Shown here one piece after another: positions 1-64,000 of a DNA stretch of 64,000 nt. The notes under the pieces were generated by a model. That model saw only the letters and a list, made by a program, of their open reading frames with translations, was not told where the DNA came from and searched no databases. This DNA is from Saprospiraceae bacterium (lineage in GTDB: Bacteria; Bacteroidota; Bacteroidia; Chitinophagales; Saprospiraceae): positions 1 to 64,000 of the forward strand of contig JALHRR010000008.1 in the NCBI GenBank assembly GCA_022841345.1, in the 5' to 3' direction. Position 1 is the first letter of the stretch, and each line of letters opens with the position of its first letter. Made by a program: the position numbers and the translations under genes.

Positions 1-535
1 AAACGAAAACGCATTTTTAGGATTAGTCTCAACAGTGCGAATGGTTTTTGCTTACTTTTTGCCATATCAAAAAGTAAGAGCCTCACCGGCTTGAGGTGAA
101 TTAGAAGTAATCAATTCCAATGATTTATTAAGAAGTTCAAAACAAACTTTTATCACAAACGGATGAAGCTTGTTTCATTCTAAGTGCATAGGTTAAGTCC
201 GGAAAGTATTTAAACCGTGCAACTGAAGTTAAAAAATACAGATTATTAAATAGATTAACAACAGCTTAGGTCTTTTCCAGCAGGCCCTATTTAGATCATC
301 ATAAGCAAAAGCAAATTTTTCCATCCCCCGTCTGCCAAATATACAAAACTCTATTTGATTGATGTTGCCGGTGAGTTGCGGTGATATTGCGTCGATCACC
401 TTCCAGGCAGTTTGCGCGGGTTGAGAAGTATTTTTGATTCAAGACTATTTCTACGAACTTATTACGAATAAAAACAGATGTTTTTTCTGAGCAGCACTTA
501 AATTTGTAATACCTGTTCCTTTAAAACCTTAAGTC
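1..535. other. Gene-free left edge
   Basis: I see no supportable gene here. The stretch is AT-rich and holds one perfect inverted repeat at 51-78 (listed separately). It probably contains the promoter of the carbonic anhydrase gene that starts at 536, but I could not pick out a convincing Bacteroidota -33/-7 promoter pair. Confidence 0.5.
51..78. repeat. Perfect 11-bp inverted repeat
   Basis: CTTACTTTTTG (51-61) and CAAAAAGTAAG (68-78) are exact reverse complements around a 6-base loop. The T-run on either strand makes it terminator-like. It may end a gene lying left of the window, but no such gene is visible. Confidence 0.6.
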
Positions 536-1291
536 ATGCAGCATAAAATACAATTCTTTTTCTTTCTTCTCATAGCCCTGACTTTTTTGCATTGCCAGAG
601 AAGTGTCACATTGGAGCGGGAGGTGGCACACTGGGAATATGAGCATCCCGACTGGCAAAATATTGGTTATCAAAGTTGTGCCGGCAATGCCCAGTCACCG
701 ATCGATATCAATACTAATAAAACAATCATCAGCGATCAGCTCCCGCTACCGGACATTCATTATCAGCCGTTTGACATGAAAATTGTGGATAATGGGCATA
801 CTATCCAGGTGAATGCTCCTGATAACAATAATTATCTTCTTTATAATGAAGTAAGATATGATTGGGTACAGCTGCATTTTCATCATCATAGTGAACATCA
901 GCTGAACCAGGAACACAGCGATATGGAATTGCATTGTGTCCACAGGGATCATGCAGGAAATCTCCTCGTACTCACTTTTATGATTGTAACAGGGAGTGAA
1001 TCTCCATTTTTGAATAATATCTTTAACAATATTCCAACTGAGAAAAAAGTAGAAGTCAGCACTAATATCCAGCTCGATCTCAATGAGATATTACCGGAGG
1101 ATTTATCTTACTACACATATTATGGTTCCCTGACGACACCACCATGCAGTGCCAGTGTCCAATTTGTTATTTTGAAAAAGACACTGACTGCCTCTTCTGC
1201 GCAAATAAGCAAATTTGCAAATGTGTACTCAGACAATTCCAGACCCGTTCAGCCGTTAAATAACCGATTCATTCTGGAAAAAAGAAACTAA
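536..1291 (+). CDS. Alpha-class carbonic anhydrase, lipoprotein
   Basis: This enzyme interconverts CO2 and bicarbonate outside the cytoplasm. The N-terminus is a hydrophobic signal ending in LTFLHC, so Cys20 is a likely lipidation site. The family core follows: CAGNAQSPIDI near residues 48-58, the zinc ligands His114 and His116 (LHFHHHSEH) and His133 (ELHCVH), and the SLTTPPC motif at 198-204 with the gatekeeper threonine. Cys48 and Cys204 match the disulfide pair usual in secreted bacterial members. At 251 residues the length is normal. The gene ends one base before the next start (1293), so the two are probably co-transcribed. Confidence 0.93.
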   Translation: MQHKIQFFFFLLIALTFLHCQRSVTLEREVAHWEYEHPDWQNIGYQSCAGNAQSPIDINTNKTIISDQLPLPDIHYQPFDMKIVDNGHTIQVNAPDNNNYLLYNEVRYDWVQLHFHHHSEHQLNQEHSDMELHCVHRDHAGNLLVLTFMIVTGSESPFLNNIFNNIPTEKKVEVSTNIQLDLNEILPEDLSYYTYYGSLTTPPCSASVQFVILKKTLTASSAQISKFANVYSDNSRPVQPLNNRFILEKRN

Positions 1292-1292
1292 T

Positions 1293-2054
1293 ATGGCTCC
1301 AAACCCTACACGAAAGTCAGTATGCATTTTTATTTTTTTCTCTCTGAGCATGACTTTTCTCTCATTTTCGGCAAATGCCCAGGCAAAAGAATCAGTACTT
1401 TCTTTTGATGCTTCTATGGGTGCCAGTATATTGAATGGCCCGATCAAGAACTCCGGATTTCCATTTGGACTGGCACGAAATGGATATCATTTAAAGATTG
1501 GAGCCCATTATCTGCTTTTTAAAAATGCCGGAATCAGTCTGAATTTCTCCAATGCATTGCATCCTTATGATATCAATGCAGCAGCCTCATATTTGCTGGA
1601 GCAGGATCCTTTTGCTTTCTCACTTATGGTGAGATCGGGAGACTACAGTATCTCTTCATTATCAAGCGGCCTTTTTTACAATTTACAACTGGCGCCCAAA
1701 TGGTCTGTCCAATTGTCCGGAAATGCCGGCCTTGCGGTGGTTCAAACTCCCAGAATAAGAGCAGATCTATTGACAGAACCCAATACAAGCCTCAGATATG
1801 AAATAGGAAGAACTTCTGCATTTGCCTGGAGTTTTGGTCTTCAACCCCGATTTCATTTGAATGAAAGAATGAATCTTCAACTGAGTTTTGACTGGTCTGC
1901 TTCCAATCCTGTTATCTCGGGTTTTGATCAGCAAAGACGTGAATTTTCATATGGAATTGGTTTTCAACAGATGCAGATCGGTGCAGGTATAGTATATCAC
2001 ATACAGAAAAATAATCCGAAAGCAAAAGGCAGTACCATGATTTCTCCACAATAG
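1293..2054 (+). CDS. Putative outer-membrane beta-barrel protein
   Basis: I do not recognise a named family. A signal peptide of about 29 residues ends near SANAQA. The mature part has alternating polar/hydrophobic strands, many aromatic residues and glycines, and closes with strands such as FSYGIGFQQMQIGAGIVYHI, which is typical of small Bacteroidota barrel proteins. It starts two bases after the carbonic anhydrase stop codon, so translation is probably coupled. Its job may be linked to the anhydrase at the cell surface, but that is only a context inference. Confidence 0.6.
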   Translation: MAPNPTRKSVCIFIFFSLSMTFLSFSANAQAKESVLSFDASMGASILNGPIKNSGFPFGLARNGYHLKIGAHYLLFKNAGISLNFSNALHPYDINAAASYLLEQDPFAFSLMVRSGDYSISSLSSGLFYNLQLAPKWSVQLSGNAGLAVVQTPRIRADLLTEPNTSLRYEIGRTSAFAWSFGLQPRFHLNERMNLQLSFDWSASNPVISGFDQQRREFSYGIGFQQMQIGAGIVYHIQKNNPKAKGSTMISPQ

Positions 2055-2059
2055 GAACT

Positions 2060-2215
2060 GTGATGTTTTTCTGCGCCAACGGCTTGAAAAGTGATGGAGT
2101 GATTCGCTGCGCTCACCCGCCACAGGTGTTTTTTCATGGGACAAGCCATGAAAAAGTGATGTTTTTCTGATTTTTTCTGCTACGCTTCAAAATCAGAAAA
2201 GTGATGTGCTTCGCA
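2060..2215. repeat. GTGATG modular hairpin element, copy A
   Basis: GTGATG occurs at 2060, 2091, 2156 and 2201. Between these words lie hairpins. The first has arms TTTTC/GAAAA with inner GCC/GGC. An extra module at about 2097-2125 contains TTCGCTGCGCTCAC. The next is TTTTTTCATGG/CCATGAAAAA, then TTTTCTGATTTT/AAAATCAGAAAA. Copies B (18497) and C (30383) share the order and spacing but have different stem sequences that still pair. I do not recognise it as a named repeat family. Confidence 0.75.
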
Positions 2216-2335
2216 AGTTCTTTAAGATAGATCCGGCTATAAATTTTTTAAACCCTTTTCAGTGCAAGTCAGAGACTTGCTAACAAAACGTTTTGGGTCA
2301 GAGACCTTGAAACGAGCGAAGAAGGAGGTGTATTT

Positions 2336-2518
2336 GGCTGTTAAACTGGCTGAATGTGTAGAGATAGAGCGAATGGCAATTCGCCCCTACGAACGGGTCT
2401 GTCATGGCTGTTTGCTTTTCATCGCTTCAACGCTTACACGCTTTAACGAGGCTGTTCGGGCTGTTCCCCCGGCTGTTTTCGATTAACCGATTAACCAAAT
2501 AACCGATAACCGGCTGTT
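2336..2518. repeat. Short-word repeat cluster (GGCTGTT, ATTAACCG)
   Basis: GGCTGTT is present at about 2336, 2406, 2450, 2459, 2471 and 2512. In between are words such as CGCTTCAACGCTTACACG and ATTAACCGATTAACC. The last copy lies five bases from the stop codon of the minus-strand polyferredoxin gene. The same words recur in other spacers of the window (17.15-17.33, 20.4, 30.7 and 33.5 kb). Confidence 0.6.
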
Positions 2519-2523
2519 TATCT

Positions 2524-3918
2524 TCAAAGCAACCTCACATCATCCCTTCCAATCAAAATAGGTTTTTCATTTATTCTGTCCTGCTCCGGGCCATTTTCCA
2601 GTTTCAGGACACCCCTTGGGCACACTGATGAACAAACACCGCAGCCTACACAGGAAGAGCGTACTATATTTTGTCCCCGTTGTGCGTACCATCTTACATC
2701 AATCCCCTGTTCACAATAAGTGGAGCAATTACCACAGGATATGCATTGGCCGCCATTGGTCGTAATTCTGAAGCGACTTTTGAATCTTTGAAAAATGCCC
2801 ATGTATGCTGCCAGCGGGCAACCAAAACGACACCAAACCCTGCTGCCCAACAAGGGATAAAAGCCCACTCCAATTACCCCGGAGAATGCGGCACCAATTA
2901 AAAACCCATACGGCTTGCGAAACCATGTGTAAATATCAATACCGAATATCTGACTTTGATTGGTAAAATAACCATATAGAACCACCGCAGTGACCACAAA
3001 AATATACACCAAAACTCCATGAATCAGCCACCTCTCCAGCTTCCAGGCACTCAATCGCTTATCTGAGAGATGACGAAAAGGATCGCCCGCAGTCTCAGCA
3101 AGTCCACCACATCCACAAACCCAGCTGCAATACCATCTTTTACCCAGAAAGTAAGTCAGAATGGGAGTTACAATCAAAAACAATGCGATGCCCCAAACCA
3201 GAAAAAACATGCCCATACTGCCACCTTCAGCCATCGCATTCAGATGCCAGTCTTCAAAAAAGTAATAATTCAGAGGCCAGAAAAACTTCAGATCCTTAGC
3301 AAAATATGCCTGCTCCTGATTCATTCCTTCCAAAATCTCAGGGATCAAAAAGGCTAAAAATAGCTGACAAATCATCAGCACTGTGGTCCGCCATATATGG
3401 TAGCGGCTATGACGGTACTTTAACAAAAACTTGAAGCCTAAAGAAATTATCGCTAAAGAATACAAAACCCCATATGCAAACCATTGAGATGCTACTTTTC
3501 CTTTCAGAAATAAACTCAAAGGATCAAACAATGCCACAAAACCGCGATTTCCGGCTTCTTCAGTTCCTAAACCAATGGATGACGGAAACCAATACAGAAG
3601 AATATAGAATGTGGTCAGAATGATGCCAATCATCCATGCCCAGGTGCTTCTATTGGATATATCATTCATCCACACGCTGTCATTTTTTATACCCGGAGTT
3701 TGCCACATATATAATCCATAGGCATACATCGTTGTCCCAGTCAATATGGATCCTAAACATATTCCCAGGTACCATCCTGAAATATCTGTCCATCCAGACC
3801 CAAAGGAAAATGCCAGGATTGCAAGCCCAACGGCTACCAGTGCCAGTCCAATTTTTCTCCAAACACCTAAATTATCCGGGTGTGGCTGAGAGATGGAATA
3901 GTTGATCTCAGTGGCCAT
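2524..3918 (-). CDS. NosR/NapH-type membrane polyferredoxin
   Basis: A 464-residue membrane iron-sulfur protein that probably moves electrons between a membrane donor and a partner. The first two thirds have several hydrophobic helices. WCSWVCGCGG (Cys264, Cys268, Cys270) and CRFGCP (Cys363, Cys367) are the cysteine motifs seen in NosR/NapH/CcoG relatives. Two 4Fe-4S sites follow: Cys392-395-398-402 and Cys423-426-429-433. It overlaps the upstream oxidoreductase gene by 11 bases, and both follow a DUF547 gene, so all three form one operon. The nitrous-oxide and nitrate reductase genes normally served by NosR/NapH are absent, so the acceptor is unknown. Confidence 0.82.
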   Translation of the reverse strand: MATEINYSISQPHPDNLGVWRKIGLALVAVGLAILAFSFGSGWTDISGWYLGICLGSILTGTTMYAYGLYMWQTPGIKNDSVWMNDISNRSTWAWMIGIILTTFYILLYWFPSSIGLGTEEAGNRGFVALFDPLSLFLKGKVASQWFAYGVLYSLAIISLGFKFLLKYRHSRYHIWRTTVLMICQLFLAFLIPEILEGMNQEQAYFAKDLKFFWPLNYYFFEDWHLNAMAEGGSMGMFFLVWGIALFLIVTPILTYFLGKRWYCSWVCGCGGLAETAGDPFRHLSDKRLSAWKLERWLIHGVLVYIFVVTAVVLYGYFTNQSQIFGIDIYTWFRKPYGFLIGAAFSGVIGVGFYPLLGSRVWCRFGCPLAAYMGIFQRFKSRFRITTNGGQCISCGNCSTYCEQGIDVRWYAQRGQNIVRSSCVGCGVCSSVCPRGVLKLENGPEQDRINEKPILIGRDDVRLL

Positions 3919-5266
3919 AAGTTGCTTTTTTAATATTGGAGAGAATTCTATGCCAGGACTTTTTATTCGCTTTTAAGCCCGATCCTGTTTTATGGTTGAA
4001 TTCAGATATGATTTCATGGATGTAATTCTTGTGGAATTCCGGTTCGAACCAGGCATCTTCAAAATGAATCAGCACGTACTCCACCGTTTTATGCTCTTTA
4101 ATCCATTGCTCCAAAACCGCATGCCGCAAGCGTATTCCAAATGAATTGATTCCTTTTATTACTCCTGATTCCTTTCCATAAACAAAATGTAAGGCTGCAT
4201 TTTTTGAAGGGTGCTGCCAGTAAAAATCTGATTGCTCAGAAGTACATTGGGCCGGAACATCTCCGTAAGTTTGATATTCAATATCAAAAAACTTAGCACT
4301 ATTAAACCACACCCCTGGTACATAAGCTGTTCTTTTTCCTGACAGTGTTTCACCCAGACATTCACCCATCATCCTTCCGGTATACCAAACCTGTTCCACC
4401 GCTTTGCGACCAACAGGAGGTTTAATATGCTGCACACAGTCCCCACAGGCATACACATCAGGGATATTTGTTTCAAGAAATTCGTTTACCATAATTCCTT
4501 TGTCGATTTCAATTTCTGAATTTCTCAAAAAGTCAACATTGGGTCTCACACCGACTGTCAATCCAACTAACTGACAAGGAATTTTTTCACCAGACAATGT
4601 CTCAATTGCCTCCACCCTTCCTTTTGAATCCGAAAAAATCTGCTTCAATTCAGCATTTAATTGTAAGTCAATGTGATGGTCCAGCCTGATGTGTTTGTTT
4701 ATCATTTGTCCTTCTTCCTGAGGCAAAATATTTGCCCAGAAGTGCGGTTCTCTGACCAGATATGTCACCTCAATATTGCGGGTCCTTAACATTTCAGCCA
4801 GTTCAATTCCGATGAGCCCTCCTCCTGCAATCACCGCCCGCTTTGTGTCCGTAGAATATTTTTCAAGCAATTCCAGATCCTGAAGTCCGTACAATGAGAT
4901 CACACCTTCAGCCTCCTGACCCGGCCAATCAAAACGATTAGGGACACTACCCGTTGCAATTACAAGTTTATCATATGAGATTTCTAGTCCGGAACGCAAT
5001 TGAAGGCTCTTATTTTCAAATGGAATGCTTACAACATGATCAAAACACAGATCGATTCTGTTCTTTTCCCAAAACCAATCTTCATAAGGCTTTGTATGCT
5101 CATATTTCATATGCCCCATATAGATATACATGAGTGCAGTCCTGGAGTAAAAATGCTGACTTTCAGAAGAAATCACTGTGATACTGCAATCAGAATGATG
5201 CTTTCTTAGTGTTCTGGCACATGTAATTCCAGCAATACCATTTCCGATAATGACTACATGCATCAC
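3908..5266 (-). CDS. FAD/NAD(P)-dependent oxidoreductase
   Basis: A pyridine-nucleotide-disulfide-type flavoprotein (452 residues). The FAD dinucleotide motif GNGIAG is at residues 8-13, an ATGS motif at about 104-107, the NAD(P)-binding GGGLIG at 148-153, and the second FAD motif VYACGDC at 271-277. There is no redox-active CxxxxC near the first FAD motif, so it is not a classical disulfide reductase. It resembles nitrite reductase/rubredoxin reductase-type FAD subunits. It lies directly after the DUF547 gene and overlaps the polyferredoxin gene, which suggests it passes NAD(P)H electrons to the iron-sulfur partner. Confidence 0.85.
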   Translation of the reverse strand: MMHVVIIGNGIAGITCARTLRKHHSDCSITVISSESQHFYSRTALMYIYMGHMKYEHTKPYEDWFWEKNRIDLCFDHVVSIPFENKSLQLRSGLEISYDKLVIATGSVPNRFDWPGQEAEGVISLYGLQDLELLEKYSTDTKRAVIAGGGLIGIELAEMLRTRNIEVTYLVREPHFWANILPQEEGQMINKHIRLDHHIDLQLNAELKQIFSDSKGRVEAIETLSGEKIPCQLVGLTVGVRPNVDFLRNSEIEIDKGIMVNEFLETNIPDVYACGDCVQHIKPPVGRKAVEQVWYTGRMMGECLGETLSGKRTAYVPGVWFNSAKFFDIEYQTYGDVPAQCTSEQSDFYWQHPSKNAALHFVYGKESGVIKGINSFGIRLRHAVLEQWIKEHKTVEYVLIHFEDAWFEPEFHKNYIHEIISEFNHKTGSGLKANKKSWHRILSNIKKATYGH

Positions 5267-6040
5267 TTATTCATTGAGATTCCAGTCATAAGTCAGATAT
5301 GATATTTTAGCTTTCTTGTCCAGCTTGGTTTTGCTGTATTTATTTACATGATCAATGACAGTTTTGCCACCTTTCTTAAAATCACCTCCGTACCAGTCCA
5401 TGATTTTGGAAAGTGAGGCTTCTTTTGAAGAAGTAATTTTGTTGCGGCTGCTGTCATTAAAAAACAGCTTACCCTGATCGTCCAGTTGACTGTTCAGTTT
5501 AGCTGCTGTATATGCTTCATTGCGCAGGATAGGACAAGAAACGGATGCACAATTAACTGCATAATGGATACGGGGTTCCTTAAATTCTTTCCTCAGAATA
5601 CCATGTTCGACATTATTAAGATCCATTACAGTGCCGCCTATATTTATAAACTTCACATCCCAGGTACTATTGACAAATGGAATTTTCCCGCCGATTTCTT
5701 TTATACTTTTAAGTGGATAATGTCTGATGATCAATTGAACGGTAAAAGCATTATATGCATTGATCCAGTATGCAATCTGCTCTTCATCAGACCATTTTTT
5801 GCGATCGGGGGCATTATCAGAAAGAAGCTTCAAATACTTGTTGAGCTCCACGCTGTCTTTAATAAATCCTTTATAATTGACAACTCCGGCTTTGCTGACA
5901 TATTTTTTGAGAAGTTCATCCCATTGATCATGATCGGGAGCTGTCGCAGATGATTTGGAAAATGATTTTTGTCCAAAACAAGACACAGAACTCAAAGTCA
6001 GCAGAAGAAATAATAAATAAGAAAAACGAAAATGAAACAT
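5267..6040 (-). CDS. DUF547 exported protein
   Basis: A DUF547 protein of unknown biochemical role. It has a secretory signal of about 24 residues (hydrophobic, ending SCFGQ). The conserved DUF547 core follows, with WINAYNAFTVQ in the middle, then DLNNVEHGILR, then YAVNCASVSCP, which resembles a papain-like/transglutaminase-type cysteine region. It is the first gene of a three-gene minus-strand operon with the FAD oxidoreductase (no gap) and the polyferredoxin. The promoter must lie in 6041-6444. The association points to an envelope redox or protein-modification role, which is inference only. Confidence 0.8.
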   Translation of the reverse strand: MFHFRFSYLLFLLLTLSSVSCFGQKSFSKSSATAPDHDQWDELLKKYVSKAGVVNYKGFIKDSVELNKYLKLLSDNAPDRKKWSDEEQIAYWINAYNAFTVQLIIRHYPLKSIKEIGGKIPFVNSTWDVKFINIGGTVMDLNNVEHGILRKEFKEPRIHYAVNCASVSCPILRNEAYTAAKLNSQLDDQGKLFFNDSSRNKITSSKEASLSKIMDWYGGDFKKGGKTVIDHVNKYSKTKLDKKAKISYLTYDWNLNE

Positions 6041-6444
6041 AGTATGTACGTTATGAAAAAATTAGGAATCAGAAATATAAGCATTGCTGTGCAATGTCCA
6101 GATACTTACGAGCTAAAATCATGTTTGACTTTCAATACAGTGTTAAGAAATGTTAAAGAACAAATGATGAATTGGAACATGGGCTTCTGGAGCTAAGAAG
6201 AAAAGAAGGGGACATTCAAATTCCAGCTTTCAGGCAAAACAAGTAGTACAGGTACCTGAAACAGATTTACCCAAATCCATTTTGTTGCAATTTTTGATAA
6301 AGGCAGCCGTTATTTTGTTATTTTAAACCCTTATATAGGCTATTTTTGTAGTGCTTATAGGTATCACAATCATCAGTGCCAATAATCTTATCCCGGATGT
6401 GAATAATTTAAAGATAAATTTTTGTAATAGAAGAGTAACCAAAT
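6041..6444. other. Divergent promoter region
   Basis: This region lies between the minus-strand DUF547 operon and the plus-strand toxin-antitoxin genes, so it should hold promoters for both. It is AT-rich and has no gene. TATTTTTG at 6341-6348 fits the Bacteroidota -7 consensus TAnnTTTG on the plus strand, with a TTTTG word 23 bases upstream, a rather long spacing. Confidence 0.45.
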
Positions 6445-6663
6445 ATGAAAACACAAAATATATTTATCGTGCACCCTCAAACGACTGAGCAGGTAAATGC
6501 CTTAAAGGCATTTATGCAAGCACTTAAAATCAAATTTGAAATTTCTAAAGAAGCAACTTACAACCCGGATTTTGTTGACAAGATTTTACAAGGGGACAAG
6601 GATATCTCAGAAGGAAAAGGTAAAAAGGTGACATTAGACGAACTTAACAGCCTATGGAAATAA
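6445..6663 (+). CDS. Antitoxin of a YoeB-type module (DUF2683-like)
   Basis: A 72-residue protein whose start resembles the short DUF2683-type antitoxins of Bacteroidota (IFIVHPQTTEQVNALKAFMQAL). A hydrophilic C-terminal half follows that would wrap the toxin. It overlaps the toxin gene by 10 bases, the usual antitoxin-first order of addiction modules. By analogy it neutralises the toxin and represses its own operon together with it, but I see no clear operator. Confidence 0.72.
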   Translation: MKTQNIFIVHPQTTEQVNALKAFMQALKIKFEISKEATYNPDFVDKILQGDKDISEGKGKKVTLDELNSLWK

Positions 6664-6923
6664 TATATTTACCAAAAGCCGGGGAAGACCTGGAATTTTG
6701 GATTAAAACAGGCAATAAGTTTATTCTTAAAAAAATAGCTCAACTAACAGAAGCTATTATTCTAGACTCGCACAAAGGACCCGGAAAACCCGAAGCACTG
6801 AAACACCAGCTTACAGGAAAGTGGTCAAGAAGGATTAACAAGGAACATAGATTTATTTATGCCATTATTGAAACTAATGTATACGTTTATTCATTGAAAG
6901 GACATTACTTAAATAAGCCATGA
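6654..6923 (+). CDS. Txe/YoeB family mRNA interferase toxin
   Basis: An 89-residue toxin of the RelE superfamily. YoeB proteins bind the ribosomal A site and cut mRNA during translation. The family signature is present: GKPEALKHQLTGKWSRR with Glu47, Arg59/Arg60, the INKEHRFIYA segment with Arg66, and the ending SLKGHY with His84 and Tyr85. These correspond to the acid/base and phosphate-binding residues of YoeB, so it looks active. Length is normal. The gene sits in a spacer next to a decayed gene fragment, as expected for a mobile addiction module. Confidence 0.88.
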   Translation: MEIIYLPKAGEDLEFWIKTGNKFILKKIAQLTEAIILDSHKGPGKPEALKHQLTGKWSRRINKEHRFIYAIIETNVYVYSLKGHYLNKP

Positions 6924-7236
6924 TTCTTTGAAATACCTCTAATTTCAACTTGATATCCCGATGATGTTACATTCAAGCAGTTATTAGCCGCCTGTGTTCT
7001 TAATTCCCCTGGATTGTAAATATAGCGGAAGGGAGATTTTCAGGGATTGAAAAATATCATATCCCAGAGAATATTAAACCATAAAGATGGAATAATCAAT
7101 AGTATTAAAATAAGCTTTACCATTGAATGTTCATCTTACAAATCTTAAACCAGGTTTATACTTTATCCTGTTGATTGATCAAAAAAGCGGACAGCTGATT
7201 GATACACAAAAATTGATAAAACAATAATTTACTGAT
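6924..7236. other. Spacer with gene remnant
   Basis: No intact gene. The right part encodes a recognisable T9SS sorting tail (7123-7227, listed separately). Upstream fragments in other frames (for example reading FSGIEKYHIPENIKP at about 7035-7080) may belong to the same decayed gene, but this is weak. Confidence 0.5.
7123..7227 (+). pseudogene. Remnant of a T9SS type A sorting domain
   Basis: In one frame this stretch reads LNVHLTNLKPGLYFILLID, continues QKSGQLIDTQKLIKQ and stops. That is the classic end of a Por/T9SS C-terminal sorting domain (LxxGLYfI, then a short loop, then KLIK). An in-frame stop lies just upstream, and the preceding bases look like the same domain in another frame (DGIINSIKISFT). 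It is therefore the tail of a broken gene for a surface protein. The body of the gene is missing, possibly lost when the toxin-antitoxin module arrived. Confidence 0.55.
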
Positions 7237-8853
7237 CTACCCCAGCTTCGAAATAATAGCCTCTGCTGCCAATCTTCCCGTCTGTGCAGCACCGTTCATG
7301 TAACCCAGGAACTCTTCGCTGCATTGCTCTCCGGCAAAATGGACGTTTCCAACAGGCTCAAAGGCATGTTCTGCGATTGTGAGCCATTGCCCGGGTTTGA
7401 AGCAAGCGTAGCTACCCAATGTGAACGGATTATTAGGCCATAATGCTGCCTTTTGTACTCCGGTATAAGAAGCCTTGAACCCTTTGAAAACCTTTTCCAT
7501 CTTATCCAGATACTGCTGCACATATGTGTCAGGTACAGAATCACGCAAGCCTGCAGCCTTAGAAGCCTGTGCCATTTGAATGGAAGGTGAACCACCTAAA
7601 AATATTGTATATCCTGCCGCACCTGTATTACCGTTTTGCATCTGCGAATTATCCCAGCCTGTATGGATATCCTTGTGTGTCAAAAAACCTGCTTTGGCGG
7701 GCTTTTCATTTCTCCAGACCCTGGAATTCATGCCGAGAAGAAGTTTACTATTTTGTCCATATCCCATCTCATCTATGCATTGTTTTTTGAGGGGACTCAT
7801 ATCTGTTAATTGCATATCTACCAATCTCAGCGTTGTAAAAGGAATGGCAAGTACTACATAATCTGCCTTTACCTCCAGCTTCTCATTGAATATTAAAGTG
7901 TATGAATTCCCTGTTTCTCTCAGAGCTGTCAGGCGATGTTCTTTATGTATCTGATTCTCCAGTTTTTCAGCCAGTGCATCCACGATTTTTTGATTACCAC
8001 CGACTACTTTATAACGCTCATCGCTCTCGCCAAATATTTTAAATCCATCCTCCAGATCAGTTCCGATCAGATCCACAAAATTCAGTGCAGATTGCTGGGA
8101 AGCATCCAGTCCATACTCTCCCACATAAGCTGCGATGAGCATATCCTGAAACCATTTGTCACAGGCCAGGCTCCTGATATATTCTTCCAGGTTCATGGTA
8201 TCCAAACTTACTGCCTGCGGAGTATCATACATCGCTCCACAAGATTCCAAATCTGAAGCAATCCTTGTGTTTACTTTCCTGAATGAATTGATGATATCCT
8301 CTTCCGAATAAAATCTGTCTCCGATATAACAGACTTCTCTATGCGCTGTATCTGTATAGGTATCGAAAGTCTCCAGATTAAATTCGCTAACCAAATCAAA
8401 CATATCATCATGATCTGAATCCAAAAATTCTCCACCAAATTCAGCCCAGAGACCTGTCCCGAAATCTTCCTGCCTGCTGTACATCCGACCACCAGTGCGC
8501 TTATCAGCTTCATAAACCTGAGCAGTAATACCTGCTTTCTGCAAGACATAGGCACATCTCAATCCGGCAACACCTCCTCCTACAATAGCAATTTTAACTC
8601 CATCATGCTTACCGGATTGCTGTGCAGCAGTTTCAGCTTTAGGTTTGCATGAGCTCAATGGTAAAGCAGAGAGTATCCCGGTAACAGCTGCAGCTTTACT
8701 AACTTCAGAAATGAATTTACGCCTGCTCCATTCATCCGCTTTACTTAGATCAAGCAAAGTTCGGGTATCTATTCCAGGATGTTTTTCAGCCCATCTTGCT
8801 TTCTGAAAACTGCGAATCAATTGCTGTAAAAATGGAGTTCTGGCTTTTTTCAT
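7237..8853 (-). CDS. Flavin monoamine oxidase family protein, Tat-exported
   Basis: An FAD amine oxidase of 538 residues that would oxidise amines with release of peroxide. A long N-terminal region precedes a twin-arginine signal, SRRKFI (Arg44-Arg45), a hydrophobic stretch and the lipobox-like LPLSSC (Cys69). The FAD fold starts at VGGGVAGLRCAYVL (about 91-104), with the RTGGRM motif following, and ends with the FAD-closing FAGEQCSEEFLGYMNGA. I chose the ATG at 8853, which starts MKKARTPFLQQ. A frame-continuous ATG at 8898 would add 15 unlikely residues. The substrate is unknown. It is divergent from the gene at 9056. Confidence 0.85.
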   Translation of the reverse strand: MKKARTPFLQQLIRSFQKARWAEKHPGIDTRTLLDLSKADEWSRRKFISEVSKAAAVTGILSALPLSSCKPKAETAAQQSGKHDGVKIAIVGGGVAGLRCAYVLQKAGITAQVYEADKRTGGRMYSRQEDFGTGLWAEFGGEFLDSDHDDMFDLVSEFNLETFDTYTDTAHREVCYIGDRFYSEEDIINSFRKVNTRIASDLESCGAMYDTPQAVSLDTMNLEEYIRSLACDKWFQDMLIAAYVGEYGLDASQQSALNFVDLIGTDLEDGFKIFGESDERYKVVGGNQKIVDALAEKLENQIHKEHRLTALRETGNSYTLIFNEKLEVKADYVVLAIPFTTLRLVDMQLTDMSPLKKQCIDEMGYGQNSKLLLGMNSRVWRNEKPAKAGFLTHKDIHTGWDNSQMQNGNTGAAGYTIFLGGSPSIQMAQASKAAGLRDSVPDTYVQQYLDKMEKVFKGFKASYTGVQKAALWPNNPFTLGSYACFKPGQWLTIAEHAFEPVGNVHFAGEQCSEEFLGYMNGAAQTGRLAAEAIISKLG

Positions 8854-9055
8854 GTGACAATTATTTGGTGGAGTACAATCGAAAAACGAATATGGCAAAT
8901 TTTGTTAATAAAGTAAAAAACTACAGTTTAAAAATCAATCCACTTGTACTCAATATGAATCGTGGTGTAGGAAATAACAGATAAATACTTTACTATTTAA
9001 AGCATTGCCAGTTACAGTTGTTTTATTTATATTTACAAATAAATATACCATAATC

Positions 9056-9610
9056 ATGATTTCCCATTTACCTGAAAATTATACAACAGGCTATAGAAAA
9101 CATGAAAGTATGCTGAAGCGGATTTATGATGATTATATTAAACATTATAAATCTGTATGGACATTTCCGGTTGGATTTCTAATCCTCATTGCAATCAATT
9201 TATTGATCAATGGATGGATCAGCTGGAACGAAATCCTCATTCGCGCTGCTTTGGGAACAGGAATCTTTGGTGTCGCATTTATATTAGGAACCGGCTTCCC
9301 TAAAAAGATAATTTCTGAACCCTTTCATCCGGATCACTTTCCATCTATCATTCAGGTGATGAAAAATCATCATCATATAACTGTATCAAAATTGATCAGA
9401 TTAATAATATCTTATGCTGTTATATTTATAGCCCTTCATGTCTTTGCATTAATGGATACAGATAATATTATGAACAGCTTTCGCGATTTAACCTGGAAGA
9501 GTGAATTACCAGATTTAATTATTTTGATCATCTTCCTCTCCTCTATTGACTTATATCGTCATTATAGTTCTCATTCCCAATTAAAGGAAATAGAACAACA
9601 TATTAAGTGA
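9056..9610 (+). CDS. Four-helix membrane protein, family not recognised
   Basis: A 184-residue protein with two pairs of hydrophobic segments (roughly residues 33-50, 57-75, 115-135 and 150-170), separated by a loop with KNHHH. The C-terminus is hydrophilic (SIDLYRHYSSHSQLKEIEQ). The start at 9056 (MISHLPENY) is preferred to an upstream ATG at 9005, which would add an implausible hydrophobic leader. It is clearly related to the protein at 9828-10415, sharing the helix order and an ending of the type LYxHYxxHxxLxxIEQ. The function is unknown. Confidence 0.6.
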   Translation: MISHLPENYTTGYRKHESMLKRIYDDYIKHYKSVWTFPVGFLILIAINLLINGWISWNEILIRAALGTGIFGVAFILGTGFPKKIISEPFHPDHFPSIIQVMKNHHHITVSKLIRLIISYAVIFIALHVFALMDTDNIMNSFRDLTWKSELPDLIILIIFLSSIDLYRHYSSHSQLKEIEQHIK

Positions 9611-9827
9611 GGTATTTCATTCACGATTCTTCCTGCATTGCTTTCTCATCAGGAATATCCCCCATATCTTCCACACACATATTACACAAAAATATTATAT
9701 TTAATTGCTCTTTTCTTTTGCGAGTTTCAATTAAAGTGTACCTTGCTCAGTTATACGGGCACGCTAATCAAAAAGTGCTCGTTGTAATAGAATAAACATT
9801 TTACAGATATCAAAATAAAGAAGTCAA

Positions 9828-10415
9828 ATGGGCGAGGAAATTCAGGAGGGAAAAGGCAAAAAGGGATTTGTTCACTATCAAAAGAAATTAAAAAATCTGC
9901 ACAAAGAATATGAACAGGCTTCCAATCACAATTGGTACCTGCTCGCTCTTACTCTTATATTAATAATGTTTATTGCACTTGTATCGCCATGGACAGGATG
10001 GAGTGATTTTCTGATGAAATCAGGGTTTGTATTATTATGCATGTCCATCATTTTTTTTATTGGATCACTCTTTTACCGCAAGAAAAAATTGCCTTCTATG
10101 CAGGATGAAATGTATGCAGAAGAAAGAATTCAGATCATGAAATCCTACTACAGGCTGCATCCTGCTAAAGTATTGATGGTCACTTCTGCTCTGGGGATTT
10201 TGTTTATTCTGGTGAAATTTAGTTTTGGATTTACAAAACACACATTTGATCAGGCATTCGAAAATTTGGCATGGTTCAACAGGGATTGGGAAATCACTTT
10301 GGTCTATATTGCATGTATCATTTACACCTTGTATGATCACTACAAAAAGCACATTACTCTGCAAAACATTGAGCAAAGTTATCAGAAACGCTCAGAGGAT
10401 TTTCTCCCGGCCTGA
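9828..10415 (+). CDS. Four-helix membrane protein, paralogue of 9056
   Basis: A 195-residue protein with four predicted membrane segments in two pairs and a charged N-terminus of about 38 residues (KKLKNLHKEYEQASN). The region FENLAWFNRDWEI matches FRDLTWKSELPDL of the preceding gene, and LYDHYKKHITLQNIEQ matches its C-terminus, so the two are tandem paralogues. The function is not recognised. The stop codon ends at 10415, and the convergent gene's stop begins at 10416, leaving no room for an intergenic terminator. Confidence 0.6.
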   Translation: MGEEIQEGKGKKGFVHYQKKLKNLHKEYEQASNHNWYLLALTLILIMFIALVSPWTGWSDFLMKSGFVLLCMSIIFFIGSLFYRKKKLPSMQDEMYAEERIQIMKSYYRLHPAKVLMVTSALGILFILVKFSFGFTKHTFDQAFENLAWFNRDWEITLVYIACIIYTLYDHYKKHITLQNIEQSYQKRSEDFLPA

Positions 10416-10775
10416 TCACTGATCCTTTGGTTTTGGATTCAGATCATCAAATAAAGGCTTGATATTCAGTGAATCTCCGGTAAGCGTCGTATCCGGAAGA
10501 TTGGGCTTAACAGGTTTTGTTGGAAAGTTTTCTTCCAACCTTCTTTTATCCAGAGCTTCTTTAATAATCAGAGAATCTACAATAATTTCTGCATCTGCAA
10601 TGGCTTTCAGACGGCAATCATCCATCCTTTCCTTCACCATTTCTTCTATCCTGCGTTCCAGCGTTTTCTTTCCCAATGGGGACAATTTCTGAGCAGTTTC
10701 CTGCCCGATGATTATTCCTGCCAGCAAAATGACAGCCAGCATCGCAAAACTTATTTTCCTAATTCTGTGTGTCAT
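10416..10775 (-). CDS. Small single-pass membrane protein, unknown
   Basis: A 119-residue protein when begun at the ATG at 10775 (MTHRIRKIS). An upstream in-frame ATG at 10850 would overlap the preceding gene much further. One hydrophobic segment (about 8-24) is followed by a charged helical stretch (LERRIEEMVKERMDDC) and a proline-rich tail (NFPTKPVKPNLPDT). It overlaps the upstream lipoprotein gene by 17 bases and continues the lptB operon. I do not recognise the family. A role in envelope or LPS transport would be context inference. Confidence 0.55.
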   Translation of the reverse strand: MTHRIRKISFAMLAVILLAGIIIGQETAQKLSPLGKKTLERRIEEMVKERMDDCRLKAIADAEIIVDSLIIKEALDKRRLEENFPTKPVKPNLPDTTLTGDSLNIKPLFDDLNPKPKDQ

Positions 10776-11028
10776 AAGTCTTGATAAATTGAATTTCGGT
10801 TTCTCTGGCCTGGTAAATGGAATCCTTGGCAATCTCCAGCCAATATGCATATATACTATCGCATTGCACCTTATACAGACTGTCGTTATTGATTAGCTCG
10901 GTGCGGGCCAATGTCTCTATCAACTGACGCGTCGTTTTATCCAGTTCAGAATCAGATTTTCCGCATGCTGAAAGCAACATGATTCCAAAGAGTCCAAATA
11001 TTATTAAAAATTTATTCCTGTTCTTCAT
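10759..11028 (-). CDS. Small lipoprotein downstream of lptB
   Basis: An 89-residue lipoprotein with a clear lipobox, LLSAC (Cys22), and a short helical mature domain rich in charged residues ([18 protein letters not shown]). It overlaps the lptB stop region by 17 bases and overlaps the next gene as well, so it is translated as part of the same operon. No family recognised. Its position suggests an envelope function alongside lptB, but nothing in the sequence proves it. Confidence 0.62.
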
Positions 11029-11767
11029 GAACGTCTATTTGCTTTTTCTTCAACTCAAAGTTTTTGCCCAGGTAGACCTTGCGAACGATTTCATCTTCAG
11101 CCAGCATTTCTGCGGTTCCTGCCCTGAGAATTTGTCCTTCAAACATCAGATAGGCCCTGTCAGTGATGGATAATGTTTCCTGTACATTGTGGTCCGTTAT
11201 CAGGATTCCAATGTTTTTTGTTTTCAGTTTGGCAACGATATATTGAATATCCTCTACAGCAATAGGGTCAATTCCGGCAAATGGCTCATCCAGGAGAATA
11301 AACTTCGGATCTGTAGCCAAAGCTCTGGCTATCTCGGTCCTTCTCCTTTCTCCACCCGAGACAGTATCGCCCCTGTTTTTGCGAACTCTCTGCAATCTGA
11401 ATTCATCCAACAGGCTTTCAAGTCGCTCCGCCTGCTCAGCCTTGCTATACTTTGTCATCTCCAGGACTGCTTTGATATTATCTTCCACACTTAATTTACG
11501 AAATACAGATGGTTCCTGTGGAAGGTATCCGATTCCTTTTTGAGCCCGACGGTACATGGGTTCTTCAGTAATTTCAACATCATCGAGAAAAACCTTTCCT
11601 TCATTTGGCTTTATAAACCCCACAACCATATAAAATGAAGTGGTTTTCCCGGCTCCATTTGGCCCTAAAAGACCCACAATTTCACCCTGATTCACTTCAA
11701 CAGAAACGTCTTTGACTACTGCCCGCTTCCCATAAAATTTATGCAAATGCTCAGCTCTTAATTTCAT
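11012..11767 (-). CDS. lptB: LPS export ABC transporter ATPase LptB
   Basis: The cytoplasmic ATPase that powers lipopolysaccharide extraction by LptFGC. The 251 residues show Walker [10 protein letters not shown] (35-43), a Q-loop near [10 protein letters not shown] (81-90), signature VSGGE (136-140), Walker B FILLDE (156-161) and the H-loop His193 in ITDHN. The sequence [15 protein letters not shown] is typical of LptB. A charged C-terminal extension ([14 protein letters not shown]) is common in Bacteroidota. It sits 3 bases after the Ig-like lipoprotein gene and overlaps a small lipoprotein gene. Confidence 0.94.
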
Positions 11768-11770
11768 AAT

Positions 11771-13486
11771 TTATTTGTCATTTTGACCATCATCTTCTTT
11801 TTCTTCCTTTTCTTCTTCATCAGGAGTTTTGTCTTCCTCCGGGATTACAACAGGTTTTTTATACCAATCTGAAATGGAGAGTTTCTGCTCCACATCCCAA
11901 TTTGCCCTGAGTGGATCCAACTTCAGAATTCTTTGGCGTTCTGGTCTTAGTTTTTGTAAAAAATTACCCTTATCAAGCCTGCCATTTCTATTAATATCCT
12001 CCGTCACCTTAAGTTCATAAGTATCAGGCAATAATGAAACAAACGATCGAATCATTAATTCGTTCCCGCTATGCTGCCATTCTGCCATTATTAAATCTTT
12101 TTTAAGCAAAGTAAGGATATAATTCAGATCGGGATTGAAGCCGGTAATTTCCAGTTTGAGATTACCAAATGCTGCTCTGTCCAAAATAGTGAATGAAATC
12201 TTAATCAAACTATCATTCATTCTACCATAAATATCTGTCAATGAAGCAGAATCTATCTCAAGTGTATAATTACCTGTGGCCATTGGCTGAAATACGAGCA
12301 AAGTTCCTGGTACCTCACTCAGAATCGGAGCAGATATTGGCAGTTTAACAGAGTCCTTAAACAAAGCAAATCCCTCTGATTTGATACTTGTCAATGGAAG
12401 ACCAGACATCAAATAAAATAGTGAATCGGGATGCTGAGCCTGATTGTTGATACCTCTGCTGCTGACTGTCAGAGGAGCCTGAACCATGCTTGTATCCAAA
12501 GGATAAGACCGGATATTAATGGAATCTTTTTGACCATTAGCCTGATCAACATATAATTTCCAGGAGATCAAACTATCAGCCTGATGGTAGATGGTAATAC
12601 TTGCTCCGTTCCATGTTCTGTTCGTGCGCACATTATTATTCGAAACTGTAAATGTTGGTTGAATAAGCGGTTCAGAAAATTTAATATTTACCCGCCCCTT
12701 CTGAATCGAATCTACATCCTGAATGAGTCTTTTCTTTTCCTCCTCAAAAACTCCGAGACTGATCCCTTTGATGTTTTCTTCGATAGTAATCAATGAATCC
12801 CGAAATCCAATTTGCTCAGTAGGATTATCAAATTTGTAATTGTTATTGGCATCCTTCAATGCCACCATTTGATATGTTCCTGCTTTGATGTTTCTGATGG
12901 TGAATTTACCGGCCTTGTCCGATTTGCCAAAGTAATAGGGTCTTGATAAATAGACTGTAGAATCAGATGGATCATCATACAGCAATGCCCATGCATCAGC
13001 GACTGGTTCATTTTTATCAAGCGATGTTATCGTTCCGCTGATTTCCAGCGAATCAATGATATCTCCGGTAGAAAACACAAATCTCAGATCTTTAGCGGGA
13101 TTGCTCTCTGTGATATCTTTGACGGCATTTCCAAACTGTACAGTATAGGTTGTAGAATCCCGCAGAACTTCCTTTTCATTGAATTCAAAAATCATCCTTT
13201 TACCGCGCAATTCTATTTTTGGATTGTAGACAAGAGGAGGTGACACGATTACCTGATTGAAAATATCGTCCACTTTTACATATTCATCAAATGTCAGGAA
13301 GAATGTTCTGCCTTTAAAATTCAAGGATTTATCAGGAGTGGATGCTTCGATAATTACTTTTGGCGGAATATCGTCCTTCTCTCCTCCGGTGAGGACACCC
13401 TGTGCAGCACAGGCTCCCATCAGCAGAATAATCATGCTCAGGAGTAGCGAAAAATAAAAGTTTGAATGCGTTTGAATCTTGTTCAC
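11771..13486 (-). CDS. Ig-like domain lipoprotein (SbsA_Ig type)
   Basis: A 571-residue surface or periplasmic lipoprotein with signal LLMGAC (Cys26) followed by GGEKDDIPPKV, the hallmark start of a common Bacteroidota Ig-like (Big_5/SbsA_Ig) protein. Residues of about 45-140 form the Ig-like domain (LTFDEYVKVDD, FEFNEKEVLRDSTTYTV). Next comes a carboxypeptidase-regulatory-like fold around 150-235 (GKFTIRNIKAGTYQMVALKD), then further beta-rich domains. The acidic tail (EEDKTPDEEEKEEKEDD) is low complexity. It precedes lptB by 3 bases. The exact function is unknown. Confidence 0.8.
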   Translation of the reverse strand: MNKIQTHSNFYFSLLLSMIILLMGACAAQGVLTGGEKDDIPPKVIIEASTPDKSLNFKGRTFFLTFDEYVKVDDIFNQVIVSPPLVYNPKIELRGKRMIFEFNEKEVLRDSTTYTVQFGNAVKDITESNPAKDLRFVFSTGDIIDSLEISGTITSLDKNEPVADAWALLYDDPSDSTVYLSRPYYFGKSDKAGKFTIRNIKAGTYQMVALKDANNNYKFDNPTEQIGFRDSLITIEENIKGISLGVFEEEKKRLIQDVDSIQKGRVNIKFSEPLIQPTFTVSNNNVRTNRTWNGASITIYHQADSLISWKLYVDQANGQKDSINIRSYPLDTSMVQAPLTVSSRGINNQAQHPDSLFYLMSGLPLTSIKSEGFALFKDSVKLPISAPILSEVPGTLLVFQPMATGNYTLEIDSASLTDIYGRMNDSLIKISFTILDRAAFGNLKLEITGFNPDLNYILTLLKKDLIMAEWQHSGNELMIRSFVSLLPDTYELKVTEDINRNGRLDKGNFLQKLRPERQRILKLDPLRANWDVEQKLSISDWYKKPVVIPEEDKTPDEEEKEEKEDDGQNDK

Positions 13487-13528
13487 GGCTGCAAATATAC
13501 TGAGTTCCCCGAACCCTGTGAATGCAAT

Positions 13529-14452
13529 TCAGGAAAGGGATGCTTTTCTTTGATTTCTTGGATGAAAGCTTAAAACTGTTTCACGCAGGTATGCATTGTC
13601 CAGATGCGTATAAATTTCTGTTGTTGTGATGGATTCATGCCCTAGCATATCCTGCACTGCCTTAAGATCTGCGCCCCCTTCGACCAGATGTGTAGCAAAT
13701 GAATGTCTGAAAGTATGCGGACTGATGGATTTGCGAATGCCAGCCTTTTCACAAAGATTCTTAATGATGATAAAGACCATCACCCTGCTGAGTTTCTTAC
13801 CATTTCGGTTGAGAAAAAGATAATCCTGTTGTCCGGGCTTTACATTCATCATGGCATTCCTATAGCCTTCCAGATATAAATTGATAAAATGAATGGCTTG
13901 TTCTCCTATAGGAACCAGACGTTCCTTATTGTTTTTTCCGATAACTCTGACAAATCCCACATCCAGATACATGTAGGAGATTTTAAGATTGATCAGCTCA
14001 GTCACACGCAATCCGCAGGCATACAGTGTCTCCAGCATAGCTCTGTTTCTATGTCCCTGAGGATCACTCAGATCGACATAGGACAGTAAAGTGTCAATCT
14101 CCTCAATGGATAATATATCCGGAAGATATTGTTCCAGTTTGGGACTTTCTACCAATACAGTAGGATCTTCTATCATGACCTCATCCATGATCATGTAATG
14201 ATAGAATGCTCTTATCCCAGATAACATCCTTGCCTGAGAGCGCCGGGCGATTCCCAGCTCGTTCATAAAAGTTATAAATCGGGTCAAATCATCATAAGTA
14301 ACTTCTGTCGGGCCCTTTTCAATTTTGTGAATGTCAAGATATTGTCGTATTTTTTGAACGTCATTGAGATAAGCATCTATAGAATGAACAGACATGCCTT
14401 TTTCAAGCTTCATGTACGCCTCAAAATTCCGAATGCTCTCTGTCCAATTCAT
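13529..14452 (-). CDS. xerD: Site-specific tyrosine recombinase XerD
   Basis: A chromosome-dimer-resolution recombinase of 307 residues. The SAM-like N-terminal domain (residues 1-90) begins with an arm-type helix, EAYMKLEKGMSVHSI. The catalytic set is complete: Arg149 (ACGLRVTEL), Lys173 (IGKNNKERLVPIG), His246 and Arg249 (HTFRHSFATHL), His272 (MLGHESI) and nucleophile Tyr281 (EIYTHLD). Length and spacing are those of XerC/XerD. There is no adjacent integrated element, so this is the housekeeping enzyme rather than a phage integrase. XerD is preferred to XerC by general resemblance. Confidence 0.88.
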   Translation of the reverse strand: MNWTESIRNFEAYMKLEKGMSVHSIDAYLNDVQKIRQYLDIHKIEKGPTEVTYDDLTRFITFMNELGIARRSQARMLSGIRAFYHYMIMDEVMIEDPTVLVESPKLEQYLPDILSIEEIDTLLSYVDLSDPQGHRNRAMLETLYACGLRVTELINLKISYMYLDVGFVRVIGKNNKERLVPIGEQAIHFINLYLEGYRNAMMNVKPGQQDYLFLNRNGKKLSRVMVFIIIKNLCEKAGIRKSISPHTFRHSFATHLVEGGADLKAVQDMLGHESITTTEIYTHLDNAYLRETVLSFHPRNQRKASLS

Positions 14453-14518
14453 TGTTACTATATTTGAAACTTCAAAAATAGTTATTTCTAGTCATATTAA
14501 TATTTAATCTAATCTGAA

Positions 14519-16183
14519 ATGCTTTGTAAATCAAACTATATACAGCTAAAATTGTGGATAGTTCTAATTGCTTGCCTTGCAATCAATATTTCAGAACTCA
14601 GCGCGCAGCCTGCAGATCTTTCACTGAGAAGTCCATATCATACGATTAATGCATTTTTGTATTATCAGGAAGCAAATTCCTATAATCCTCAGATGTCAGC
14701 ACTGACTTTGAATTCTGATGAATCAATAACGGAAACCATTAATAAAGCCCGGCAGCTGAAAATGGTATTGGATGGTGGCGGTTATCTGATTCATTTGTCA
14801 AAACTTCCGCGGGAACCGGACTATGTGGACTCTACGAGCAACAGTAATATTTATGTGCTTTTTCCTGACAGGTTGCCCGAAGTGTATTTAGAGCGGATTA
14901 ATGGAAAGTGGCAGTTTTCAGCGCATACGGTAGAGATGATTCCTCAGTTGTATGAGCGGACTTTCCCATTTGGACTTAGCAGATTACTGGAGATGTTGCC
15001 CAAGTCAAGTCATCGCAACTTTTTGGGAGTTGAGATTTGGAAATTGCTGGCTATTTTAATCGGTTTCGGGTTTTTCTTTGTTGTATTTTTTCTGTTGTCA
15101 TGGTTATTGAGAGTTGTGCTGGGCGTTTTATCCAACCGATATATACGTCACCTCCGGGGGCAGTCAAAACTAAAAACGAGACTGACACAATTAATCTCTG
15201 TATATATATGTCTGTGGGCGCTTTCGTTGACTTTGCCGGTTCTGCTTTTGCCCATCAAATTGTTGAATGTATTGATTACCATGATGACATTGGCAAGGAC
15301 AATATTACTGGTTTTCGTATTATTGAGAATTGCTGAAATAATATTCCTCTATGCCCGGGATTATACTGCTAAGACAGCAAGCAAAATGGATGATCAGCTA
15401 TTGCCGATTTTTGAAAGAGTAATGGTATTCCTGGTGATTGTCGGAGGAATTCTGAATATCCTGCAGACATTTGATGTGAATATTACTGCATTAATTGCCG
15501 GAGTTTCGATTGGAGGATTGGCAATCGCACTGGCGGCACAGGATACAGTCAAAAATTTTATCGGTTCTGCTATGATTTTTATAGATAAACCTTTTCAAAT
15601 CGGAGACTATATACAGCAGGGGACTATAGAGGGAACTGTAGAAGAAGTAGGGTTCAGGACTACCAGAATCAGGAACATTGATAAATCGCTTATATCAGTG
15701 CCCAACGGTCATGTTGCGGATGCTACCATTACCAATTTAGGATTAAGACCGGCGCGGAGGATGCAGTTGAATATTGGTGTAATGTACAGCACTCCGCCGG
15801 AGCAAATTGAAATGTTTACGCATGGATTGAGGCAATTGATTGAAAAACATCCGCATACATCGAAGACTGATTACATTGTCAGATTTCAGAATCTGGGAGC
15901 CTCTTCACTGGATATTTTCTTTCGTGTGTACATTTTTGCGGCCACTATGGCGGATGAGCTTAATTATCGGGAAGATATATTATTTGGAATTATCCGACTT
16001 GCAAAAGAATTGGGAATAGGATTTGCCTTCCCGTCAACTTCGGTATATGTGGAGCCAACGGCAGCACCAGAAAAAGCATCCAACCAGAATGAAAATTTAC
16101 AGATTACAATGCAGGCATTTCTCGACCAGTATGAAAAAAAAATTCAGGATAAATTCAAGGAAACTGAGGATCATTCTATATAA
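14519..16183 (+). CDS. MscS-family mechanosensitive ion channel
   Basis: A large MscS-type channel (554 residues) that relieves osmotic stress or conducts ions across the inner membrane. An N-terminal signal-like segment (to about residue 30) is followed by a periplasmic domain of about 140 residues. Several membrane helices follow, then the pore helix at about 318-350 (ALIAGVSIGGLAIALAAQD), with the FIDKPFQIGDYI beta-domain entry and VPNGHVADATITN typical of MscS. The C-terminal domain ends in a helical tail. It is a long-type homologue compared with 286-residue E. coli MscS. Probably followed in the same transcript by the lipoprotein gene 42 bases downstream. Confidence 0.88.
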   Translation: MLCKSNYIQLKLWIVLIACLAINISELSAQPADLSLRSPYHTINAFLYYQEANSYNPQMSALTLNSDESITETINKARQLKMVLDGGGYLIHLSKLPREPDYVDSTSNSNIYVLFPDRLPEVYLERINGKWQFSAHTVEMIPQLYERTFPFGLSRLLEMLPKSSHRNFLGVEIWKLLAILIGFGFFFVVFFLLSWLLRVVLGVLSNRYIRHLRGQSKLKTRLTQLISVYICLWALSLTLPVLLLPIKLLNVLITMMTLARTILLVFVLLRIAEIIFLYARDYTAKTASKMDDQLLPIFERVMVFLVIVGGILNILQTFDVNITALIAGVSIGGLAIALAAQDTVKNFIGSAMIFIDKPFQIGDYIQQGTIEGTVEEVGFRTTRIRNIDKSLISVPNGHVADATITNLGLRPARRMQLNIGVMYSTPPEQIEMFTHGLRQLIEKHPHTSKTDYIVRFQNLGASSLDIFFRVYIFAATMADELNYREDILFGIIRLAKELGIGFAFPSTSVYVEPTAAPEKASNQNENLQITMQAFLDQYEKKIQDKFKETEDHSI

Positions 16184-16225
16184 TGGGTCATTAAGGATAT
16201 ATTTATCTGATCAAAAAGAAAGAGC

Positions 16226-17149
16226 ATGTTAAATAAACCAGCTAAAGTATTCTACGGATTTCTGGGTTCAGCCATTTTGATAGTATTAATGTCTGCTTGT
16301 GGTGGCACAGAAAAGCAAACTCTAAATTTAAATCCCGGAGAAATCTATTCCCTGATAGCGGAGGTCCAATACGGCCGAATACTGGGACCGGATTATAATG
16401 TGTTGCACAGCGTAGAGGGTACTTTCCGCACAGATTTTAAAGTTGCCGCTGACGGAGTGGATGGCAAAGTTATGGAGGTCAGCTACAGCGATATTGATAT
16501 TACAAAATACGATAACAACTTTGCACAGGATCTGCCGGACATGGAAGGACTGGACGAATTTGTTACCGCATGTCTGGATAGTACTGGTTCGGAGTTGAAA
16601 AAGCTGGAAATAAAGAATGGAAGTGATTTTATTGCAAGAGCTTATTTTGATCCGCTTGTCGTCATTGATAATCACTGCTTATTATTGGATTATAAAAAGC
16701 GTTCTGCAACTTTGTCAGACAGCATCATTGGATACGTGCTCAGACAAGTATTATCCGATATTTACCCACCTGAAAATATTATGAAAAAAGGAAAGTGGGA
16801 ACAAACATTTTCTATCGACCCCGATAATCCTGAAGCTACCAGCACGATTGACTGGAGCTATGAGCGGGACGATAAAACGCATGGCCGATATTATTACGGC
16901 AAAGGAAATTATGTAAATTATGTTCAAAACACAGATGAGTCCGCTGATGAACCCTCTGAAGAAAATAAGATTATTAAATGGAAAGGTGTGATTCAATTAT
17001 CCCTTTATATAGACCCTGAAACCGGATGGATCAATAAGGGTATGATAGAATGGAGACAGGAAACGCCCAATACAACACCTAAAGAAGGATTTCCAGCTGC
17101 ATCGCAGACTGAGAATTTGAAGGTGAAGTTTTTGGTGGTGGGGAAGTAA
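16226..17149 (+). CDS. DUF6263-like lipoprotein
   Basis: A 307-residue lipoprotein with lipobox LMSAC (Cys25). The mature part looks like the DUF6263 family: an N-terminal LNPGEIYSL segment, followed by a beta-rich body with the repeated sense of a measured response. Near the C-terminus is GWINKGMIEWRQE. The function is not known. It lies 42 bases after the MscS gene on the same strand. Its stop codon forms part of an AACAGCC repeat word (17148-17154), so the repeat cluster abuts the coding end. Confidence 0.6.
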   Translation: MLNKPAKVFYGFLGSAILIVLMSACGGTEKQTLNLNPGEIYSLIAEVQYGRILGPDYNVLHSVEGTFRTDFKVAADGVDGKVMEVSYSDIDITKYDNNFAQDLPDMEGLDEFVTACLDSTGSELKKLEIKNGSDFIARAYFDPLVVIDNHCLLLDYKKRSATLSDSIIGYVLRQVLSDIYPPENIMKKGKWEQTFSIDPDNPEATSTIDWSYERDDKTHGRYYYGKGNYVNYVQNTDESADEPSEENKIIKWKGVIQLSLYIDPETGWINKGMIEWRQETPNTTPKEGFPAASQTENLKVKFLVVGK

Positions 17150-17330
17150 CAGCCTCGTTAAAGCGTGTAAGCGTTAAAGCGTTGAAGCGTTGGAAGGCAA
17201 ACAGCCGGAACAGCCTCGTTAAGGCGTGTAGACGTCGAGGCGTTGAATCGTTAACAGCCAGTGGCACCCGCTCGTAGAGACACAATATCTTGCGTCTGTC
17301 TGTACACAAAAAGCCAGTTAAACAGCCGGA
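17148..17330. repeat. Short-word repeat cluster (AACAGCC, GTTAAAGC)
   Basis: AACAGCC (reverse complement of GGCTGTT) appears at about 17148, 17200, 17209, 17253 and 17321. CCTCGTTAA and GCGTTAAAGCG-type words lie between. The first copy overlaps the stop codon of the preceding gene. These are the same words as in the 2.3-2.5 kb spacer, in the opposite orientation. Confidence 0.6.
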
Positions 17331-17534
17331 GGAACATCAGGAACGGCCTCGTTAAAGCATTGAGGTATCTACAATATGGCCCCAGCGGGGCCTTACCTTT
17401 GTAGCTACGTTTAAAGAAAAAATAACCAGCCCCAGCGGGGCTGAACATCTCTACAAGACAATCTAATATGTAGTTCCAGGTTCACGTTTCAATAAAAGCT
17501 AGGGCGTACAGGGCTGTTTGCCCAATTCCTATCA
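17150..17534. other. Repeat-rich spacer between convergent genes
   Basis: No gene. Holds the AACAGCC word cluster and two GC-rich hairpins (17378-17442), both listed separately. I see no T-tract terminator. Confidence 0.6.
17378..17442. repeat. Pair of GCCCC-AGC-GGGGC hairpins
   Basis: GGCCCCAGCGGGGCC (17378-17392) and AGCCCCAGCGGGGCT (17428-17442) are perfect stem-loops with the same AGC loop. The closing pair differs (G-C versus A-T), so pairing is preserved while sequence changes. Confidence 0.7.
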
Positions 17535-18041
17535 TCATGGCCGATAAATCACCTTGAAGTAACCGTTCGTCACATGTACAGGTTCGCTCAAACAATTTGT
17601 ATCCCGGCCTATAAATGAAAACCTGCCTTCTATGATTTTTTTCTCTTTATTGATACTGATAATCTCGATTTCTTGAGGATCATTCTCGTTAATATAATGT
17701 TCCTGCCACCCACAAGGATCTTTTTTATCAAAAGTTGCACATGGTATATTTGGAGGAATAATGTAATTGCCAATGTTAAATAAACCCCAAAGTCTAATAC
17801 CAATACTTGAATCGCGGGCAATATTACTAGCCCCAAATTCAAGGGTTCCTGTATTTGTATAATACTGCAAATCTGCTAAGGTGAATCCAAAAAGAAAAGA
17901 TTCTTTACACCCTGCTTTCCAGGGTTTTCCATTGATAGTGGCAGTGACCACATTAATATGTTTGGGTTCTGTTTTTTCTTTATTACAAGATGCTGCCAGG
18001 CAGAAAGCTAATAAGAGGAAGATGTATTTTGTGCAGGTCAT
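17535..18041 (-). CDS. Small lipoprotein (DUF6252-like)
   Basis: A 168-residue lipoprotein with a signal ending CLAASC (Cys19). The mature start contains ATINGKPWKA, the opening of a group of Bacteroidota lipoproteins such as DUF6252/DUF5025. The phrase GTLEFGAS and a final strand YFKVIYRP fit a small beta-sandwich. The assignment to a numbered family is tentative and the function is unknown. It stands alone, flanked by repeat-rich spacers. Confidence 0.55.
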   Translation of the reverse strand: MTCTKYIFLLLAFCLAASCNKEKTEPKHINVVTATINGKPWKAGCKESFLFGFTLADLQYYTNTGTLEFGASNIARDSSIGIRLWGLFNIGNYIIPPNIPCATFDKKDPCGWQEHYINENDPQEIEIISINKEKKIIEGRFSFIGRDTNCLSEPVHVTNGYFKVIYRP

Positions 18042-18496
18042 AATGTAAAATTTACAACAGGAAGTAGTGGATAGAACACCCTGTGTGAATACTAACCGAG
18101 TATCTCAAAGACATTTTAACTGTGATAAGAAAGAGAGCAAAGCTGTTCCTTGATTTGAATGAATATCTAATTTACGTTTAAATTCATGAAAATACTCCTT
18201 CATTTTGAAGCATTAACATATCATACTAAATTATATGTAAATATCATTCCCCCCCCTTGTTTGCGGCTTGCAACTTGAAACTTCTTCCAAGCTCCCCTCG
18301 AAAGACGATCGAGGCACATCATCTGCTGAGTCCGGGGCCCCTTTTTTCAATGCGTCAGGAGACGCCAGCATGTGAAGGGCCTGAGTGGAGGGTGTGAGTT
18401 TTTCCGGCAGGTCGGAGACCCTTGCGAGCTTTTTGTAATATGGGCTTTAGTACTAAAAACGGTTGCAGCTATTTTCGGAGATTTAGTCGAAGCGAA

Positions 18497-18625
18497 GTGA
18501 TGTCTCTCGGCGCCTGTGGCTTGAAAGGTGATGTTTTTTCGCGGTGCAAGCCGCGAAAAAGTGATGTCTTTATATTTTCTGAAGCTGCGCTTTAAAATAT
18601 AAAGGTGATGGCTGACGCGAAGACA
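18497..18625. repeat. GTGATG modular hairpin element, copy B
   Basis: GTGATG occurs at 18497, 18528, 18561 and 18605. The intervening stems are GCC/GGC with CTCTC/GAAAG, then TTTTTTCGCGG/CCGCGAAAAA, then CTTTATATTTT/AAAATATAAAG. Spacings of 31, 33 and 44 bases match copy C (31, 33, 45). Compared with copies A and C, the second stem changed from CATGG/CCATG to CGCGG/CCGCG on both sides, so base-pairing is retained. Confidence 0.78.
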
Positions 18626-18748
18626 AGGAGGCATCTTCTCACGTGGTTCTCTCGCAGCTCGCAGCTCAGCCAAAAGGTACTAAGAGCCAATAGCGTCTTC
18701 CCCCCGGCTTTCCGTAGCAGCTCATCCCGTGCTTTAGTCGTAGACCGG

Positions 18749-18820
18749 GGTGACATCCTGTTCGCTGCGCTCACATGGTGACATCCTTTGCCTTCGGCAA
18801 AAGGTGACATCAGAGGTGAC
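18749..18820. repeat. GGTGACATC repeat group
   Basis: GGTGACATC occurs at 18749, 18777 and 18803, and GGTGAC again at 18815. The interval between the first two holds TTCGCTGCGCTCAC, also found inside copy A of the GTGATG element. The interval between the second and third is a hairpin (TTTGCC-TTC-GGCAAA). It looks like a diverged relative of the GTGATG family. Confidence 0.6.
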
Positions 18821-18948
18821 GGCTTTGCATAAGATAGGGATGCGACTTCTTGCCGGGCTGTTTACTTACTACTTACGCCTTACTACTTATACCTTCTTCC
18901 CGGCTGTTTTCTCGCAGCTCGTGGCTCGTGGCTCGAAGCTTCCCCCAG

Positions 18949-20391
18949 CTAATCCAAATTCCTAACCTCATTGATCAATTCCTGCAACATCTTCTTGCCG
19001 TCTCCGAAGATCATAGATGTTTTAGGGTGGAAGAAGAGTTCATTTTCTATACCGGCATAACCGGGTTTCATGCTTCGTTTGTTGACAAAAATAGTCTTGG
19101 CAGTGGAGACGTCCAGAATGGGCATGCCGTAGATGGGTGAAGCAGGGTTGGTCTTGGCGGCGGGGTTGACGACGTCGTTTGCGCCCATGATGAGTACAAC
19201 ATCTGTGGATTCAAAATCCTTGTTGGCCTGATCCATTTCGATGAGATTGTCATAACTCACATCGGCTTCTGCAAGGAGAACATTCATGTGTCCCGGCATC
19301 CTTCCGGCCACGGGATGGATGGCGTATGTGACCTGAACTCCTTTTGCTTCCAGTAGTTTTTCGAGTTCATGACAGGTATGCTGCGCCTGTGCTACTGCGA
19401 GTCCATATCCCGGGACGATGATGACTTTCTGAGCGTAAGACAGGACTACAGCAGCATCGCTTTTGCTAATTTCTTTCACGGTGCCCTGGGCGCCCGGACC
19501 TGCCTGTGCAGAACCTCCTCCAAATGAACCCATGAGAACATTGATGAGGGAGCGATTCATGGCTTTGCACATGAGCACTGTGAGGATGGTTCCGGCAGCT
19601 CCAACGAGGATACCTCCGACAAGAATCACTTTGTTGTCCAGCAACAATCCGCTGGTAGCAGCCGCTAATCCACTAAGAGAGTTGAGTAATGAAATGACCA
19701 CAGGCATATCAGCTCCTCCAACCGGCGCTGTGAAAAAGACTCCATAAATGAGGGCTAAAATGCCAATAGCAACTATTCCGTAAGGTTGGATATTTTGTAT
19801 ATCCATTATCATCCAAACAGCCAGGCCAAGGGTAATTATCAAAGTCACTAAATTAATAATATGCTGACCTTTGAATCCAAAATCAGAGATCCTTCCGCTC
19901 AGTTTACCCCAGGCGATCAAGCTGCCAGACAAGGTAATTCCTCCCAATACCAATCCTGCAAATAAAATGCTCAAAATCCCTCTGGATACATAAGATGGAA
20001 TGCCACTTTGCGTATCCGCAGTCATTCCGACAACAAATCCGGAATCAGATAATTTCATTAATTCTACCACAGAAATCAATGCTGCACTGGCTCCTCCTAA
20101 TCCATTGAGCAAACTCACCATCTCGGGCATAGCTGTCATCTGAACTTTTTTGGCGATTAAAATGCCAATTAAGGTACCCAATGCCAGTGCTCCGATTATC
20201 CAAATTTGATTTTGTAATGCCTGGCCTGCTTCGTTTCTGTATAAAAATAATGTAGCCAGAATAGCTGCGATCATCCCCGCCCCTGCCCATTGATTTCCGG
20301 CACGTGAACTGGAAGGCTGGGACATCATTCGCAATCCGGTGATGAAGGAGACTACTGCCAGAATATACACGATGGATAAAATACTATTCAT
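18949..20391 (-). CDS. pntB: NAD(P) transhydrogenase subunit beta
   Basis: The membrane and NADP(H)-binding subunit of proton-translocating transhydrogenase, which makes NADPH from NADH using the proton gradient. The 480 residues start with many membrane helices (roughly 1-270). The soluble dIII domain follows from about 315, with VIIVPGYGLAVAQAQH (NADP-binding loop), HPVAGRMPGHMNVLLAEA, and later GANDVVNPAA and KRSMKPGYAGIENELF. It is full length and complete. The pntAB gene lies upstream across a 192-base repeat-bearing spacer. Confidence 0.94.
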   Translation of the reverse strand: MNSILSIVYILAVVSFITGLRMMSQPSSSRAGNQWAGAGMIAAILATLFLYRNEAGQALQNQIWIIGALALGTLIGILIAKKVQMTAMPEMVSLLNGLGGASAALISVVELMKLSDSGFVVGMTADTQSGIPSYVSRGILSILFAGLVLGGITLSGSLIAWGKLSGRISDFGFKGQHIINLVTLIITLGLAVWMIMDIQNIQPYGIVAIGILALIYGVFFTAPVGGADMPVVISLLNSLSGLAAATSGLLLDNKVILVGGILVGAAGTILTVLMCKAMNRSLINVLMGSFGGGSAQAGPGAQGTVKEISKSDAAVVLSYAQKVIIVPGYGLAVAQAQHTCHELEKLLEAKGVQVTYAIHPVAGRMPGHMNVLLAEADVSYDNLIEMDQANKDFESTDVVLIMGANDVVNPAAKTNPASPIYGMPILDVSTAKTIFVNKRSMKPGYAGIENELFFHPKTSMIFGDGKKMLQELINEVRNLD

Positions 20392-20412
20392 ACTAATTCA
20401 TTTGGAAGGAGG

Positions 20413-20471
20413 TAATCGGTTAATCGGTTAATCGGAGTGTGGAAAGCCGCTATTGGCTATTGGCTATTGAC
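20413..20471. repeat. Tandem short words inside the pnt operon
   Basis: AATCGGTT is repeated in tandem (20413-20434). It is followed by CTATTGG tandem units (about 20449-20471). The first is the reverse complement of the AACCGATT words in other spacers. The array lies between pntAB and pntB. Confidence 0.6.
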
Positions 20472-20583
20472 TAACAGCCGGAGTGTGGGTTTGAGTCTTG
20501 GGTGAGGTAGGTGATTTGTTGAGTCCTTCGGGGCGATAAATTGTTAGCAGCCGACAGAGCTCTTGGAAACGGTTAATTGAGGA

Positions 20584-20898
20584 CTATTTCTCAGCTTTCG
20601 GGGCTTCCTTCTTCTTAAACATATGCAACATCCTGTCAGTCACTGCGAAGCCGCCTACTACATTGATCATGCCGGCCAGAACTGCCAGAAAGCCCAGACT
20701 TAGTGCCAGATAATTGTCTGGTTCTACCTGTCCCATTACGATCATAGCTCCTATAATGACCACTCCGCTGATCGCATTGGCATGGCTCATGAGGGGTGTA
20801 TGCAGGACCGAAGGCACCTTATTAATCACTGAGAAGCCCAGAAAAATCACCAGGATCAGGATATAAATCATGGATTCATTTGCGAGTAACCAATTCAT
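20584..20898 (-). CDS. pntAB: NAD(P) transhydrogenase subunit alpha, membrane part
   Basis: A 104-residue protein equal to the membrane segment of PntA as a separate subunit, as in Rhodospirillum-type three-subunit enzymes. It has about three hydrophobic helices (near 10-28, 37-56 and 63-85). The loop TPLMSHANAISGVVIIGA is the diagnostic sequence of this domain. The charged tail (MFKKKEAPKAEK) is cytoplasmic. It lies between the NAD-binding alpha part and pntB on the minus strand. Confidence 0.92.
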   Translation of the reverse strand: MNWLLANESMIYILILVIFLGFSVINKVPSVLHTPLMSHANAISGVVIIGAMIVMGQVEPDNYLALSLGFLAVLAGMINVVGGFAVTDRMLHMFKKKEAPKAEK

Positions 20899-20967
20899 AA
20901 TCAGATATTTTAATGAATAATTCTAATGTGCATTCGATGGAATCTTAAACTCCTGGTTTTGTCATCA

Positions 20968-21074
20968 TTTTTGCTTAATAGAAGCAAAAATGCCGCCAAA
21001 ACAAATGTATTAATTCAATTTACCCCGGATTTCCATCCGGGGCTACTCTTTGTTAAACCCCTATTCGGGGTTTT
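20968..21074. repeat. Three hairpins between pntAA and pntAB
   Basis: Three perfect stem-loops lie in the 229-base spacer: TTTTTGCTT/AAGCAAAAA (20968-20990), CCCCGGAT/ATCCGGGG (21023-21042) and AAACCCC/GGGGTTT (21055-21073). The first and third have T-runs on both strands and could act as partial terminators or RNA-stabilising structures in the pnt transcript. Confidence 0.65.
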
Positions 21075-21127
21075 ATTTACTGTTCAAGTTATCAATTCGT
21101 CAATCTATCTCAAATCTGCCATTTCTA

Positions 21128-22240
21128 TCAGAAACTAAAACGTTCGTTGACCATTTTACCCTCGTGAGTAAGACAGGACCCTTTAATTAAATCATCCTCC
21201 CAGTTGATGGTCCATTTACCTTCATTATCCAGCATAAGACCAAGAAAGTTCACGATATTTTTGCTGTACAGATAGCTGGAATCTGCAGGAACCCTGGATG
21301 GCAGGGAACTGTCGCCGATGATCTGTACACCATGTTTATAGACTGTTTCTCTGTTGACAGAAAATGGCGTATTTCCCCCTGTCACTGCAGCCAGATCGAT
21401 GATGATAGAACCTTCCCGCATAGATTGTAACATGGGCTCATCAATTAAAATAGGAGCTTGCCTACCCGGGATTTGTGCTGTCGTAATGACAATGTCCGCT
21501 TTGGCAGCGTGTTCAGCTATTTTGTTTCTTTGGCGTGTTTGATAATCTTTATCTTGTTCGACTGCATAACCACCGGCTTTGGAAGCATCTGCGGCGCCTT
21601 CAACTTCGATGAATTTTGCTCCGAGACTCTGGACTTCCTCTTTGACGGCCGGGCGGGTATCGAACACTTCCACGACTGCACCCAATCTGCGGGCCGTTGC
21701 AATTGCCTGAAGTCCTGCCACTCCGGCTCCCAAAACAAGAATTTTTGCCGGCTTGGTAGTTCCTGCCGCAGTGATGAACATTGGAAAACATCTTGGATAT
21801 AAATCAGCTGCCAGCAATACTGCCTGATATCCGGCTATGTTTGCCTGAGAGCTCAGAACATCCATGGATTGTGCTCTGGTAGTACGGGGAAGCATGTCCA
21901 GAGAAAACATGGTTATACCCTGATCCATACAAGATTGCACAAAATCTTTATTGCTGAATGGCTGAAACTGTCCTATCAGTATTCCTCCCCTCATTGACTG
22001 CAAATCATCAGCTGGTATTGGATGGATTGCAACTACAACTTTTGAATTCTTTAGCACTTCATTCCTGTCCATGAGCTTACAGCCTATGCGTGCATAAGCA
22101 TCATCTTCAAAGAATGCGGCATTACCGGCGGATCTTTGATAAAGGATTTCTGTATGTTTTTGAATGAGATTTCCGGCCAGGTCCGGTACCAGAGCAACTC
22201 TGGTTTCGGGCTGTGGTTCAGTGAGTACGCCTATAGTCAT
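21128..22240 (-). CDS. pntAA: NAD(P) transhydrogenase subunit alpha, NAD-binding part
   Basis: A 370-residue dI domain that binds NAD(H). It begins with the alanine dehydrogenase/PNT N-terminal fold (TIGVLTEPQPETRVALVP). The conserved LPRTTRAQSMDVLSSQANIAGYQAVLLAA loop comes in the middle, then the Rossmann motif VLGAGVAGLQAIATARRLGA, and later GSIIIDLAAVTGGN. The C-terminus ends without membrane helices, which are supplied by the separate small subunit downstream. First gene of the split pnt operon; its promoter should lie in 22241-22841. Confidence 0.94.
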   Translation of the reverse strand: MTIGVLTEPQPETRVALVPDLAGNLIQKHTEILYQRSAGNAAFFEDDAYARIGCKLMDRNEVLKNSKVVVAIHPIPADDLQSMRGGILIGQFQPFSNKDFVQSCMDQGITMFSLDMLPRTTRAQSMDVLSSQANIAGYQAVLLAADLYPRCFPMFITAAGTTKPAKILVLGAGVAGLQAIATARRLGAVVEVFDTRPAVKEEVQSLGAKFIEVEGAADASKAGGYAVEQDKDYQTRQRNKIAEHAAKADIVITTAQIPGRQAPILIDEPMLQSMREGSIIIDLAAVTGGNTPFSVNRETVYKHGVQIIGDSSLPSRVPADSSYLYSKNIVNFLGLMLDNEGKWTINWEDDLIKGSCLTHEGKMVNERFSF

Positions 22241-22841
22241 TCCTTGGAGTATTTCTTGCGTCCTAAGTTATTGGAAAAATGAATTGCTTGTATTTTTAAA
22301 CAAATAATATTTGCCTGAGAGGGATATTACGTGATAATTGTGGTGAATTTCACCTGGAAATAATTGGAGTTGAGGTAAGCTTCGCTTCAAGAATTTGAGT
22401 AAAGATAGTGTGTGTCGCTTCGCGCCGTGTGTGCCTACTGCATTCTGCAGTGCGGGTTGCGGTTCGCGTAGCTCACGGGATGCATTGTGAGTGGGGTGAG
22501 AGAGTGTAAAACTGCCGGTGGGTGAGTGATAAATATGCGGCAAAAGCCTTTCGGCTCTTAGCTAATAGCTTGTTGGAAAACAGCCTGGTTGACCGCAAGT
22601 ATATGGTACTTTCATGTTTTCCGGGGTAAATGACATATCTAAACGAACTCCGAAGGTGTTCAACATAATAAAGCCTGGGAAACATGCACTATAAACAAGA
22701 GATAGCAGAAGTATTTGTTCCAGCTACAGCATCTGCCCCACCTTATTTTTCAGAGTCTATCCAGCTCAATTCTTACAGATTTAACATTCATCTCACATTT
22801 AACTCATAACTTTATCGTTTAATTCATGTTTATCTGCATCA
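22241..22841. other. Divergent spacer, no gene seen
   Basis: About 600 bases between divergent pntAA (minus) and the ABC exporter (plus), so promoters for both are expected. The part 22400-22520 holds GTGTGTC/GTGTGTG words and TTCGC/CGCTTCGCG fragments reminiscent of the dispersed repeats, but it is not a clean copy of any of them. Open frames here are rejected as genes. Confidence 0.5.
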
Positions 22842-24608
22842 GTGAAAAGTCTTTACGCCATCAATAAATATTTCTATCGGTATCGCTGGCGCTTGCTGAT
22901 AGGAACCCTCTTTGTAATTGCCTCCAATTACTTCATGATCCTGCAACCACAGCTCATCAGGGATGCACTGAACATGGTGGTCGAAGATCTGAAACTCAGC
23001 CCAGAAGAGCTTGCAATTCAGGATCGGGATATGACAAAATCGCTGATGATATTCGCGGCTTATGTATTTGGAGCGGCTATTCTGATGGGAATTTTCATGT
23101 TCATGATGCGGCAGACTATCATCGTCGTTTCCAGATTGATCGAGTATGATATGCGCAAGGATATTTATGAGCATTATCAGAAATTGCACCTTGGTTTTTA
23201 CCGGCAGAATAAAACCGGAGACCTCATGGCCCGCATCACAGAGGATGTGTCCAAGGTAAGGATGTATCTCGGCCCGGCCTTGTTATATGCCATAAATATA
23301 GTGTCCCTCTTCGTCATGGTAACTTATGCCATGTTCAGTGTGAATACTGAGCTTGCGATTTATAGTTTACTACCATTACCCATTCTATCGGTATCTATTT
23401 ACTTCGTATCAGCTATCATCAACAAGAAAAGTGAATTGATTCAAAAGCAATTATCGGTACTCAATTCAACCTCTCAGGAAGTGTTTTCCGGGATTCGGAT
23501 TGTCAAATCTTTTGTGCAGGAGAAACAAATCGGACAACGATTTGCAGATCAAACAGAAGTATATAAAGAAAAATCTCTGGGACTCGCCAGAATAGATGCA
23601 CTTTTCGGCCCCCTGATGTTGCTGATTATCGGCGCAAGTACGATTCTGACCATTTACTTCGGGGGTAAACAGGTCATTGCCGGAACATTGCAAGCCGGTA
23701 ATATTGCTGAATTTGTGATCTACGTAAATATGCTTACCTGGCCCGTGACTTCCATTGGATGGATAGCATCTTTGGTGCAACAGGCTGCTGTTTCGCAGCG
23801 GAGGATCAACGAATTTTTGGATACAAAACCGGAGATAGTGAACCATAGCAATGAGATCTATCCTATCAACGGGCATGTTGTTTTTGATGATGTTTCATTT
23901 ACCTATCCGGATACAGGAATCAAGGCGATTCAACATCTGAATCTGAATATCCAGCCTGGAGAACGAATTGCAATCGTCGGACGGACCGGATCCGGGAAGA
24001 CGACAATTGCTGACCTCTTGCTGAGAATGTATGATGTAGATTCCGGGAAAATATTGATTGATGACAAGCCTTTGGAACAGCATAATCTGGCGCATCTCAG
24101 AGAGAAAATCGGGTATGTCCCGCAGGATGTATTTTTATTTTCCGATAGTATCAGCAACAATATCGCATTTGGTACTGAAGACGCTGATCAGGAGAGGATA
24201 GAAAAATTCAGTCAACATGCACTGGTATATGACGACATCATTGGCTTCCCTAAAACTTTTGAAACTATGGTGGGTGAACGCGGTGTCACTTTATCAGGAG
24301 GGCAGAAACAAAGGGTATCCATAGCGAGAGCACTTATCAAAGATCCGGAGATCGTCATTCTGGATGACTCGCTATCGGCAGTCGATACTACTACAGAACA
24401 AATGATTTTGCAATATCTCAATACTGCCCTGAAAGGTAAGACTGCCATCATCATAACTCACCGAATCTATGAGTCCATGGATTTTGATAAAATAGTGGTA
24501 TTGGAAAATGGGACCATCGTAGAAGAGGGCACACATAGCGAACTACTTCAGAATCAGGGGTACTACGCCAGGATGTTTGAGCAGCAAAAGACTCATCCGG
24601 TAGAATAA
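22842..24608 (+). CDS. ABC exporter, fused membrane-ATPase half transporter
   Basis: A 588-residue type IV (MsbA/MdlA/YheI-like) exporter half with six N-terminal membrane helices (about 1-310) and a C-terminal ATPase. The ATPase shows Walker A GRTGSGKTT (about 377-385), signature LSGGQKQR (about 484-491), Walker B IVILDDS (about 503-509) and the H-loop in ITHRIYES. The residue after Walker B is Asp rather than the usual catalytic Glu. This is seen in one half of heterodimeric exporters, so a partner encoded elsewhere is plausible. The start is GTG at 22842. The substrate cannot be read from sequence. Confidence 0.9.
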   Translation: MKSLYAINKYFYRYRWRLLIGTLFVIASNYFMILQPQLIRDALNMVVEDLKLSPEELAIQDRDMTKSLMIFAAYVFGAAILMGIFMFMMRQTIIVVSRLIEYDMRKDIYEHYQKLHLGFYRQNKTGDLMARITEDVSKVRMYLGPALLYAINIVSLFVMVTYAMFSVNTELAIYSLLPLPILSVSIYFVSAIINKKSELIQKQLSVLNSTSQEVFSGIRIVKSFVQEKQIGQRFADQTEVYKEKSLGLARIDALFGPLMLLIIGASTILTIYFGGKQVIAGTLQAGNIAEFVIYVNMLTWPVTSIGWIASLVQQAAVSQRRINEFLDTKPEIVNHSNEIYPINGHVVFDDVSFTYPDTGIKAIQHLNLNIQPGERIAIVGRTGSGKTTIADLLLRMYDVDSGKILIDDKPLEQHNLAHLREKIGYVPQDVFLFSDSISNNIAFGTEDADQERIEKFSQHALVYDDIIGFPKTFETMVGERGVTLSGGQKQRVSIARALIKDPEIVILDDSLSAVDTTTEQMILQYLNTALKGKTAIIITHRIYESMDFDKIVVLENGTIVEEGTHSELLQNQGYYARMFEQQKTHPVE

Positions 24609-24711
24609 ACTTCTGATTATTAGTTTATTACAATTAATTCTAAGGAATAATAGCCATAAAATGAATTAATAAAATAAATTCCCCGGAGACCTATTTTTAA
24701 AAATTATAATT

Positions 24712-24719
24712 TACTTTTG
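24712..24719 (+). promoter_or_regulatory. Candidate -7 element (TACTTTTG)
   Basis: TACTTTTG fits the Bacteroidota -7 consensus TAnnTTTG and lies 55 bases before the DUF3276 start. I see no good -33 TTTG at the expected distance, so the call is tentative. Confidence 0.35.
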
Positions 24720-24773
24720 TGTAGATCATTAAGGATCTGATTTTCCTTCAGACAAAACAAAACATCGATAACA

Positions 24774-25163
24774 GTGGATAGTGAGAAAAATCAACACAAA
24801 ACGGATAGTGTATATTCAAACAAAATCAAAGCCGGAAAAAGGCGTACGTACTTTTTTGATGTACGTCAGACAAGAGGCGATGATTACTACATAACGCTCA
24901 CAGAAAGTACCAAAAAATTCAATGGAGAGGGTTACGAGAGGCACAAATTGTTTTTGTACAAAGAGGACTTCAACAGATTCATCAGTGGGTTGGAAGAAGT
25001 AATCAACAAAGTAAAGACAGAGTACCTGCCTGATTACGATTACGATGAGTTTGAGAGAAGACAGGAAGAATGGGAAGCAAAACAAGAATCCGGAACGTTT
25101 GAGCTGGATGGGTATAATAATAACGTTAAAGAAGAAAAGGACGGAGAAGAAATTTCCTGGTAG
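24774..25163 (+). CDS. DUF3276 (PUR-type nucleic-acid-binding) protein
   Basis: A 129-residue member of the DUF3276/PUR family, which is widespread in Bacteroidota and Borrelia and binds single-stranded DNA or RNA. The core KIKAGKRRTYFFDVRQTRG, followed by DYYITLTESTKKF and HKLFLYKEDFNRFISGL, spans about residues 17-80 and forms the PUR fold. The C-terminus is acidic and low complexity. The start is GTG at 24774. It lies 130 bases before the RRM protein gene, so two nucleic-acid-binding proteins sit together. The role is probably post-transcriptional regulation, which is inference. Confidence 0.85.
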   Translation: MDSEKNQHKTDSVYSNKIKAGKRRTYFFDVRQTRGDDYYITLTESTKKFNGEGYERHKLFLYKEDFNRFISGLEEVINKVKTEYLPDYDYDEFERRQEEWEAKQESGTFELDGYNNNVKEEKDGEEISW

Positions 25164-25293
25164 ATTTTTCAGTCTTTTTGACAAAAAATTAGAATACAAT
25201 CAGAGGCAGAAACAATCTTGCCAATGATTTTTAGGTACAGTAGCATTTAGTAGTTCACATGTTTATTTTTCAATTTTTAAATCAATCTCACTT

Positions 25294-25809
25294 ATGAACA
25301 TTTATGTCGGCAATCTGAACTTCAGATTGGCTGAACCGGATCTGATCAAAATGTTTGCCTTATATGGCGATGTCACCAATGTAAAAATTATCAGAGACCG
25401 CGAGACCGGCCGTAGCAAAGGATTTGCATTCGTAGAAATGCCTAATGACGAAGATGCGCGAAGAGCCATCCAAAGTCTACACGATACTGAATCTGGAGAT
25501 CGCAGGATCGTAGTGAATGAAGCTGCTCCGGCTGGTACTCAGGAGAAAAAACCATATTCCGGCGGTGGAAACAGCGGTGGCGGAGGTGGTGGATACAATA
25601 AAGGCGGTGGATTCGGCGGCGGCGGTGGCGGCGGATACAAAAAACCTTATTCCGGTGGCGGAGGTGGAGGTGACAAGCCTTACAGATCAGGAGACCGTCC
25701 CCCTGCCCGCAACAACAGTAATGAACGCTACGATCGCAACAAATCAGGCAACTCCCAGAGACCAAACCGCGACGAACAACCAAGAGATGATTGGAGAGAC
25801 AGAGATTAA
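25294..25809 (+). CDS. Glycine-rich RNA-binding protein (RRM)
   Basis: A 171-residue protein with a single RNA recognition motif in residues 1-78. RNP2 is IYVGNL (3-8) and RNP1 is RSKGFAFV (40-47), with the aromatic residues that stack on RNA. The C-terminal half is a glycine-rich and then Arg/Asp/Asn-rich disordered tail, as in plant and cyanobacterial glycine-rich RNA-binding proteins linked to cold or stress responses. A long untranslated leader of up to 130 bases precedes it, and a good rho-independent terminator follows (25839-25871). Confidence 0.93.
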   Translation: MNIYVGNLNFRLAEPDLIKMFALYGDVTNVKIIRDRETGRSKGFAFVEMPNDEDARRAIQSLHDTESGDRRIVVNEAAPAGTQEKKPYSGGGNSGGGGGGYNKGGGFGGGGGGGYKKPYSGGGGGGDKPYRSGDRPPARNNSNERYDRNKSGNSQRPNRDEQPRDDWRDRD

Positions 25810-25838
25810 TACTCTTTTCCACAGTTATAATATAGAAG

Positions 25839-25871
25839 AAGCAATCGACGAAAGTTGGTTGCTTTTTTTTT
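25839..25871 (+). terminator. Rho-independent terminator of the RRM gene
   Basis: AAGCAATC (25839-25846) pairs with GGTTGCTT (25857-25864) around a 10-base loop, with one G-T pair. A run of T follows immediately. Confidence 0.82.
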
Positions 25872-26098
25872 GAGAATATTTGAAAAAAGTCAAGGCCATG
25901 GCATTTTTTTGCCTTAGATATTTTAAATTACCAATCTTTAATTTTCGTTTTCAAGCAATTCAATATACCTTTAGAATCTGCTTTTGTTTTTGCTTTTCTG
26001 GCAATAGTGCATTTCTCTACCCTTTGAGAATCACTCCGATATTCAATACACTGACAGGCCATTGATTCCTGGAATTTGTTTATTTTAAATGAAAAATC

Positions 26099-26875
26099 AT
26101 GTCTTTACTAACAAGCATCTTTACTTTCATCCGGCAGCAAAGCATCAAGACAATTCTCTTATTCTTATTTATTATTCAGGGTAGTATTTTGAAGGCTCAA
26201 CAATTGATGATTGTTTATGAGTATAACCGCCTAGCTGTCCCGGCCGAAATCCTGAGATTTGTTCCCCAGATGGCGGAGGAAAAGACAATCATGAGGTTTT
26301 CACTCTATATTAATAAAGGGAAATCAGTGTATTCTTCAGATAGTATCTATATCGATCAGGACCTTCCCCGTAAATCATTTTCTCCATGGTATTTTAAGCG
26401 AATTTATAAAGACTATAATGAGGATTTATGGGTAGAAAATAGCGGAACACTCAAGAAAGGGTATTGTCTGGAAATGAATATCAATGAATTAAAAAAGAAA
26501 TATGCATTCTTAGACTGGGTGATCACTAAGGAAAAAATGTCTATTGCAGGAGTTGAGTGTGTCAAAGCAATCAGCAATAGCGGTAATCTTGCATGGTATG
26601 CTCCGGGCATTCCATATCCCGACGGGCCGGAACATGGCGTTTTTAATTTACCGGGGCTTGTTTTATGGTATGAAACTCCATATCACCAATGGAAGGCTGT
26701 GAAGACTAGTCTTGAAAAAAGAGAAATTAAGGCTCCGGATTGCATCCTGGATAAGAATGAAAAAAAAATCAGGATGGATGAAATGGAATTAGAGGACCTG
26801 AAGTATGAATCTGCTATTAAAATAGATAAAAATACTCCTTTGAAACAATGGTTGAAGTTTGAAACCAATAACTGA
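26099..26875 (+). CDS. GLPGLI family protein
   Basis: A 258-residue exported protein of the Bacteroidota GLPGLI family, named for a motif seen here as FNLPGLVLWYE. A signal segment ends near KAQQ (residue about 34). The body has paired segments GVECVKAISNSGNLAWYAPGIPYPDGPEH that are characteristic. The family is of unknown function and often lies beside TonB-dependent-receptor-like proteins, as here (27693). It is a tandem paralogue of the next gene. Confidence 0.85.
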   Translation: MSLLTSIFTFIRQQSIKTILLFLFIIQGSILKAQQLMIVYEYNRLAVPAEILRFVPQMAEEKTIMRFSLYINKGKSVYSSDSIYIDQDLPRKSFSPWYFKRIYKDYNEDLWVENSGTLKKGYCLEMNINELKKKYAFLDWVITKEKMSIAGVECVKAISNSGNLAWYAPGIPYPDGPEHGVFNLPGLVLWYETPYHQWKAVKTSLEKREIKAPDCILDKNEKKIRMDEMELEDLKYESAIKIDKNTPLKQWLKFETNN

Positions 26876-26879
26876 TAAG

Positions 26880-27632
26880 ATGAAAATTCAGCAATTAATC
26901 TTTTTCCTTAGGATCTCACTATGTATATGCTTTTCGTTTCAACCTGGCACAGCACTACACAGCCAACAACTATGTGTGGTCTATGAAGAATATACAACCT
27001 CCAATATAGGTGAGTCTTTCAGACCCGGAGGAGGCAATCCAAATAATCACATCATCGCTATGTTTACACTACGAATCGGCAATGGAGTTTCATGGTATAC
27101 AAGGGACAGCATTTATCTGAAGTTTGAAACGCCATTCAACGGATTTACTCCATGGACTACTGAATCTCTCTATAAAAACTATAATGAGGATGAATGGATT
27201 CAAACTTTTGGAATATACATGGATGGTTATGCTGTGAAGAAGAAGTTATCTGAGGAACAATCTTTCAGGAAATATTACGATTGGATCATCACAGCAGAAA
27301 AAAAAGAAATCCTTGGGGTAGATTGTATAAAAGCAGAGGCAAAAAATGGAGATGTGGCATGGTATGCTCCCGGCATTCCCTACCCGGATGGTCCTGAGCA
27401 TGGGGCTTTTAATTTACCTGGATTAGTTCTGGAATATGTCATGCCAAAAAGAAAATTTACAGCCAAATCTCTGGAATTCAAAAAATCAGAAATTAAAATA
27501 CCGGAATTTAAATATGTAAAATCCGACATATCAATATTCATTGAGGAAGGATGGAAGAGCTTTCCAAAAAGTAAATCAATTTCACTTGACAAAGATACAC
27601 CCTTGAATCAATGGTTGAAGTTTGAGCAATAA
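26880..27632 (+). CDS. GLPGLI family protein, paralogue
   Basis: A 250-residue GLPGLI protein, paralogous to 26099-26875. It shares WYAPGIPYPDGPEHG, FNLPGLVLEYV and the final KDTPLNQWLKFE (compare NTPLKQWLKFE). A signal peptide ends around LHSQQ. I chose the ATG at 26880, four bases after the previous stop. An in-frame ATG at 26859 would overlap that gene. Probably secreted and working with its paralogue and the barrel protein downstream. Confidence 0.85.
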   Translation: MKIQQLIFFLRISLCICFSFQPGTALHSQQLCVVYEEYTTSNIGESFRPGGGNPNNHIIAMFTLRIGNGVSWYTRDSIYLKFETPFNGFTPWTTESLYKNYNEDEWIQTFGIYMDGYAVKKKLSEEQSFRKYYDWIITAEKKEILGVDCIKAEAKNGDVAWYAPGIPYPDGPEHGAFNLPGLVLEYVMPKRKFTAKSLEFKKSEIKIPEFKYVKSDISIFIEEGWKSFPKSKSISLDKDTPLNQWLKFEQ

Positions 27633-27692
27633 CTTAGATGTTACTCCTGGTAAAAGTTAAGAATGTTATTAACCAAGTTTAAAAAAAATTGA

Positions 27693-30335
27693 TTGAAATT
27701 TTTCCTTTTCATATTAATGATTCTGCTTCCCTCCCTGCTTTTAGGACAGGATTGTCAATTAAGTGGAAAGGTCACTCTATCCGATACCTCTTCTCACGAG
27801 GGCATCATGATTCAATTATTGGACGAAAAAGGTATTAAAATAATTTCCTTTCGTACGACAGATAGTCAGGGATCTTTCAAATTTAACCCTGTAAAAAAAG
27901 ACTATTATAAATTGAATATCAGTCAGTTTGGTTATACTGATACTTCTTTGATTGTCCATTGTAATCAATCAAATATTGAACTACCATCAGTGGAACTCAC
28001 TCCCCTGTCTATCACCATGCCGGAATTATCCATTATAGACAAAGCCATACTTCTCAGAAAATCCGGTGATACCACAATTTTCAATACCAAAATGTTTGAA
28101 ACAGGGAATGAACAATCAGTCACTGATATCATCGAAAAAATTCCGGGCTTCACTGTGGATGGGGACAAAATCCGATATCAGGACAAAGTGCTGGAGAACA
28201 TCCTAATTGAAGGGATGGATATCTCAGATGAAAAACATGTTCAATTCACCAATTCTGTTCATTATGAGTCCGTGAAAGATATCAGACTCATAGAAAATTA
28301 CTCCAAAAATTATCAACCCAACAAGGATAGCGCAGATCTGGGGCTCGCTATGGATATTACGCTGAAGGAAAATTATAAAAGTAAAATTCAGGGTACAGTG
28401 GAGCTTGCCGGAGGCTACAAGAATGCATTCAATACTGCTGGCAGTGCCCTTCGGGTCAGTAAAAGAAACGCCTTTCAGATAAAAGGTGGCTATTCTAATC
28501 AAAATGAAAATATCATCGCATTTGACAATGAACAGTTCATCAAAAATGTGATCAATAATGCACAGTTCAAAAATCATCATATTCTCGTTTCCCAGGAAAA
28601 TCAATATGAATTGCCGGAGTCTATGCCTGCAAATTTTTCAGAGGTTAATACTTACTATATCAAAGGAACAATGGACCAAAGGATCGGAAAGAGCATCAGC
28701 TGGAGATCGCAACTTGGCTACGCAGGAACCAATGGTCGTCAGCAAATGGATCGTACCAGAACCTTCAGATCTAATATGGTTACTATGGAAACTGATATGA
28801 GCAACAGACTGGAAGCCCTGGGGATTTCATTTGACAATGAGTTTAAAATTCCTTTCAGCAGTACTGCCCATCTTGAAATCGATATACCCATCCACAAACA
28901 ATTCAGAAGGGAAAACAGACTGGAAAACGGGGTTTTATCAGATCTTGTCTGGCAAAATAGGACAGCTGATGTCAAAGGGCAAAACTCGATTTCACCCATC
29001 TATAAGTTTCACAAAAAATTCAGGGAAGATTTGACCCTGTCGATTATCGGTAAGTACCGTTATCTGACCGGTTACGGAGATTTGCACATTTACAGCAATG
29101 ATAGCATCGCAGGGGCTTTTGAGTATTTTCCTAATGCAGACATCTATCTCACTCAACAAAACCAATTCCTCAGAACATCCCGGTTTCACAATCAGACGCA
29201 ATTGACAAAAAAATGGAAATACCTGGAACTTCAGTACAATGTAACGTATGACAATAATAAAGAAAAAATCAGTAACAGAAGTGAATTGTATGAATTTGAA
29301 TATCCATTCGAAGGATCAGAAAGGCTTCATTTTCAAAGTGTTGCCAATTCTGTTCGGACCATGTACCGCAGAAAAAAATATAGCGCAGGTGCTCATATCA
29401 ACTATACCTTTTCCAAAATGGAAAATGGAACGGAAAATGAAGTGAAAAATTTCCTTCGTCCCGGTTACTTTCTGATGTATAAGTTCAGCAGAATGTGGAG
29501 CATTTCGACTAGTTATGAAGTCAAAATATATCAGCCTACCCTTTTGCAGACGCATCCATTACAAATATTGAGAGATCAGGTAACTATAAAGACCGGTGGA
29601 GCGGGGATTCGGGAATTCACCGAAAGAGAATCATTCACAATGAGTGTTTTCAGAGATTTCAGTGCCAGTATGGAGGGTATTTCATTCAATTCATCCATTT
29701 CTTTTTCACCTAAAACAAGAGAGATTCAGCCACTTTACAGAAGTGACGGCCTTTTTCAGACACAGGCATTCGGGAGTATTGACAGAGGAAAAGAATGGCG
29801 GGGTACGATATCCTTTTCAAAAACAAGCAGAAAATGGTACACTCAATTACAGGTGTTTGCCTCTACCTCAAATACCACTCAAAATGATGAATTGATCATT
29901 GATCAATATATGATGAATACTTTCAGATTAGAATATAAAGGTTGGCACAGGTGGAAGCTGAATGCCGATGTCAGCATGAATATTTCTCAAAGGCAGTATA
30001 TAGAATCAAGTTTTTTAAATCTTGCCATCCTGCCGGGTTTCTGGCTTGAATACAGCAGTGGTTTATTTGTTCATCGGCTAAGTTATAAATTAATTTATAA
30101 TGAAATCGGAGATTTATCGGCGAGTTACCATCGGCTCAATCTTGCTTTCATCAGAAGAAAAGTATTTAAAAATTTCGAGCTGAGTCTCCTATGCAATGAC
30201 ATCCTCAATCTTCGGCCGGGCATTATTTCGAACACAAGTTTTAATCAGGATTTCATTCAGACCAGCAATTTTGTCCCCATTCCCGGACAGATAATGCTGG
30301 GAGTGAAGTGGTATTTTGCAGAGAAGCCGGGGTAG
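27693..30335 (+). CDS. TonB-dependent-receptor-like outer-membrane protein
   Basis: An 880-residue protein with a signal peptide (cleaved near LLLGQ), then a carboxypeptidase-regulatory-like beta-sandwich (about 22-105), a plug-like domain (about 115-215, with IPGFTVDGDKIRYQDKVLENILIEG) and a long beta-barrel with many aromatic strands, ending ...MLGVKWYFAEKPG. This matches the Bacteroidota outer-membrane receptor-like family commonly found after GLPGLI genes. I see no clear TonB box. The start is a TTG at 27693. An internal ATG at 27718 would cut the signal peptide. The substrate is unknown. Confidence 0.8.
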   Translation: MKFFLFILMILLPSLLLGQDCQLSGKVTLSDTSSHEGIMIQLLDEKGIKIISFRTTDSQGSFKFNPVKKDYYKLNISQFGYTDTSLIVHCNQSNIELPSVELTPLSITMPELSIIDKAILLRKSGDTTIFNTKMFETGNEQSVTDIIEKIPGFTVDGDKIRYQDKVLENILIEGMDISDEKHVQFTNSVHYESVKDIRLIENYSKNYQPNKDSADLGLAMDITLKENYKSKIQGTVELAGGYKNAFNTAGSALRVSKRNAFQIKGGYSNQNENIIAFDNEQFIKNVINNAQFKNHHILVSQENQYELPESMPANFSEVNTYYIKGTMDQRIGKSISWRSQLGYAGTNGRQQMDRTRTFRSNMVTMETDMSNRLEALGISFDNEFKIPFSSTAHLEIDIPIHKQFRRENRLENGVLSDLVWQNRTADVKGQNSISPIYKFHKKFREDLTLSIIGKYRYLTGYGDLHIYSNDSIAGAFEYFPNADIYLTQQNQFLRTSRFHNQTQLTKKWKYLELQYNVTYDNNKEKISNRSELYEFEYPFEGSERLHFQSVANSVRTMYRRKKYSAGAHINYTFSKMENGTENEVKNFLRPGYFLMYKFSRMWSISTSYEVKIYQPTLLQTHPLQILRDQVTIKTGGAGIREFTERESFTMSVFRDFSASMEGISFNSSISFSPKTREIQPLYRSDGLFQTQAFGSIDRGKEWRGTISFSKTSRKWYTQLQVFASTSNTTQNDELIIDQYMMNTFRLEYKGWHRWKLNADVSMNISQRQYIESSFLNLAILPGFWLEYSSGLFVHRLSYKLIYNEIGDLSASYHRLNLAFIRRKVFKNFELSLLCNDILNLRPGIISNTSFNQDFIQTSNFVPIPGQIMLGVKWYFAEKPG

Positions 30336-30382
30336 ATGAGTTTGTTTGGAGTGGTTCATAATGTGAATTTGTGTGTAGCGAG

Positions 30383-30510
30383 GTGATGTCTTTCTGCGCC
30401 TTCGGCTTGAAAGGTGATGTTTTTTCATGGAGTAAACCATGAAAAAGTGATGTCTTTCTTCTATTTTCGGCTTCGCATCAATATAAGAAAGGTGATGAGC
30501 TTCGCGTAGA
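30383..30510. repeat. GTGATG modular hairpin element, copy C
   Basis: GTGATG occurs at 30383, 30414, 30447 and 30492. The stems between are CTTTC/GAAAG with inner GCC/GGC, TTTTTTCATGG/CCATGAAAAA, and CTTTCTT/AAGAAAG with a further TAT/ATA. Spacings of 31, 33 and 45 bases match copy B almost exactly. The element lies within convergent intergenic DNA. Confidence 0.78.
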
Positions 30511-30685
30511 CTCAATCGAGCGTAAATCAAGAGGCTATAGTTTCGCTCCGGCTGATTTTTGTTGAATCAAAATACAATGTTTTGCGTCTCTTCATTGCCA
30601 CCCTCTCTTGCAGTTCACGATTCATCGCCTCAACCTCTCACGCCTTAACGACCCGCACTACTCCCACACACCAACACTCACACTT

Positions 30686-30737
30686 CGATTAACCAAATAA
30701 CCGATTAACCGATCCCCGGCTGTTTAAATGGCTGTTT
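30686..30737. repeat. Short-word repeat cluster
   Basis: CGATTAACCAAATAACCG and CGATTAACCGAT words are followed by two GGCTGTTT words. These are the same words as at 2.3-2.5 kb. Confidence 0.55.
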
Positions 30738-30814
30738 GCGTAGAAACGAGACGCTCTGAACTGCGTCTCTACAGTACAACTCATTACCTGATTTGTACAT
30801 AAAATCTGGCTGTT

Positions 30815-30850
30815 CACTCATCATTCATCACTCATCATTCATCACTCACA
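30815..30850. repeat. 14-base minisatellite
   Basis: CACTCATCATTCAT is repeated twice in tandem and then begins a third time. The array overlaps the TGA of the LytTR gene at 30846-30848. Confidence 0.7.
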
Positions 30851-31715
30851 TTTCCATCCTCCTCTTCAACTCCTCATTCAATTGCCTGCTTACAGGAACC
30901 TTATGGGTACTATCATTGATATACAGACTGTATCCCTGAGCATTCCCACTCACTTTTTCAATATGTTGCATATTGACAATGTAGCTGCGATGGCACCTCC
31001 AAAGTTCAGCATGTTTGGTAAGCATCAGATCTATATTTTTCATTGTATTGCGCATGAGCAATTTCTTGTGTTCTCCTTCCCTTTTGAAAAATATTTCCAC
31101 ATAATTCCCCTCCGCTTTTACAAAATAAAAATCTTTGGATTCGATTTCCAGTTCAGTCTGGCCGGACTCAGAGGGAATGGATAAAATGGTACTTTTTGAA
31201 TGACGAAGATGAGGCTCAGATGCATGGGAATGTGCAGCGCTGTTTATGAGATCAGAAGCCCGCTCATATTTTTTCTGAAGTCTTATTTGATTGAGGATGA
31301 TCGTGCCGGTCACAGGAAAGACCCCGATAATCAAAGTATAAACGAAAAATATAAAAATACTCAGGGTGCTCAGTTCAAAAACACCGACCAAATCTGAATA
31401 GACAGCATTGGCGAAGGCAACTGTAGAGATATGAACCAGCACCCACAATATTTCTCTGCCGGTGTTCCAGTCTTCCTCATCAAACATCGCAGGAATCAAT
31501 TCAGGAATGGTAAAATTGACCGCCAGCATGGCCACCAAACAAGTCACACCATATCCCAGAATGATCGCAAATTTATGCTCCTCAATAGCATGCAATTCAA
31601 ATGGTTGAAAAACCCAAAGGAATAAAAACACAAATCCACTAATGATCACGCTGGAGCGAAGCCTTTCGATAGCAGCGGTCGGGAATGGATATGGTTTTTT
31701 CAGAAAAGCAAGCAT
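30846..31715 (-). CDS. Membrane-anchored LytTR transcriptional regulator
   Basis: A 289-residue protein with about four membrane helices in the N-terminal half (residues 24-140) and a C-terminal LytTR DNA-binding domain (about 185-285). The domain shows FYFVKAEGNYVEIFF, LMRNTMKNIDLML and LWRCHRSYIVNMQHIEKV, with the family's HRSYIVN motif. This is the common Bacteroidota one-component layout in which a membrane domain replaces the response-regulator receiver. It may sense an envelope or membrane signal. The target genes are unknown, and it stands alone on the minus strand. Confidence 0.88.
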   Translation of the reverse strand: MLAFLKKPYPFPTAAIERLRSSVIISGFVFLFLWVFQPFELHAIEEHKFAIILGYGVTCLVAMLAVNFTIPELIPAMFDEEDWNTGREILWVLVHISTVAFANAVYSDLVGVFELSTLSIFIFFVYTLIIGVFPVTGTIILNQIRLQKKYERASDLINSAAHSHASEPHLRHSKSTILSIPSESGQTELEIESKDFYFVKAEGNYVEIFFKREGEHKKLLMRNTMKNIDLMLTKHAELWRCHRSYIVNMQHIEKVSGNAQGYSLYINDSTHKVPVSRQLNEELKRRMEM

Positions 31716-31792
31716 GCAAATGTATTGAGCGACAAATGTACATACTCTGTTTCAATCTGTATCTATCAGAATTGTCCTCTATTTTCAGTTGC

Positions 31793-32350
31793 TCAGCCGG
31801 CTGAATCATAGGCCTTACGAATCCAGGCATTTAGTTCCTCCCCCAGTGTATCTTCTGATTCCACCTTAATTCTGTGGGTACACATGGCATTCCAGGAACT
31901 TCCTGCTTCTGCAATCCCTTTAGGTGCCTCATTTTTTAGATTAATCCCAACATCCAGCCGTGTTTTGGTGGAGGGTTGTAGAATGGCAAATTGCTTTTTT
32001 CTGCGAAGACTTACATATGCTTTCTTGGGTGCAATTTCAATATCTGACCCTAAAGTAGCTACGTATGCCATAATGCGGTCATACCATTTTTTGAGCGCTG
32101 CTTTACCGGCATATTGTTCGCTTATCCAGTCTGTTTGGTCTTCGGCCCCGCCGGCATGACTTTGTTTTGCATGATGTACCAGCATATTTGCGTTTCCATG
32201 TCCCAATTGATAATCAGCCTTTAACATATTTACCAACTCACCATGTTTCTGCAATGGGGAATTTTGGATGATTTGCACCCATTCAACTATAGATTTACCT
32301 GATGATTTTTCAATGTTTGAAAGTTGTTTTAATATCGGATCTTCACTCAT
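31793..32350 (-). CDS. DUF4287/DUF5655 domain protein
   Basis: A 185-residue cytoplasmic protein with an N-terminal DUF4287 segment (about 10-75: SGKSIVEWVQIIQNS, then LKADYQLGHGNANMLVHHA). A C-terminal DUF5655 segment follows (about 80-185: KKWYDRIMAYVATLGSDIEIAPKKAYVSL). This two-domain form is widespread in bacteria. Its function is unknown, though the C-terminal domain is usually described as a putative transport or DNA-binding-like fold. A stand-alone gene with no obvious partners. Confidence 0.8.
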   Translation of the reverse strand: MSEDPILKQLSNIEKSSGKSIVEWVQIIQNSPLQKHGELVNMLKADYQLGHGNANMLVHHAKQSHAGGAEDQTDWISEQYAGKAALKKWYDRIMAYVATLGSDIEIAPKKAYVSLRRKKQFAILQPSTKTRLDVGINLKNEAPKGIAEAGSSWNAMCTHRIKVESEDTLGEELNAWIRKAYDSAG

Positions 32351-32549
32351 TTTTTTACAAATTTTATGAAATAATAAACTGTTGAATTCACGTAAATTCA
32401 GCTTAAAAGTACCATTTTTACGTACTTTAAGGGTACATAATACAAAACAGAAAAATGAATTTCAGGCAAATAGTCCCGGTATTTATTAAACCAACCTTGT
32501 ATTGATTTTGTTAAACTCCAATACCTTCCGGTTGAAAACCAATTACAAT

Positions 32550-33272
32550 ATGAAAATATTTTCTCCAACTCTTATTATTACACTGATGCTGAGTTCTTTG
32601 CTGGTATCATGTGGCGAATCACAAACAAATTCTAACGCTAAAAAAGTAAATACTATGTCTTTTACACTTCCCGACTTACCCTATGCTTACAATGCACTTG
32701 AGCCGCATATCGATGCACGTACGATGGAAATACACCATACAAAGCACCATGCAGCTTACACCAATAATTTAAATGCTGCTATTGAAGGAACTGATCTCGC
32801 AGGAAAATCTATCGAAGACATTCTGGCAAATGTTGCATCGGCTCCAGTGGCTGTTCGAAACAATGGAGGCGGTTTTTATAACCACAATTTATTCTGGACA
32901 GTGATGTCTCCAAACGGAGGAGGAAATCCTTCCGGTGATCTTGCAGCTGCTATTGACAAAAAATTTGGCTCTCTGGAGGAGTTCAAAAAACAATTCAATG
33001 ATGCTGCCACTAAGAGATTCGGCTCAGGATGGGCCTGGTTGTCTGTAAACAAAAGTGGTGAACTGGAAGTATCATCTACCCCTAATCAGGATAATCCACT
33101 GATGAATGTAGATACAAATGGTGGTGGCGGTACTCCGATCCTTGGACTGGATGTGTGGGAACACGCTTATTACCTGAATTACCAAAATAAAAGACCTGAT
33201 TACATTACAGCATTTTGGAATGTTGTGAATTGGGATGAAGTAGCGAAAAGATACGCTGCTGCTAAAAAATAA
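32550..33272 (+). CDS. sodA: Superoxide dismutase (Mn-type), lipoprotein form
   Basis: It converts superoxide to oxygen and peroxide. All metal ligands are present (240 residues from 32550): His62 (IHHTKHH), His112 (NHNLFW), and Asp201 and His205 (DVWEHAYYL). His66 and Tyr70 line the active site. Gln180 in NQDNPLM and the GGG before the second His point to the Mn type. The N-terminus is a lipoprotein signal (LLVSC, Cys21), so the enzyme is exported and lipid-anchored, unusual for SodA. A Met at residue 36 begins the normal cytoplasmic-type sequence and could serve as an internal start. A frame-continuous ATG at 32502 is less likely. Confidence 0.9.
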
Positions 33273-33295
33273 TTCAATACTGAATTGAATTCCGG

Positions 33296-33327
33296 GCCCT
33301 GCTGATTTGATTCGGTGGGGCTTTTTT
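33296..33327 (+). terminator. Rho-independent terminator of the sod gene
   Basis: GCCC (33296-33299) pairs with GGGC (33318-33321), and CTGA with TCGG, across a small TG/TG internal loop. Six T residues follow. Confidence 0.75.
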
Positions 33328-33417
33328 AGTAAATAGTGAATAGTGAATAGTAAATAGTAAATAGTGAATGGTAAATAGTGAATAGTGAATGGTAAATTGT
33401 AAATAGTGAAAAGTAAA
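33327..33417. repeat. 7-base minisatellite (ATAGTGA/ATAGTAA)
   Basis: About 13 imperfect tandem heptamers of the form TAGTRAA follow the sod terminator directly. The array is AT-rich and non-coding. Confidence 0.8.
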
Positions 33418-33749
33418 TCTCATCGCTTCATACTGAGGTTTATCCGATTAACCACTTTAATAGCTGCTCAATCGGCTGTTTTAAGGCTGTTCCAAATCTG
33501 AAAGCTCTTATATAACACCTTTGCAAAATGCTGATTAACAATTTTTTATCCGAAAAGAAAACCAAGCTATTCCTTCACAAAATCTACTTTAAATACTTCG
33601 GCTGTTCAATCTGAAAACTGAAACCTGACGACTGAAATCTGAAATCAGGTTCCGCTGCTTTAGGCAGCACCGAATAGCTAGATTTATCGTTGCTGGGATT
33701 GAAACCTGAAATCATTTACTATATTCGTACTGATCATTCAGCATTACTT

Positions 33750-34391
33750 ATGGCCATCACAATACATTACAAAGGAAAAATAAAAGATATCGCTCAGCGG
33801 GATGCAATGACTGAGGAGTTGGAAGATATATGCAAATCCCTGGGCTGGAAATATAACACAATAAAAAGAGGAACAACAACTTGCCTTTCATATCAATACA
33901 CTGATGAACCTAATCCCAAAGCTGAAAAAGTTGATATAAAATTCAGCGGTATTGTGTTTACCCCGCCTGGCTCAGAGACAGTAGTGATGACAATTTCAGA
34001 TGGTGGCTGGATAATCAATCCTGTAGCTTTAAGTCATTTTGGTAATAATTCTGCTAATGAATTTAAAGAATTTGCCTATTCACAATTTGTCAAAACTCAG
34101 TTTGCCGGACCTGAAATCCACATTGCATTGATCAAATTATTCAAGTATTTGTCATCCAAATACTTTGATTTCTTTGAAGTAAATGATGAGGCTGACTATT
34201 GGGAAACCATGGATAAGGAAATCCTGTATGGTAAATTCAAATTCATGGACAACTTGCTCAATAAGGTGGAATCCTGGCTCAATTCTGAAATATTCTCAGA
34301 TGCCAGCAATCTGGAAGACATAGTCGATAAAATTGAAAAATTACTCATACAGCGCAAGAGAAAGCTGGATGATGATATGAAGAATCATTGA
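33750..34391 (+). CDS. Hypothetical protein, family not recognised
   Basis: A 213-residue soluble protein when begun at the ATG at 33750 (MAITIHYKGK). An in-frame ATG at 33690 adds 20 unlikely residues. The start ITIHYKGKIKDIAQRDAMTEELEDICKSLGW and the later VMTISDGGWIINPVAL suggest an alpha/beta fold. The C-terminal third is helical and charged. There is no signal peptide or membrane segment. It converges on the gene at 34423. I can give no function. Confidence 0.6.
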   Translation: MAITIHYKGKIKDIAQRDAMTEELEDICKSLGWKYNTIKRGTTTCLSYQYTDEPNPKAEKVDIKFSGIVFTPPGSETVVMTISDGGWIINPVALSHFGNNSANEFKEFAYSQFVKTQFAGPEIHIALIKLFKYLSSKYFDFFEVNDEADYWETMDKEILYGKFKFMDNLLNKVESWLNSEIFSDASNLEDIVDKIEKLLIQRKRKLDDDMKNH

Positions 34392-34422
34392 ATCAGAATG
34401 ACTAAGAGTGATTCACAATCCT

Positions 34423-35430
34423 CTAAAAAGATTCCGGTAAGGAATTATGCTGCAGTATATAATCATGCAAATCTCTGGTTGCATTTCTAGGTTTAATTCC
34501 TTTTGAAGTCGCTGAATCAATGGCATGTAAGATCAATTCCGGTTTATTTTCTTTGAACAAATGCCTGATCAACACAAATAATTTGATTTCCTGATCCTTT
34601 TCAATATGATGCTTTTCGAAAAAAACATATGCATTTGTATGCTCACCTAAGCGGATATAGGTCCTGAAACCCAGTTCTACTAGTGCATTGACCTTTTCGT
34701 GATAATTATACTGATCCCGGGAACTCATTCTGCTGGCTTTCGAAGCAATTAAAAACTCTCCATGAATCCCATTTAATAACATTTCGATTCTGGAAATCGT
34801 ATTTTCATAAAGATCGGGTATGCTTACCAACAATAGAAATTCGTCAATCAGGCTGGTCACATAATATGAACTTACAGCTTCAGTGACCAATAATGATGTT
34901 CCTCTTTCTATTACTTCAGATTTGCCTGAAGCCAGTTCATAGACGTCTAAAACTGACCTGTAAAATTTATGCTGTTCTATATTGACGGCTTCAAATGGTT
35001 CTTGTGAGCTGAAAAATGTATATTTTCTTCCGCTTTGAAGTATAAGATACAGACTGGATAGTAATTCAGCTTGTTTTAGCAGGTCTGCATCCGGGCGGTT
35101 GGTACTAATGAGAGCTTTATACCAGGATTTTATGGTAGCACGCCAGGTCCTTCTTGCTTTTCTGCTCACAACCTTATTATTTCGGAAATAATAGCCGGCT
35201 TTCGCGTTTTGAATAAATTCATTTATTTTGCCCTCCATATCAGCGATACTGTCAGTAGACCCCTGCAGTTTGGTGGGCTTGGATAAAGGATCAGGAGCTC
35301 CAGTCATAGCGTCCAACTGATACATTTCGCGCTTTGCTTTTGGAATCAGTTTATAGAATTCTACAGCCAGATACAAAAGCTCTTTTTCGCTCAGACCGGA
35401 CAATTTTTGTCGAAGCTCGGGGATTTTCAT
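34423..35430 (-). CDS. Hypothetical protein (N-terminus resembles DUF6155)
   Basis: A 335-residue, mainly helical cytoplasmic protein. The start (ELRQKLSGLSEKELLYLAVEFYKLIPKAKREM) resembles the opening of DUF6155-type proteins, which is a weak match by eye. The rest shows amphipathic helices reminiscent of a TPR-like array (SLYLILQSGRKYTFF, VNALVELGFRTYIRLGE) but no clear repeat consensus. It has no catalytic motif, signal or membrane segment. Function unknown. Confidence 0.6.
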   Translation of the reverse strand: MKIPELRQKLSGLSEKELLYLAVEFYKLIPKAKREMYQLDAMTGAPDPLSKPTKLQGSTDSIADMEGKINEFIQNAKAGYYFRNNKVVSRKARRTWRATIKSWYKALISTNRPDADLLKQAELLSSLYLILQSGRKYTFFSSQEPFEAVNIEQHKFYRSVLDVYELASGKSEVIERGTSLLVTEAVSSYYVTSLIDEFLLLVSIPDLYENTISRIEMLLNGIHGEFLIASKASRMSSRDQYNYHEKVNALVELGFRTYIRLGEHTNAYVFFEKHHIEKDQEIKLFVLIRHLFKENKPELILHAIDSATSKGIKPRNATRDLHDYILQHNSLPESF

Positions 35431-35570
35431 GGGTGCAAATATTTGTTAAAAATCATGAAAGTAGGTGCAAAATCAGATAATAATTATTTCTGAGCATACT
35501 TTTAATACGTAATTAATTATTGAATCAAAAATGCCTTCAACAGAAGGAATTGAAAATGTAAATTATTAAA

Positions 35571-36098
35571 ATGCAATTTAAAAAATCATTTATTTCCGCT
35601 CTCATCAGCTTTATTTTCCTGACCATTGGTTTTTCCCAAACTGATATCAATGGAACCAAACCAAAACACAATGCGATTGTGCTCTCAGTGATTGGTGACG
35701 GAATGTTGGGTTCGATTACGTATGAGCGGAAGTTTTTCAACTATGATTTTTTCTTTCTCACAGCCAGAACCGGATTTGGAATGAATGCAGATCCCGGATT
35801 TTGTTTTCCGCCGCCCTGCCCTGATTACAAAAAACCTTTATTTGCTTTTCCACTCAGATCTACCCTGAATCTTGGTTGGAAACAAATATTCGTGGAAGGT
35901 GGTGTGAGTCATACAATCTTTGGAGGAAGAGGCGTAGGATTTGACATGACATTTTTGGTGGCCGGTATAAAATATTATCCTTCCTGGTTTTCGAAATTGG
36001 CGCTTGGAGTAGAAATGAACTGGGTTCTGCACCAATCAGAACCAAATCTGCGTATGCTCTACTTCCCATATGGAGCAAGCCTGATGCTTCGATTTTAA
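35571..36098 (+). CDS. Small putative outer-membrane protein
   Basis: A 175-residue exported protein. The signal peptide ends near IGFSQ (residue about 23). The mature part is built of aromatic-rich beta strands (SITYERKFFNYDFFFLTARTG, LNLGWKQIFVEGGVSH) and ends with LMLRF, an aromatic terminal residue as in barrel proteins. Two cysteines flank a proline-rich loop (FCFPPPCPDY). Not assigned to a family. It is a lone plus-strand gene, and a role at the outer membrane is inferred. Confidence 0.6.
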   Translation: MQFKKSFISALISFIFLTIGFSQTDINGTKPKHNAIVLSVIGDGMLGSITYERKFFNYDFFFLTARTGFGMNADPGFCFPPPCPDYKKPLFAFPLRSTLNLGWKQIFVEGGVSHTIFGGRGVGFDMTFLVAGIKYYPSWFSKLALGVEMNWVLHQSEPNLRMLYFPYGASLMLRF

Positions 36099-36187
36099 AC
36101 AACAATTGCTTTTATACAAACCATGATTTTACCACAGAATAGAAAAACGCCTGTCTCAAGAGCCTATTAAACTTTAAAATTAACTAT

Positions 36188-36475
36188 CTACACCCCTTCC
36201 ACCAGAATCATTTGAGTCTTTGCCGCTCTTTGGCGAATTGATTTTGCAGGAGCATACAGCTCTGAATCCCACCAGGATCTGGCTTGATTTGTATCGCTGA
36301 ATTCCAAAACCACAATCCTGCCGGGAACCCAATCCCCTTCCAGGGTTTCTGCCTTTCCTCCTCTCACAATAAATTTACCACCGAATGCTTCCAGTGTAGC
36401 AGTAGTAAGCGATACGTAAGTTATATATTCATCTTTATCCAGAATCGAGACGTCAACAATGATATAAGCAGACAT
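36188..36475 (-). CDS. DUF1330 family protein
   Basis: A 95-residue DUF1330 protein of the dimeric alpha+beta-barrel fold. Typical features are the opening AYIIVDVSILDKDEYITYV, the central GGKFIVRGGKAETLEGDW and the RIVVLEFSDTNQARSWWDS segment. Members are often near oxidoreductases. Here a flavodoxin-like reductase gene lies 24 bases upstream in the same direction, so they probably share a transcript. Biochemical function is not established. Confidence 0.88.
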   Translation of the reverse strand: MSAYIIVDVSILDKDEYITYVSLTTATLEAFGGKFIVRGGKAETLEGDWVPGRIVVLEFSDTNQARSWWDSELYAPAKSIRQRAAKTQMILVEGV

Positions 36476-36499
36476 ATATGTTTATTTGATATATTTAAA

Positions 36500-37006
36500 T
36501 CATTTTGATTGAAAGGCATTTGATATTCTTATATAAAATTCTTTCAGATTATCCGTTTCATCCTCATCTTCAATGGTGTGCAGATGCCCCAAATAATTCA
36601 TCCCCAAATAATCAGCCGATTCAGAAAAAGGCAACCAAAAATGCTCTCCTAAATTTCCACCCAGAGATACACTGATTGCAGCCATTGATTTACCTCTTAA
36701 TTGTCTTCCCAACTCTTTTTCGATAGTAAGAAGGTCTGTGATTCTGTCAAAAAACACTTTCAGAATACCGCTCATGGCATACCAGTATACAGGTGTCAAA
36801 AATATCATGACATCATATTTCTCAATCAATTTTCTCATTAATGGCAGAAAGTCATCTCCCCTGTTCTTTCCATCATAATCATAATAATCAAATTGGTAAT
36901 CGTTCAGATCGATCACGTCCAGCTCAAAAAGCTGAGACAGGTCCTGCATCAGCTTTTCTGTAGCTCCGTCATTCCTTGAACTTCCTGCGATTACAATTGC
37001 CCTCAT
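36500..37006 (-). CDS. NAD(P)H-dependent FMN reductase-like flavoprotein
   Basis: A 168-residue flavodoxin-fold protein. The opening VIAGSSRNDGATEKL is the FMN phosphate-binding loop (about 5-19), and FLTPVYWYAMSGILKVFFDRITD (about 75-97) is the flavin-contacting loop of the NADPH-dependent FMN reductase/flavodoxin-like family. It is likely to reduce quinones or azo- or nitro-compounds, or to supply reduced flavin; the exact activity cannot be read. It is co-directional with the DUF1330 gene. Confidence 0.85.
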   Translation of the reverse strand: MRAIVIAGSSRNDGATEKLMQDLSQLFELDVIDLNDYQFDYYDYDGKNRGDDFLPLMRKLIEKYDVMIFLTPVYWYAMSGILKVFFDRITDLLTIEKELGRQLRGKSMAAISVSLGGNLGEHFWLPFSESADYLGMNYLGHLHTIEDEDETDNLKEFYIRISNAFQSK

Positions 37007-37060
37007 ATTGATTCAAATATAGGGAAAAGGGGAATTTAAAAATGTAATTACTGAATTTCT

Positions 37061-38251
37061 TCAGAGCAATTCAAACGTCACTCTTTCCAGATTGTACTTG
37101 AAGATGGGATCATTTTTTAACTTTTCCTGCCAGTCAAGTGCCATAAATATCTCTCTGCTAAGCCAGGGCATATCTCCATGAATATGCCAGAGCTGAAGAA
37201 CACCAAATGCTTTTTTGTATAGTTTTTCATCATTGCCCAGGAGGCATTCCCGAATAAATTTTTTCACTTTCAGGCTTTCAAACATCCTGCCGAACTGACT
37301 GAAAACGATGTTAGTCCAATACGAATCAGTCTCAGCCAGTAAACCGATAAATATCTCCACTGATGCTTCATCTTTGTCTTCCTTCCACATTTTCAAAGCC
37401 TGGTCCAATCGGTATCCCGGAGAATTTGTATCCTCTTCTTTCTTAACTTCTGCAGTAGATTTTAATTGGAAGTTCTCCATTTGTGCCCTGACTTCTGGCC
37501 GGATTTTAAGATTTGGAACTTCAGCCATTAAATGCAGACGAATTTCTAAAAGAATCTCAGGCGATATTGCCCAATCAGGAATATCTGTGCGCTGAATAAT
37601 TTGTTCAAAAGAAATGAATGATATAAACGACAAACCATCTCTCCAATTAGTTTCTCCAAAATGTACCCCATCATCACCCATTCTGACAAAGGAGCCGGAT
37701 TTCCAATCGCCGCTCTCCCACAATTGAGGTGTGATTAATTTGGGATATTCAAACAGTGGAAAATGCATACTTGAAACAGGATTCAGAGGCTTTGTGAATG
37801 CCATTTGAATGAACTTCAATAATTCTATGCGTAACTCCACATCGGGTATGGGAACAGGAGGCCCAAAAAAGAAAAAATCGGAGAAAATTTGCTCATAAGT
37901 TTTTGGAGGAAATCCATAGTGGCCATCTATATCTTTGAAAAATAAACCGCCGGGACCAGCCTGAATCTCCCAATGATGAGTGCTTCCTGACGTAAGGATA
38001 TATTTTCTTAAAATACCCGGTAAGAGATCAGGAATGAAATTATTCCAGAACTCAATGACTTTAAGTGAAAATTCTGAAAGCAACAGATTGGAAATTTCCG
38101 GATCGTGTGCAAGATGTTTAAAAAATTCAATTCGATCTAACAGAGGTTCTGAAGAAAGCGGCTTCCAGGATTCTAATACAGCATTCAAATTCAGAATTTC
38201 ATTTTTTCCTGACTTGCTTATGACTATATTTTCTCCTTCCCGAATGATCAT
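37061..38251 (-). CDS. Hypothetical protein, family not recognised
   Basis: A 396-residue soluble protein with mixed sheet and helix. Features visible by eye include GPGGLFFKDIDGHYGFPP (about 98-115), the PPVPIP run near 131 and SGSFVRMGDDGVHFGETNWRDGLSF (about 185-209). The C-terminus is helical. No catalytic motif is clear. It is the third gene of a minus-strand operon after two small membrane proteins with gaps of 7 and 10 bases, so it may act on or with them. Confidence 0.6.
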   Translation of the reverse strand: MIIREGENIVISKSGKNEILNLNAVLESWKPLSSEPLLDRIEFFKHLAHDPEISNLLLSEFSLKVIEFWNNFIPDLLPGILRKYILTSGSTHHWEIQAGPGGLFFKDIDGHYGFPPKTYEQIFSDFFFFGPPVPIPDVELRIELLKFIQMAFTKPLNPVSSMHFPLFEYPKLITPQLWESGDWKSGSFVRMGDDGVHFGETNWRDGLSFISFISFEQIIQRTDIPDWAISPEILLEIRLHLMAEVPNLKIRPEVRAQMENFQLKSTAEVKKEEDTNSPGYRLDQALKMWKEDKDEASVEIFIGLLAETDSYWTNIVFSQFGRMFESLKVKKFIRECLLGNDEKLYKKAFGVLQLWHIHGDMPWLSREIFMALDWQEKLKNDPIFKYNLERVTFELL

Positions 38252-38261
38252 GCTGGATGGG

Positions 38262-38573
38262 TTAAGATTCCTTTTTGAAAAAATTGAATGATCGTTTGCT
38301 AAAGAGAATGGCTCCCAGGAAAATTATTCCCTGAAAAACAAGGACTGCCAGAATTATCACTGCAATCCCCTGAAGATATTTACCCTGAACTTCACCTAAT
38401 TGATATGCCCAATACAAAAGTCTCACCCCAGCCAGAGCTGCGATGGCCAGAATCGTCTTGGCCTGCAATGCATTCAGATCCCACAAATTGAATCTTCCCA
38501 GTAGACTGCTGAGTACAAAATAAGCTCCAAGTAAACCAAAGATTCCAAATATGAAGTAGTATAAAATTTTCAT
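38262..38573 (-). CDS. Small three-helix membrane protein
   Basis: A 103-residue membrane protein with three hydrophobic segments (about 3-25, 40-58 and 68-92). It resembles the upstream gene product in helix order and in the segment AGVRLLYWAYQLGEVQGKYLQGI compared with LTVLYFAFRYGHIKENWAAGI, so the two are tandem paralogues. Function unknown. It is the middle gene of a compact operon. Confidence 0.6.
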   Translation of the reverse strand: MKILYYFIFGIFGLLGAYFVLSSLLGRFNLWDLNALQAKTILAIAALAGVRLLYWAYQLGEVQGKYLQGIAVIILAVLVFQGIIFLGAILFSKRSFNFFKKES

Positions 38574-38580
38574 AGGGATT

Positions 38581-38871
38581 TTATTGCCAGTTAATTTTGC
38601 CGGTCAATAATCCTCCTATCATAATAACAAGAAATAACAATACTGCCAAAAATTCAATTCCTATTCCTGCGGCCCAATTTTCTTTAATATGTCCATATCT
38701 GAATGCAAAATAAAGAACTGTAAGAGCAGAAACCGAGGCAGTAGTCGTCAGAATCTTTTCTCTCATTGGCGTGTAGGGCGAGCTTCCGAATAAGTTTGCG
38801 AATAACAGGAATACTGCTATCAGTGTAAATATTACCAAAAGGCCATAAAATGAAATTTTAAGTACAAACAT
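38581..38871 (-). CDS. Small three-helix membrane protein, paralogue
   Basis: A 96-residue protein with three predicted membrane helices (about 5-28, 42-60 and 68-90) and little soluble sequence. First gene of the operon continuing to 37061. It is paralogous to 38262-38573 by the shared position of the Tyr/Arg-rich loop (FAFRYGHIKENWAAG). The function is not recognised. Confidence 0.6.
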   Translation of the reverse strand: MFVLKISFYGLLVIFTLIAVFLLFANLFGSSPYTPMREKILTTTASVSALTVLYFAFRYGHIKENWAAGIGIEFLAVLLFLVIMIGGLLTGKINWQ

Positions 38872-39164
38872 CTCAACATTCTTATTTGGTTATAAATCAT
38901 TGGTAAAAATAACAGCTGTTTCTTCTTCTTTTAGAAGCAATAGTACGAAGCGTGATTGAAATCATTTGAGAAAGGGGAATTCAAATATGGAGTGTCCTGC
39001 TTGCCCATTTTTTGAACTCATTCCTGATACAGAGTTATATCAAAATCTCAGTCCTTAAGGATTTAATTTGTACTTTCAAGACATTTCCATGCAGCGTTTT
39101 GGACATTCGCGCATAATGCAAATGACAGCGCGCGCCTTTACATTATTTTCAATACATTGATACG
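38872..39164. other. Divergent promoter spacer
   Basis: About 290 bases between divergent genes. No gene, no clean repeat, and no promoter I would defend. Confidence 0.4.
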
Positions 39165-40919
39165 ATGAAACATTTTACGAAACCCTCGCTTTTACTGGTT
39201 TTAATTGTGGTCTCGCTGATAGCCGCATGCAGGAAAGACTCATCCATTATCACAGATACTCCCATTTTCCCTAATCCAACTGTTTTGATTGAAACTGGTG
39301 CTAAGGGACTCGTTGCTGATGAAAACGGGAATGCCATTGAAGGCGCAACAGTAATGCTTGGTGATAAAGTGACAACAACTAATGCCTATGGATATTATGA
39401 AATCAGTGGAAAAACAAATGCTGCTCAGCCATTTGTGAGAATAGAAAAGTCGGGTTATTTTCCCTCCATTTGTAATTTTACAGGAAGGGCAGGGCAATTT
39501 GGAAGGCTGAAATCCACACTAAGAACTAAAACACTGAGCGGCCAAATTCAGGCTTCCAGTGGAGGAGTGGTTCAGGTATCAGGAGGAGGATCTATTGATT
39601 TCAAAGCAAATGGATTTGTAACTGCTTCAGGACAGCCATATTCGGGAACTGTGAATGTGTTTGCTACTTATCTTGACCCGACCAAACCTAAAACAATGCA
39701 GATGATTCCCGGCTCTTTTCGTGGGATAAGTGCAGAGGGTGAGGATCAGGTCCTGGTCAGCTATGGAATGATGAATGTTTTATTGGAAAGTCCATCCGGA
39801 GAAAAATTACAAATCAACAAACCGGCCAATTTAACCACACCTATTCCCGCATCCAAACAGGGTGATGCCCCTTCCATAATTCCGCTATGGTATATCAATG
39901 AAGCAACATCCATATGGATGGAAGAGGGGTCGGCGACAAAACAGGGAAATACTTATGTAGGGGAGGTGAATCACTTTTCGTGGTGGAATTGTGATGTTGG
40001 GTTTGAGGTAGTTACTTTGAGTGGAAGAGTAATAATTGACGGTACGTATCCATTTGTAATTTTACAAATTACCAGATCAAACGACCAAACAACTACCTAC
40101 GTTCCAAATTCTGAAGGTTACTTTAGTGCAGGAGTGCCTGCTAATGAAGCTTTTCTTTTTGAAGTTATTAATGAATGCGGCAATGCAATTTATTCTGCTG
40201 ATCTTGGACCTTATGCTTCTGATACAGACATAGGAAATCTATTTTTGGGTTCCGGTTCCAGCTGGTCAACTATTTCCGGTACTTTGGAGAATTGTGATGG
40301 AGAACCTGTAACCAATGGAATAGTATTTTTTAGTAGTTCGATTTCTGCTCCGGTTCAGTTTCCGATTGAAGCAGATCCGGTAAATGGCACATTTATGGGT
40401 ATTGTGCCAACCTGTGAAACTGATTTTATTTTGACCGGTTATGATTTGGACAATTTAACTGCCTCGACTCCCATTAGCGGACCTGCATCCCCTGTACATA
40501 ATTTTGGAGTGATTTCTGTGTGTAATTCATTGGCCGTTGGATTGTCATTTGAATATGATGGTCAGATTAAATTTATTCCGCATGCTCATCTGGAATTCAC
40601 AGATTCTTCATTATACAGACATTACAAATTCACATTTCTTGATAACCAGGCCGGGAAATCTATAGCATATTATATAAATCTAATTAATTTTAGCTTGCCC
40701 CCTGCAGCTCCGGAATGGCAGATTTCTTCCGGCATCTCTACAAGCAGTGGTACAGTTTATTTCACAGGATTTGCAACCGGACAGCTCAATTTTTTACAGT
40801 CAGGCACGCAGTCCGGAGAATATGTCCATATTCAATTAACAGGAATTACACTAATACGTCACCCTGATCAAACTACATTCACAAATGTCAAAGCTAATGC
40901 TATAGCATTAATACGGTAA
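39165..40919 (+). CDS. Carboxypeptidase-regulatory-like domain lipoprotein
   Basis: A 584-residue lipoprotein with lipobox SLIAAC (Cys22). Next comes a carboxypeptidase-regulatory-like domain (about 45-105: GLVADENGNAIEGATVMLGD, then TNAYGYYEISG). The next part, with SYGMMNVLLESPSGEKLQI, SIIPLWYINEATSIWMEEG and VNHFSWWNCD, resembles a family of large surface lipoproteins from Bacteroidota. Further beta-sandwich domains follow. It is the first gene of a transcript with an ECF sigma factor (13-base gap) and an anti-sigma-like protein, so it may be a target or a sensor partner. Confidence 0.75.
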   Translation: MKHFTKPSLLLVLIVVSLIAACRKDSSIITDTPIFPNPTVLIETGAKGLVADENGNAIEGATVMLGDKVTTTNAYGYYEISGKTNAAQPFVRIEKSGYFPSICNFTGRAGQFGRLKSTLRTKTLSGQIQASSGGVVQVSGGGSIDFKANGFVTASGQPYSGTVNVFATYLDPTKPKTMQMIPGSFRGISAEGEDQVLVSYGMMNVLLESPSGEKLQINKPANLTTPIPASKQGDAPSIIPLWYINEATSIWMEEGSATKQGNTYVGEVNHFSWWNCDVGFEVVTLSGRVIIDGTYPFVILQITRSNDQTTTYVPNSEGYFSAGVPANEAFLFEVINECGNAIYSADLGPYASDTDIGNLFLGSGSSWSTISGTLENCDGEPVTNGIVFFSSSISAPVQFPIEADPVNGTFMGIVPTCETDFILTGYDLDNLTASTPISGPASPVHNFGVISVCNSLAVGLSFEYDGQIKFIPHAHLEFTDSSLYRHYKFTFLDNQAGKSIAYYINLINFSLPPAAPEWQISSGISTSSGTVYFTGFATGQLNFLQSGTQSGEYVHIQLTGITLIRHPDQTTFTNVKANAIALIR

Positions 40920-40932
40920 TTATTAATTCGGA

Positions 40933-41499
40933 ATGCAAAACGAATCCAGCCACTTATTACTGGTCCATCAATGTTTGGAAGGCGATACAAAGTCTGAAGA
41001 GGCTTTGTATCGTCGTTTTGCACCACAGGTCATGGCCATTGCCCGAAGGTATGCAAAGGATGATTCGATGGCTCAAGACTATATGCAGGAGTGTTTCGTT
41101 GCGTTATTTGACAAATTGAAAAAATTTGATGCCTCAAAAGGGGATTTCGAGCCCTGGTTGTATCGTTTATGTGTCAATCAAATATTGCAATTGATCAGAA
41201 AAAGTAATCGCAAAATCTCTTTCGAAGAATTATCGACCGATCTGCAGGAACCAGAAATACAGGAAAATGAAATGGAATTATTGGACAACAAAATGCTATT
41301 AAACGCCATCAGGGAATTACCGAACGGTTATCGTGAAGTATTCAATTTATCGGTACTTGACAATTGGTCCCACAAAGAAATATCAACAGCATTAAAAATT
41401 ACGGAGAGTAGTTCCCGCTCACAGCTTGCACGGGCAAAAAGCTGGTTGAGGCAAAAACTATATAAAATAATAAGACATCATGAGCAAAAACTGGTTTGA
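40933..41499 (+). CDS. ECF-type RNA polymerase sigma factor
   Basis: A 188-residue sigma-70 family ECF factor. Region 2 lies at about 20-95 (EEALYRRFAPQVMAIARRY, QDYMQECFVALFDKL, FEPWLYRLCVNQIL). Region 4 lies at about 125-180 (IRELPNGYREVFNLSVLDNWSHKEISTAL with a helix-turn-helix). It directs polymerase to its own target promoters. The next gene overlaps by 20 bases and carries an anti-sigma-like membrane layout, so the two are a regulatory pair. Confidence 0.9.
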   Translation: MQNESSHLLLVHQCLEGDTKSEEALYRRFAPQVMAIARRYAKDDSMAQDYMQECFVALFDKLKKFDASKGDFEPWLYRLCVNQILQLIRKSNRKISFEELSTDLQEPEIQENEMELLDNKMLLNAIRELPNGYREVFNLSVLDNWSHKEISTALKITESSSRSQLARAKSWLRQKLYKIIRHHEQKLV

Positions 41500-42844
41500 G
41501 CAAAATATGAACAAAAAGCTTTCCGGCAGTGCTGAAGACTTTGATTTGGATGCCAATTGGAAGGCTATTCAGGCAAAACGGAGCAAGAAAAAAAGAAGGG
41601 TATTATTCTTCTGGTTTGTGTTGCCTGTAGTCGTGATTTTATTCGCTGGCAGCAGTATATTTTTTGCAACAGATCACCGGTATTTAAACGATCCGGAAAG
41701 CATTTCTTCAACAGCATTGCCTTTAGCTTCAAGAATTGTTATAGAAAAAAGTGTCACTCAATCTTCTTCAATTACTACGAATGAGGATAACGAAAATTCT
41801 AAATTGGAAAGCAAATCCGGAATTCAATCCTTAAAACAAAATAAGAAAAAGGATTCAAAGAAATATGCTGCATCAGCTTCTCAAACCACTGAAATCAATC
41901 CAACATCAGAGCGATCAAAAGCTTCAATAGACCAACTCATTGTTGCAAGCAGCATTGAGGAAAATAATACTGAAATAGCTGAATCCAGGGACGAATCTGA
42001 TTTAGAGAAACATGTTTTTGAAAGTGAATCAGATCTTGCAATCTCAGCACTTGTATCAAAATTGTCATTATTGCCGGAATCCTCCATTGAGCTTGATATT
42101 CCACTATTTGATGCAGAAATTCAAAGTAAAAAAACAGCTAAAAAGACTCCCGGCTACTGGATAGGTGCTACCGCTGTGTATGGACTCCAGTCTATCAACA
42201 GGTCCGGTCCTGAAGATTTATATGCTTTCAGACAAAAGGAAGAGGAAGCGCTGGAAATGATGCAGGCCGGATTTGAATTTGGAGTAAAATTAAGCAGGCA
42301 TTTTTCACTACAAACCGGACTAAATTATATCCAGTATACTGACAAAAGAGTCTATGAAAATACAGAAGTTTACACAGTAATTGATTCCAATTTTATCATC
42401 AGTAAGCTCCTCAAAGCTGATGGAAGTATGCAGGACATTTATGGTGTCGCCGAGATTCCATATGTCAGAGAAATAAATGAAACATCTTACAATCGATACA
42501 GGCATATGGAATTACCAGTCATCATTGCCTGGGAAAATAAGCTGACAAGTAATTTTTCGTTTAGAGCCGGTGCAGGAGTTTCTCTTGGATTAATTTCATC
42601 CAGATCAGGAAGTATAAGTGACATTAACGATTCAAAAATCCCTCTTTCACAAGCTCCGTACAAATCACAGGGACAAATGGCAGGATTGCTCCGTATCGAA
42701 TGGATGTACATGAAGCCGGGTTGGTCAGCCGGAATCATTTTGCAAGGAAGAAGTGATCTTCTTAACCAACTCAAATCTGAAGCTGGATATACTGAAAGAA
42801 GAACAGTATATGCAATTGGCTTGGCTTATAGAATACATCTGTGA
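41480..42844 (+). CDS. Anti-sigma-like protein with C-terminal barrel-like domain
   Basis: A 454-residue protein overlapping the sigma gene. Residues 1-38 are cytoplasmic (NWFEQNMNKKLSGSAEDF, a typical anti-sigma start), 41-63 form one membrane helix, and 70-200 are Ser/Glu/Lys-rich and probably disordered. From about 223 onwards (PGYWIGATAVYG ...) the sequence looks like an outer-membrane beta-barrel domain ending GLAYRIHL. The combination of an inner-membrane helix and a barrel-like domain is odd but recurrent in Bacteroidota. Probably holds the sigma factor and senses envelope state. Confidence 0.65.
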   Translation: MSKNWFEQNMNKKLSGSAEDFDLDANWKAIQAKRSKKKRRVLFFWFVLPVVVILFAGSSIFFATDHRYLNDPESISSTALPLASRIVIEKSVTQSSSITTNEDNENSKLESKSGIQSLKQNKKKDSKKYAASASQTTEINPTSERSKASIDQLIVASSIEENNTEIAESRDESDLEKHVFESESDLAISALVSKLSLLPESSIELDIPLFDAEIQSKKTAKKTPGYWIGATAVYGLQSINRSGPEDLYAFRQKEEEALEMMQAGFEFGVKLSRHFSLQTGLNYIQYTDKRVYENTEVYTVIDSNFIISKLLKADGSMQDIYGVAEIPYVREINETSYNRYRHMELPVIIAWENKLTSNFSFRAGAGVSLGLISSRSGSISDINDSKIPLSQAPYKSQGQMAGLLRIEWMYMKPGWSAGIILQGRSDLLNQLKSEAGYTERRTVYAIGLAYRIHL

Positions 42845-42922
42845 AATTTGAGCTAAAGCGAAGAGGTTATGGTTCGGTAAACAAAGGTTAATAATTTCCC
42901 GATTTTGGTTTATTTTTAAACC

Positions 42923-43782
42923 ATGGAACTCTCGCCCAGAAATATAAATCCTTTTACTGACTTTGGATTCAAAAAAATATTTGGAGAAGAAGCTACCAAG
43001 GATTTATTATTAGACTTTATCAATTCCATTTTGTCTGAAGAGACGGGTGAAATTACCTCACTTGAATACTCAAAAAATGAGCACCTGGGCTTAGGCGAAC
43101 TTGACAGGAAAGTGGTTTTTGATATATATTGCATTACCGACAAAGGTGAAAGAATTATCGTTGAGATGCAAAAGGCATTTCAATTAAACTTCAAAGACAG
43201 ATCTCTTTTTTATACAACATTTCCTGTCAGAGACCAGGCAATAGTTGGCGATTGGGATTTTGAACTAAAAGCAGTCTATTGTATTTCTATATTAGATTTT
43301 AAATTAAAAGATCAATTCTCAGAACCTGATAAATTTATTCATCGAATTGGGCTTTTAGACAGAGATACCGGAGAACGTTTCAGTTCAAAACTGAACTTCA
43401 TATATCTGGAGGTTCCCAAATTTGGATTAAGCGAGAATCAGTTGGGAACCAAATTTGAAAAATGGGTGTATTTATTTTGGAGTACCTCCAGCGACTCCCG
43501 GATAGATTACAGGACAAAATATTTTCAAAAGTTATGGACATTGCAGAAATCGTAAAATTAGGAGCAAAGGAACGCAGTGATTATGAGGATAGCCTAAAAA
43601 ATTATCGCGACTTTAAGAATGCTTTATCAGCTCAGTTTGATGAAGGAAAAATGGAAGGCAAAACTGAGACTGCTATCAATTTATTTAATTTGGGAGTTCC
43701 ATTAGATATGATATTAAAGGCCACAAACTTTGAAAAGGATGAGTTACTGAAAATTTTGCAAGAGAAAGGACTTCTTGAATAA
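42923..43782 (+). pseudogene. Rpn-family (PD-(D/E)XK) gene with frameshift
   Basis: A recombination-promoting nuclease/putative transposase of about 287 residues split into two frames. The first part (42923-43555) begins NPFTDFGFKKIFG and shows the nuclease core DRKVVFDIYCITDKGERIIVEMQ. After FEKWVYLF the frame changes: the family's LQRLPDRLQDKIF segment continues in the next frame to 43782, ending ILQEKGLLE. One base is missing in a TTTT run near 43475-43478. The DNA and protein on both sides are well preserved, so it is a recent loss or a sequencing error. Confidence 0.8.
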
Positions 43783-43925
43783 GGAAACCTTCCCATTTAC
43801 CCGAAGCGGCATACTTCTATTTGCAACTCCAGCAGATACTACTCATTCAATTTTTCCATAATAAGACAATATCCCCCGTTCCTAATTAGTATTCCTTTTC
43901 CGTCAATATATCAAAACAAAAAACC

Positions 43926-43933
43926 TACTTTTG
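43926..43933 (+). promoter_or_regulatory. Candidate -7 element before the pigment cluster
   Basis: TACTTTTG, the same word as before the DUF3276 gene, lies 34 bases upstream of the ammonia-lyase start. A -33 TTTG is not evident, so the call is tentative. Confidence 0.38.
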
Positions 43934-43966
43934 TTCACTTTTTAACAATGTCAATGAAAGGATTGT

Positions 43967-45535
43967 ATGGTCTTACTTGGTAGTAAGGCACTTACGCTGG
44001 AAGAAGTGCACAGGATTTTATATGAGGAAGTAGAATTGACACTGGACAGCAGTGCCTTGCAAAATGTGCAGGACAGCCATGAATTCATCAAAGAATTCTC
44101 ACTGAATAAACTTATTTACGGGATTAACACGGGTTTTGGACCTATGGCCCAGTACAAAATAAGCGAAGCCAACAGAGTTCAGTTACAATACAATCTTATC
44201 CGTTCTCATAGTGCCGGAGCTGGCAAGCTGCTGGCACCCGTGCAGGTTAAAGCACTGATGCTTTCCCGTTTATGTGGATTTATGCAGGGATTTTCAGGCG
44301 TGCATACTGAAGTGCCTCATCTATTATGCGCCTTTATTAATCAGAATATTTTTCCCTGTATTTATGAACACGGTGGTGTAGGAGCTAGTGGTGATTTGGT
44401 ACAACTTGCCCATTTGGCCCTCGTGATGATCGGGGAAGGTGAAGTGTTTTTTCAGGATACCAAAATGTCATCTGCTGAAATGTTTGCCCAAACAGGACTC
44501 AAACCCATCAATATTCACGTTCGCGAAGGTCTGGCAATTATCAATGGAACATCAGCTATGACAGGAATCGGGCTAATCAACATCATCAATTCAAAAAAAC
44601 TGCTCCACTGGAGCTGCATATGTGCAGCTATCATTAATGAGTTGGTTTCAGCATTTGATGACCACCTGAGTCCACAGCTAAATGCGGTTAAGAAGCATCA
44701 CGGACAAAATAAAATAGCAGAAATTCTCAGGGAAATGATAGAGGGAAGCAGTATGATTCGTCATCGTCCCGATCATTTGTACAATGAAAATATTGCTGAA
44801 GTGCTGCAGGATAAGGTACAGGAATATTATTCATTGCGTTGTGTTCCACAAATTTTAGGACCAATTCTGGATACGATTATTAACGCGGAGCTAACAATTT
44901 TGGATGAATTAAACTCTGTCAGTGATAATCCCGTAATTGACCATAAGGAGCAAAATGTGTATCATGGGGGCAACTTCCACGGAGATTATGTAGCACTTGA
45001 AATGGACAAACTCAAGACAGCTATTACAAAGCTGTCCATGCTGAGCGAGCGTCAGATCAATTATCTGATGAATGATAAGCTCAATCTAAAGTTTCCTCCA
45101 TTTCTAAATCTGGGCAAACTGGGACTTAATTTTGGAATGCAGGGTGTTCAATTCACTGCCACTTCCACAGTAGCTGAGAATCAGTCGCTTTCCTTCCCTA
45201 TGTATGTTCACAGTATTCCCAACAATAATGACAATCAGGACATTGTAAGCATGGGCTGTAATGCTGCCATTATGACCGCCAGAGTGATCGACAATACATT
45301 TGAGGTTTTGGCGATTGAATTAATGAGTCTGTTGCAGGCAATGGATTTCTTAAATGAAATTGATCGGTTTTCTCCCCTGGCACAGTCGGTTTACAGCGAT
45401 TTGAGAGCCATTTTCCCGAAATTTGTGGAAGATTCTCCGAAACACGGGGATATAAATCGAATTAAGCAACATTTATTGAATTCCACTCAAAATTGGCTGG
45501 ACGAGAAAATGGACTTTACTTATCATCCGGAATGA
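43967..45535 (+). CDS. Tyrosine ammonia-lyase (HAL/PAL/TAL family)
   Basis: It removes ammonia from tyrosine to give 4-coumarate, the aromatic starter of flexirubin/aryl-polyene pigments. The 522 residues contain Tyr51 (YGINTGFG), the Ala140-Ser141-Gly142 triad in GGVGASGDLVQLAHLAL that forms the MIO cofactor, and the selectivity segment NLIRSHSAG (77-84 region). The same NLIRSHS segment occurs in Flavobacterium johnsoniae tyrosine ammonia-lyase as I recall it. YHGGNFHGDY and PNNNDNQDIVSMG are also conserved. A histidase is less likely because hut genes are absent and pigment genes follow. First gene of the cluster. Confidence 0.88.
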   Translation: MVLLGSKALTLEEVHRILYEEVELTLDSSALQNVQDSHEFIKEFSLNKLIYGINTGFGPMAQYKISEANRVQLQYNLIRSHSAGAGKLLAPVQVKALMLSRLCGFMQGFSGVHTEVPHLLCAFINQNIFPCIYEHGGVGASGDLVQLAHLALVMIGEGEVFFQDTKMSSAEMFAQTGLKPINIHVREGLAIINGTSAMTGIGLINIINSKKLLHWSCICAAIINELVSAFDDHLSPQLNAVKKHHGQNKIAEILREMIEGSSMIRHRPDHLYNENIAEVLQDKVQEYYSLRCVPQILGPILDTIINAELTILDELNSVSDNPVIDHKEQNVYHGGNFHGDYVALEMDKLKTAITKLSMLSERQINYLMNDKLNLKFPPFLNLGKLGLNFGMQGVQFTATSTVAENQSLSFPMYVHSIPNNNDNQDIVSMGCNAAIMTARVIDNTFEVLAIELMSLLQAMDFLNEIDRFSPLAQSVYSDLRAIFPKFVEDSPKHGDINRIKQHLLNSTQNWLDEKMDFTYHPE

Positions 45536-45555
45536 TTTAAAAATAGGAAAATGTT

Positions 45556-46284
45556 ATGAAATGCGCTTTAGTCACCGGTGGATCAAGAGGTATAGGCAGA
45601 GCAGTCTGTGTAAAGCTGGCAAGTCAGGGATATCACATTTTGATCAATTATAAAGAAAATCTGGAAGCCGCACAGGAAACACTTTCTCTGGTAAAAGCAG
45701 AAGGATCAGATGGAACCTTGTTGCGATTTGACGTTAGCAACTTACAGGAAATCGAATCTACACTCGGAGTTTGGTTGGAAGAAAACAAGGAAAATCCCAT
45801 CGAAGTCCTGGTCAATAATGCCGGCATCCGGCAGGATACTCTTTTATTTCAAATGAGCAATGAGCAATGGTCAGGAGTGCTCGATGCCAGTCTTAATGGG
45901 TTCTTTTATGTTACCAGAATGGTAATTACGGGTATGCTGCTCAAACGATATGGCAGAATCATCAATATGGTTTCCCTTTCAGGACTCAAGGGAACTGCAG
46001 GTCAGGTTAATTATAGTGCTGCAAAAGCAGGTGTCATTGGTGCAACTAAAGCCCTTGCCCAGGAAGTTGCCAAACGCAATGTAACAGTGAATGCCATAGC
46101 CCCGGGATTTATCACTACTGACATGACAGAAGGCTTGCCTGTGAAGGAATTATCAGCGATGGTTCCTATGCAGCGATTCGGAACACCTGAAGAAGTAGCT
46201 GAAGCGGTTGGTTTCTTTGCTTCTAAAGGTGCATCTTACATCACAGGAGAAATATTAAATATAAACGGAGGATTATATTCTTAA
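45556..46284 (+). CDS. 3-oxoacyl-ACP reductase (FabG-like), cluster ketoreductase
   Basis: A short-chain dehydrogenase of 242 residues that reduces the beta-keto group after each condensation. The cofactor motif TGGSRGIG is at 7-14, NNAGI near 90, the catalytic Ser near SLSGLKG, and the YSAAKAG motif supplies Tyr and Lys (about 155-159). The ending YITGEILNINGG is typical of FabG. It starts 20 bases after the ammonia-lyase, as part of one operon. Its position implies a role in polyene extension rather than general fatty-acid synthesis. Confidence 0.9.
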   Translation: MKCALVTGGSRGIGRAVCVKLASQGYHILINYKENLEAAQETLSLVKAEGSDGTLLRFDVSNLQEIESTLGVWLEENKENPIEVLVNNAGIRQDTLLFQMSNEQWSGVLDASLNGFFYVTRMVITGMLLKRYGRIINMVSLSGLKGTAGQVNYSAAKAGVIGATKALAQEVAKRNVTVNAIAPGFITTDMTEGLPVKELSAMVPMQRFGTPEEVAEAVGFFASKGASYITGEILNINGGLYS

Positions 46285-46335
46285 TTTTGCATTCATTATT
46301 CACACAATTAATCAGTATTCCAAAGGCTTTTGTCC

Positions 46336-47556
46336 ATGAATAGAGTTGTGATCACAGGTTTGGGAATATATTCCTGCATAGGCAGCAATCTGGACGAAGT
46401 CCTTGATTCTTTGTTCAATGGACGTTCCGGAATTATTCTGGATCAGGAAAGGAAGGAATTCGGATTCAGGTCGGGTCTGACCGGTCAGGTGCCAAAACCG
46501 GACATCAAAAATCTGCTCGACCGCAGGGCACGTCTTATGATGCCCGAACAAGCTGAATATGCTTATATGTCCACGCGCGAAGCATTGTTAAATGCAGGAA
46601 TCGATCAGGATTACCTGAATGATCATGAGGTGGGTATTTTATTCGGAAATGACAGTTCGGCCAAACCCATCATAGAAGCCACTGATATCATCCGCGAAAA
46701 AAAAGATACTATGCTGGTAGGTTCCGGCTCTGTGTTCAAAACCATGAATTCGACGGTTAATATGAATTTGGCCACCATTTTCAGATTAAAAGGAATCAAC
46801 TTCAGTGTTAGTGCAGCTTGTGCCAGCGGATCACATGCTATCGGATTGGGATATATGTTTATCCGTAATGGGATGCAGGAAATGGTGATTTGTGGAGGTG
46901 CTCAGGAAATCAATTTATATGCTATGGGCAACTTTGATGCGATTGCCGCTTTTTCTACACGCGAGAATGACCCTACCAGAGCTTCACGACCTTTTGACAG
47001 AGACAGAGACGGACTGGTGCCTAGCGGTGGTGCCGCTACTGTCATTCTTGAAAGTCTGGAATCTGCTCAGAAGAGAGGAGCAAAAATTCTGGGAGAAGTG
47101 GTGGGTTATGGATTCTCCAGCAACGGTGGACATATCAGTAATCCAAGTGTGGATGGACCTATCCGGTCTCTGAGCATTGCGCTCAAAGATGCAGGATACA
47201 GTGCTGCGGAAATTGACTATATCAATGCTCACGCTACATCTACTCCGGCAGGTGATGCAAGTGAAGCGCAAGCTATAGATGCAATCTTTGGAAGCGCTAA
47301 AACTCCTGTGAGCTCTACAAAAGGTATGACAGGACATGAATGCTGGATGGCAGGCGCCAGTGAAATTGTTTATTCCATGCTGATGATGCAAAATGATTTC
47401 ATTGCCCCGAATATTAATTTTGAAAATCCTGATGAAGATTCTGCCCGTCTCCATATTATATCGCAAACTAAAACACAGAAAATCAACACATTCCTATCTA
47501 ATTCCTTTGGTTTTGGAGGTACAAATTCTTCTATCATTGTCAGAAAATGGAAATAA
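46336..47556 (+). CDS. Beta-ketoacyl-ACP synthase (active), cluster KS 1
   Basis: A FabB/FabF-type ketosynthase (406 residues from the ATG at 46336; a TTG two codons earlier is in frame). The catalytic triad is complete: Cys162 (SAACASG), His299 (NAHATST) and His334 (TGHECWMAG), with Lys329 in the KGMTGH motif. The C-terminal NSFGFGGTNSS loop is present. It should condense the growing chain with malonyl-ACP. It lies between the ketoreductase and the first carrier protein. It is one of three ketosynthases here with an intact active site. Confidence 0.9.
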   Translation: MNRVVITGLGIYSCIGSNLDEVLDSLFNGRSGIILDQERKEFGFRSGLTGQVPKPDIKNLLDRRARLMMPEQAEYAYMSTREALLNAGIDQDYLNDHEVGILFGNDSSAKPIIEATDIIREKKDTMLVGSGSVFKTMNSTVNMNLATIFRLKGINFSVSAACASGSHAIGLGYMFIRNGMQEMVICGGAQEINLYAMGNFDAIAAFSTRENDPTRASRPFDRDRDGLVPSGGAATVILESLESAQKRGAKILGEVVGYGFSSNGGHISNPSVDGPIRSLSIALKDAGYSAAEIDYINAHATSTPAGDASEAQAIDAIFGSAKTPVSSTKGMTGHECWMAGASEIVYSMLMMQNDFIAPNINFENPDEDSARLHIISQTKTQKINTFLSNSFGFGGTNSSIIVRKWK

Positions 47557-47606
47557 TGCCTTCATCAGAATATTTTCTAATATATCAGCTTCTTATGGAT
47601 TTTGTA

Positions 47607-47614
47607 TAACTTTG
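47607..47614 (+). promoter_or_regulatory. Candidate internal -7 element (TAACTTTG)
   Basis: TAACTTTG within TATAACTTTGCGC is a strong match to TAnnTTTG, 71 bases before the first carrier protein. It sits in the only sizeable gap of this part of the operon, so it may give extra expression of the downstream genes. No clear -33 box. Confidence 0.4.
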
Positions 47615-47684
47615 CGCTCGCAAACCGTCAAAGATTCTAAGCACTATTGAACATTCGGAGAATAAAAATTGAAATACAAGATTC

Positions 47685-47942
47685 ATGGAAACAGCTGATA
47701 TCATCTCAAAAACTAATGCTTTTCTTGTTGAGGAGTTTGAGGTGGAGCATGAAAAGATACACCCGGCAGCAAATTTAAAAGCTACATTGGAGTTGGACAG
47801 TTTGGACTACATTGATTTGGTAGTTGTCATTGAGAGCAACTTTGGCTTCAAGGTCAAACCGGAAGATTTCCAAAGCATCGTTACATTTCAGGACTTTTAT
47901 GATTATGTAATTGCAAGAGTCAACGAAAAAGAATCGGTATAA
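47685..47942 (+). CDS. Acyl carrier protein 1 of the pigment cluster
   Basis: An 85-residue carrier protein. The phosphopantetheine site is Ser39 in ELDSLDYIDLV, followed by the helix that recognises partner enzymes. The chain is short and acidic, as usual. Its stop codon overlaps the start of the acyltransferase gene by one base (TAATG), so translation is coupled. It probably carries the aromatic starter or growing polyene. Confidence 0.9.
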   Translation: METADIISKTNAFLVEEFEVEHEKIHPAANLKATLELDSLDYIDLVVVIESNFGFKVKPEDFQSIVTFQDFYDYVIARVNEKESV

Positions 47943-48829
47943 TGTCCGAATGGGAAGGAAAATCAAAAGGCAATAAGCTTGGTTACCAGATATTTATATA
48001 TGCAATCAGAAAAGGTGGATTAAAAGTAGCTTATACTCTTTTATATCTGGTTGCACTCAATTTTTTCCTCTTTTCCCGAAAATCTTCCAAAGCCAGTTTT
48101 TATTTTCAGCGTTATAAAATGGGTTTCAGCTGGTGGAGATCCATTAAAAATGTTTACTGGAATTATTACGCGTTCGGTCAAAGTATTATTGACAAAATCG
48201 TCACAATGGCCGGCCTTCCCAACAAATTCAGCTTTGAATTCAATGGAGAACAGTACCTTCTGGACATGGTTGCTGATGCAAAAGGCGGTATTCTTCTGAG
48301 TGCTCACCTTGGAAACTGGGAAATTGCAGGCCATTTATTTACCAGACTTAATACCCGGATCCATATTGTGATGTTTGATGGAGAGCATGCCTGGGTAAAG
48401 CAAATTATGGAAGATGCCACAGGAACCAAAAAAATGAATGTCATCCTGATCAAACCGGATCTCTCGCATATATATGCCATTCAGGCAGCCCTGGACAACA
48501 AAGAACTGGTGTGTATGCATGCAGACCGCTTTCTGCCAGGCAATCCAACCAGAGAGATTTCCTTTTTGAATGAACCAGCTCCATTTCCAATGGGCCCTTT
48601 TCTTTTGAGCAGCACCTTTCAAGTTCCGGTATCTTTTGTATTCGCTTTCAAAACCAGCAATTCGCATTTCAAATTATCCGCTACTCCTCCGAAAATTTAT
48701 GCCAAAAAAAATGAGGGCGGGGTAGAATTAGCCATGAAGGATTTCGTTTCGGTTATGGAAGAGAAAGTAAAACAATATCCACTTCAGTGGTACAATTATT
48801 ACTATTTTTGGTCTAAAGTAGGATCCTAA
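47942..48829 (+). CDS. LpxL/HtrB-like lipid acyltransferase
   Basis: A 295-residue member of the lipid A biosynthesis acyltransferase family with an N-terminal membrane-associated helix (about 25-45). The HX4E active-site motif is present as SAHLGNWEI (about 120-128). Later conserved parts are CMHADRFLPGNPTREISF and FPMGPFLLSSTFQVP. In aryl-polyene clusters, such enzymes are thought to move the pigment acyl chain from its carrier to a lipid. That role is inferred from context, since no lipid A genes are nearby. Confidence 0.85.
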   Translation: MSEWEGKSKGNKLGYQIFIYAIRKGGLKVAYTLLYLVALNFFLFSRKSSKASFYFQRYKMGFSWWRSIKNVYWNYYAFGQSIIDKIVTMAGLPNKFSFEFNGEQYLLDMVADAKGGILLSAHLGNWEIAGHLFTRLNTRIHIVMFDGEHAWVKQIMEDATGTKKMNVILIKPDLSHIYAIQAALDNKELVCMHADRFLPGNPTREISFLNEPAPFPMGPFLLSSTFQVPVSFVFAFKTSNSHFKLSATPPKIYAKKNEGGVELAMKDFVSVMEEKVKQYPLQWYNYYYFWSKVGS

Positions 48830-48841
48830 AATTTCAAGCTT

Positions 48842-49258
48842 TTGATCGAAGAAACAGATATCATAACATATATTCCCCAGCGTTATCCAATGGTAATGTT
48901 GGGCAGTTTGTTATTTGCAGATCAGCAGGAAGTTCGCACACGATTCAATATTAAAGAGGACAATATTTTTGTTGAAAATGGCTGCCTTATGGCTCCGGGC
49001 ATTGTAGAAAACATAGCACAATCAGTAGCTGCAAGAGCAGGATATCTGGCGAGACTTCAAAATGCTGAAGTGCCTACCGGATTTATTGGCGCTGTTCAAA
49101 ACCTTGAAATATTGGAATTGCCCAAAGTTGGCGATGTGATTGAAACAACAGTGGTTCTTGGGCATGAAATCTTCAATGCCACAATTGTAACAGGAACTGT
49201 GCGGCTGAATGAAAAAATTATTGCACATTGCAAAATGAAAATATTTGTAAGCTCATAA
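48842..49258 (+). CDS. ApeP-like dehydratase subunit (hotdog fold)
   Basis: A 138-residue FabZ-related hotdog protein that would dehydrate 3-hydroxyacyl-ACP. The start IPQRYPMVM corresponds to the FabZ LPHRFPF segment. APGIVENIAQSVAARAGY aligns with the FabZ helix carrying the catalytic Glu (Glu56 here). The FabZ segment GHFPG that carries the catalytic His is replaced by ENGCLM, so the His is absent. A partner supplying it is likely (see the protein at 60294). The start is a TTG at 48842, 12 bases after the acyltransferase. Confidence 0.78.
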   Translation: MIEETDIITYIPQRYPMVMLGSLLFADQQEVRTRFNIKEDNIFVENGCLMAPGIVENIAQSVAARAGYLARLQNAEVPTGFIGAVQNLEILELPKVGDVIETTVVLGHEIFNATIVTGTVRLNEKIIAHCKMKIFVSS

Positions 49259-49271
49259 ATTATATCAAACC

Positions 49272-49907
49272 ATGAAAAATTTAATTGCAGTATTCATTTT
49301 TGGAGTCTTTGCTTTCGCAGAGGTTCAGGCACAATCTGTAAAAGATGTCTTCAATAAAGAGAGTAAAATTGTCTTTTTAGGATTGGACTTCACAAAGGTT
49401 AAAATCATAGGTGAACCACTCTCCAAAACAGATGATATAGTAGCGAAGCAGTTTACATTAATCAATCAAAAATTTGTCAACGAGCGCAAAAAATTTGACC
49501 TGAATAAAGTTTTCAATAAGCCTAATCTATCGACTGCGATAGGCATGGTCAACAAAAGAAATGAAGCCATAGACCCGGACCAACTCTTATCAGAAGACTC
49601 CGATGATTATCAGCGTCTGAATAAGAATGATATTGAAACGCTTGTTAAGAATTTTGATTATGACGGTAAAACAGGAACAGGATTATTATTTGTGGTGGAA
49701 GGTTACAATAAGACACTCAAGGAAATCTCCGTATGGGTGACATATATAAATTTGGATACGAAAACTGTGATTCTGACCGAACGTACTACAGGTGCCTTAA
49801 CTTCAGGATTTACTTATGCCAACTACTGGCTATCCGGTTTCAAATCATTAATGGATAAAATTGACAAGAAAGAATTCAAAGCCTGGAAATCAAAATACAA
49901 GGCTTGA
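49272..49907 (+). CDS. Exported protein in pigment cluster, unknown
   Basis: A 211-residue protein with a signal peptide cleaved near VQAQS (residue about 20). The mature part is mixed alpha/beta with no family I recognise. Visible features are FLGLDFTKVKIIGEP early, the acidic PDQLLSEDSDDYQRL in the middle and KEISVWVTYINLDTKTVILTER later. It is in the same orientation, 13 bases after the dehydratase, and so is probably part of the operon. It may act in the envelope on pigment delivery. Not a known catalytic family. Confidence 0.6.
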   Translation: MKNLIAVFIFGVFAFAEVQAQSVKDVFNKESKIVFLGLDFTKVKIIGEPLSKTDDIVAKQFTLINQKFVNERKKFDLNKVFNKPNLSTAIGMVNKRNEAIDPDQLLSEDSDDYQRLNKNDIETLVKNFDYDGKTGTGLLFVVEGYNKTLKEISVWVTYINLDTKTVILTERTTGALTSGFTYANYWLSGFKSLMDKIDKKEFKAWKSKYKA

Positions 49908-49931
49908 TTTATCATTTGGTTAAGACAGCGT

Positions 49932-50357
49932 ATGCAAAAAACATTGAGTGAAGAGGTAGAGGTTTCAGTGAAATTTAGTGAAGTAGATGCGCTGGGAATT
50001 GTGTGGCATGGCCATTATATCCGATATTTTGAAGATGGAAGGGAGGCTTTTGGGAAAAAGTATCAATTAGGATATCTCGATGTTTATGAAAAAGGATTTA
50101 CCACTCCTTTAATTCATATCGATTGTAAGTACAAACGCTCTCTCAAATATGGAGACAAGGCAATTGTACAAATAAAATATTGTCCTTTAAATGTGCCCAA
50201 AATACGGTTTGAATACACCATGATCCATGCAGAAACACGTGAGATCATCTGCACAGGTACTTCAGAACAAGTTTTTTTGGATTCAAAAAATGCAATGCTT
50301 CAGTTGATTGATCCGGTTTTTTATGCTGAATGGAAGGAAAAGTGGAGTATTGTATGA
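49932..50357 (+). CDS. 4HBT-type acyl-ACP/CoA thioesterase
   Basis: A 141-residue hotdog thioesterase of the 4-hydroxybenzoyl-CoA thioesterase type. FSEVDALGIVWHGHYIRYFEDGREAF contains the catalytic Asp (Asp19) and the loop following it. It could release polyene chains or proofread the carrier proteins. The stop overlaps the ATG of the next ketosynthase (ATGA at 50354), which couples translation. Confidence 0.85.
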   Translation: MQKTLSEEVEVSVKFSEVDALGIVWHGHYIRYFEDGREAFGKKYQLGYLDVYEKGFTTPLIHIDCKYKRSLKYGDKAIVQIKYCPLNVPKIRFEYTMIHAETREIICTGTSEQVFLDSKNAMLQLIDPVFYAEWKEKWSIV

Positions 50358-51484
50358 AACGCATCTGTATCCATTCAACAAATGTTTTGTCCGCACTTGG
50401 TAAAACAACTTCGGAGAACTTTGCTTCCGTTTTAAATGGCGATACAGGAATCACCCGGCAGGAAGATGGATCATTTTCCTCCATTATCCCTCCGGAAATT
50501 CTGGATGAAATAGCATTCTCAAATCCATTTACAGCATATTCCCGATTTGAGAAAATGGCCATTCACAGTATCAAAGAAGCATTGCAAGCCTCTGAAATCA
50601 GAATGGACGACCCAAGAACTATCTTTATACTATCTACCACAAAAGGAAATATCGACCTGTTAAAAACAGAGGGAAACGTGTATCCTTCTGATTTATCTCT
50701 TCACGCTACAGCTGAGAAAATTACCCTTTACTTCCAGGCAGAGAACCGGCCACTTGTGGTGAGCACTGCCTGTATCTCAGGCCTTATGGCATTAATAGTC
50801 GGGCAAAGATTAATTAGATCCGGAAAGTACGATCACGCTGTAGTGTGTGGAGTAGACTTAGTGTCGGATTTTGTAACTTCAGGATTCAGATCATTCCTTG
50901 CCCTGAGTGACCGCCAGTGTAAACCATTTGATGCCACCAGGAATGGAATTAATTTGGGTGAGGCTGCTGCAACGGTGATTCTCAGCAACGATAAAAATTT
51001 GACTGAAAATTCAGACAATATAATGCTTGGTGAAGGCGCCTCCAGTAATGACGCTAATCATATTTCAGGACCTTCCAGGACAGGAGAGGAACTTTCTTTG
51101 GCAATCAAAAATGTTCTGCGGAAAAGTAAGATTAAGCCTGAAGAAATCGGATTCATTTCAGCTCACGGAACAGCGACCATTTACAATGATGAGATGGAGG
51201 CCAAAGCTTTTCAGCTTAGTAATATTACCCAATCACCTGTGAATAGTCTCAAAGGCTACTTTGGCCATACGCTCGGGGCTGCCGGCTTGCTGGAAACTAT
51301 TATCAGTGCTGAAGCCCTGAAAAATGACCTGGTCTTGCCTACAATGGGCTGGGAAGTTTCAGGCGTAAGTGTACCCCTGAAACTCAGCCGTGAAGTTACC
51401 TATCAACCTATGCGGCATTTCATTAAGACATCCTCAGGTTTCGGAGGATGCAATGCCGCTATGATATTCAGCAAACAAAATTGA
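50354..51484 (+). CDS. Beta-ketoacyl-ACP synthase (active), cluster KS 2
   Basis: A 376-residue ketosynthase. I chose the ATG at 50354 (MKRICIHS), which overlaps the thioesterase stop. An in-frame ATG at 50330 would add 8 residues. The triad is intact: Cys140 (STACISG), His271 (SAHGTAT) and His305 (FGHTLGAAG). A FabF-like GEAAATVIL segment is present. It differs from KS 1 in having the HTLGAAG form of the second His. The presence of three active enzymes suggests specialisation by chain length or starter. Confidence 0.9.
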   Translation: MKRICIHSTNVLSALGKTTSENFASVLNGDTGITRQEDGSFSSIIPPEILDEIAFSNPFTAYSRFEKMAIHSIKEALQASEIRMDDPRTIFILSTTKGNIDLLKTEGNVYPSDLSLHATAEKITLYFQAENRPLVVSTACISGLMALIVGQRLIRSGKYDHAVVCGVDLVSDFVTSGFRSFLALSDRQCKPFDATRNGINLGEAAATVILSNDKNLTENSDNIMLGEGASSNDANHISGPSRTGEELSLAIKNVLRKSKIKPEEIGFISAHGTATIYNDEMEAKAFQLSNITQSPVNSLKGYFGHTLGAAGLLETIISAEALKNDLVLPTMGWEVSGVSVPLKLSREVTYQPMRHFIKTSSGFGGCNAAMIFSKQN

Positions 51485-51509
51485 CCAAAATTCAATAAAG
51501 ATATACCCC

Positions 51510-52580
51510 ATGAATTTTTTCACCAAAGAAACTAAAACCGCTTTGCAGGCCAAGGAACAGGCATTATGGCTGGCTTTTGCTCCCATTGCATTTCAGGCGA
51601 CTATTGCATTGAGGGATATGGGAATTCTGGATATTGTTTCCAAAAGTGGTTCGGGTGGAATCACTCAACAAGGAATCCAGGAGCAGGTAAAACTTTCCCG
51701 ATATGCAGTAAGAGTGTTACTGGAGGCAGGACTCGGTCTGGAACTCCTGATCATTCAGGATAAAAATTATATTCTGACCAAAACAGGTTATTTCATATTG
51801 CACGATAAATTAACGCGCATCAATATGGACTTTTCACGAGATGTGTGCTACAAAGCCATGACACATCTTCAGGATAGTCTGGTGGATGGCAAACCAAGAG
51901 GCTTAAAGGAATTGGGACCCTGGAGTACAATTTATGAAGGTCTGGCCCATTTGCCTGAGCCTGCCAATACCAGCTGGTTCAATTTTGACCACTACTATTC
52001 AGACCTGGCTTTTCCCGATGTGCTTCCCATCGTTTTCAGCGAGAAACCGAAAAAACTACTGGATATAGGAGGCAATACAGGAAAGTGGTCTATGGTATGT
52101 GCTCAATATGACTCAGAGGTCCATGTGACATTATTGGATTTGGGGATTCAAATCGAACTGGCAGAAAAAAATATAACGGAATCCGGACTGGCAGACAGAG
52201 TTGATTTTTATGTAACCGATATTTTGAATGACGAGTTGCCTTTCCCGGTAGGATTTGACGTCATCTGGATGAGTCAGTTTCTGGATTGTTTTTCAGAAGA
52301 AGAAATCGTCAATATTCTTTTAAAATGCAGAATGGCCCTCAATGAAGGGGGGAGCATTTTCATTTTGGAGCCCTTCTGGGATAAGCAAATGTTCAAGTCC
52401 GCTGCTTTTTGCCTTCAGCAAACTTCTTTATATTTTACGGCCATTGCCAATGGAAACAGCCAAATGTACTTCAGTGAAAATTTCTTTGACCTGATCAAAA
52501 GAGCAGGACTGCAAGTGGTCATGGAAAATAATAAAATTGGCCTGAATTATACATTATTGAAATGTATACCTCTAAATTAA
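51510..52580 (+). CDS. SAM-dependent O-methyltransferase
   Basis: A 356-residue enzyme. An N-terminal winged-helix-like dimerisation domain (about 15-100) is followed by a Rossmann methyltransferase domain with motif I LDIGGNTGKWSM (about 188-199), then VTLLDLGIQI and later MSQFLDCFSEEEIVNIL. It fits the O-methyltransferase family 2. In the pigment it would methylate the aromatic ring hydroxyl or a ring position, which is inferred. It starts 25 bases after KS 2. Confidence 0.85.
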   Translation: MNFFTKETKTALQAKEQALWLAFAPIAFQATIALRDMGILDIVSKSGSGGITQQGIQEQVKLSRYAVRVLLEAGLGLELLIIQDKNYILTKTGYFILHDKLTRINMDFSRDVCYKAMTHLQDSLVDGKPRGLKELGPWSTIYEGLAHLPEPANTSWFNFDHYYSDLAFPDVLPIVFSEKPKKLLDIGGNTGKWSMVCAQYDSEVHVTLLDLGIQIELAEKNITESGLADRVDFYVTDILNDELPFPVGFDVIWMSQFLDCFSEEEIVNILLKCRMALNEGGSIFILEPFWDKQMFKSAAFCLQQTSLYFTAIANGNSQMYFSENFFDLIKRAGLQVVMENNKIGLNYTLLKCIPLN

Positions 52581-52597
52581 CAGCCCAATTACAAACT

Positions 52598-53839
52598 ATG
52601 AAAACAGAAAAAGTAGATGTGCTGGTTATCGGAGCAGGTCCATCAGGCACAGTGGCAGCTTCCATTATCAATCAGGCCGGATATTCGGTTAAAATTGTAG
52701 AAAAGTTAAAATTTCCCCGCTTTGTCATTGGTGAAAGTTTGCTTCCACGCTGCATGGATGCACTGGATGAAGCAGGATTTCTACCGGCTCTGCAGAAATG
52801 GGGATTTCAAAAAAAGTTTGGGGCGAAATTTGTCAAATCAGGATCACTTTGTGATTTTACTTTTGAGGAGCAGCATACTCCCGGATGGAATTGGACCTGG
52901 CAAGTGCAAAGAGCTGATTTTGACAAATTGTTAGCTGACACCGTTGAATCCATGGGAGTACCAGTGCAATACGAATCAACTGTCACCAATATTCAGTTTG
53001 AAGGGGAAAATTCAACAACCACTATTATAGATAAAGACGGCAATGAGTCATACATAGAAGCCAGATTCATTGTAGATGGAAGCGGATATGGACGTGTTAT
53101 TCCAAAACTTTTTGGGCTGGACAAACCCTCAACTATGCAGCCCAGGAAAGCACTTTTTGCTCATATTAAAGATGATAGAAGAACCCAATTTGATGAACCC
53201 AACCGTATCACAGCAATTGTACATAAGCCGGGGATTTGGATATGGGTGATTCCTTTCGCAGATGGAACTACCTCCGTAGGATTTGTCGGTGAACATGCTT
53301 TCTTCTCTTCTTTGAGCGGATCCAATGAAGAACAGTTTCGCACTTTACTGGATGCGGAACCCTATATACAGCAACGATTCAAGGATTCAGAGCTTGTTTT
53401 CGATCCCAAAATCCTGGAATCATGGTCTTCTACAACGGATAAGTTTTATGGCAATGGTTTTGTGTTAACCGGAAATGTGACGGAATTTCTGGACCCCATA
53501 TTTTCTTCCGGTGTTACTTTGGCTACTGTTTCCAGTCAAACCGCTGCTAATCTTGTCATCAAAAAGCTCCGCGGAGAAGAAGTTGACTGGGAAATGGAAT
53601 ATATGGAACCCACTATGCAGGGTGTTAATGTCTTCCGCTCTTATGTAAATGCCTGGTATAGTGGTACATTGGACACTATTTTCTTCAGCAAAAATCCGGA
53701 TACTCAAATCAAAAATCAGATTTGTTCTGTTCTGGCCGGATATGTTTGGGATCAATCCAATCCTTACGTCAAAAACCATCACAATGGACTGGAAAGATTA
53801 GCAAGATTTATTGAATTTTCTGAAAAGTCAAACCAATAA
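52598..53839 (+). CDS. FAD-dependent halogenase-like oxidoreductase
   Basis: A 413-residue flavoenzyme. The FAD motif GAGPSG is at 12-17, GESLLP at 45-50 and the WxWxIP signature of flavin-dependent halogenases at 214-219 (WIWVIP). A Lys at 77 in AKFV aligns with the region of the catalytic Lys of tryptophan halogenases. The GESLLP segment is also shared with geranylgeranyl-reductase-type flavoproteins, so either oxidation or halogenation is possible. The start is the ATG at 52598 (MKTEKVDVLV); an ATG at 52562 overlaps the methyltransferase. Flexirubins can carry chlorine, which fits. Confidence 0.78.
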   Translation: MKTEKVDVLVIGAGPSGTVAASIINQAGYSVKIVEKLKFPRFVIGESLLPRCMDALDEAGFLPALQKWGFQKKFGAKFVKSGSLCDFTFEEQHTPGWNWTWQVQRADFDKLLADTVESMGVPVQYESTVTNIQFEGENSTTTIIDKDGNESYIEARFIVDGSGYGRVIPKLFGLDKPSTMQPRKALFAHIKDDRRTQFDEPNRITAIVHKPGIWIWVIPFADGTTSVGFVGEHAFFSSLSGSNEEQFRTLLDAEPYIQQRFKDSELVFDPKILESWSSTTDKFYGNGFVLTGNVTEFLDPIFSSGVTLATVSSQTAANLVIKKLRGEEVDWEMEYMEPTMQGVNVFRSYVNAWYSGTLDTIFFSKNPDTQIKNQICSVLAGYVWDQSNPYVKNHHNGLERLARFIEFSEKSNQ

Positions 53840-53842
53840 TCT

Positions 53843-54448
53843 TTGAGTCTTTATATTACATCTGCAGTCATCATACGAAATCAAACAGTCCGAAAGAACG
53901 GGTCTGTAGCATTTCAATCCTCTGAAACAAACGTACATTTATTTTTGAGAGCAATCTATGATTATCTTGAAGTTTCTTATACCAGGTTTCATAAGATGGA
54001 TGCATTGAATAAACTGGGCTGGGCTGCAGCAGAATTTCTTCTTCAGGAAATAGAATCAGGCTTTGTGGATAAAGAATCAGCAGGTATTGTTCTGGCAAAT
54101 AAAAGTTCCAGTTTGGATACTGATGAGCGGTTTCTCGAAAGTACAAAATCAGTGGCCAGTCCGGCATTGTTTGTTTATACCTTGCCAAATATCGTTTTGG
54201 GTGAAATATGTATCAGACATGGTCTGAAAGGTGAGAATACTTTTTTTGTCACTCCTAATTTCGACATTACATTTATGCATGACTACACTGAACAATTATT
54301 TGAATCAGAAGCAGTAAATGCATGTATAATTGGCTGGGCCGAACAATATCACGAACAATATGAGGCAGCTTTTTATTTAGTTCAAAAGAGTTCAATGGGA
54401 CTTCAGGAACCATTTACCATCAAAGCATTAGAAAAATTATATGAATAA
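53843..54448 (+). CDS. Ketosynthase-like protein lacking the catalytic Cys
   Basis: A 201-residue relative of the N-terminal half of ketosynthases. FHKMDALNKLGWAAAEFLL and VGEICIRHGLKGENTFF-type segments (YTLPNIVLGEICIRHGL) align with the KS dimer region. Where KS enzymes have a Cys, this protein reads TPNFD, so it cannot condense chains itself. It starts at TTG 53843, 3 bases after the flavoenzyme. Probably a partner or chain-length-factor-like subunit for a cluster ketosynthase. Length is about half of a full ketosynthase. Confidence 0.75.
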   Translation: MSLYITSAVIIRNQTVRKNGSVAFQSSETNVHLFLRAIYDYLEVSYTRFHKMDALNKLGWAAAEFLLQEIESGFVDKESAGIVLANKSSSLDTDERFLESTKSVASPALFVYTLPNIVLGEICIRHGLKGENTFFVTPNFDITFMHDYTEQLFESEAVNACIIGWAEQYHEQYEAAFYLVQKSSMGLQEPFTIKALEKLYE

Positions 54449-54716
54449 TAACATGGACAATTTAATGGCGGAGCTAAAAGCTCAGATCATAGAACAATTA
54501 AATTTACAGGAAGTACAACCCGGAGACATTGATAATGATCAGCCTTTGTTCAGGGAAGGACTGGGATTGGATTCCATTGATGCTTTGGAATTGATCGTTT
54601 TATTGCAGCAACATTACAATATCAAACTGAGCAATCCTGCTGATGGTCCTGAAGTATTCTATTCTGTGCGTTCACTTGCAGAATTTATCACAGCAGAAAG
54701 GGAAAAAGCAGGATGA
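54441..54716 (+). CDS. Acyl carrier protein 2 of the pigment cluster
   Basis: A 91-residue carrier protein with the phosphopantetheine Ser45 in GLGLDSIDALEL. It overlaps the preceding gene by 8 bases and the third ketosynthase by 4 (ATGA at 54713). Different from carrier protein 1 in its recognition helix, which suggests separate partners for starter and extension steps (inference). Confidence 0.9.
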   Translation: MNNNMDNLMAELKAQIIEQLNLQEVQPGDIDNDQPLFREGLGLDSIDALELIVLLQQHYNIKLSNPADGPEVFYSVRSLAEFITAEREKAG

Positions 54717-55909
54717 GTTCAGGCGTATGGATAGCAGGCGGTGGGGTGATAAGTGGCATTGGGATGAATTTATCGGAATGCATCACAGCATTCGAAAAAA
54801 TGCAGCCTGGAATGCAAGAGATGAAATACCTGGAATCCATACACCGCAAAACATACCCTGTTGCCGAGGTGAAAGCAGGAAATGATTTACTCGCTTCCAT
54901 CGCTGCAGAATCTATCTACTGGAGTCGAACAGCATTACTGAGCAAGATTGCTGCCAAAGAAGCATGGCAAAATTCTGGTTTAAGTGAAATTTCAGCATAC
55001 AAAGTCGGATTCGTTTCTGCCTCAACAGTGGGAGGTATGGATAGGACTGAGTACTTCATGGAGGAATATCTTCATGATAATTCCAGGGGCAGACTTCGAA
55101 ATGCCATTTATCACGATTGTGGAAGCATTACTGATCTGGTCGCAGAATCGCTGGGAATAGAGGACTTTATATCGACCATTTCTACAGCTTGTTCCTCAGG
55201 GGCTAATGCCTTGATGTATGCATCCAGGTTAATTCAAAGTAAGATGTTGGATGTGGTCATTGCAGGAGGTGCCGATTCATTGACAAGATTTACATTGAAT
55301 GGGTTCAATGCTCTTATGATTCTGGACCAGGAACCCTGTAAACCCTTTGATGAAAACAGGAAGGGATTGAATCTGGGCGAAGGGGCTGCTTATCTGGTAT
55401 TAGTTTCTGACAGACTCGCTGAAAAACTACAACCCTGGTGCAGACTGAGCGGATTTGCAAATGCGAATGATGCTTTCCACCAGACCGCTTCCTCACCGGA
55501 AGGTATAGGTAATTTTATGGCAATGAAGAGAGCGCTGGAAAAAGCAGGCATAAAACCGGAAGATATTGATTACATCAATCTGCACGGTACCGGTACAGCA
55601 AATAATGATAGTTCAGAAGCGCAGGCAATCCTGAATTTATTTGGCAACACTCCACCACCGCTCAGCTCCACCAAGAGCTTTACCGGACATACCCTGGCAG
55701 CCAGTGGGGCACTGGAGGCAGTCTTTTCCGCATATGCCATAAAGGAAGGTATTATTTTCCCCAATGCCCATTTCGCGACTCCGATGAGTAATTTCGCAAT
55801 TTCACCGGTCACCAGTTTTCTGAAAGGAAAAAATCTGGAGCATGTGATGTCCAATTCATTTGGTTTTGGTGGCAATTGCTCGAGTTTGATTTTTTCGAAG
55901 GATTATTGA
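54713..55909 (+). CDS. Beta-ketoacyl-ACP synthase (active), cluster KS 3
   Basis: A 398-residue ketosynthase with a complete triad: Cys160 (STACSSGANAL), His291 (NLHGTGTAN) and His326 (TGHTLAASG). Its ATG overlaps the stop of carrier protein 2, so the pair is tightly coupled and likely cooperates. The ending SNSFGFGGNCSSLIF is the normal C-terminal loop. It is the last intact gene before the Rpn-family insertion. Confidence 0.92.
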   Translation: MSSGVWIAGGGVISGIGMNLSECITAFEKMQPGMQEMKYLESIHRKTYPVAEVKAGNDLLASIAAESIYWSRTALLSKIAAKEAWQNSGLSEISAYKVGFVSASTVGGMDRTEYFMEEYLHDNSRGRLRNAIYHDCGSITDLVAESLGIEDFISTISTACSSGANALMYASRLIQSKMLDVVIAGGADSLTRFTLNGFNALMILDQEPCKPFDENRKGLNLGEGAAYLVLVSDRLAEKLQPWCRLSGFANANDAFHQTASSPEGIGNFMAMKRALEKAGIKPEDIDYINLHGTGTANNDSSEAQAILNLFGNTPPPLSSTKSFTGHTLAASGALEAVFSAYAIKEGIIFPNAHFATPMSNFAISPVTSFLKGKNLEHVMSNSFGFGGNCSSLIFSKDY

Positions 55910-55929
55910 TTTTTAACTATTTTCGTCTG

Positions 55930-56868
55930 ATGTCAGATGAAGTACATAATATTCACGATGCCTTTAGCAAGGAAGTGTTCTCTAACCCTGATAGAGCTAT
56001 TGCCTTTTTTGAGCAATTCTTGCCTCCTTCTCTTTTAAAAGCTATTGATCTGTCTACTCTCAAAGTTTCCAAAGAATCTTACATCCCAAAGTCGCTGAAA
56101 GAGTATTTTTCTGATTTAGTTTTTACAGTGAATCTGAAAAAGGAATCAAAAGCAGTTACCCAACTCGCTTTGCTTTTCGAGCATAAATCTGAACCAGACA
56201 AAAATGTTTTGTTGCAAGTCGGACATTACATGTTCTCTCATTGGATGACTTGTATCCGGAAGAAAAAACCGGCTTACCCTATCATTCCCATTATCTATTA
56301 TCAGGGAAGTAAAAGATGGGAAATACCCGGCATCAAAACTCTGTTTGCAGCATATCCGGACACTATAAAACACTATCTTCCTGATATCCCAAATATCTTT
56401 CTTCCCTTGAAAGATATTCCTGAGGAAAAGATATTAGAAATCCGGGATGCCATAATGGTAACTGCTATTTTGGCCCAAAGAAGTAAAATCCATCCAATCG
56501 AACTGGCTGAAGAGTTTTTGCAGATTTTATCGCTGTTTCCGCATGATGCAGGAGACAGAAACTTTTTCGAAACGCTCATTGTTTACACCTATAGTGTATC
56601 AAATATCGCGGATGATCAAATGACAGAAGTGCTTCAGCAATTACCACAACCTATCAAACACAAAGTGATGACAACCTACGAAATGATTAAAAACAAAGGC
56701 AAGCAAGAAGGCAAAATTGAGGGCAAATTAGAAGGCAAAATAGAAGGCAAAATAGAAGTTATTATTCATTCTTTTAAAAATGGGTATCCTATCCCTGAAA
56801 TAGCAAAAATCACGAATATGTCCATTGAGGAAGTTCAAATAATTCTCAAGGACAATGGGCTTATCTGA
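55930..56868 (+). CDS. Rpn-family recombination-promoting nuclease/transposase
   Basis: A 312-residue protein of the Rpn (RpnA-like, PD-(D/E)XK-type) family, started at the ATG at 55930 (MSDEVHNIHDAF); an ATG at 55876 overlaps KS 3. The conserved front HDAFSKEVFSNPDRAIAFFEQFLP is followed by LLFEHKSEPDKN and YPIIPIIYYQG, the family core. The C-terminus carries a repeated EGK motif and a helical tail (SFKNGYPIPEIAKIT). Such genes promote recombination. This one lies inside the pigment cluster and interrupts its gene order. Confidence 0.88.
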   Translation: MSDEVHNIHDAFSKEVFSNPDRAIAFFEQFLPPSLLKAIDLSTLKVSKESYIPKSLKEYFSDLVFTVNLKKESKAVTQLALLFEHKSEPDKNVLLQVGHYMFSHWMTCIRKKKPAYPIIPIIYYQGSKRWEIPGIKTLFAAYPDTIKHYLPDIPNIFLPLKDIPEEKILEIRDAIMVTAILAQRSKIHPIELAEEFLQILSLFPHDAGDRNFFETLIVYTYSVSNIADDQMTEVLQQLPQPIKHKVMTTYEMIKNKGKQEGKIEGKLEGKIEGKIEVIIHSFKNGYPIPEIAKITNMSIEEVQIILKDNGLI

Positions 56869-56899
56869 TTTGATATAAGTCCTGGTTAAAAGCCGTAGC

Positions 56900-57100
56900 A
56901 TGACAACCAATGAAATGATTATAAATAAGGGAAAAAAAGAAGGGTTTATAGAAGGTATTGAAGAAGGTAAAATTGAAGCCAAAGTAAAAGTTATTATGCA
57001 TTCCTTTCAATTTGGCTTACCTGTCGAAATGATTTCCAGAATCACCTGCATGTCAACCAAAGAAGTCCGGAGAATTCTCGCAGAAAAAGGATTGCTTTAA
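56900..57100 (+). pseudogene. Orphan C-terminal module of an Rpn gene
   Basis: A 66-codon open frame (MTTNEMIINKGKKEGFIEG...) whose product aligns without a gap with the last 66 residues of the Rpn protein just upstream (56668-56868, also 201 bases). By eye about 60% of residues are identical. It is either the remnant of a second tandem Rpn gene or a free-standing duplicated module. The sequence stays in frame with its own ATG. Confidence 0.72.
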
Positions 57101-57112
57101 GTTTGTACAAAC
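57101..57112. repeat. 12-base perfect palindrome
   Basis: GTTTGTACAAAC begins directly after the stop of the Rpn remnant. It could be an element end, a protein-binding site or chance. Confidence 0.45.
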
Positions 57113-57254
57113 AATACCTCTTACCTTGATATTCAATTCAATTATCATTGTATTTAAATTTTTCCATGTCAATTTTTTAAAAGGATTATTAAGTTCAGTT
57201 ATATCAATGCTTACCTTGTGTCCTAATCAGATTTTTCAAGCATAATCATCAAGT

Positions 57255-58295
57255 GTGTACATACAAGGCATAGGCATCATTTCTCCCTGGTCGGGTCAAG
57301 GCTCTGAGCCATTGATTAAAGAGGATCATTTTGCCATCATAGATCCGGATTACAGCCAATGGATAGACTTGCAGCAAATTCGCCGAATGAGCAGGGTCAT
57401 TAAAATGGGAGTAGCAGCCGCCCATATGAGCCTTTCAGAAGCAAATATTGAAGCTCCGGATGCTATCATAACCGGAACCGCATACGGATGCATGGCAGAT
57501 ACCGGAATATTTTTACAAAAAATGGTGACACAAAAAGAAGAAATGTTGGCCCCTACAGCCTTCATTCAAAGTACACATAATACTCTTGGAGGACAAATTG
57601 CACTCAAACTAAATTGCCACGGTTATAATAACACTTTTGTCCACGGTAACACTTCTTTTGAGAGCGCCTTACTGGATACACAATTTTATCTGGCAGAAAA
57701 TCCCCATTCCAAAGTGCTCACGGGAAGTGCCGATGAAATCACTACTATCAGTCACAACATTCTTACAAGATTAAGAAGGTATAAAAAAAATTCTGTCAAT
57801 CCTTCTGAACTCCTGAACACAGCGACTATCGGCAGTATGGGTGGTGAAGGAACTGCTTTTTTCGTTTTTCAAGCTTTGAAAGACAACCGCTCCATTGCCA
57901 AATTATCCGGTATGGAAATGATTTTTCGCAAGCTTACACCTGAAGAAAGTCTTAACCCAATCCTGGAATTTCTGAAGAAAAATGACATTTTACCTGCAGA
58001 ACTGAGCCTTCTTATAACAGGCAAAAATGGAGATATCAGGGATGATTATCAATATGATCTGGCAGAAAATTCGATATTTCAAAATGTTCCTAAAGCTGCT
58101 TTTAAACATCTTTGCGGAGAGTATCCAACTTCTATTGCATTCGGTATGGGCATTGCTTCGAGAGCGATACAAACAGGAAAACTACCCTCAGAGATGTTGT
58201 ATTCAGGCCAGCCCCCAAAAGCATTAAACAACATTCTGATCTGGAATGCACATACCAATATGAGACATTCTTTGATACTCCTGCAAAAATGTTGA
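57255..58295 (+). CDS. Ketosynthase-like protein lacking the catalytic Cys, second
   Basis: A 346-residue ketosynthase homologue, started at GTG 57255. The KS nucleophile position reads GNTSF, with Thr133 where Cys should be, and no HGTAT-type first histidine motif is found (ITGKNGD instead). The segment KHLCGEYPTSIAFGMG takes the place of the second His region. The protein is therefore a non-catalytic, chain-length-factor-like subunit. It overlaps the deacetylase gene by 7 bases. A heterodimer with one of the active ketosynthases is likely. Confidence 0.8.
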   Translation: MYIQGIGIISPWSGQGSEPLIKEDHFAIIDPDYSQWIDLQQIRRMSRVIKMGVAAAHMSLSEANIEAPDAIITGTAYGCMADTGIFLQKMVTQKEEMLAPTAFIQSTHNTLGGQIALKLNCHGYNNTFVHGNTSFESALLDTQFYLAENPHSKVLTGSADEITTISHNILTRLRRYKKNSVNPSELLNTATIGSMGGEGTAFFVFQALKDNRSIAKLSGMEMIFRKLTPEESLNPILEFLKKNDILPAELSLLITGKNGDIRDDYQYDLAENSIFQNVPKAAFKHLCGEYPTSIAFGMGIASRAIQTGKLPSEMLYSGQPPKALNNILIWNAHTNMRHSLILLQKC

Positions 58296-59068
58296 AGCAT
58301 TCTCTTATATGGAAATTTTGTTTGCTTGCCGGCGGTATCTTGCTCGCTATACGGTTATGGGTTATGCCTGAATTCCCTTTGCTGATCGTTTTACTACCTT
58401 TAATTTTATACCTGGTTTTAGCTGCATGGGGTTCGATCCGCGTTAAATCCAACTTTTACACTCCTGTAATATGTAAAGGTCCGGAAAACCAAAAATCTGT
58501 AGCGCTCACTTTTGATGATGGTCCATCAGGAATTAACACTCTTGAAGTACTTGAAATACTTCAACAGCACAAAATAAAAGCTGCATTTTTTTGCATTGGT
58601 AAGCATGTGGATGAGCATCCTGAAATTTTACAAAAACTACATGAGCAGGGACATCTGATAGGAAATCACAGCTATTCCCATCATCCGCTTTTTGACTTAT
58701 TTACTTCTAAAAAAGTATTTAAGGACTTAATATTGGCCAATGCAAGTATTGAAAAAGTAATTCGCAAAAAACCATTGCTTTTCAGACCTCCGTATGGAGT
58801 GACCAATCCTATGCTTTCAGCCGCTTTGCAAGAACTTAAACTGATTTCCATTGGTTGGAGTATAAGATCTTTCGATACTGTCTTAGCCGATAAGGAAAAA
58901 TTGCTAAAAAGGGTTACCCGCAAAGTTAAGTCAGGAGACATATTTCTGTTTCATGACAAATGTAAAGTGACTGTTCAAATTTTACCTGCACTGATCGAGT
59001 ACCTTATTGCTGAAGGATTCGTCATTGAGAGGGTCGATGATCTGTTAAACATTACCGCTTATGCTTAA
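58289..59068 (+). CDS. Polysaccharide deacetylase (NodB family)
   Basis: A 259-residue enzyme with two N-terminal membrane helices (about 8-24 and 30-47) and a NodB deacetylase domain. The metal-site motifs are TFDDGPS (about 70-76) and HSYSHH, with RPPYGV further on and a late FLFHD motif. It would hydrolyse N- or O-acetyl groups on a glycan or glycolipid on the outside of the inner membrane. Its job in the pigment pathway is unclear. I chose ATG 58289, which overlaps the preceding stop. Confidence 0.85.
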   Translation: MLKHSLIWKFCLLAGGILLAIRLWVMPEFPLLIVLLPLILYLVLAAWGSIRVKSNFYTPVICKGPENQKSVALTFDDGPSGINTLEVLEILQQHKIKAAFFCIGKHVDEHPEILQKLHEQGHLIGNHSYSHHPLFDLFTSKKVFKDLILANASIEKVIRKKPLLFRPPYGVTNPMLSAALQELKLISIGWSIRSFDTVLADKEKLLKRVTRKVKSGDIFLFHDKCKVTVQILPALIEYLIAEGFVIERVDDLLNITAYA

Positions 59069-59690
59069 TCTGAAAATATTTCTGTTCCTGCTGTTCTCCC
59101 TTCAACTTTCAGCACAATCTGATTTCAAGCCATTGAAGAACGAAGCTGATTTTACAAAGAGATTCACAGAGGCTTCTGCCAAAATCAATACTATTAAAAG
59201 TGACTTTATTCAGGAAAAGCATCTCAGTATGCTCGAAGAAAAAATAGTAAGCAAAGGAATTTTCTGGTTCAAAAAAGAACAGAAAGTGCGAATGGAATAT
59301 TTGAGTCCAACCAAATACCTGATCGTGATGAATGATAAAACATTCAGGATCAAAGACGCATCAGGAGACAAGAAAATGGCCACCGGAGGCAATAAATTAT
59401 TTCAGCAAATCTCTCAAATCACAGCCGATTGCATCAGAGGAAATGTGCTGAATAACAAAGACTTTGAAACAGAAATTATGGAAAATTCAAAGCAGTACAA
59501 GATAGAAATGAAACCTCTTTCGAAACAAATGAAAACTTATTTCAGCAGCATTCATTTGATGATCAACAAATCTGACCTCGACGTCGCAAGTATCATTATG
59601 AATGAACCTTCAGGTGATTTCACCAAACTCAGTTTTCAGAATAAGCTATTAAACTCTACCCTATCTGATGAAGTATTTTCTGTTAAGTAG
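59061..59690 (+). CDS. LolA-like outer-membrane lipoprotein carrier
   Basis: A 209-residue periplasmic carrier with signal peptide (cleaved near LSAQS, residue about 19). The segments KINTIKSDFIQEKHLSMLEEKIVSKGIFWFKK and YLSPTKYLIVMNDKTFRI are typical of the LolA fold, a half-barrel that binds acyl chains. LolA-type proteins are regular members of aryl-polyene clusters, and this one may carry the pigment or its lipid to the outer membrane. It overlaps the deacetylase and lipoprotein genes. Confidence 0.82.
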   Translation: MLNLKIFLFLLFSLQLSAQSDFKPLKNEADFTKRFTEASAKINTIKSDFIQEKHLSMLEEKIVSKGIFWFKKEQKVRMEYLSPTKYLIVMNDKTFRIKDASGDKKMATGGNKLFQQISQITADCIRGNVLNNKDFETEIMENSKQYKIEMKPLSKQMKTYFSSIHLMINKSDLDVASIIMNEPSGDFTKLSFQNKLLNSTLSDEVFSVK

Positions 59691-60294
59691 TTTGGTCCTG
59701 CTCACATGCTGCCTTCCTGCATGCAAATCGGCTTATTCAGCATTGGAAAAGTCAGATCCTGCTCAATCCTGCGCTTTGAAAGTCAAACCACTTATCCACG
59801 AAACTATCAAATACAGCACTCAGGTAAATGCCCTTAAATATGAATTTTCAGGAATTCTCCTGTTCAAGCCTATGGCAGACAGCAGTCTGCGCATTGTATT
59901 TACCAATCAATTCGGCATCAAGTTTTTTGATTTTGGATTCGATAAAAATGGGAATTTTGAAAAGCATTATGTTTTACCTCAGATGGATAAGGACGCTGTG
60001 GTCAATCTATTGAGAAAAGACTTTGAAATGCTGCTGATGATGTATGATCCTGACCAGGCTGAAGTTTTGACGGATGGCACCCAAACTTTCACCACCTTTG
60101 CATTGAAAAAAGGAAAGGTATATTACGTTACTTCTCCGGATTGCAGCAATATCATCCGGATTGAAAATGGGTCAAAGAGAAAACCAGTGATTCAGATTTT
60201 CTTATCCGGAGAACAAAATGAAATGCCGGAATCATTTTTGATCGAGCACAAAAATGTGTCATTTACTATTCATTCAAAACGCCTGAATTCATAA
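59668..60294 (+). CDS. Lipoprotein in pigment cluster, unknown
   Basis: A 208-residue lipoprotein with lipobox CCLPAC (Cys19). The mature part contains VNALKYEFSGILLFKPMADSSLRIVFTNQFGIKFFDFGF, similar in style to LolB-like/DUF3261 lipoproteins of aryl-polyene clusters. I cannot assign it firmly. It overlaps the LolA-like gene (23 bases) and abuts the dehydratase gene, so it is translated in the same operon. It may accept cargo from the LolA-like protein. Confidence 0.65.
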   Translation: MKYFLLSSLVLLTCCLPACKSAYSALEKSDPAQSCALKVKPLIHETIKYSTQVNALKYEFSGILLFKPMADSSLRIVFTNQFGIKFFDFGFDKNGNFEKHYVLPQMDKDAVVNLLRKDFEMLLMMYDPDQAEVLTDGTQTFTTFALKKGKVYYVTSPDCSNIIRIENGSKRKPVIQIFLSGEQNEMPESFLIEHKNVSFTIHSKRLNS

Positions 60295-60656
60295 TGCTGG
60301 AAGGAGATTTTTATAAGATTATTAAGCAAATTCAAAATGAAAATGGTAAGACAGGATTCAGCATTCTTTTTAATGCAGACCACAAAATTTTTGAAGGCCA
60401 CTTCCCTGGCAAACCAATCGTGCCCGGCGTATGCATGATGCAGATTATTCAGGAATTACTTGAAAAAACAATCGGTAGGAGTCTGCTGATTAGAAAAGCC
60501 TCCAATATCAAATTTCTTCATATCATCGACCCAACAATTCACCTACAGGTCAATGTGAATATTGACTATCAAATTGATAATGGAAATGTGAAAACTTCTG
60601 CCAATATTGCAGATGAATCACTTACTTTCATGAAATTTGCAGGAGAATTCAGCTGA
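60294..60656 (+). CDS. ApeI-like dehydratase subunit (FabZ-related)
   Basis: A 120-residue hotdog protein of the FabZ/ApeI type. It keeps the catalytic His segment GHFPGKPIVPGV (His36), but the position of the catalytic Glu, 14 residues later as in FabZ (His54/Glu68), is Gln50 (VCMMQ). It therefore has one half of the active pair. The dehydratase at 48842 has the other half. Its start overlaps the lipoprotein's stop by one base. Predicted to dehydrate polyene intermediates with a partner. Confidence 0.8.
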   Translation: MLEGDFYKIIKQIQNENGKTGFSILFNADHKIFEGHFPGKPIVPGVCMMQIIQELLEKTIGRSLLIRKASNIKFLHIIDPTIHLQVNVNIDYQIDNGNVKTSANIADESLTFMKFAGEFS

Positions 60657-60668
60657 TTTATTCTTATA

Positions 60669-61847
60669 ATGAATACAGAGCAATCATATCATAGCGTATG
60701 CTTATTGGTTCCTACATACAACAATGCAGGCACCCTCGCTAATGTTCTGAACGGAGCGCTGGCTTATATGAATAATATTATAGTCGTGAATGATGGTTCA
60801 ACTGATAACACAGAAGAAATTTTAAAAAAATTCCCAATTGTAAAAGTGTTAAGCTATTCTCCCAATCAGGGAAAAGGAATAGCTCTAAGGAAAGGATTCA
60901 AATTTGCCGCAGAACAGGGATTTGATTTTGTGATCACGATGGATTCAGATGGACAGCATTTTCCTGATGATATACCTGTGTTTTTGGAAAAAATGAATGA
61001 GGACCCCAATTCCCTTTACATTGGAGCCCGTAATCTGCACCAGGAAAATATGCCAGGCAAAAGCACATTTGCCAATAAGTTTTCCAACTTTTGGTATTAT
61101 GTAGAAACCGGACAAAAACTTCCTGATACCCAATCAGGATTCCGCCTCTATCCTTTACATCTTCTGAAAAACATGCGCTTTTTCAGCACTAAATATGAGT
61201 TTGAAATCGAAGTAATGGTCAGAGCTGCCTGGAAAGGAATTTCTGTGCTGCCTGTGCCCATCAAAGTATATTACTTTCCCGAAGAAACAAGAGTCAGTCA
61301 TTTCAGACCATTCAAGGATTTCTCCAGGATCACTGTACTGAATACAGTGCTTGTGTTCACTGCATTGTTGTACATCTATCCCAGAAATTTTTTGCGATTC
61401 ATATTTACAAAGGGGAATCTGCGCCGGGCTATTAAAAAACATCTTTTCAATAAAATGGAAAGTGCCCGACTCAAAGCTTTTTCTATCGGATTCGGAGTAT
61501 TTATGGGGATCGTGCCCATCTGGGGGTTTCAAATGATAGTCGCCATTCCCGCAGCATTGCTGATGAGACTTAATCCTGCTCTGGTGACGGTAGCTGCAAA
61601 TATCAGTATTCCTCCCATTCTTCCAATGATCATTTTTCTCAGCTTCTTTATGGGAAGACTATGGGTTCAGGAAGATGCAACCTGGTTGATTTTCCAAAAA
61701 GGTATCACACTGGAAGATGTGCAGCTCAATCTGTTTCAATACATCGCGGGAAGCGTTACACTGGCTATTACAGCAGGATGTTTGGCAGGCCTGATTTCTT
61801 ATTTTACAGTCTTATATTTGCGCAAGAGTAAACAGGAATCAGTCTGA
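60669..61847 (+). CDS. GT2 glycosyltransferase fused to DUF2062
   Basis: A 392-residue protein. The N-terminal half is a family 2 glycosyltransferase (about 8-230) with VPTYNNAGTLANVL, VVNDGSTDN and the catalytic TMDSDGQHFP. The C-terminal part is a DUF2062 membrane domain (about 265-390: SARLKAFSIGFGVFMGIVPIWGFQ, then helices). It may use a polyprenyl-phosphate sugar, or in aryl-polyene clusters modify the lipid-linked pigment. Starts 12 bases after the dehydratase. Confidence 0.82.
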   Translation: MNTEQSYHSVCLLVPTYNNAGTLANVLNGALAYMNNIIVVNDGSTDNTEEILKKFPIVKVLSYSPNQGKGIALRKGFKFAAEQGFDFVITMDSDGQHFPDDIPVFLEKMNEDPNSLYIGARNLHQENMPGKSTFANKFSNFWYYVETGQKLPDTQSGFRLYPLHLLKNMRFFSTKYEFEIEVMVRAAWKGISVLPVPIKVYYFPEETRVSHFRPFKDFSRITVLNTVLVFTALLYIYPRNFLRFIFTKGNLRRAIKKHLFNKMESARLKAFSIGFGVFMGIVPIWGFQMIVAIPAALLMRLNPALVTVAANISIPPILPMIIFLSFFMGRLWVQEDATWLIFQKGITLEDVQLNLFQYIAGSVTLAITAGCLAGLISYFTVLYLRKSKQESV

Positions 61848-61869
61848 TTCAACAATCCCGGATTCATTC

Positions 61870-64000
61870 ATGGCAAATCTTTTCCTCAGCATTTATAATT
61901 TTTTTAAAACGCGCAGACTTGCTTTATGGTTGGTGATGCTGGCTTCCTTTGCCATTACCGGATGGATGGCTTCAAGACTGAATCTGCTGGAAGATATTAC
62001 TCATGTTTTACCAGAAGATAAAAAAATCGAACATCTGCAGCAGTTCCTTCAGAACTCAAAATTTTCAGATAAACTGGTCCTGATTATCTCTCAGAAAGAT
62101 CCGGTAGAGGATCCGGATCAGTTGATTTCACTAGCAGAAAATCTTACATCTTCACTCGAAGGGAATCGACATATTGCCTCAATAGAAGACAAAGTAGATG
62201 AAAGCCTGATCATGGATCAATTCAGGGCCATCAGAGAACAAATCCCTGTATTCCTTGAAGAAAAGGATTACACTGCTATCGACAGTTTGACATCCGAATC
62301 CAATATTCGGTCAAAACTACAATCCAATTATAACCTGCTCATCTCCCCTGCCGGTGCAATCATGAAAAATATTGTCATGGAAGATCCACTGGGGATCAGT
62401 ATGATTGGCATCAGCAGATTGCAGGATTTGCAGGTGGATGCACAGTTTGAATTGTATGATGGATATGTGATGTCCAAAGATTTACAAAATCTGCTGTACT
62501 TCATTCTACCTGTTTACGAACCTGGAGAAACAGGCAAGAATCTCGAATTTCTGAGTGAACTGGACATAACGCTGGACTCTTTAAGGGCTGTATTTCCAGA
62601 TCAGGAAATAAGATATTTTGGTACAGCAGCTGTGGCTGCCGGTAATGCCAAGCAACTTCGCCGGGATACATTATTGACTCAGGGAAGCACAGTTCTTATT
62701 TTAGTGGTGCTGATTTTCTTCTTTTTCAGAAAGAAAAGAGCTCCAGTTTTGATTATGTTACCAGTCGTTTTCGGGGCGCTTTTTTCACTTGCAGTCATAT
62801 ATCTGATCAAAGGAGAAATTTCAGTGATTGCATTGGCTGCAGGATGTGTCGTCCTGGGCATTGCCGTTAATTATTCACTTCATGTATACAACCACTATCG
62901 ACATTCCACTTCCATCAGACAGGTAATAGAGGATCTCGCAATCCCAATGACTGTGGGAAGTATTTCTACGATTGGAGGATTTCTTTGTCTTCAATTTGTT
63001 AAATCTCCCATGCTGCAGGACATAGGTCTGGTGGCTTGTATCAGTCTTACGGGAGCGGTATTGTTCTCACTGATCATTTTGCCGCATCTTATCACCACAG
63101 GCTCAAAACCTCATATTCCTTCCGGAGAAAATGTAGTGGATATTATTTCTCAAAAAAGGTTGGAAGGTAACAAATGGCTTGTAGGCATAATGGTAATTCT
63201 GACAATAGTTTTCTTATTCAGCTCCGGCAATGTGCGGTTTGAAAGCGATATGATGAAGCTAAATTATATGGCTCCGCACTTGAAAGAAGCTGAAGAAAAG
63301 CTCAATAGCCTGAATGATTTTACTTCTCAGACTATGTACCTCATCTCTGAGGGAAAGGATCTTGATCAGGCACTTCAGAATAGAGATAAAATAAGCCCAA
63401 TACTTCAAAATCTGATCGATTCAGGAGCAATTCTCAAAATCTCCGGAACAAAAGGACTTTTGATTTCAAGAGAAGAACAATCGCTCAGAATTCAACGCTG
63501 GAACAATTACTGGACAGAGGAAAAAGTGAATATTGTAATCAATACCTTACGGTTAGAAGGACAAAAATTATCATTCAAACCCGAAGCATTTGAAGGCTTC
63601 CGCAATTTGCTTTATAAAGATTATGAAGTGCTTGCTCCAGACTCAAGTACACTTATTACAAGCAATCTTTTAAGTGATTATGTGAATCAAAAAGATTCGA
63701 TTACTTCGATTACCAGCTTCCTCAGGGTTGATCCTGAGCAAAGAATGAAGGTCTACGATGCGCTGGATGAGTTGCAAAATAATACTGTTTTTGATAAAGC
63801 TTATACCGTCAACCGCCTGGCAGAAATCATACGGGATGAATTCAATGCTCTTGCCTGGATGACCGGAACATTGGTCTTCCTAGTGCTGCTTATCGCCTAT
63901 GGCAGAATCGAACTAGCACTAATCACATTCATTCCCATGCTTTTAAGCTGGATATGGATACTCGGTATCATGGGATTATTTGATATCCCTTTTAATCTGG
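61870..64000 (+). CDS. MMPL/RND-type exporter, cut by window edge
   Basis: An open frame from the ATG at 61870 runs to the last base without a stop (at least 710 residues). The start MANLFLSIYNFFKTRRLALW leads into helix 1, then a periplasmic domain (about 35-265). A helix cluster (about 275-415) holds the segment GCVVLGIAVNYSLHVYNHYRH typical of MMPL proteins. A second periplasmic domain and the beginning of a second helix set follow. MMPL proteins export lipids and pigments, so it is the likely exporter of the polyene product. It follows the glycosyltransferase by 22 bases. Confidence 0.85.
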   Translation, partial: MANLFLSIYNFFKTRRLALWLVMLASFAITGWMASRLNLLEDITHVLPEDKKIEHLQQFLQNSKFSDKLVLIISQKDPVEDPDQLISLAENLTSSLEGNRHIASIEDKVDESLIMDQFRAIREQIPVFLEEKDYTAIDSLTSESNIRSKLQSNYNLLISPAGAIMKNIVMEDPLGISMIGISRLQDLQVDAQFELYDGYVMSKDLQNLLYFILPVYEPGETGKNLEFLSELDITLDSLRAVFPDQEIRYFGTAAVAAGNAKQLRRDTLLTQGSTVLILVVLIFFFFRKKRAPVLIMLPVVFGALFSLAVIYLIKGEISVIALAAGCVVLGIAVNYSLHVYNHYRHSTSIRQVIEDLAIPMTVGSISTIGGFLCLQFVKSPMLQDIGLVACISLTGAVLFSLIILPHLITTGSKPHIPSGENVVDIISQKRLEGNKWLVGIMVILTIVFLFSSGNVRFESDMMKLNYMAPHLKEAEEKLNSLNDFTSQTMYLISEGKDLDQALQNRDKISPILQNLIDSGAILKISGTKGLLISREEQSLRIQRWNNYWTEEKVNIVINTLRLEGQKLSFKPEAFEGFRNLLYKDYEVLAPDSSTLITSNLLSDYVNQKDSITSITSFLRVDPEQRMKVYDALDELQNNTVFDKAYTVNRLAEIIRDEFNALAWMTGTLVFLVLLIAYGRIELALITFIPMLLSWIWILGIMGLFDIPFNL

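Follow-up and report, generated by a model that had tools for sequence, protein, structure and literature searches.

Introduction

In dehydratases of the FabZ type each active site of the dimer is made up of a histidine from one protomer and an acid from the other. A complex from Xenorhabdus doucetiae, titled 'The Dehydratase Heterocomplex ApeI:P', is deposited as 6QSR, and we take the JACS 2019 paper on the aryl polyene enzymes of that organism to be the one behind it. The principle of a dehydratase split between two proteins is already known from the related clusters for yellow pigments, the ApeI/ApeP complex having been solved (PDB 6QSR; PMC8041823), and the 2021 paper, in which an ApeH-ApeI fusion was co-expressed with ApeP, describes the A. 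baumannii pair as heterodimeric with a single active site (PMC8041823). The HadAB and HadBC enzymes of mycobacteria are likewise heterodimeric hot-dog dehydratases of a type II system and have a shared subunit with alternative partners; in the available excerpt of PMC5902629, HadB is catalytic, while HadA and HadC, which are without the hydratase 2 motif, bind the substrate. For the flexirubin cluster of Chitinophaga pinensis, which is of the same type as the one described here, FlxF and FlxS have both been named as dehydratases. The accessible part of that paper proposes this function without a heterodimer or lost residues, and reports biochemistry for the starter enzymes FlxA and FlxY only (PMC3992019). 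No published account of a flexirubin dehydratase heterodimer was found in the open PMC literature.

Results

A flexirubin cluster with two putative half-dehydratases

The window, a stretch of 64,000 nucleotides from a Saprospiraceae bacterium (GCA_022841345.1, contig JALHRR010000008.1, positions 1 to 64,000), contains a flexirubin biosynthesis cluster (Table 1). It is identified as such because its FlxA scores over the NCBIfam cut-off, and genes for ketosynthases, acyl carrier proteins, a ketoreductase and a LolA-like carrier are present with it in the flx order. The FlxB-like ketoreductase would supply the 3-hydroxyacyl substrate. Together, FlxF (138 aa, TTG start) and FlxS (120 aa, ATG start) would very probably make up a single heterodimeric 3-hydroxyacyl-ACP dehydratase within the flexirubin polyene synthase, each contributing one subunit. 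This reading draws on the sequences and how well their residues are conserved, on co-occurrence and synteny, on the homology with ApeI and ApeP, and on the predicted folds.

Table 1. Genes of the flexirubin cluster in the window
Feature	Position	Strand	Basis or remark
FlxA, flexirubin tyrosine ammonia-lyase, cluster marker	43967..45535	+	NCBIfam NF053541, 808.6 bits vs cut-off 700
FlxB-like ketoreductase (FabG type)	45556..46284	+	Pfam adh_short_C2 / adh_short
FlxC-like ketosynthase	46330..47556	+	NCBIfam FabB/FabF-type synthase matches, under their cut-offs
FlxD-like acyl carrier protein	47685..47942	+	Pfam PP-binding
FlxE-like acyltransferase, immediately 5' of FlxF	47942..48829	+	Pfam Lip_A_acyltrans
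FlxF-like putative acid half-dehydratase, predicted hot-dog fold	48842..49258	+	ORF, family residues, model
FlxH-like thioesterase, 4HBT family	49932..50357	+	Pfam 4HBT_2
FlxI-like ketosynthase	50330..51484	+	NCBIfam KS matches, under their cut-offs
FlxM-like acyl carrier protein	54441..54716	+	Pfam PP-binding
FlxN-like ketosynthase	54713..55909	+	NCBIfam KS matches, under their cut-offs
FlxO-like chain-length-factor-type KS homologue	57255..58295	+	Pfam Ketoacyl-synt_2, 36 bits vs cut-off 25
LolA-like carrier	59061..59690	+	Pfam LolA; close to FlxS also in other flx clusters (synteny)
FlxS-like putative His half-dehydratase, predicted hot-dog fold	60294..60656	+	ORF, Pfam FabA, family residues, model
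FlxT-like glycosyltransferase, immediately 3' of FlxS	60669..61847	+	Pfam Glycos_transf_2 and DUF2062

Complementary loss of the catalytic residues

The original prediction was that each of the two proteins has kept one half of a FabZ active site, and this is what is found. FlxF has Glu56, in APGIVENIAQ, and lacks the GHFPG loop, the stretch between the conserved Phe and the Glu being four residues shorter in sequence than in the FabZ domain of the same genome. FlxS has kept His36 of GHFPG, and the residue at the FabZ spacing of 14 is Gln50. The family alignment that the prediction called for shows that the loss is fixed in the sampled flexirubin family: Glu56 and Gln60 are present in 106/106 distinct FlxF sequences, as is Ala59, and among 100 distinct FlxS sequences His36 is invariant and Gln50 is found in 97. 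On these counts of Glu56, Gln60, His36 and Gln50, taken from aligned sequences, the complementary loss exceeds chance. No conserved histidine replaces the one lost from FlxF, a possibility that was rejected since no alignment column of the 106 sequences is more than 30% His; His108 and His129 of the window protein are poorly kept (13/106 and 1/106), and a His 14 residues before the Glu occurs in 0/106. In 15 of the 106 the shortened loop does contain a His, placed 6 to 11 residues ahead of the Glu, and two of these sequences read GHF or GHL.

In a PF07977 search of the window's own genome the sole FabA/FabZ domain besides FlxS sits C-terminally in a frame of 491 aa that we take to be an LpxC-FabZ fusion, the LpxC part being assigned from length and family knowledge. 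This protein and 12/12 third dehydratases near flx clusters, used as controls, have both His and Glu; the FlxS of L136 is the only counted row that does. The FabZ homodimer resembles the Flx pair in fold and in the positions of the His and acid, but has both residues in each chain, and neither Flx protein reaches the curated FabZ cut-offs, FlxF scoring 22.9 of 113 bits (NF000582) and 20.6 of 155 bits (TIGR01750) and FlxS 28 and 30.3 bits with the same two models. The window FlxS matches Pfam FabA at 27.2 bits, over the cut-off of 23.

FlxO was the anchor for the genome search, from which the best 80 of 577 related loci were taken. The two sequence sets are not independent and, as the second was retrieved through FlxO, its members are flx-like clusters by construction; one member of the locus set, L068, is listed as C. 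pinensis strain YS-16. The counts exclude matches weaker than 1e-30, or than 1e-15 in the second set, and thereby omit the broken FlxS of L143 as well as the 12 third dehydratases (from L019 and 11 loci). Identical sequences were counted once, reducing 107 FlxS rows to 100 and 108 FlxF rows to 106. One or both partners were missing at 27 loci, 12 of which were followed up; of 12 further genomes, one (G305) yielded no FlxF and one (G296) had its FlxS broken across frames. The view that both proteins are relics of decay was rejected, because the remaining residues are among the most conserved and strong FlxF and FlxS matches occur in 25/25 flx genomes.

It is very unlikely that FlxS acts without FlxF, as a homodimer whose acid has moved, leaving FlxF as a helper or a relic. 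The FabZ order of Glu (+14) and Gln (+18) becomes Gln50 (+14) and Glu54 (+18) in FlxS, and Glu54, one turn from position 50, is kept in 95 of the 100 sequences, with Asp in 2 more. However, three FlxS proteins are free of acid at both 50 and 54 (L021 QQ, L108 QA and L095 LR) and the FlxF proteins of these loci all keep Glu56. As the acid, Glu54 would presumably have to reach the site from one helical turn further on, and the invariance of Glu56, Ala59 and Gln60 in FlxF is unlike that of a relic.

We regard it as very unlikely that FlxF, FlxS or both are hot-dog enzymes of some other function, for instance polyene double-bond isomerisation or decarboxylation, with dehydration taking place elsewhere. 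AmcE of cispentacin biosynthesis, which had been assigned as a dehydratase, acts as a decarboxylase and has a FabA/FabZ-like His according to the accessible text of PMC10698177, and a third dehydratase in which both His and Glu are intact is located 7 to 10 kb from FlxO in 12 cases. These amount to just 11 of the best 80 loci (of 577) plus L019, however, and in the window's own genome a FabA family model finds only FlxS and LpxC-FabZ. The pathway, moreover, requires repeated dehydration, for which FlxF and FlxS are proposed in the available part of PMC3992019.

Co-occurrence of FlxF and FlxS

Strong matches to FlxA, FlxF and FlxS are found in an identical set of 25 of 296 genomes of the phylum. 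None of the remaining 271 has a strong FlxF or FlxS match, the next best matches outside the set having E-values of 2.8e-12 for FlxF and 1.5e-9 for FlxS; at E<=0.001 some match with either profile, mostly weak and FabZ-like, is seen in 265/296. The pair is still present where it is scattered: FlxF and FlxS are on separate contigs in G017, and in G269 19 kb separate the two genes, which lie some 0.7 Mb from FlxA. In two genomes they are immediate neighbours, with FlxF directly upstream (L139 and L140). No protein fusing FlxF to FlxS was noticed among the matches listed. Mirror-tree analysis of six genes at 51 loci neither supports nor refutes the pairing: for FlxF and FlxS the raw r was 0.68 and the partial r 0.16, with higher partial values for FlxS-FlxN (0.34), FlxS-FlxM (0.39), FlxF-FlxO (0.36) and FlxO-FlxN (0.64). 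Hybrid dehydratases, in which FlxF or FlxS would partner the housekeeping FabZ and not each other, have a parallel in PDB 9a6k, titled as an integrative model of YCSD-FABZ and with a partner resembling FlxF in fold, but are highly improbable given that the one other PF07977 domain of the genome belongs to the LpxC-FabZ frame and that the strong matches are confined to genomes with both proteins.

Relationship to ApeI and ApeP

The proposed FlxF-FlxS enzyme and ApeI:ApeP have in common two FabZ-like hot-dog proteins, those of the Flx pair being predicted folds, from one aryl-polyene cluster, with the His on one partner and the Glu on the other, which has no GHFPG His. In both, a glycosyltransferase gene is located 3' of the gene for the His subunit (ApeI in E. 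coli CFT073, FlxS in the window). ApeI/ApeP had been offered as the precedent in the original prediction, and the AlphaFold2 models agree with it, their top Z matches being two different chains of 6QSR. The FlxF model (pLDDT 94.6) matched 6qsr_B (ApeP) with Z 20.7, rmsd 1.9 and 136 residues aligned, a lead of 1.0 Z over FabZ chains (20.7 vs 19.7). For FlxS (pLDDT 95.5) the top match by Z was 6qsr_A (ApeI), with Z 15.8, rmsd 2.0 and 111 aligned, which is a tie with 3esi (ApeI-like, Z 15.3) and an anammox FabZ (Z 15.1). Identity in the structural alignments with the 6QSR chains was 14-15%. In the Foldseek ranking for FlxS, 6qsr_A came 25th and the top place went to an E. coli FabZ chain; with the FlxF sequence profile FabZ chains were ahead of 6qsr_B, which came sixth (best 4e-10 vs 4e-7), and with the FlxS profile 6qsr_A was third, behind other chains.

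Homology was detectable for each partner. The E-values given here refer to a small search set, made up of reading frames taken at 16 loci. In it, phmmer with E. coli ApeI found 7/7 intact FlxS (4e-10 to 2e-4), the FlxS profile found 6/6 ApeI (7e-15 to 4e-8) and the FlxF profile 5/5 ApeP (6e-14 to 7e-5), while E. coli ApeP found just 2/7 FlxF. In hhalign the FlxF profile gave 97.6% with one ApeP and the FlxS profile 97.8% with one ApeI, and tblastn of ApeI against a plasmid collection matched the FlxS of an Aureispira flx plasmid (E 6e-5). The Pfam ApeP-like family PF22817 (cut-off 27 bits) did not detect FlxF, the proteins of the window and L068 giving zero Pfam matches at E<=1, and FlxS scored 14.6 bits (window) and 14 bits (C. 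pinensis YS-16) against the 28.5 bits of the ApeI-like family PF22818.

All 5/5 sampled ApeP proteins have the Glu and none has GHFPG, though in two (L149 and L152) a His precedes the Glu by 9 to 11 residues. The His is present in all six sampled ApeI, and so is an Asp at +14, which on paper would give an ApeI homodimer a FabA-like His/Asp site. The flexirubin pair is more completely split than ApeI/ApeP, FlxS having Gln where ApeI has Asp, and this is new. It also differs from HadAB, where the catalytic pair is in one subunit: FlxS has His and Gln with the acid in FlxF, such that the catalytic pair itself would be divided.

Discussion

The fixed loss of residues, the presence of both proteins in the same 25/296 genomes, their adjacency in two genomes and the matches to the 6QSR chains all support the heterodimer that had been suggested for the two proteins. 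From these we infer a physical pairing of FlxF with FlxS, a single composite site and the reaction. The complete site would consist of His36 of FlxS and Glu56 (and Gln60) of FlxF. The second site, with FlxF lacking a His opposite Gln50 of FlxS, would be dead. In every round, once the ketosynthase and the ketoreductase had acted, the composite site would dehydrate the beta-hydroxyacyl-ACP, adding one double bond.

Two FlxF copies accompany one FlxS in 18/25 flx clusters, which suggests interchangeable acid halves, a feature new here. Tentatively, the dehydratase may be fully split, neither subunit having a catalytic pair to itself, and its acid half may have been duplicated (genome families f4 and f5), with one FlxS common to FlxF1 and FlxF2, much as the Had enzymes share a subunit. 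If so, swapping the Glu-bearing half would give two different composite dehydratases; one might, for instance, act early in chain extension and the other late, or the two might differ in the double-bond geometry that they produce.

Flexirubins, which are orange, make up a class of pigments used in the chemotaxonomy of the Bacteroidota. Taking FlxF and FlxS as one enzyme would replace the view of two redundant dehydratases, and agrees with FlxF having no Pfam family match. The pair would be a clean natural case of an active site whose halves are encoded by separate genes and, with one FlxS and two FlxF in many clusters, would make dehydratase subunit swapping open to testing.

The flexirubin cluster and its dehydratases

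The window carries a gene cluster for flexirubin (flx). Its FlxA reaches 808.6 bits with NCBIfam NF053541, where the cut-off is 700, and is followed by a ketoreductase, a ketosynthase, an ACP, an acyltransferase, the protein at 48842, a thioesterase, a ketosynthase, a methyltransferase and an FAD enzyme, and then by an ACP, a ketosynthase, a chain-length-factor-like protein, a deacetylase, LolA, the protein at 60294 and a glycosyltransferase. This series agrees with the flxA-flxY cluster of Chitinophaga pinensis in PMC3992019, where the authors name its dehydratases FlxF and FlxS. These names were given to the window proteins from gene order and homology, and the other flx letters, which are partly inferred, by order after the same paper. 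In Aureispira the gene that occupies the position of the FlxL-like protein bears the annotation KS N-terminal-like protein, so the window protein may, like ApeC, be a chain length factor of half size. Near some flx clusters there is also a third dehydratase in which both His and Glu are intact; that in L019 adjoins a ketosynthase and a ketoreductase.

Features of the window and of related loci (window positions unless a locus is named)
Feature	Location	Remarks
Rpn-family (PD-(D/E)XK 'transposase') gene	42923-43782	Just upstream of FlxA; over two overlapping frames
FlxA	43967-45535	
FlxF, 138 aa	48842-49258 (+)	Single copy, without a tandem partner
FlxL-like protein, 201 aa	53843-54448	No Pfam or NCBIfam match
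Rpn-family (PD-(D/E)XK 'transposase') gene	55876-56868	Between FlxN and FlxO
FlxS, 120 aa	60294-60656 (+)	
Tandem FlxF loci	L015, L016, L017, L020, L022 to L026, L028, L029, L031, L034, L052 to L056	Single strong FlxS match per genome
Third dehydratase	L019:3558-4022 and 11 loci, e.g. L083:20221-20676	

Conservation of the catalytic residues

FlxF has Glu56 within APGIVENIAQ and lacks the GHFPG loop, while FlxS has His36 within GHFPG and, 14 residues further, Gln50 where the LpxC-FabZ of the same genome has an acid at the FabZ place. The original prediction, that the first protein keeps the Glu and has lost the His segment and that the second keeps the His with Gln at the 14-residue spacing, is borne out, and in a family alignment the loss is fixed in the sampled flexirubin clusters. 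When 296 genomes of the phylum were searched in full, 25 of them yielded 43 FlxF and 25 FlxS, with Glu56 and Gln60 in 43/43 FlxF and His36 and Gln50 in 25/25 FlxS. A second set, picked by means of a flx gene, consists of 80 named loci found through the chain-length-factor-type KS homologue FlxO (the best 80 of 577 relatives). Glu56 is present in all 58 of its FlxF and His36 in all 70 of its FlxS, 67 of which have Gln50; the other three have Leu (L095), Glu (L136) and Arg (L090). Pooling both sets with seven more of each protein from further loci, and removing duplicates, gave Glu56 and Gln60 in 106/106 FlxF, His36 in 100/100 FlxS and Gln50 in 97/100. Some His is found in the shortened loop of 15 of the 106 FlxF, at the FabZ spacing of 14 in none. 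In each family the kept residues rank with the most highly conserved positions, and the losses therefore do not look like decay.

The Glu at +14 and the Gln at +18 of FabZ are exchanged in FlxS, which has Gln50 at +14 and Glu54 at +18. The presence of Glu54 in 95/100 FlxS leaves room for its being a shifted acid, although three of the 100 (L021, L108 and L095) have no acid at either position.

Co-occurrence and tandem copies of FlxF

FlxA (E<=1e-150) is present in 25 of the 296 genomes, and when the sets were compared strong matches to both FlxF (E<1e-42) and FlxS (E<1e-34) were found in the same 25 genomes and in none of the 271 others. The next best matches were at 2.8e-12 for FlxF and 1.5e-9 for FlxS, and many of the weaker ones that follow sit in frames of at least 460 aa, like LpxC-FabZ fusions. 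The two genes lie on separate contigs in G017, and in G269 a distance of 19 kb separates them, with both about 0.7 Mb from FlxA. In two of the 12 genomes that were searched in full to complete loci of the second set (L139, L140), FlxF lies immediately 5' of FlxS in the same orientation, with gaps of 3 and 26 bases. Among the 80 loci of the second set, some cut by contig ends, 53 have both proteins and 5 have neither; FlxF alone is present in 5 and FlxS alone in 17. Whole-genome search for 12 of the 27 incomplete loci found FlxF in 11/12 and FlxS in 12/12, including one broken across frames. This last is in the complete genome of Chitinophaga sp. E66 (G296, the genome of L072), where at L143 FlxS is broken across three frames and the FlxF frame is open; the break is either a real loss or a sequencing error. 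A 122 kb Aureispira anguillae plasmid, pAUEa (L153), has a flx cluster with both proteins. Among L117, L128 and L095, near-identical FlxF occur in MAGs labelled Neomarinimicrobiota and Bacteroidetes, and the genome of one flx locus carries the label Beijerinckiaceae; these are probably binning errors.

In 18 of the 25 genomes, belonging to families (f4 and f5) that may be Weeksellaceae and Flavobacteriaceae, FlxF is encoded by a pair of adjacent genes and FlxS by one. Neither FlxF copy has GHFPG, and both retain Glu56. The 18 second copies fall in the tree into a fully supported clade (100/100) on a long stem (length 2.13), and the 18 first copies into a weaker group (97/59), with the long branch L021, whose placement is unsure, beside them. 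Directly after the Glu, 16 of the 18 first copies carry His; the others, second copies among them, carry Asn. In the tandem genomes one His subunit, FlxS, may be common to two FlxF partners, which would resemble mycobacterial HadAB/HadBC as described in PMC5902629.

Relationship to ApeI and ApeP

ApeI and ApeP, the dehydratase pair of aryl polyene clusters, were represented by those of E. coli CFT073 and relatives on five plasmids, one with ApeI only. Against a small collection of reading frames, drawn from 16 loci, the FlxF profile found ApeP in 5/5 cases (E 6e-14 to 7e-5) and the FlxS profile ApeI in 6/6 (7e-15 to 4e-8), two being the end of a protein of >550 aa. In the same frames phmmer with ApeI found all seven intact FlxS (4e-10 to 2e-4) and with ApeP only two of seven FlxF (9e-5 and 4e-4). 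By hhalign the FlxF profile gave 97.6% against one ApeP and the FlxS profile 97.8% against one ApeI. Of 22 records found by tblastn of ApeI against the plasmid collection, the weakest (6e-5) was FlxS of the flx-bearing A. anguillae plasmid. Neither FlxF nor FlxS reaches the Pfam ApeI-like or ApeP-like cut-offs, and for this reason they are not filed as such. In the ape cluster of an Enterobacter asburiae plasmid (L148) the listed genes end after LolA with IS26 nearby, and ApeP was not found within the stretch.

AlphaFold2 models had a mean pLDDT of 95.5 for FlxS (66 sequences) and 94.6 for FlxF (43 sequences). The FlxF model best matched 6qsr_B (Z 20.7, rmsd 1.9, 136 aligned), with a FabZ second at 19.7, and Foldseek also placed 6qsr_B first. 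For FlxS, 6qsr_A came first by Z (15.8, rmsd 2.0, 111 aligned) in a tie with 3esi (15.3) and an anammox FabZ (15.1); in Foldseek it ranked 25, behind mostly FabZ chains. In the sequence-profile rankings FabZ chains precede 6qsr_B, which is sixth for FlxF, and 6qsr_A takes third place for FlxS. The title of 6QSR is 'The Dehydratase Heterocomplex ApeI:P from Xenorhabdus doucetiae', and by their top Z matches FlxF and FlxS thus each correspond to a different chain of a single solved heterodimer. In place of the His loop the FlxF model has short strands (44-45 and 48-49), in a block with mean pLDDT 98.

A putative composite active site

The heterodimer principle is already known: PMC8041823 gives the A. 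baumannii ApeI/ApeP pair as a heterodimer having one active site. In a search of the open PMC literature, no publication describing such a dehydratase heterodimer for flexirubin came up. Deletion of most core genes of the E. coli ape cluster abolishes pigment, and the pigment-keeping mutants named in the available portion of PMC8253772 do not include apeI or apeP. Sampled ApeP are like FlxF in keeping the Glu (5/5) without GHFPG; in 2/5 (L149, L152) a His precedes this Glu by 9 to 11 residues.

In the FabZ dimer each site is formed by the His of one chain and the acid of the other. A FlxS-FlxF dimer would for this reason have one complete site, pairing His36 of FlxS with Glu56 of FlxF, and the remaining site would be dead. 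ApeI differs from FlxS in having Asp at the position of Gln50 (6/6 sampled), as does FabA. With this Asp a homodimer of ApeI could in principle remain active, whereas one of FlxS could not by this route. Since FlxS is without it, the split of the active site, as judged from these residues, appears more complete in flexirubin clusters than in the sampled ApeI and ApeP.
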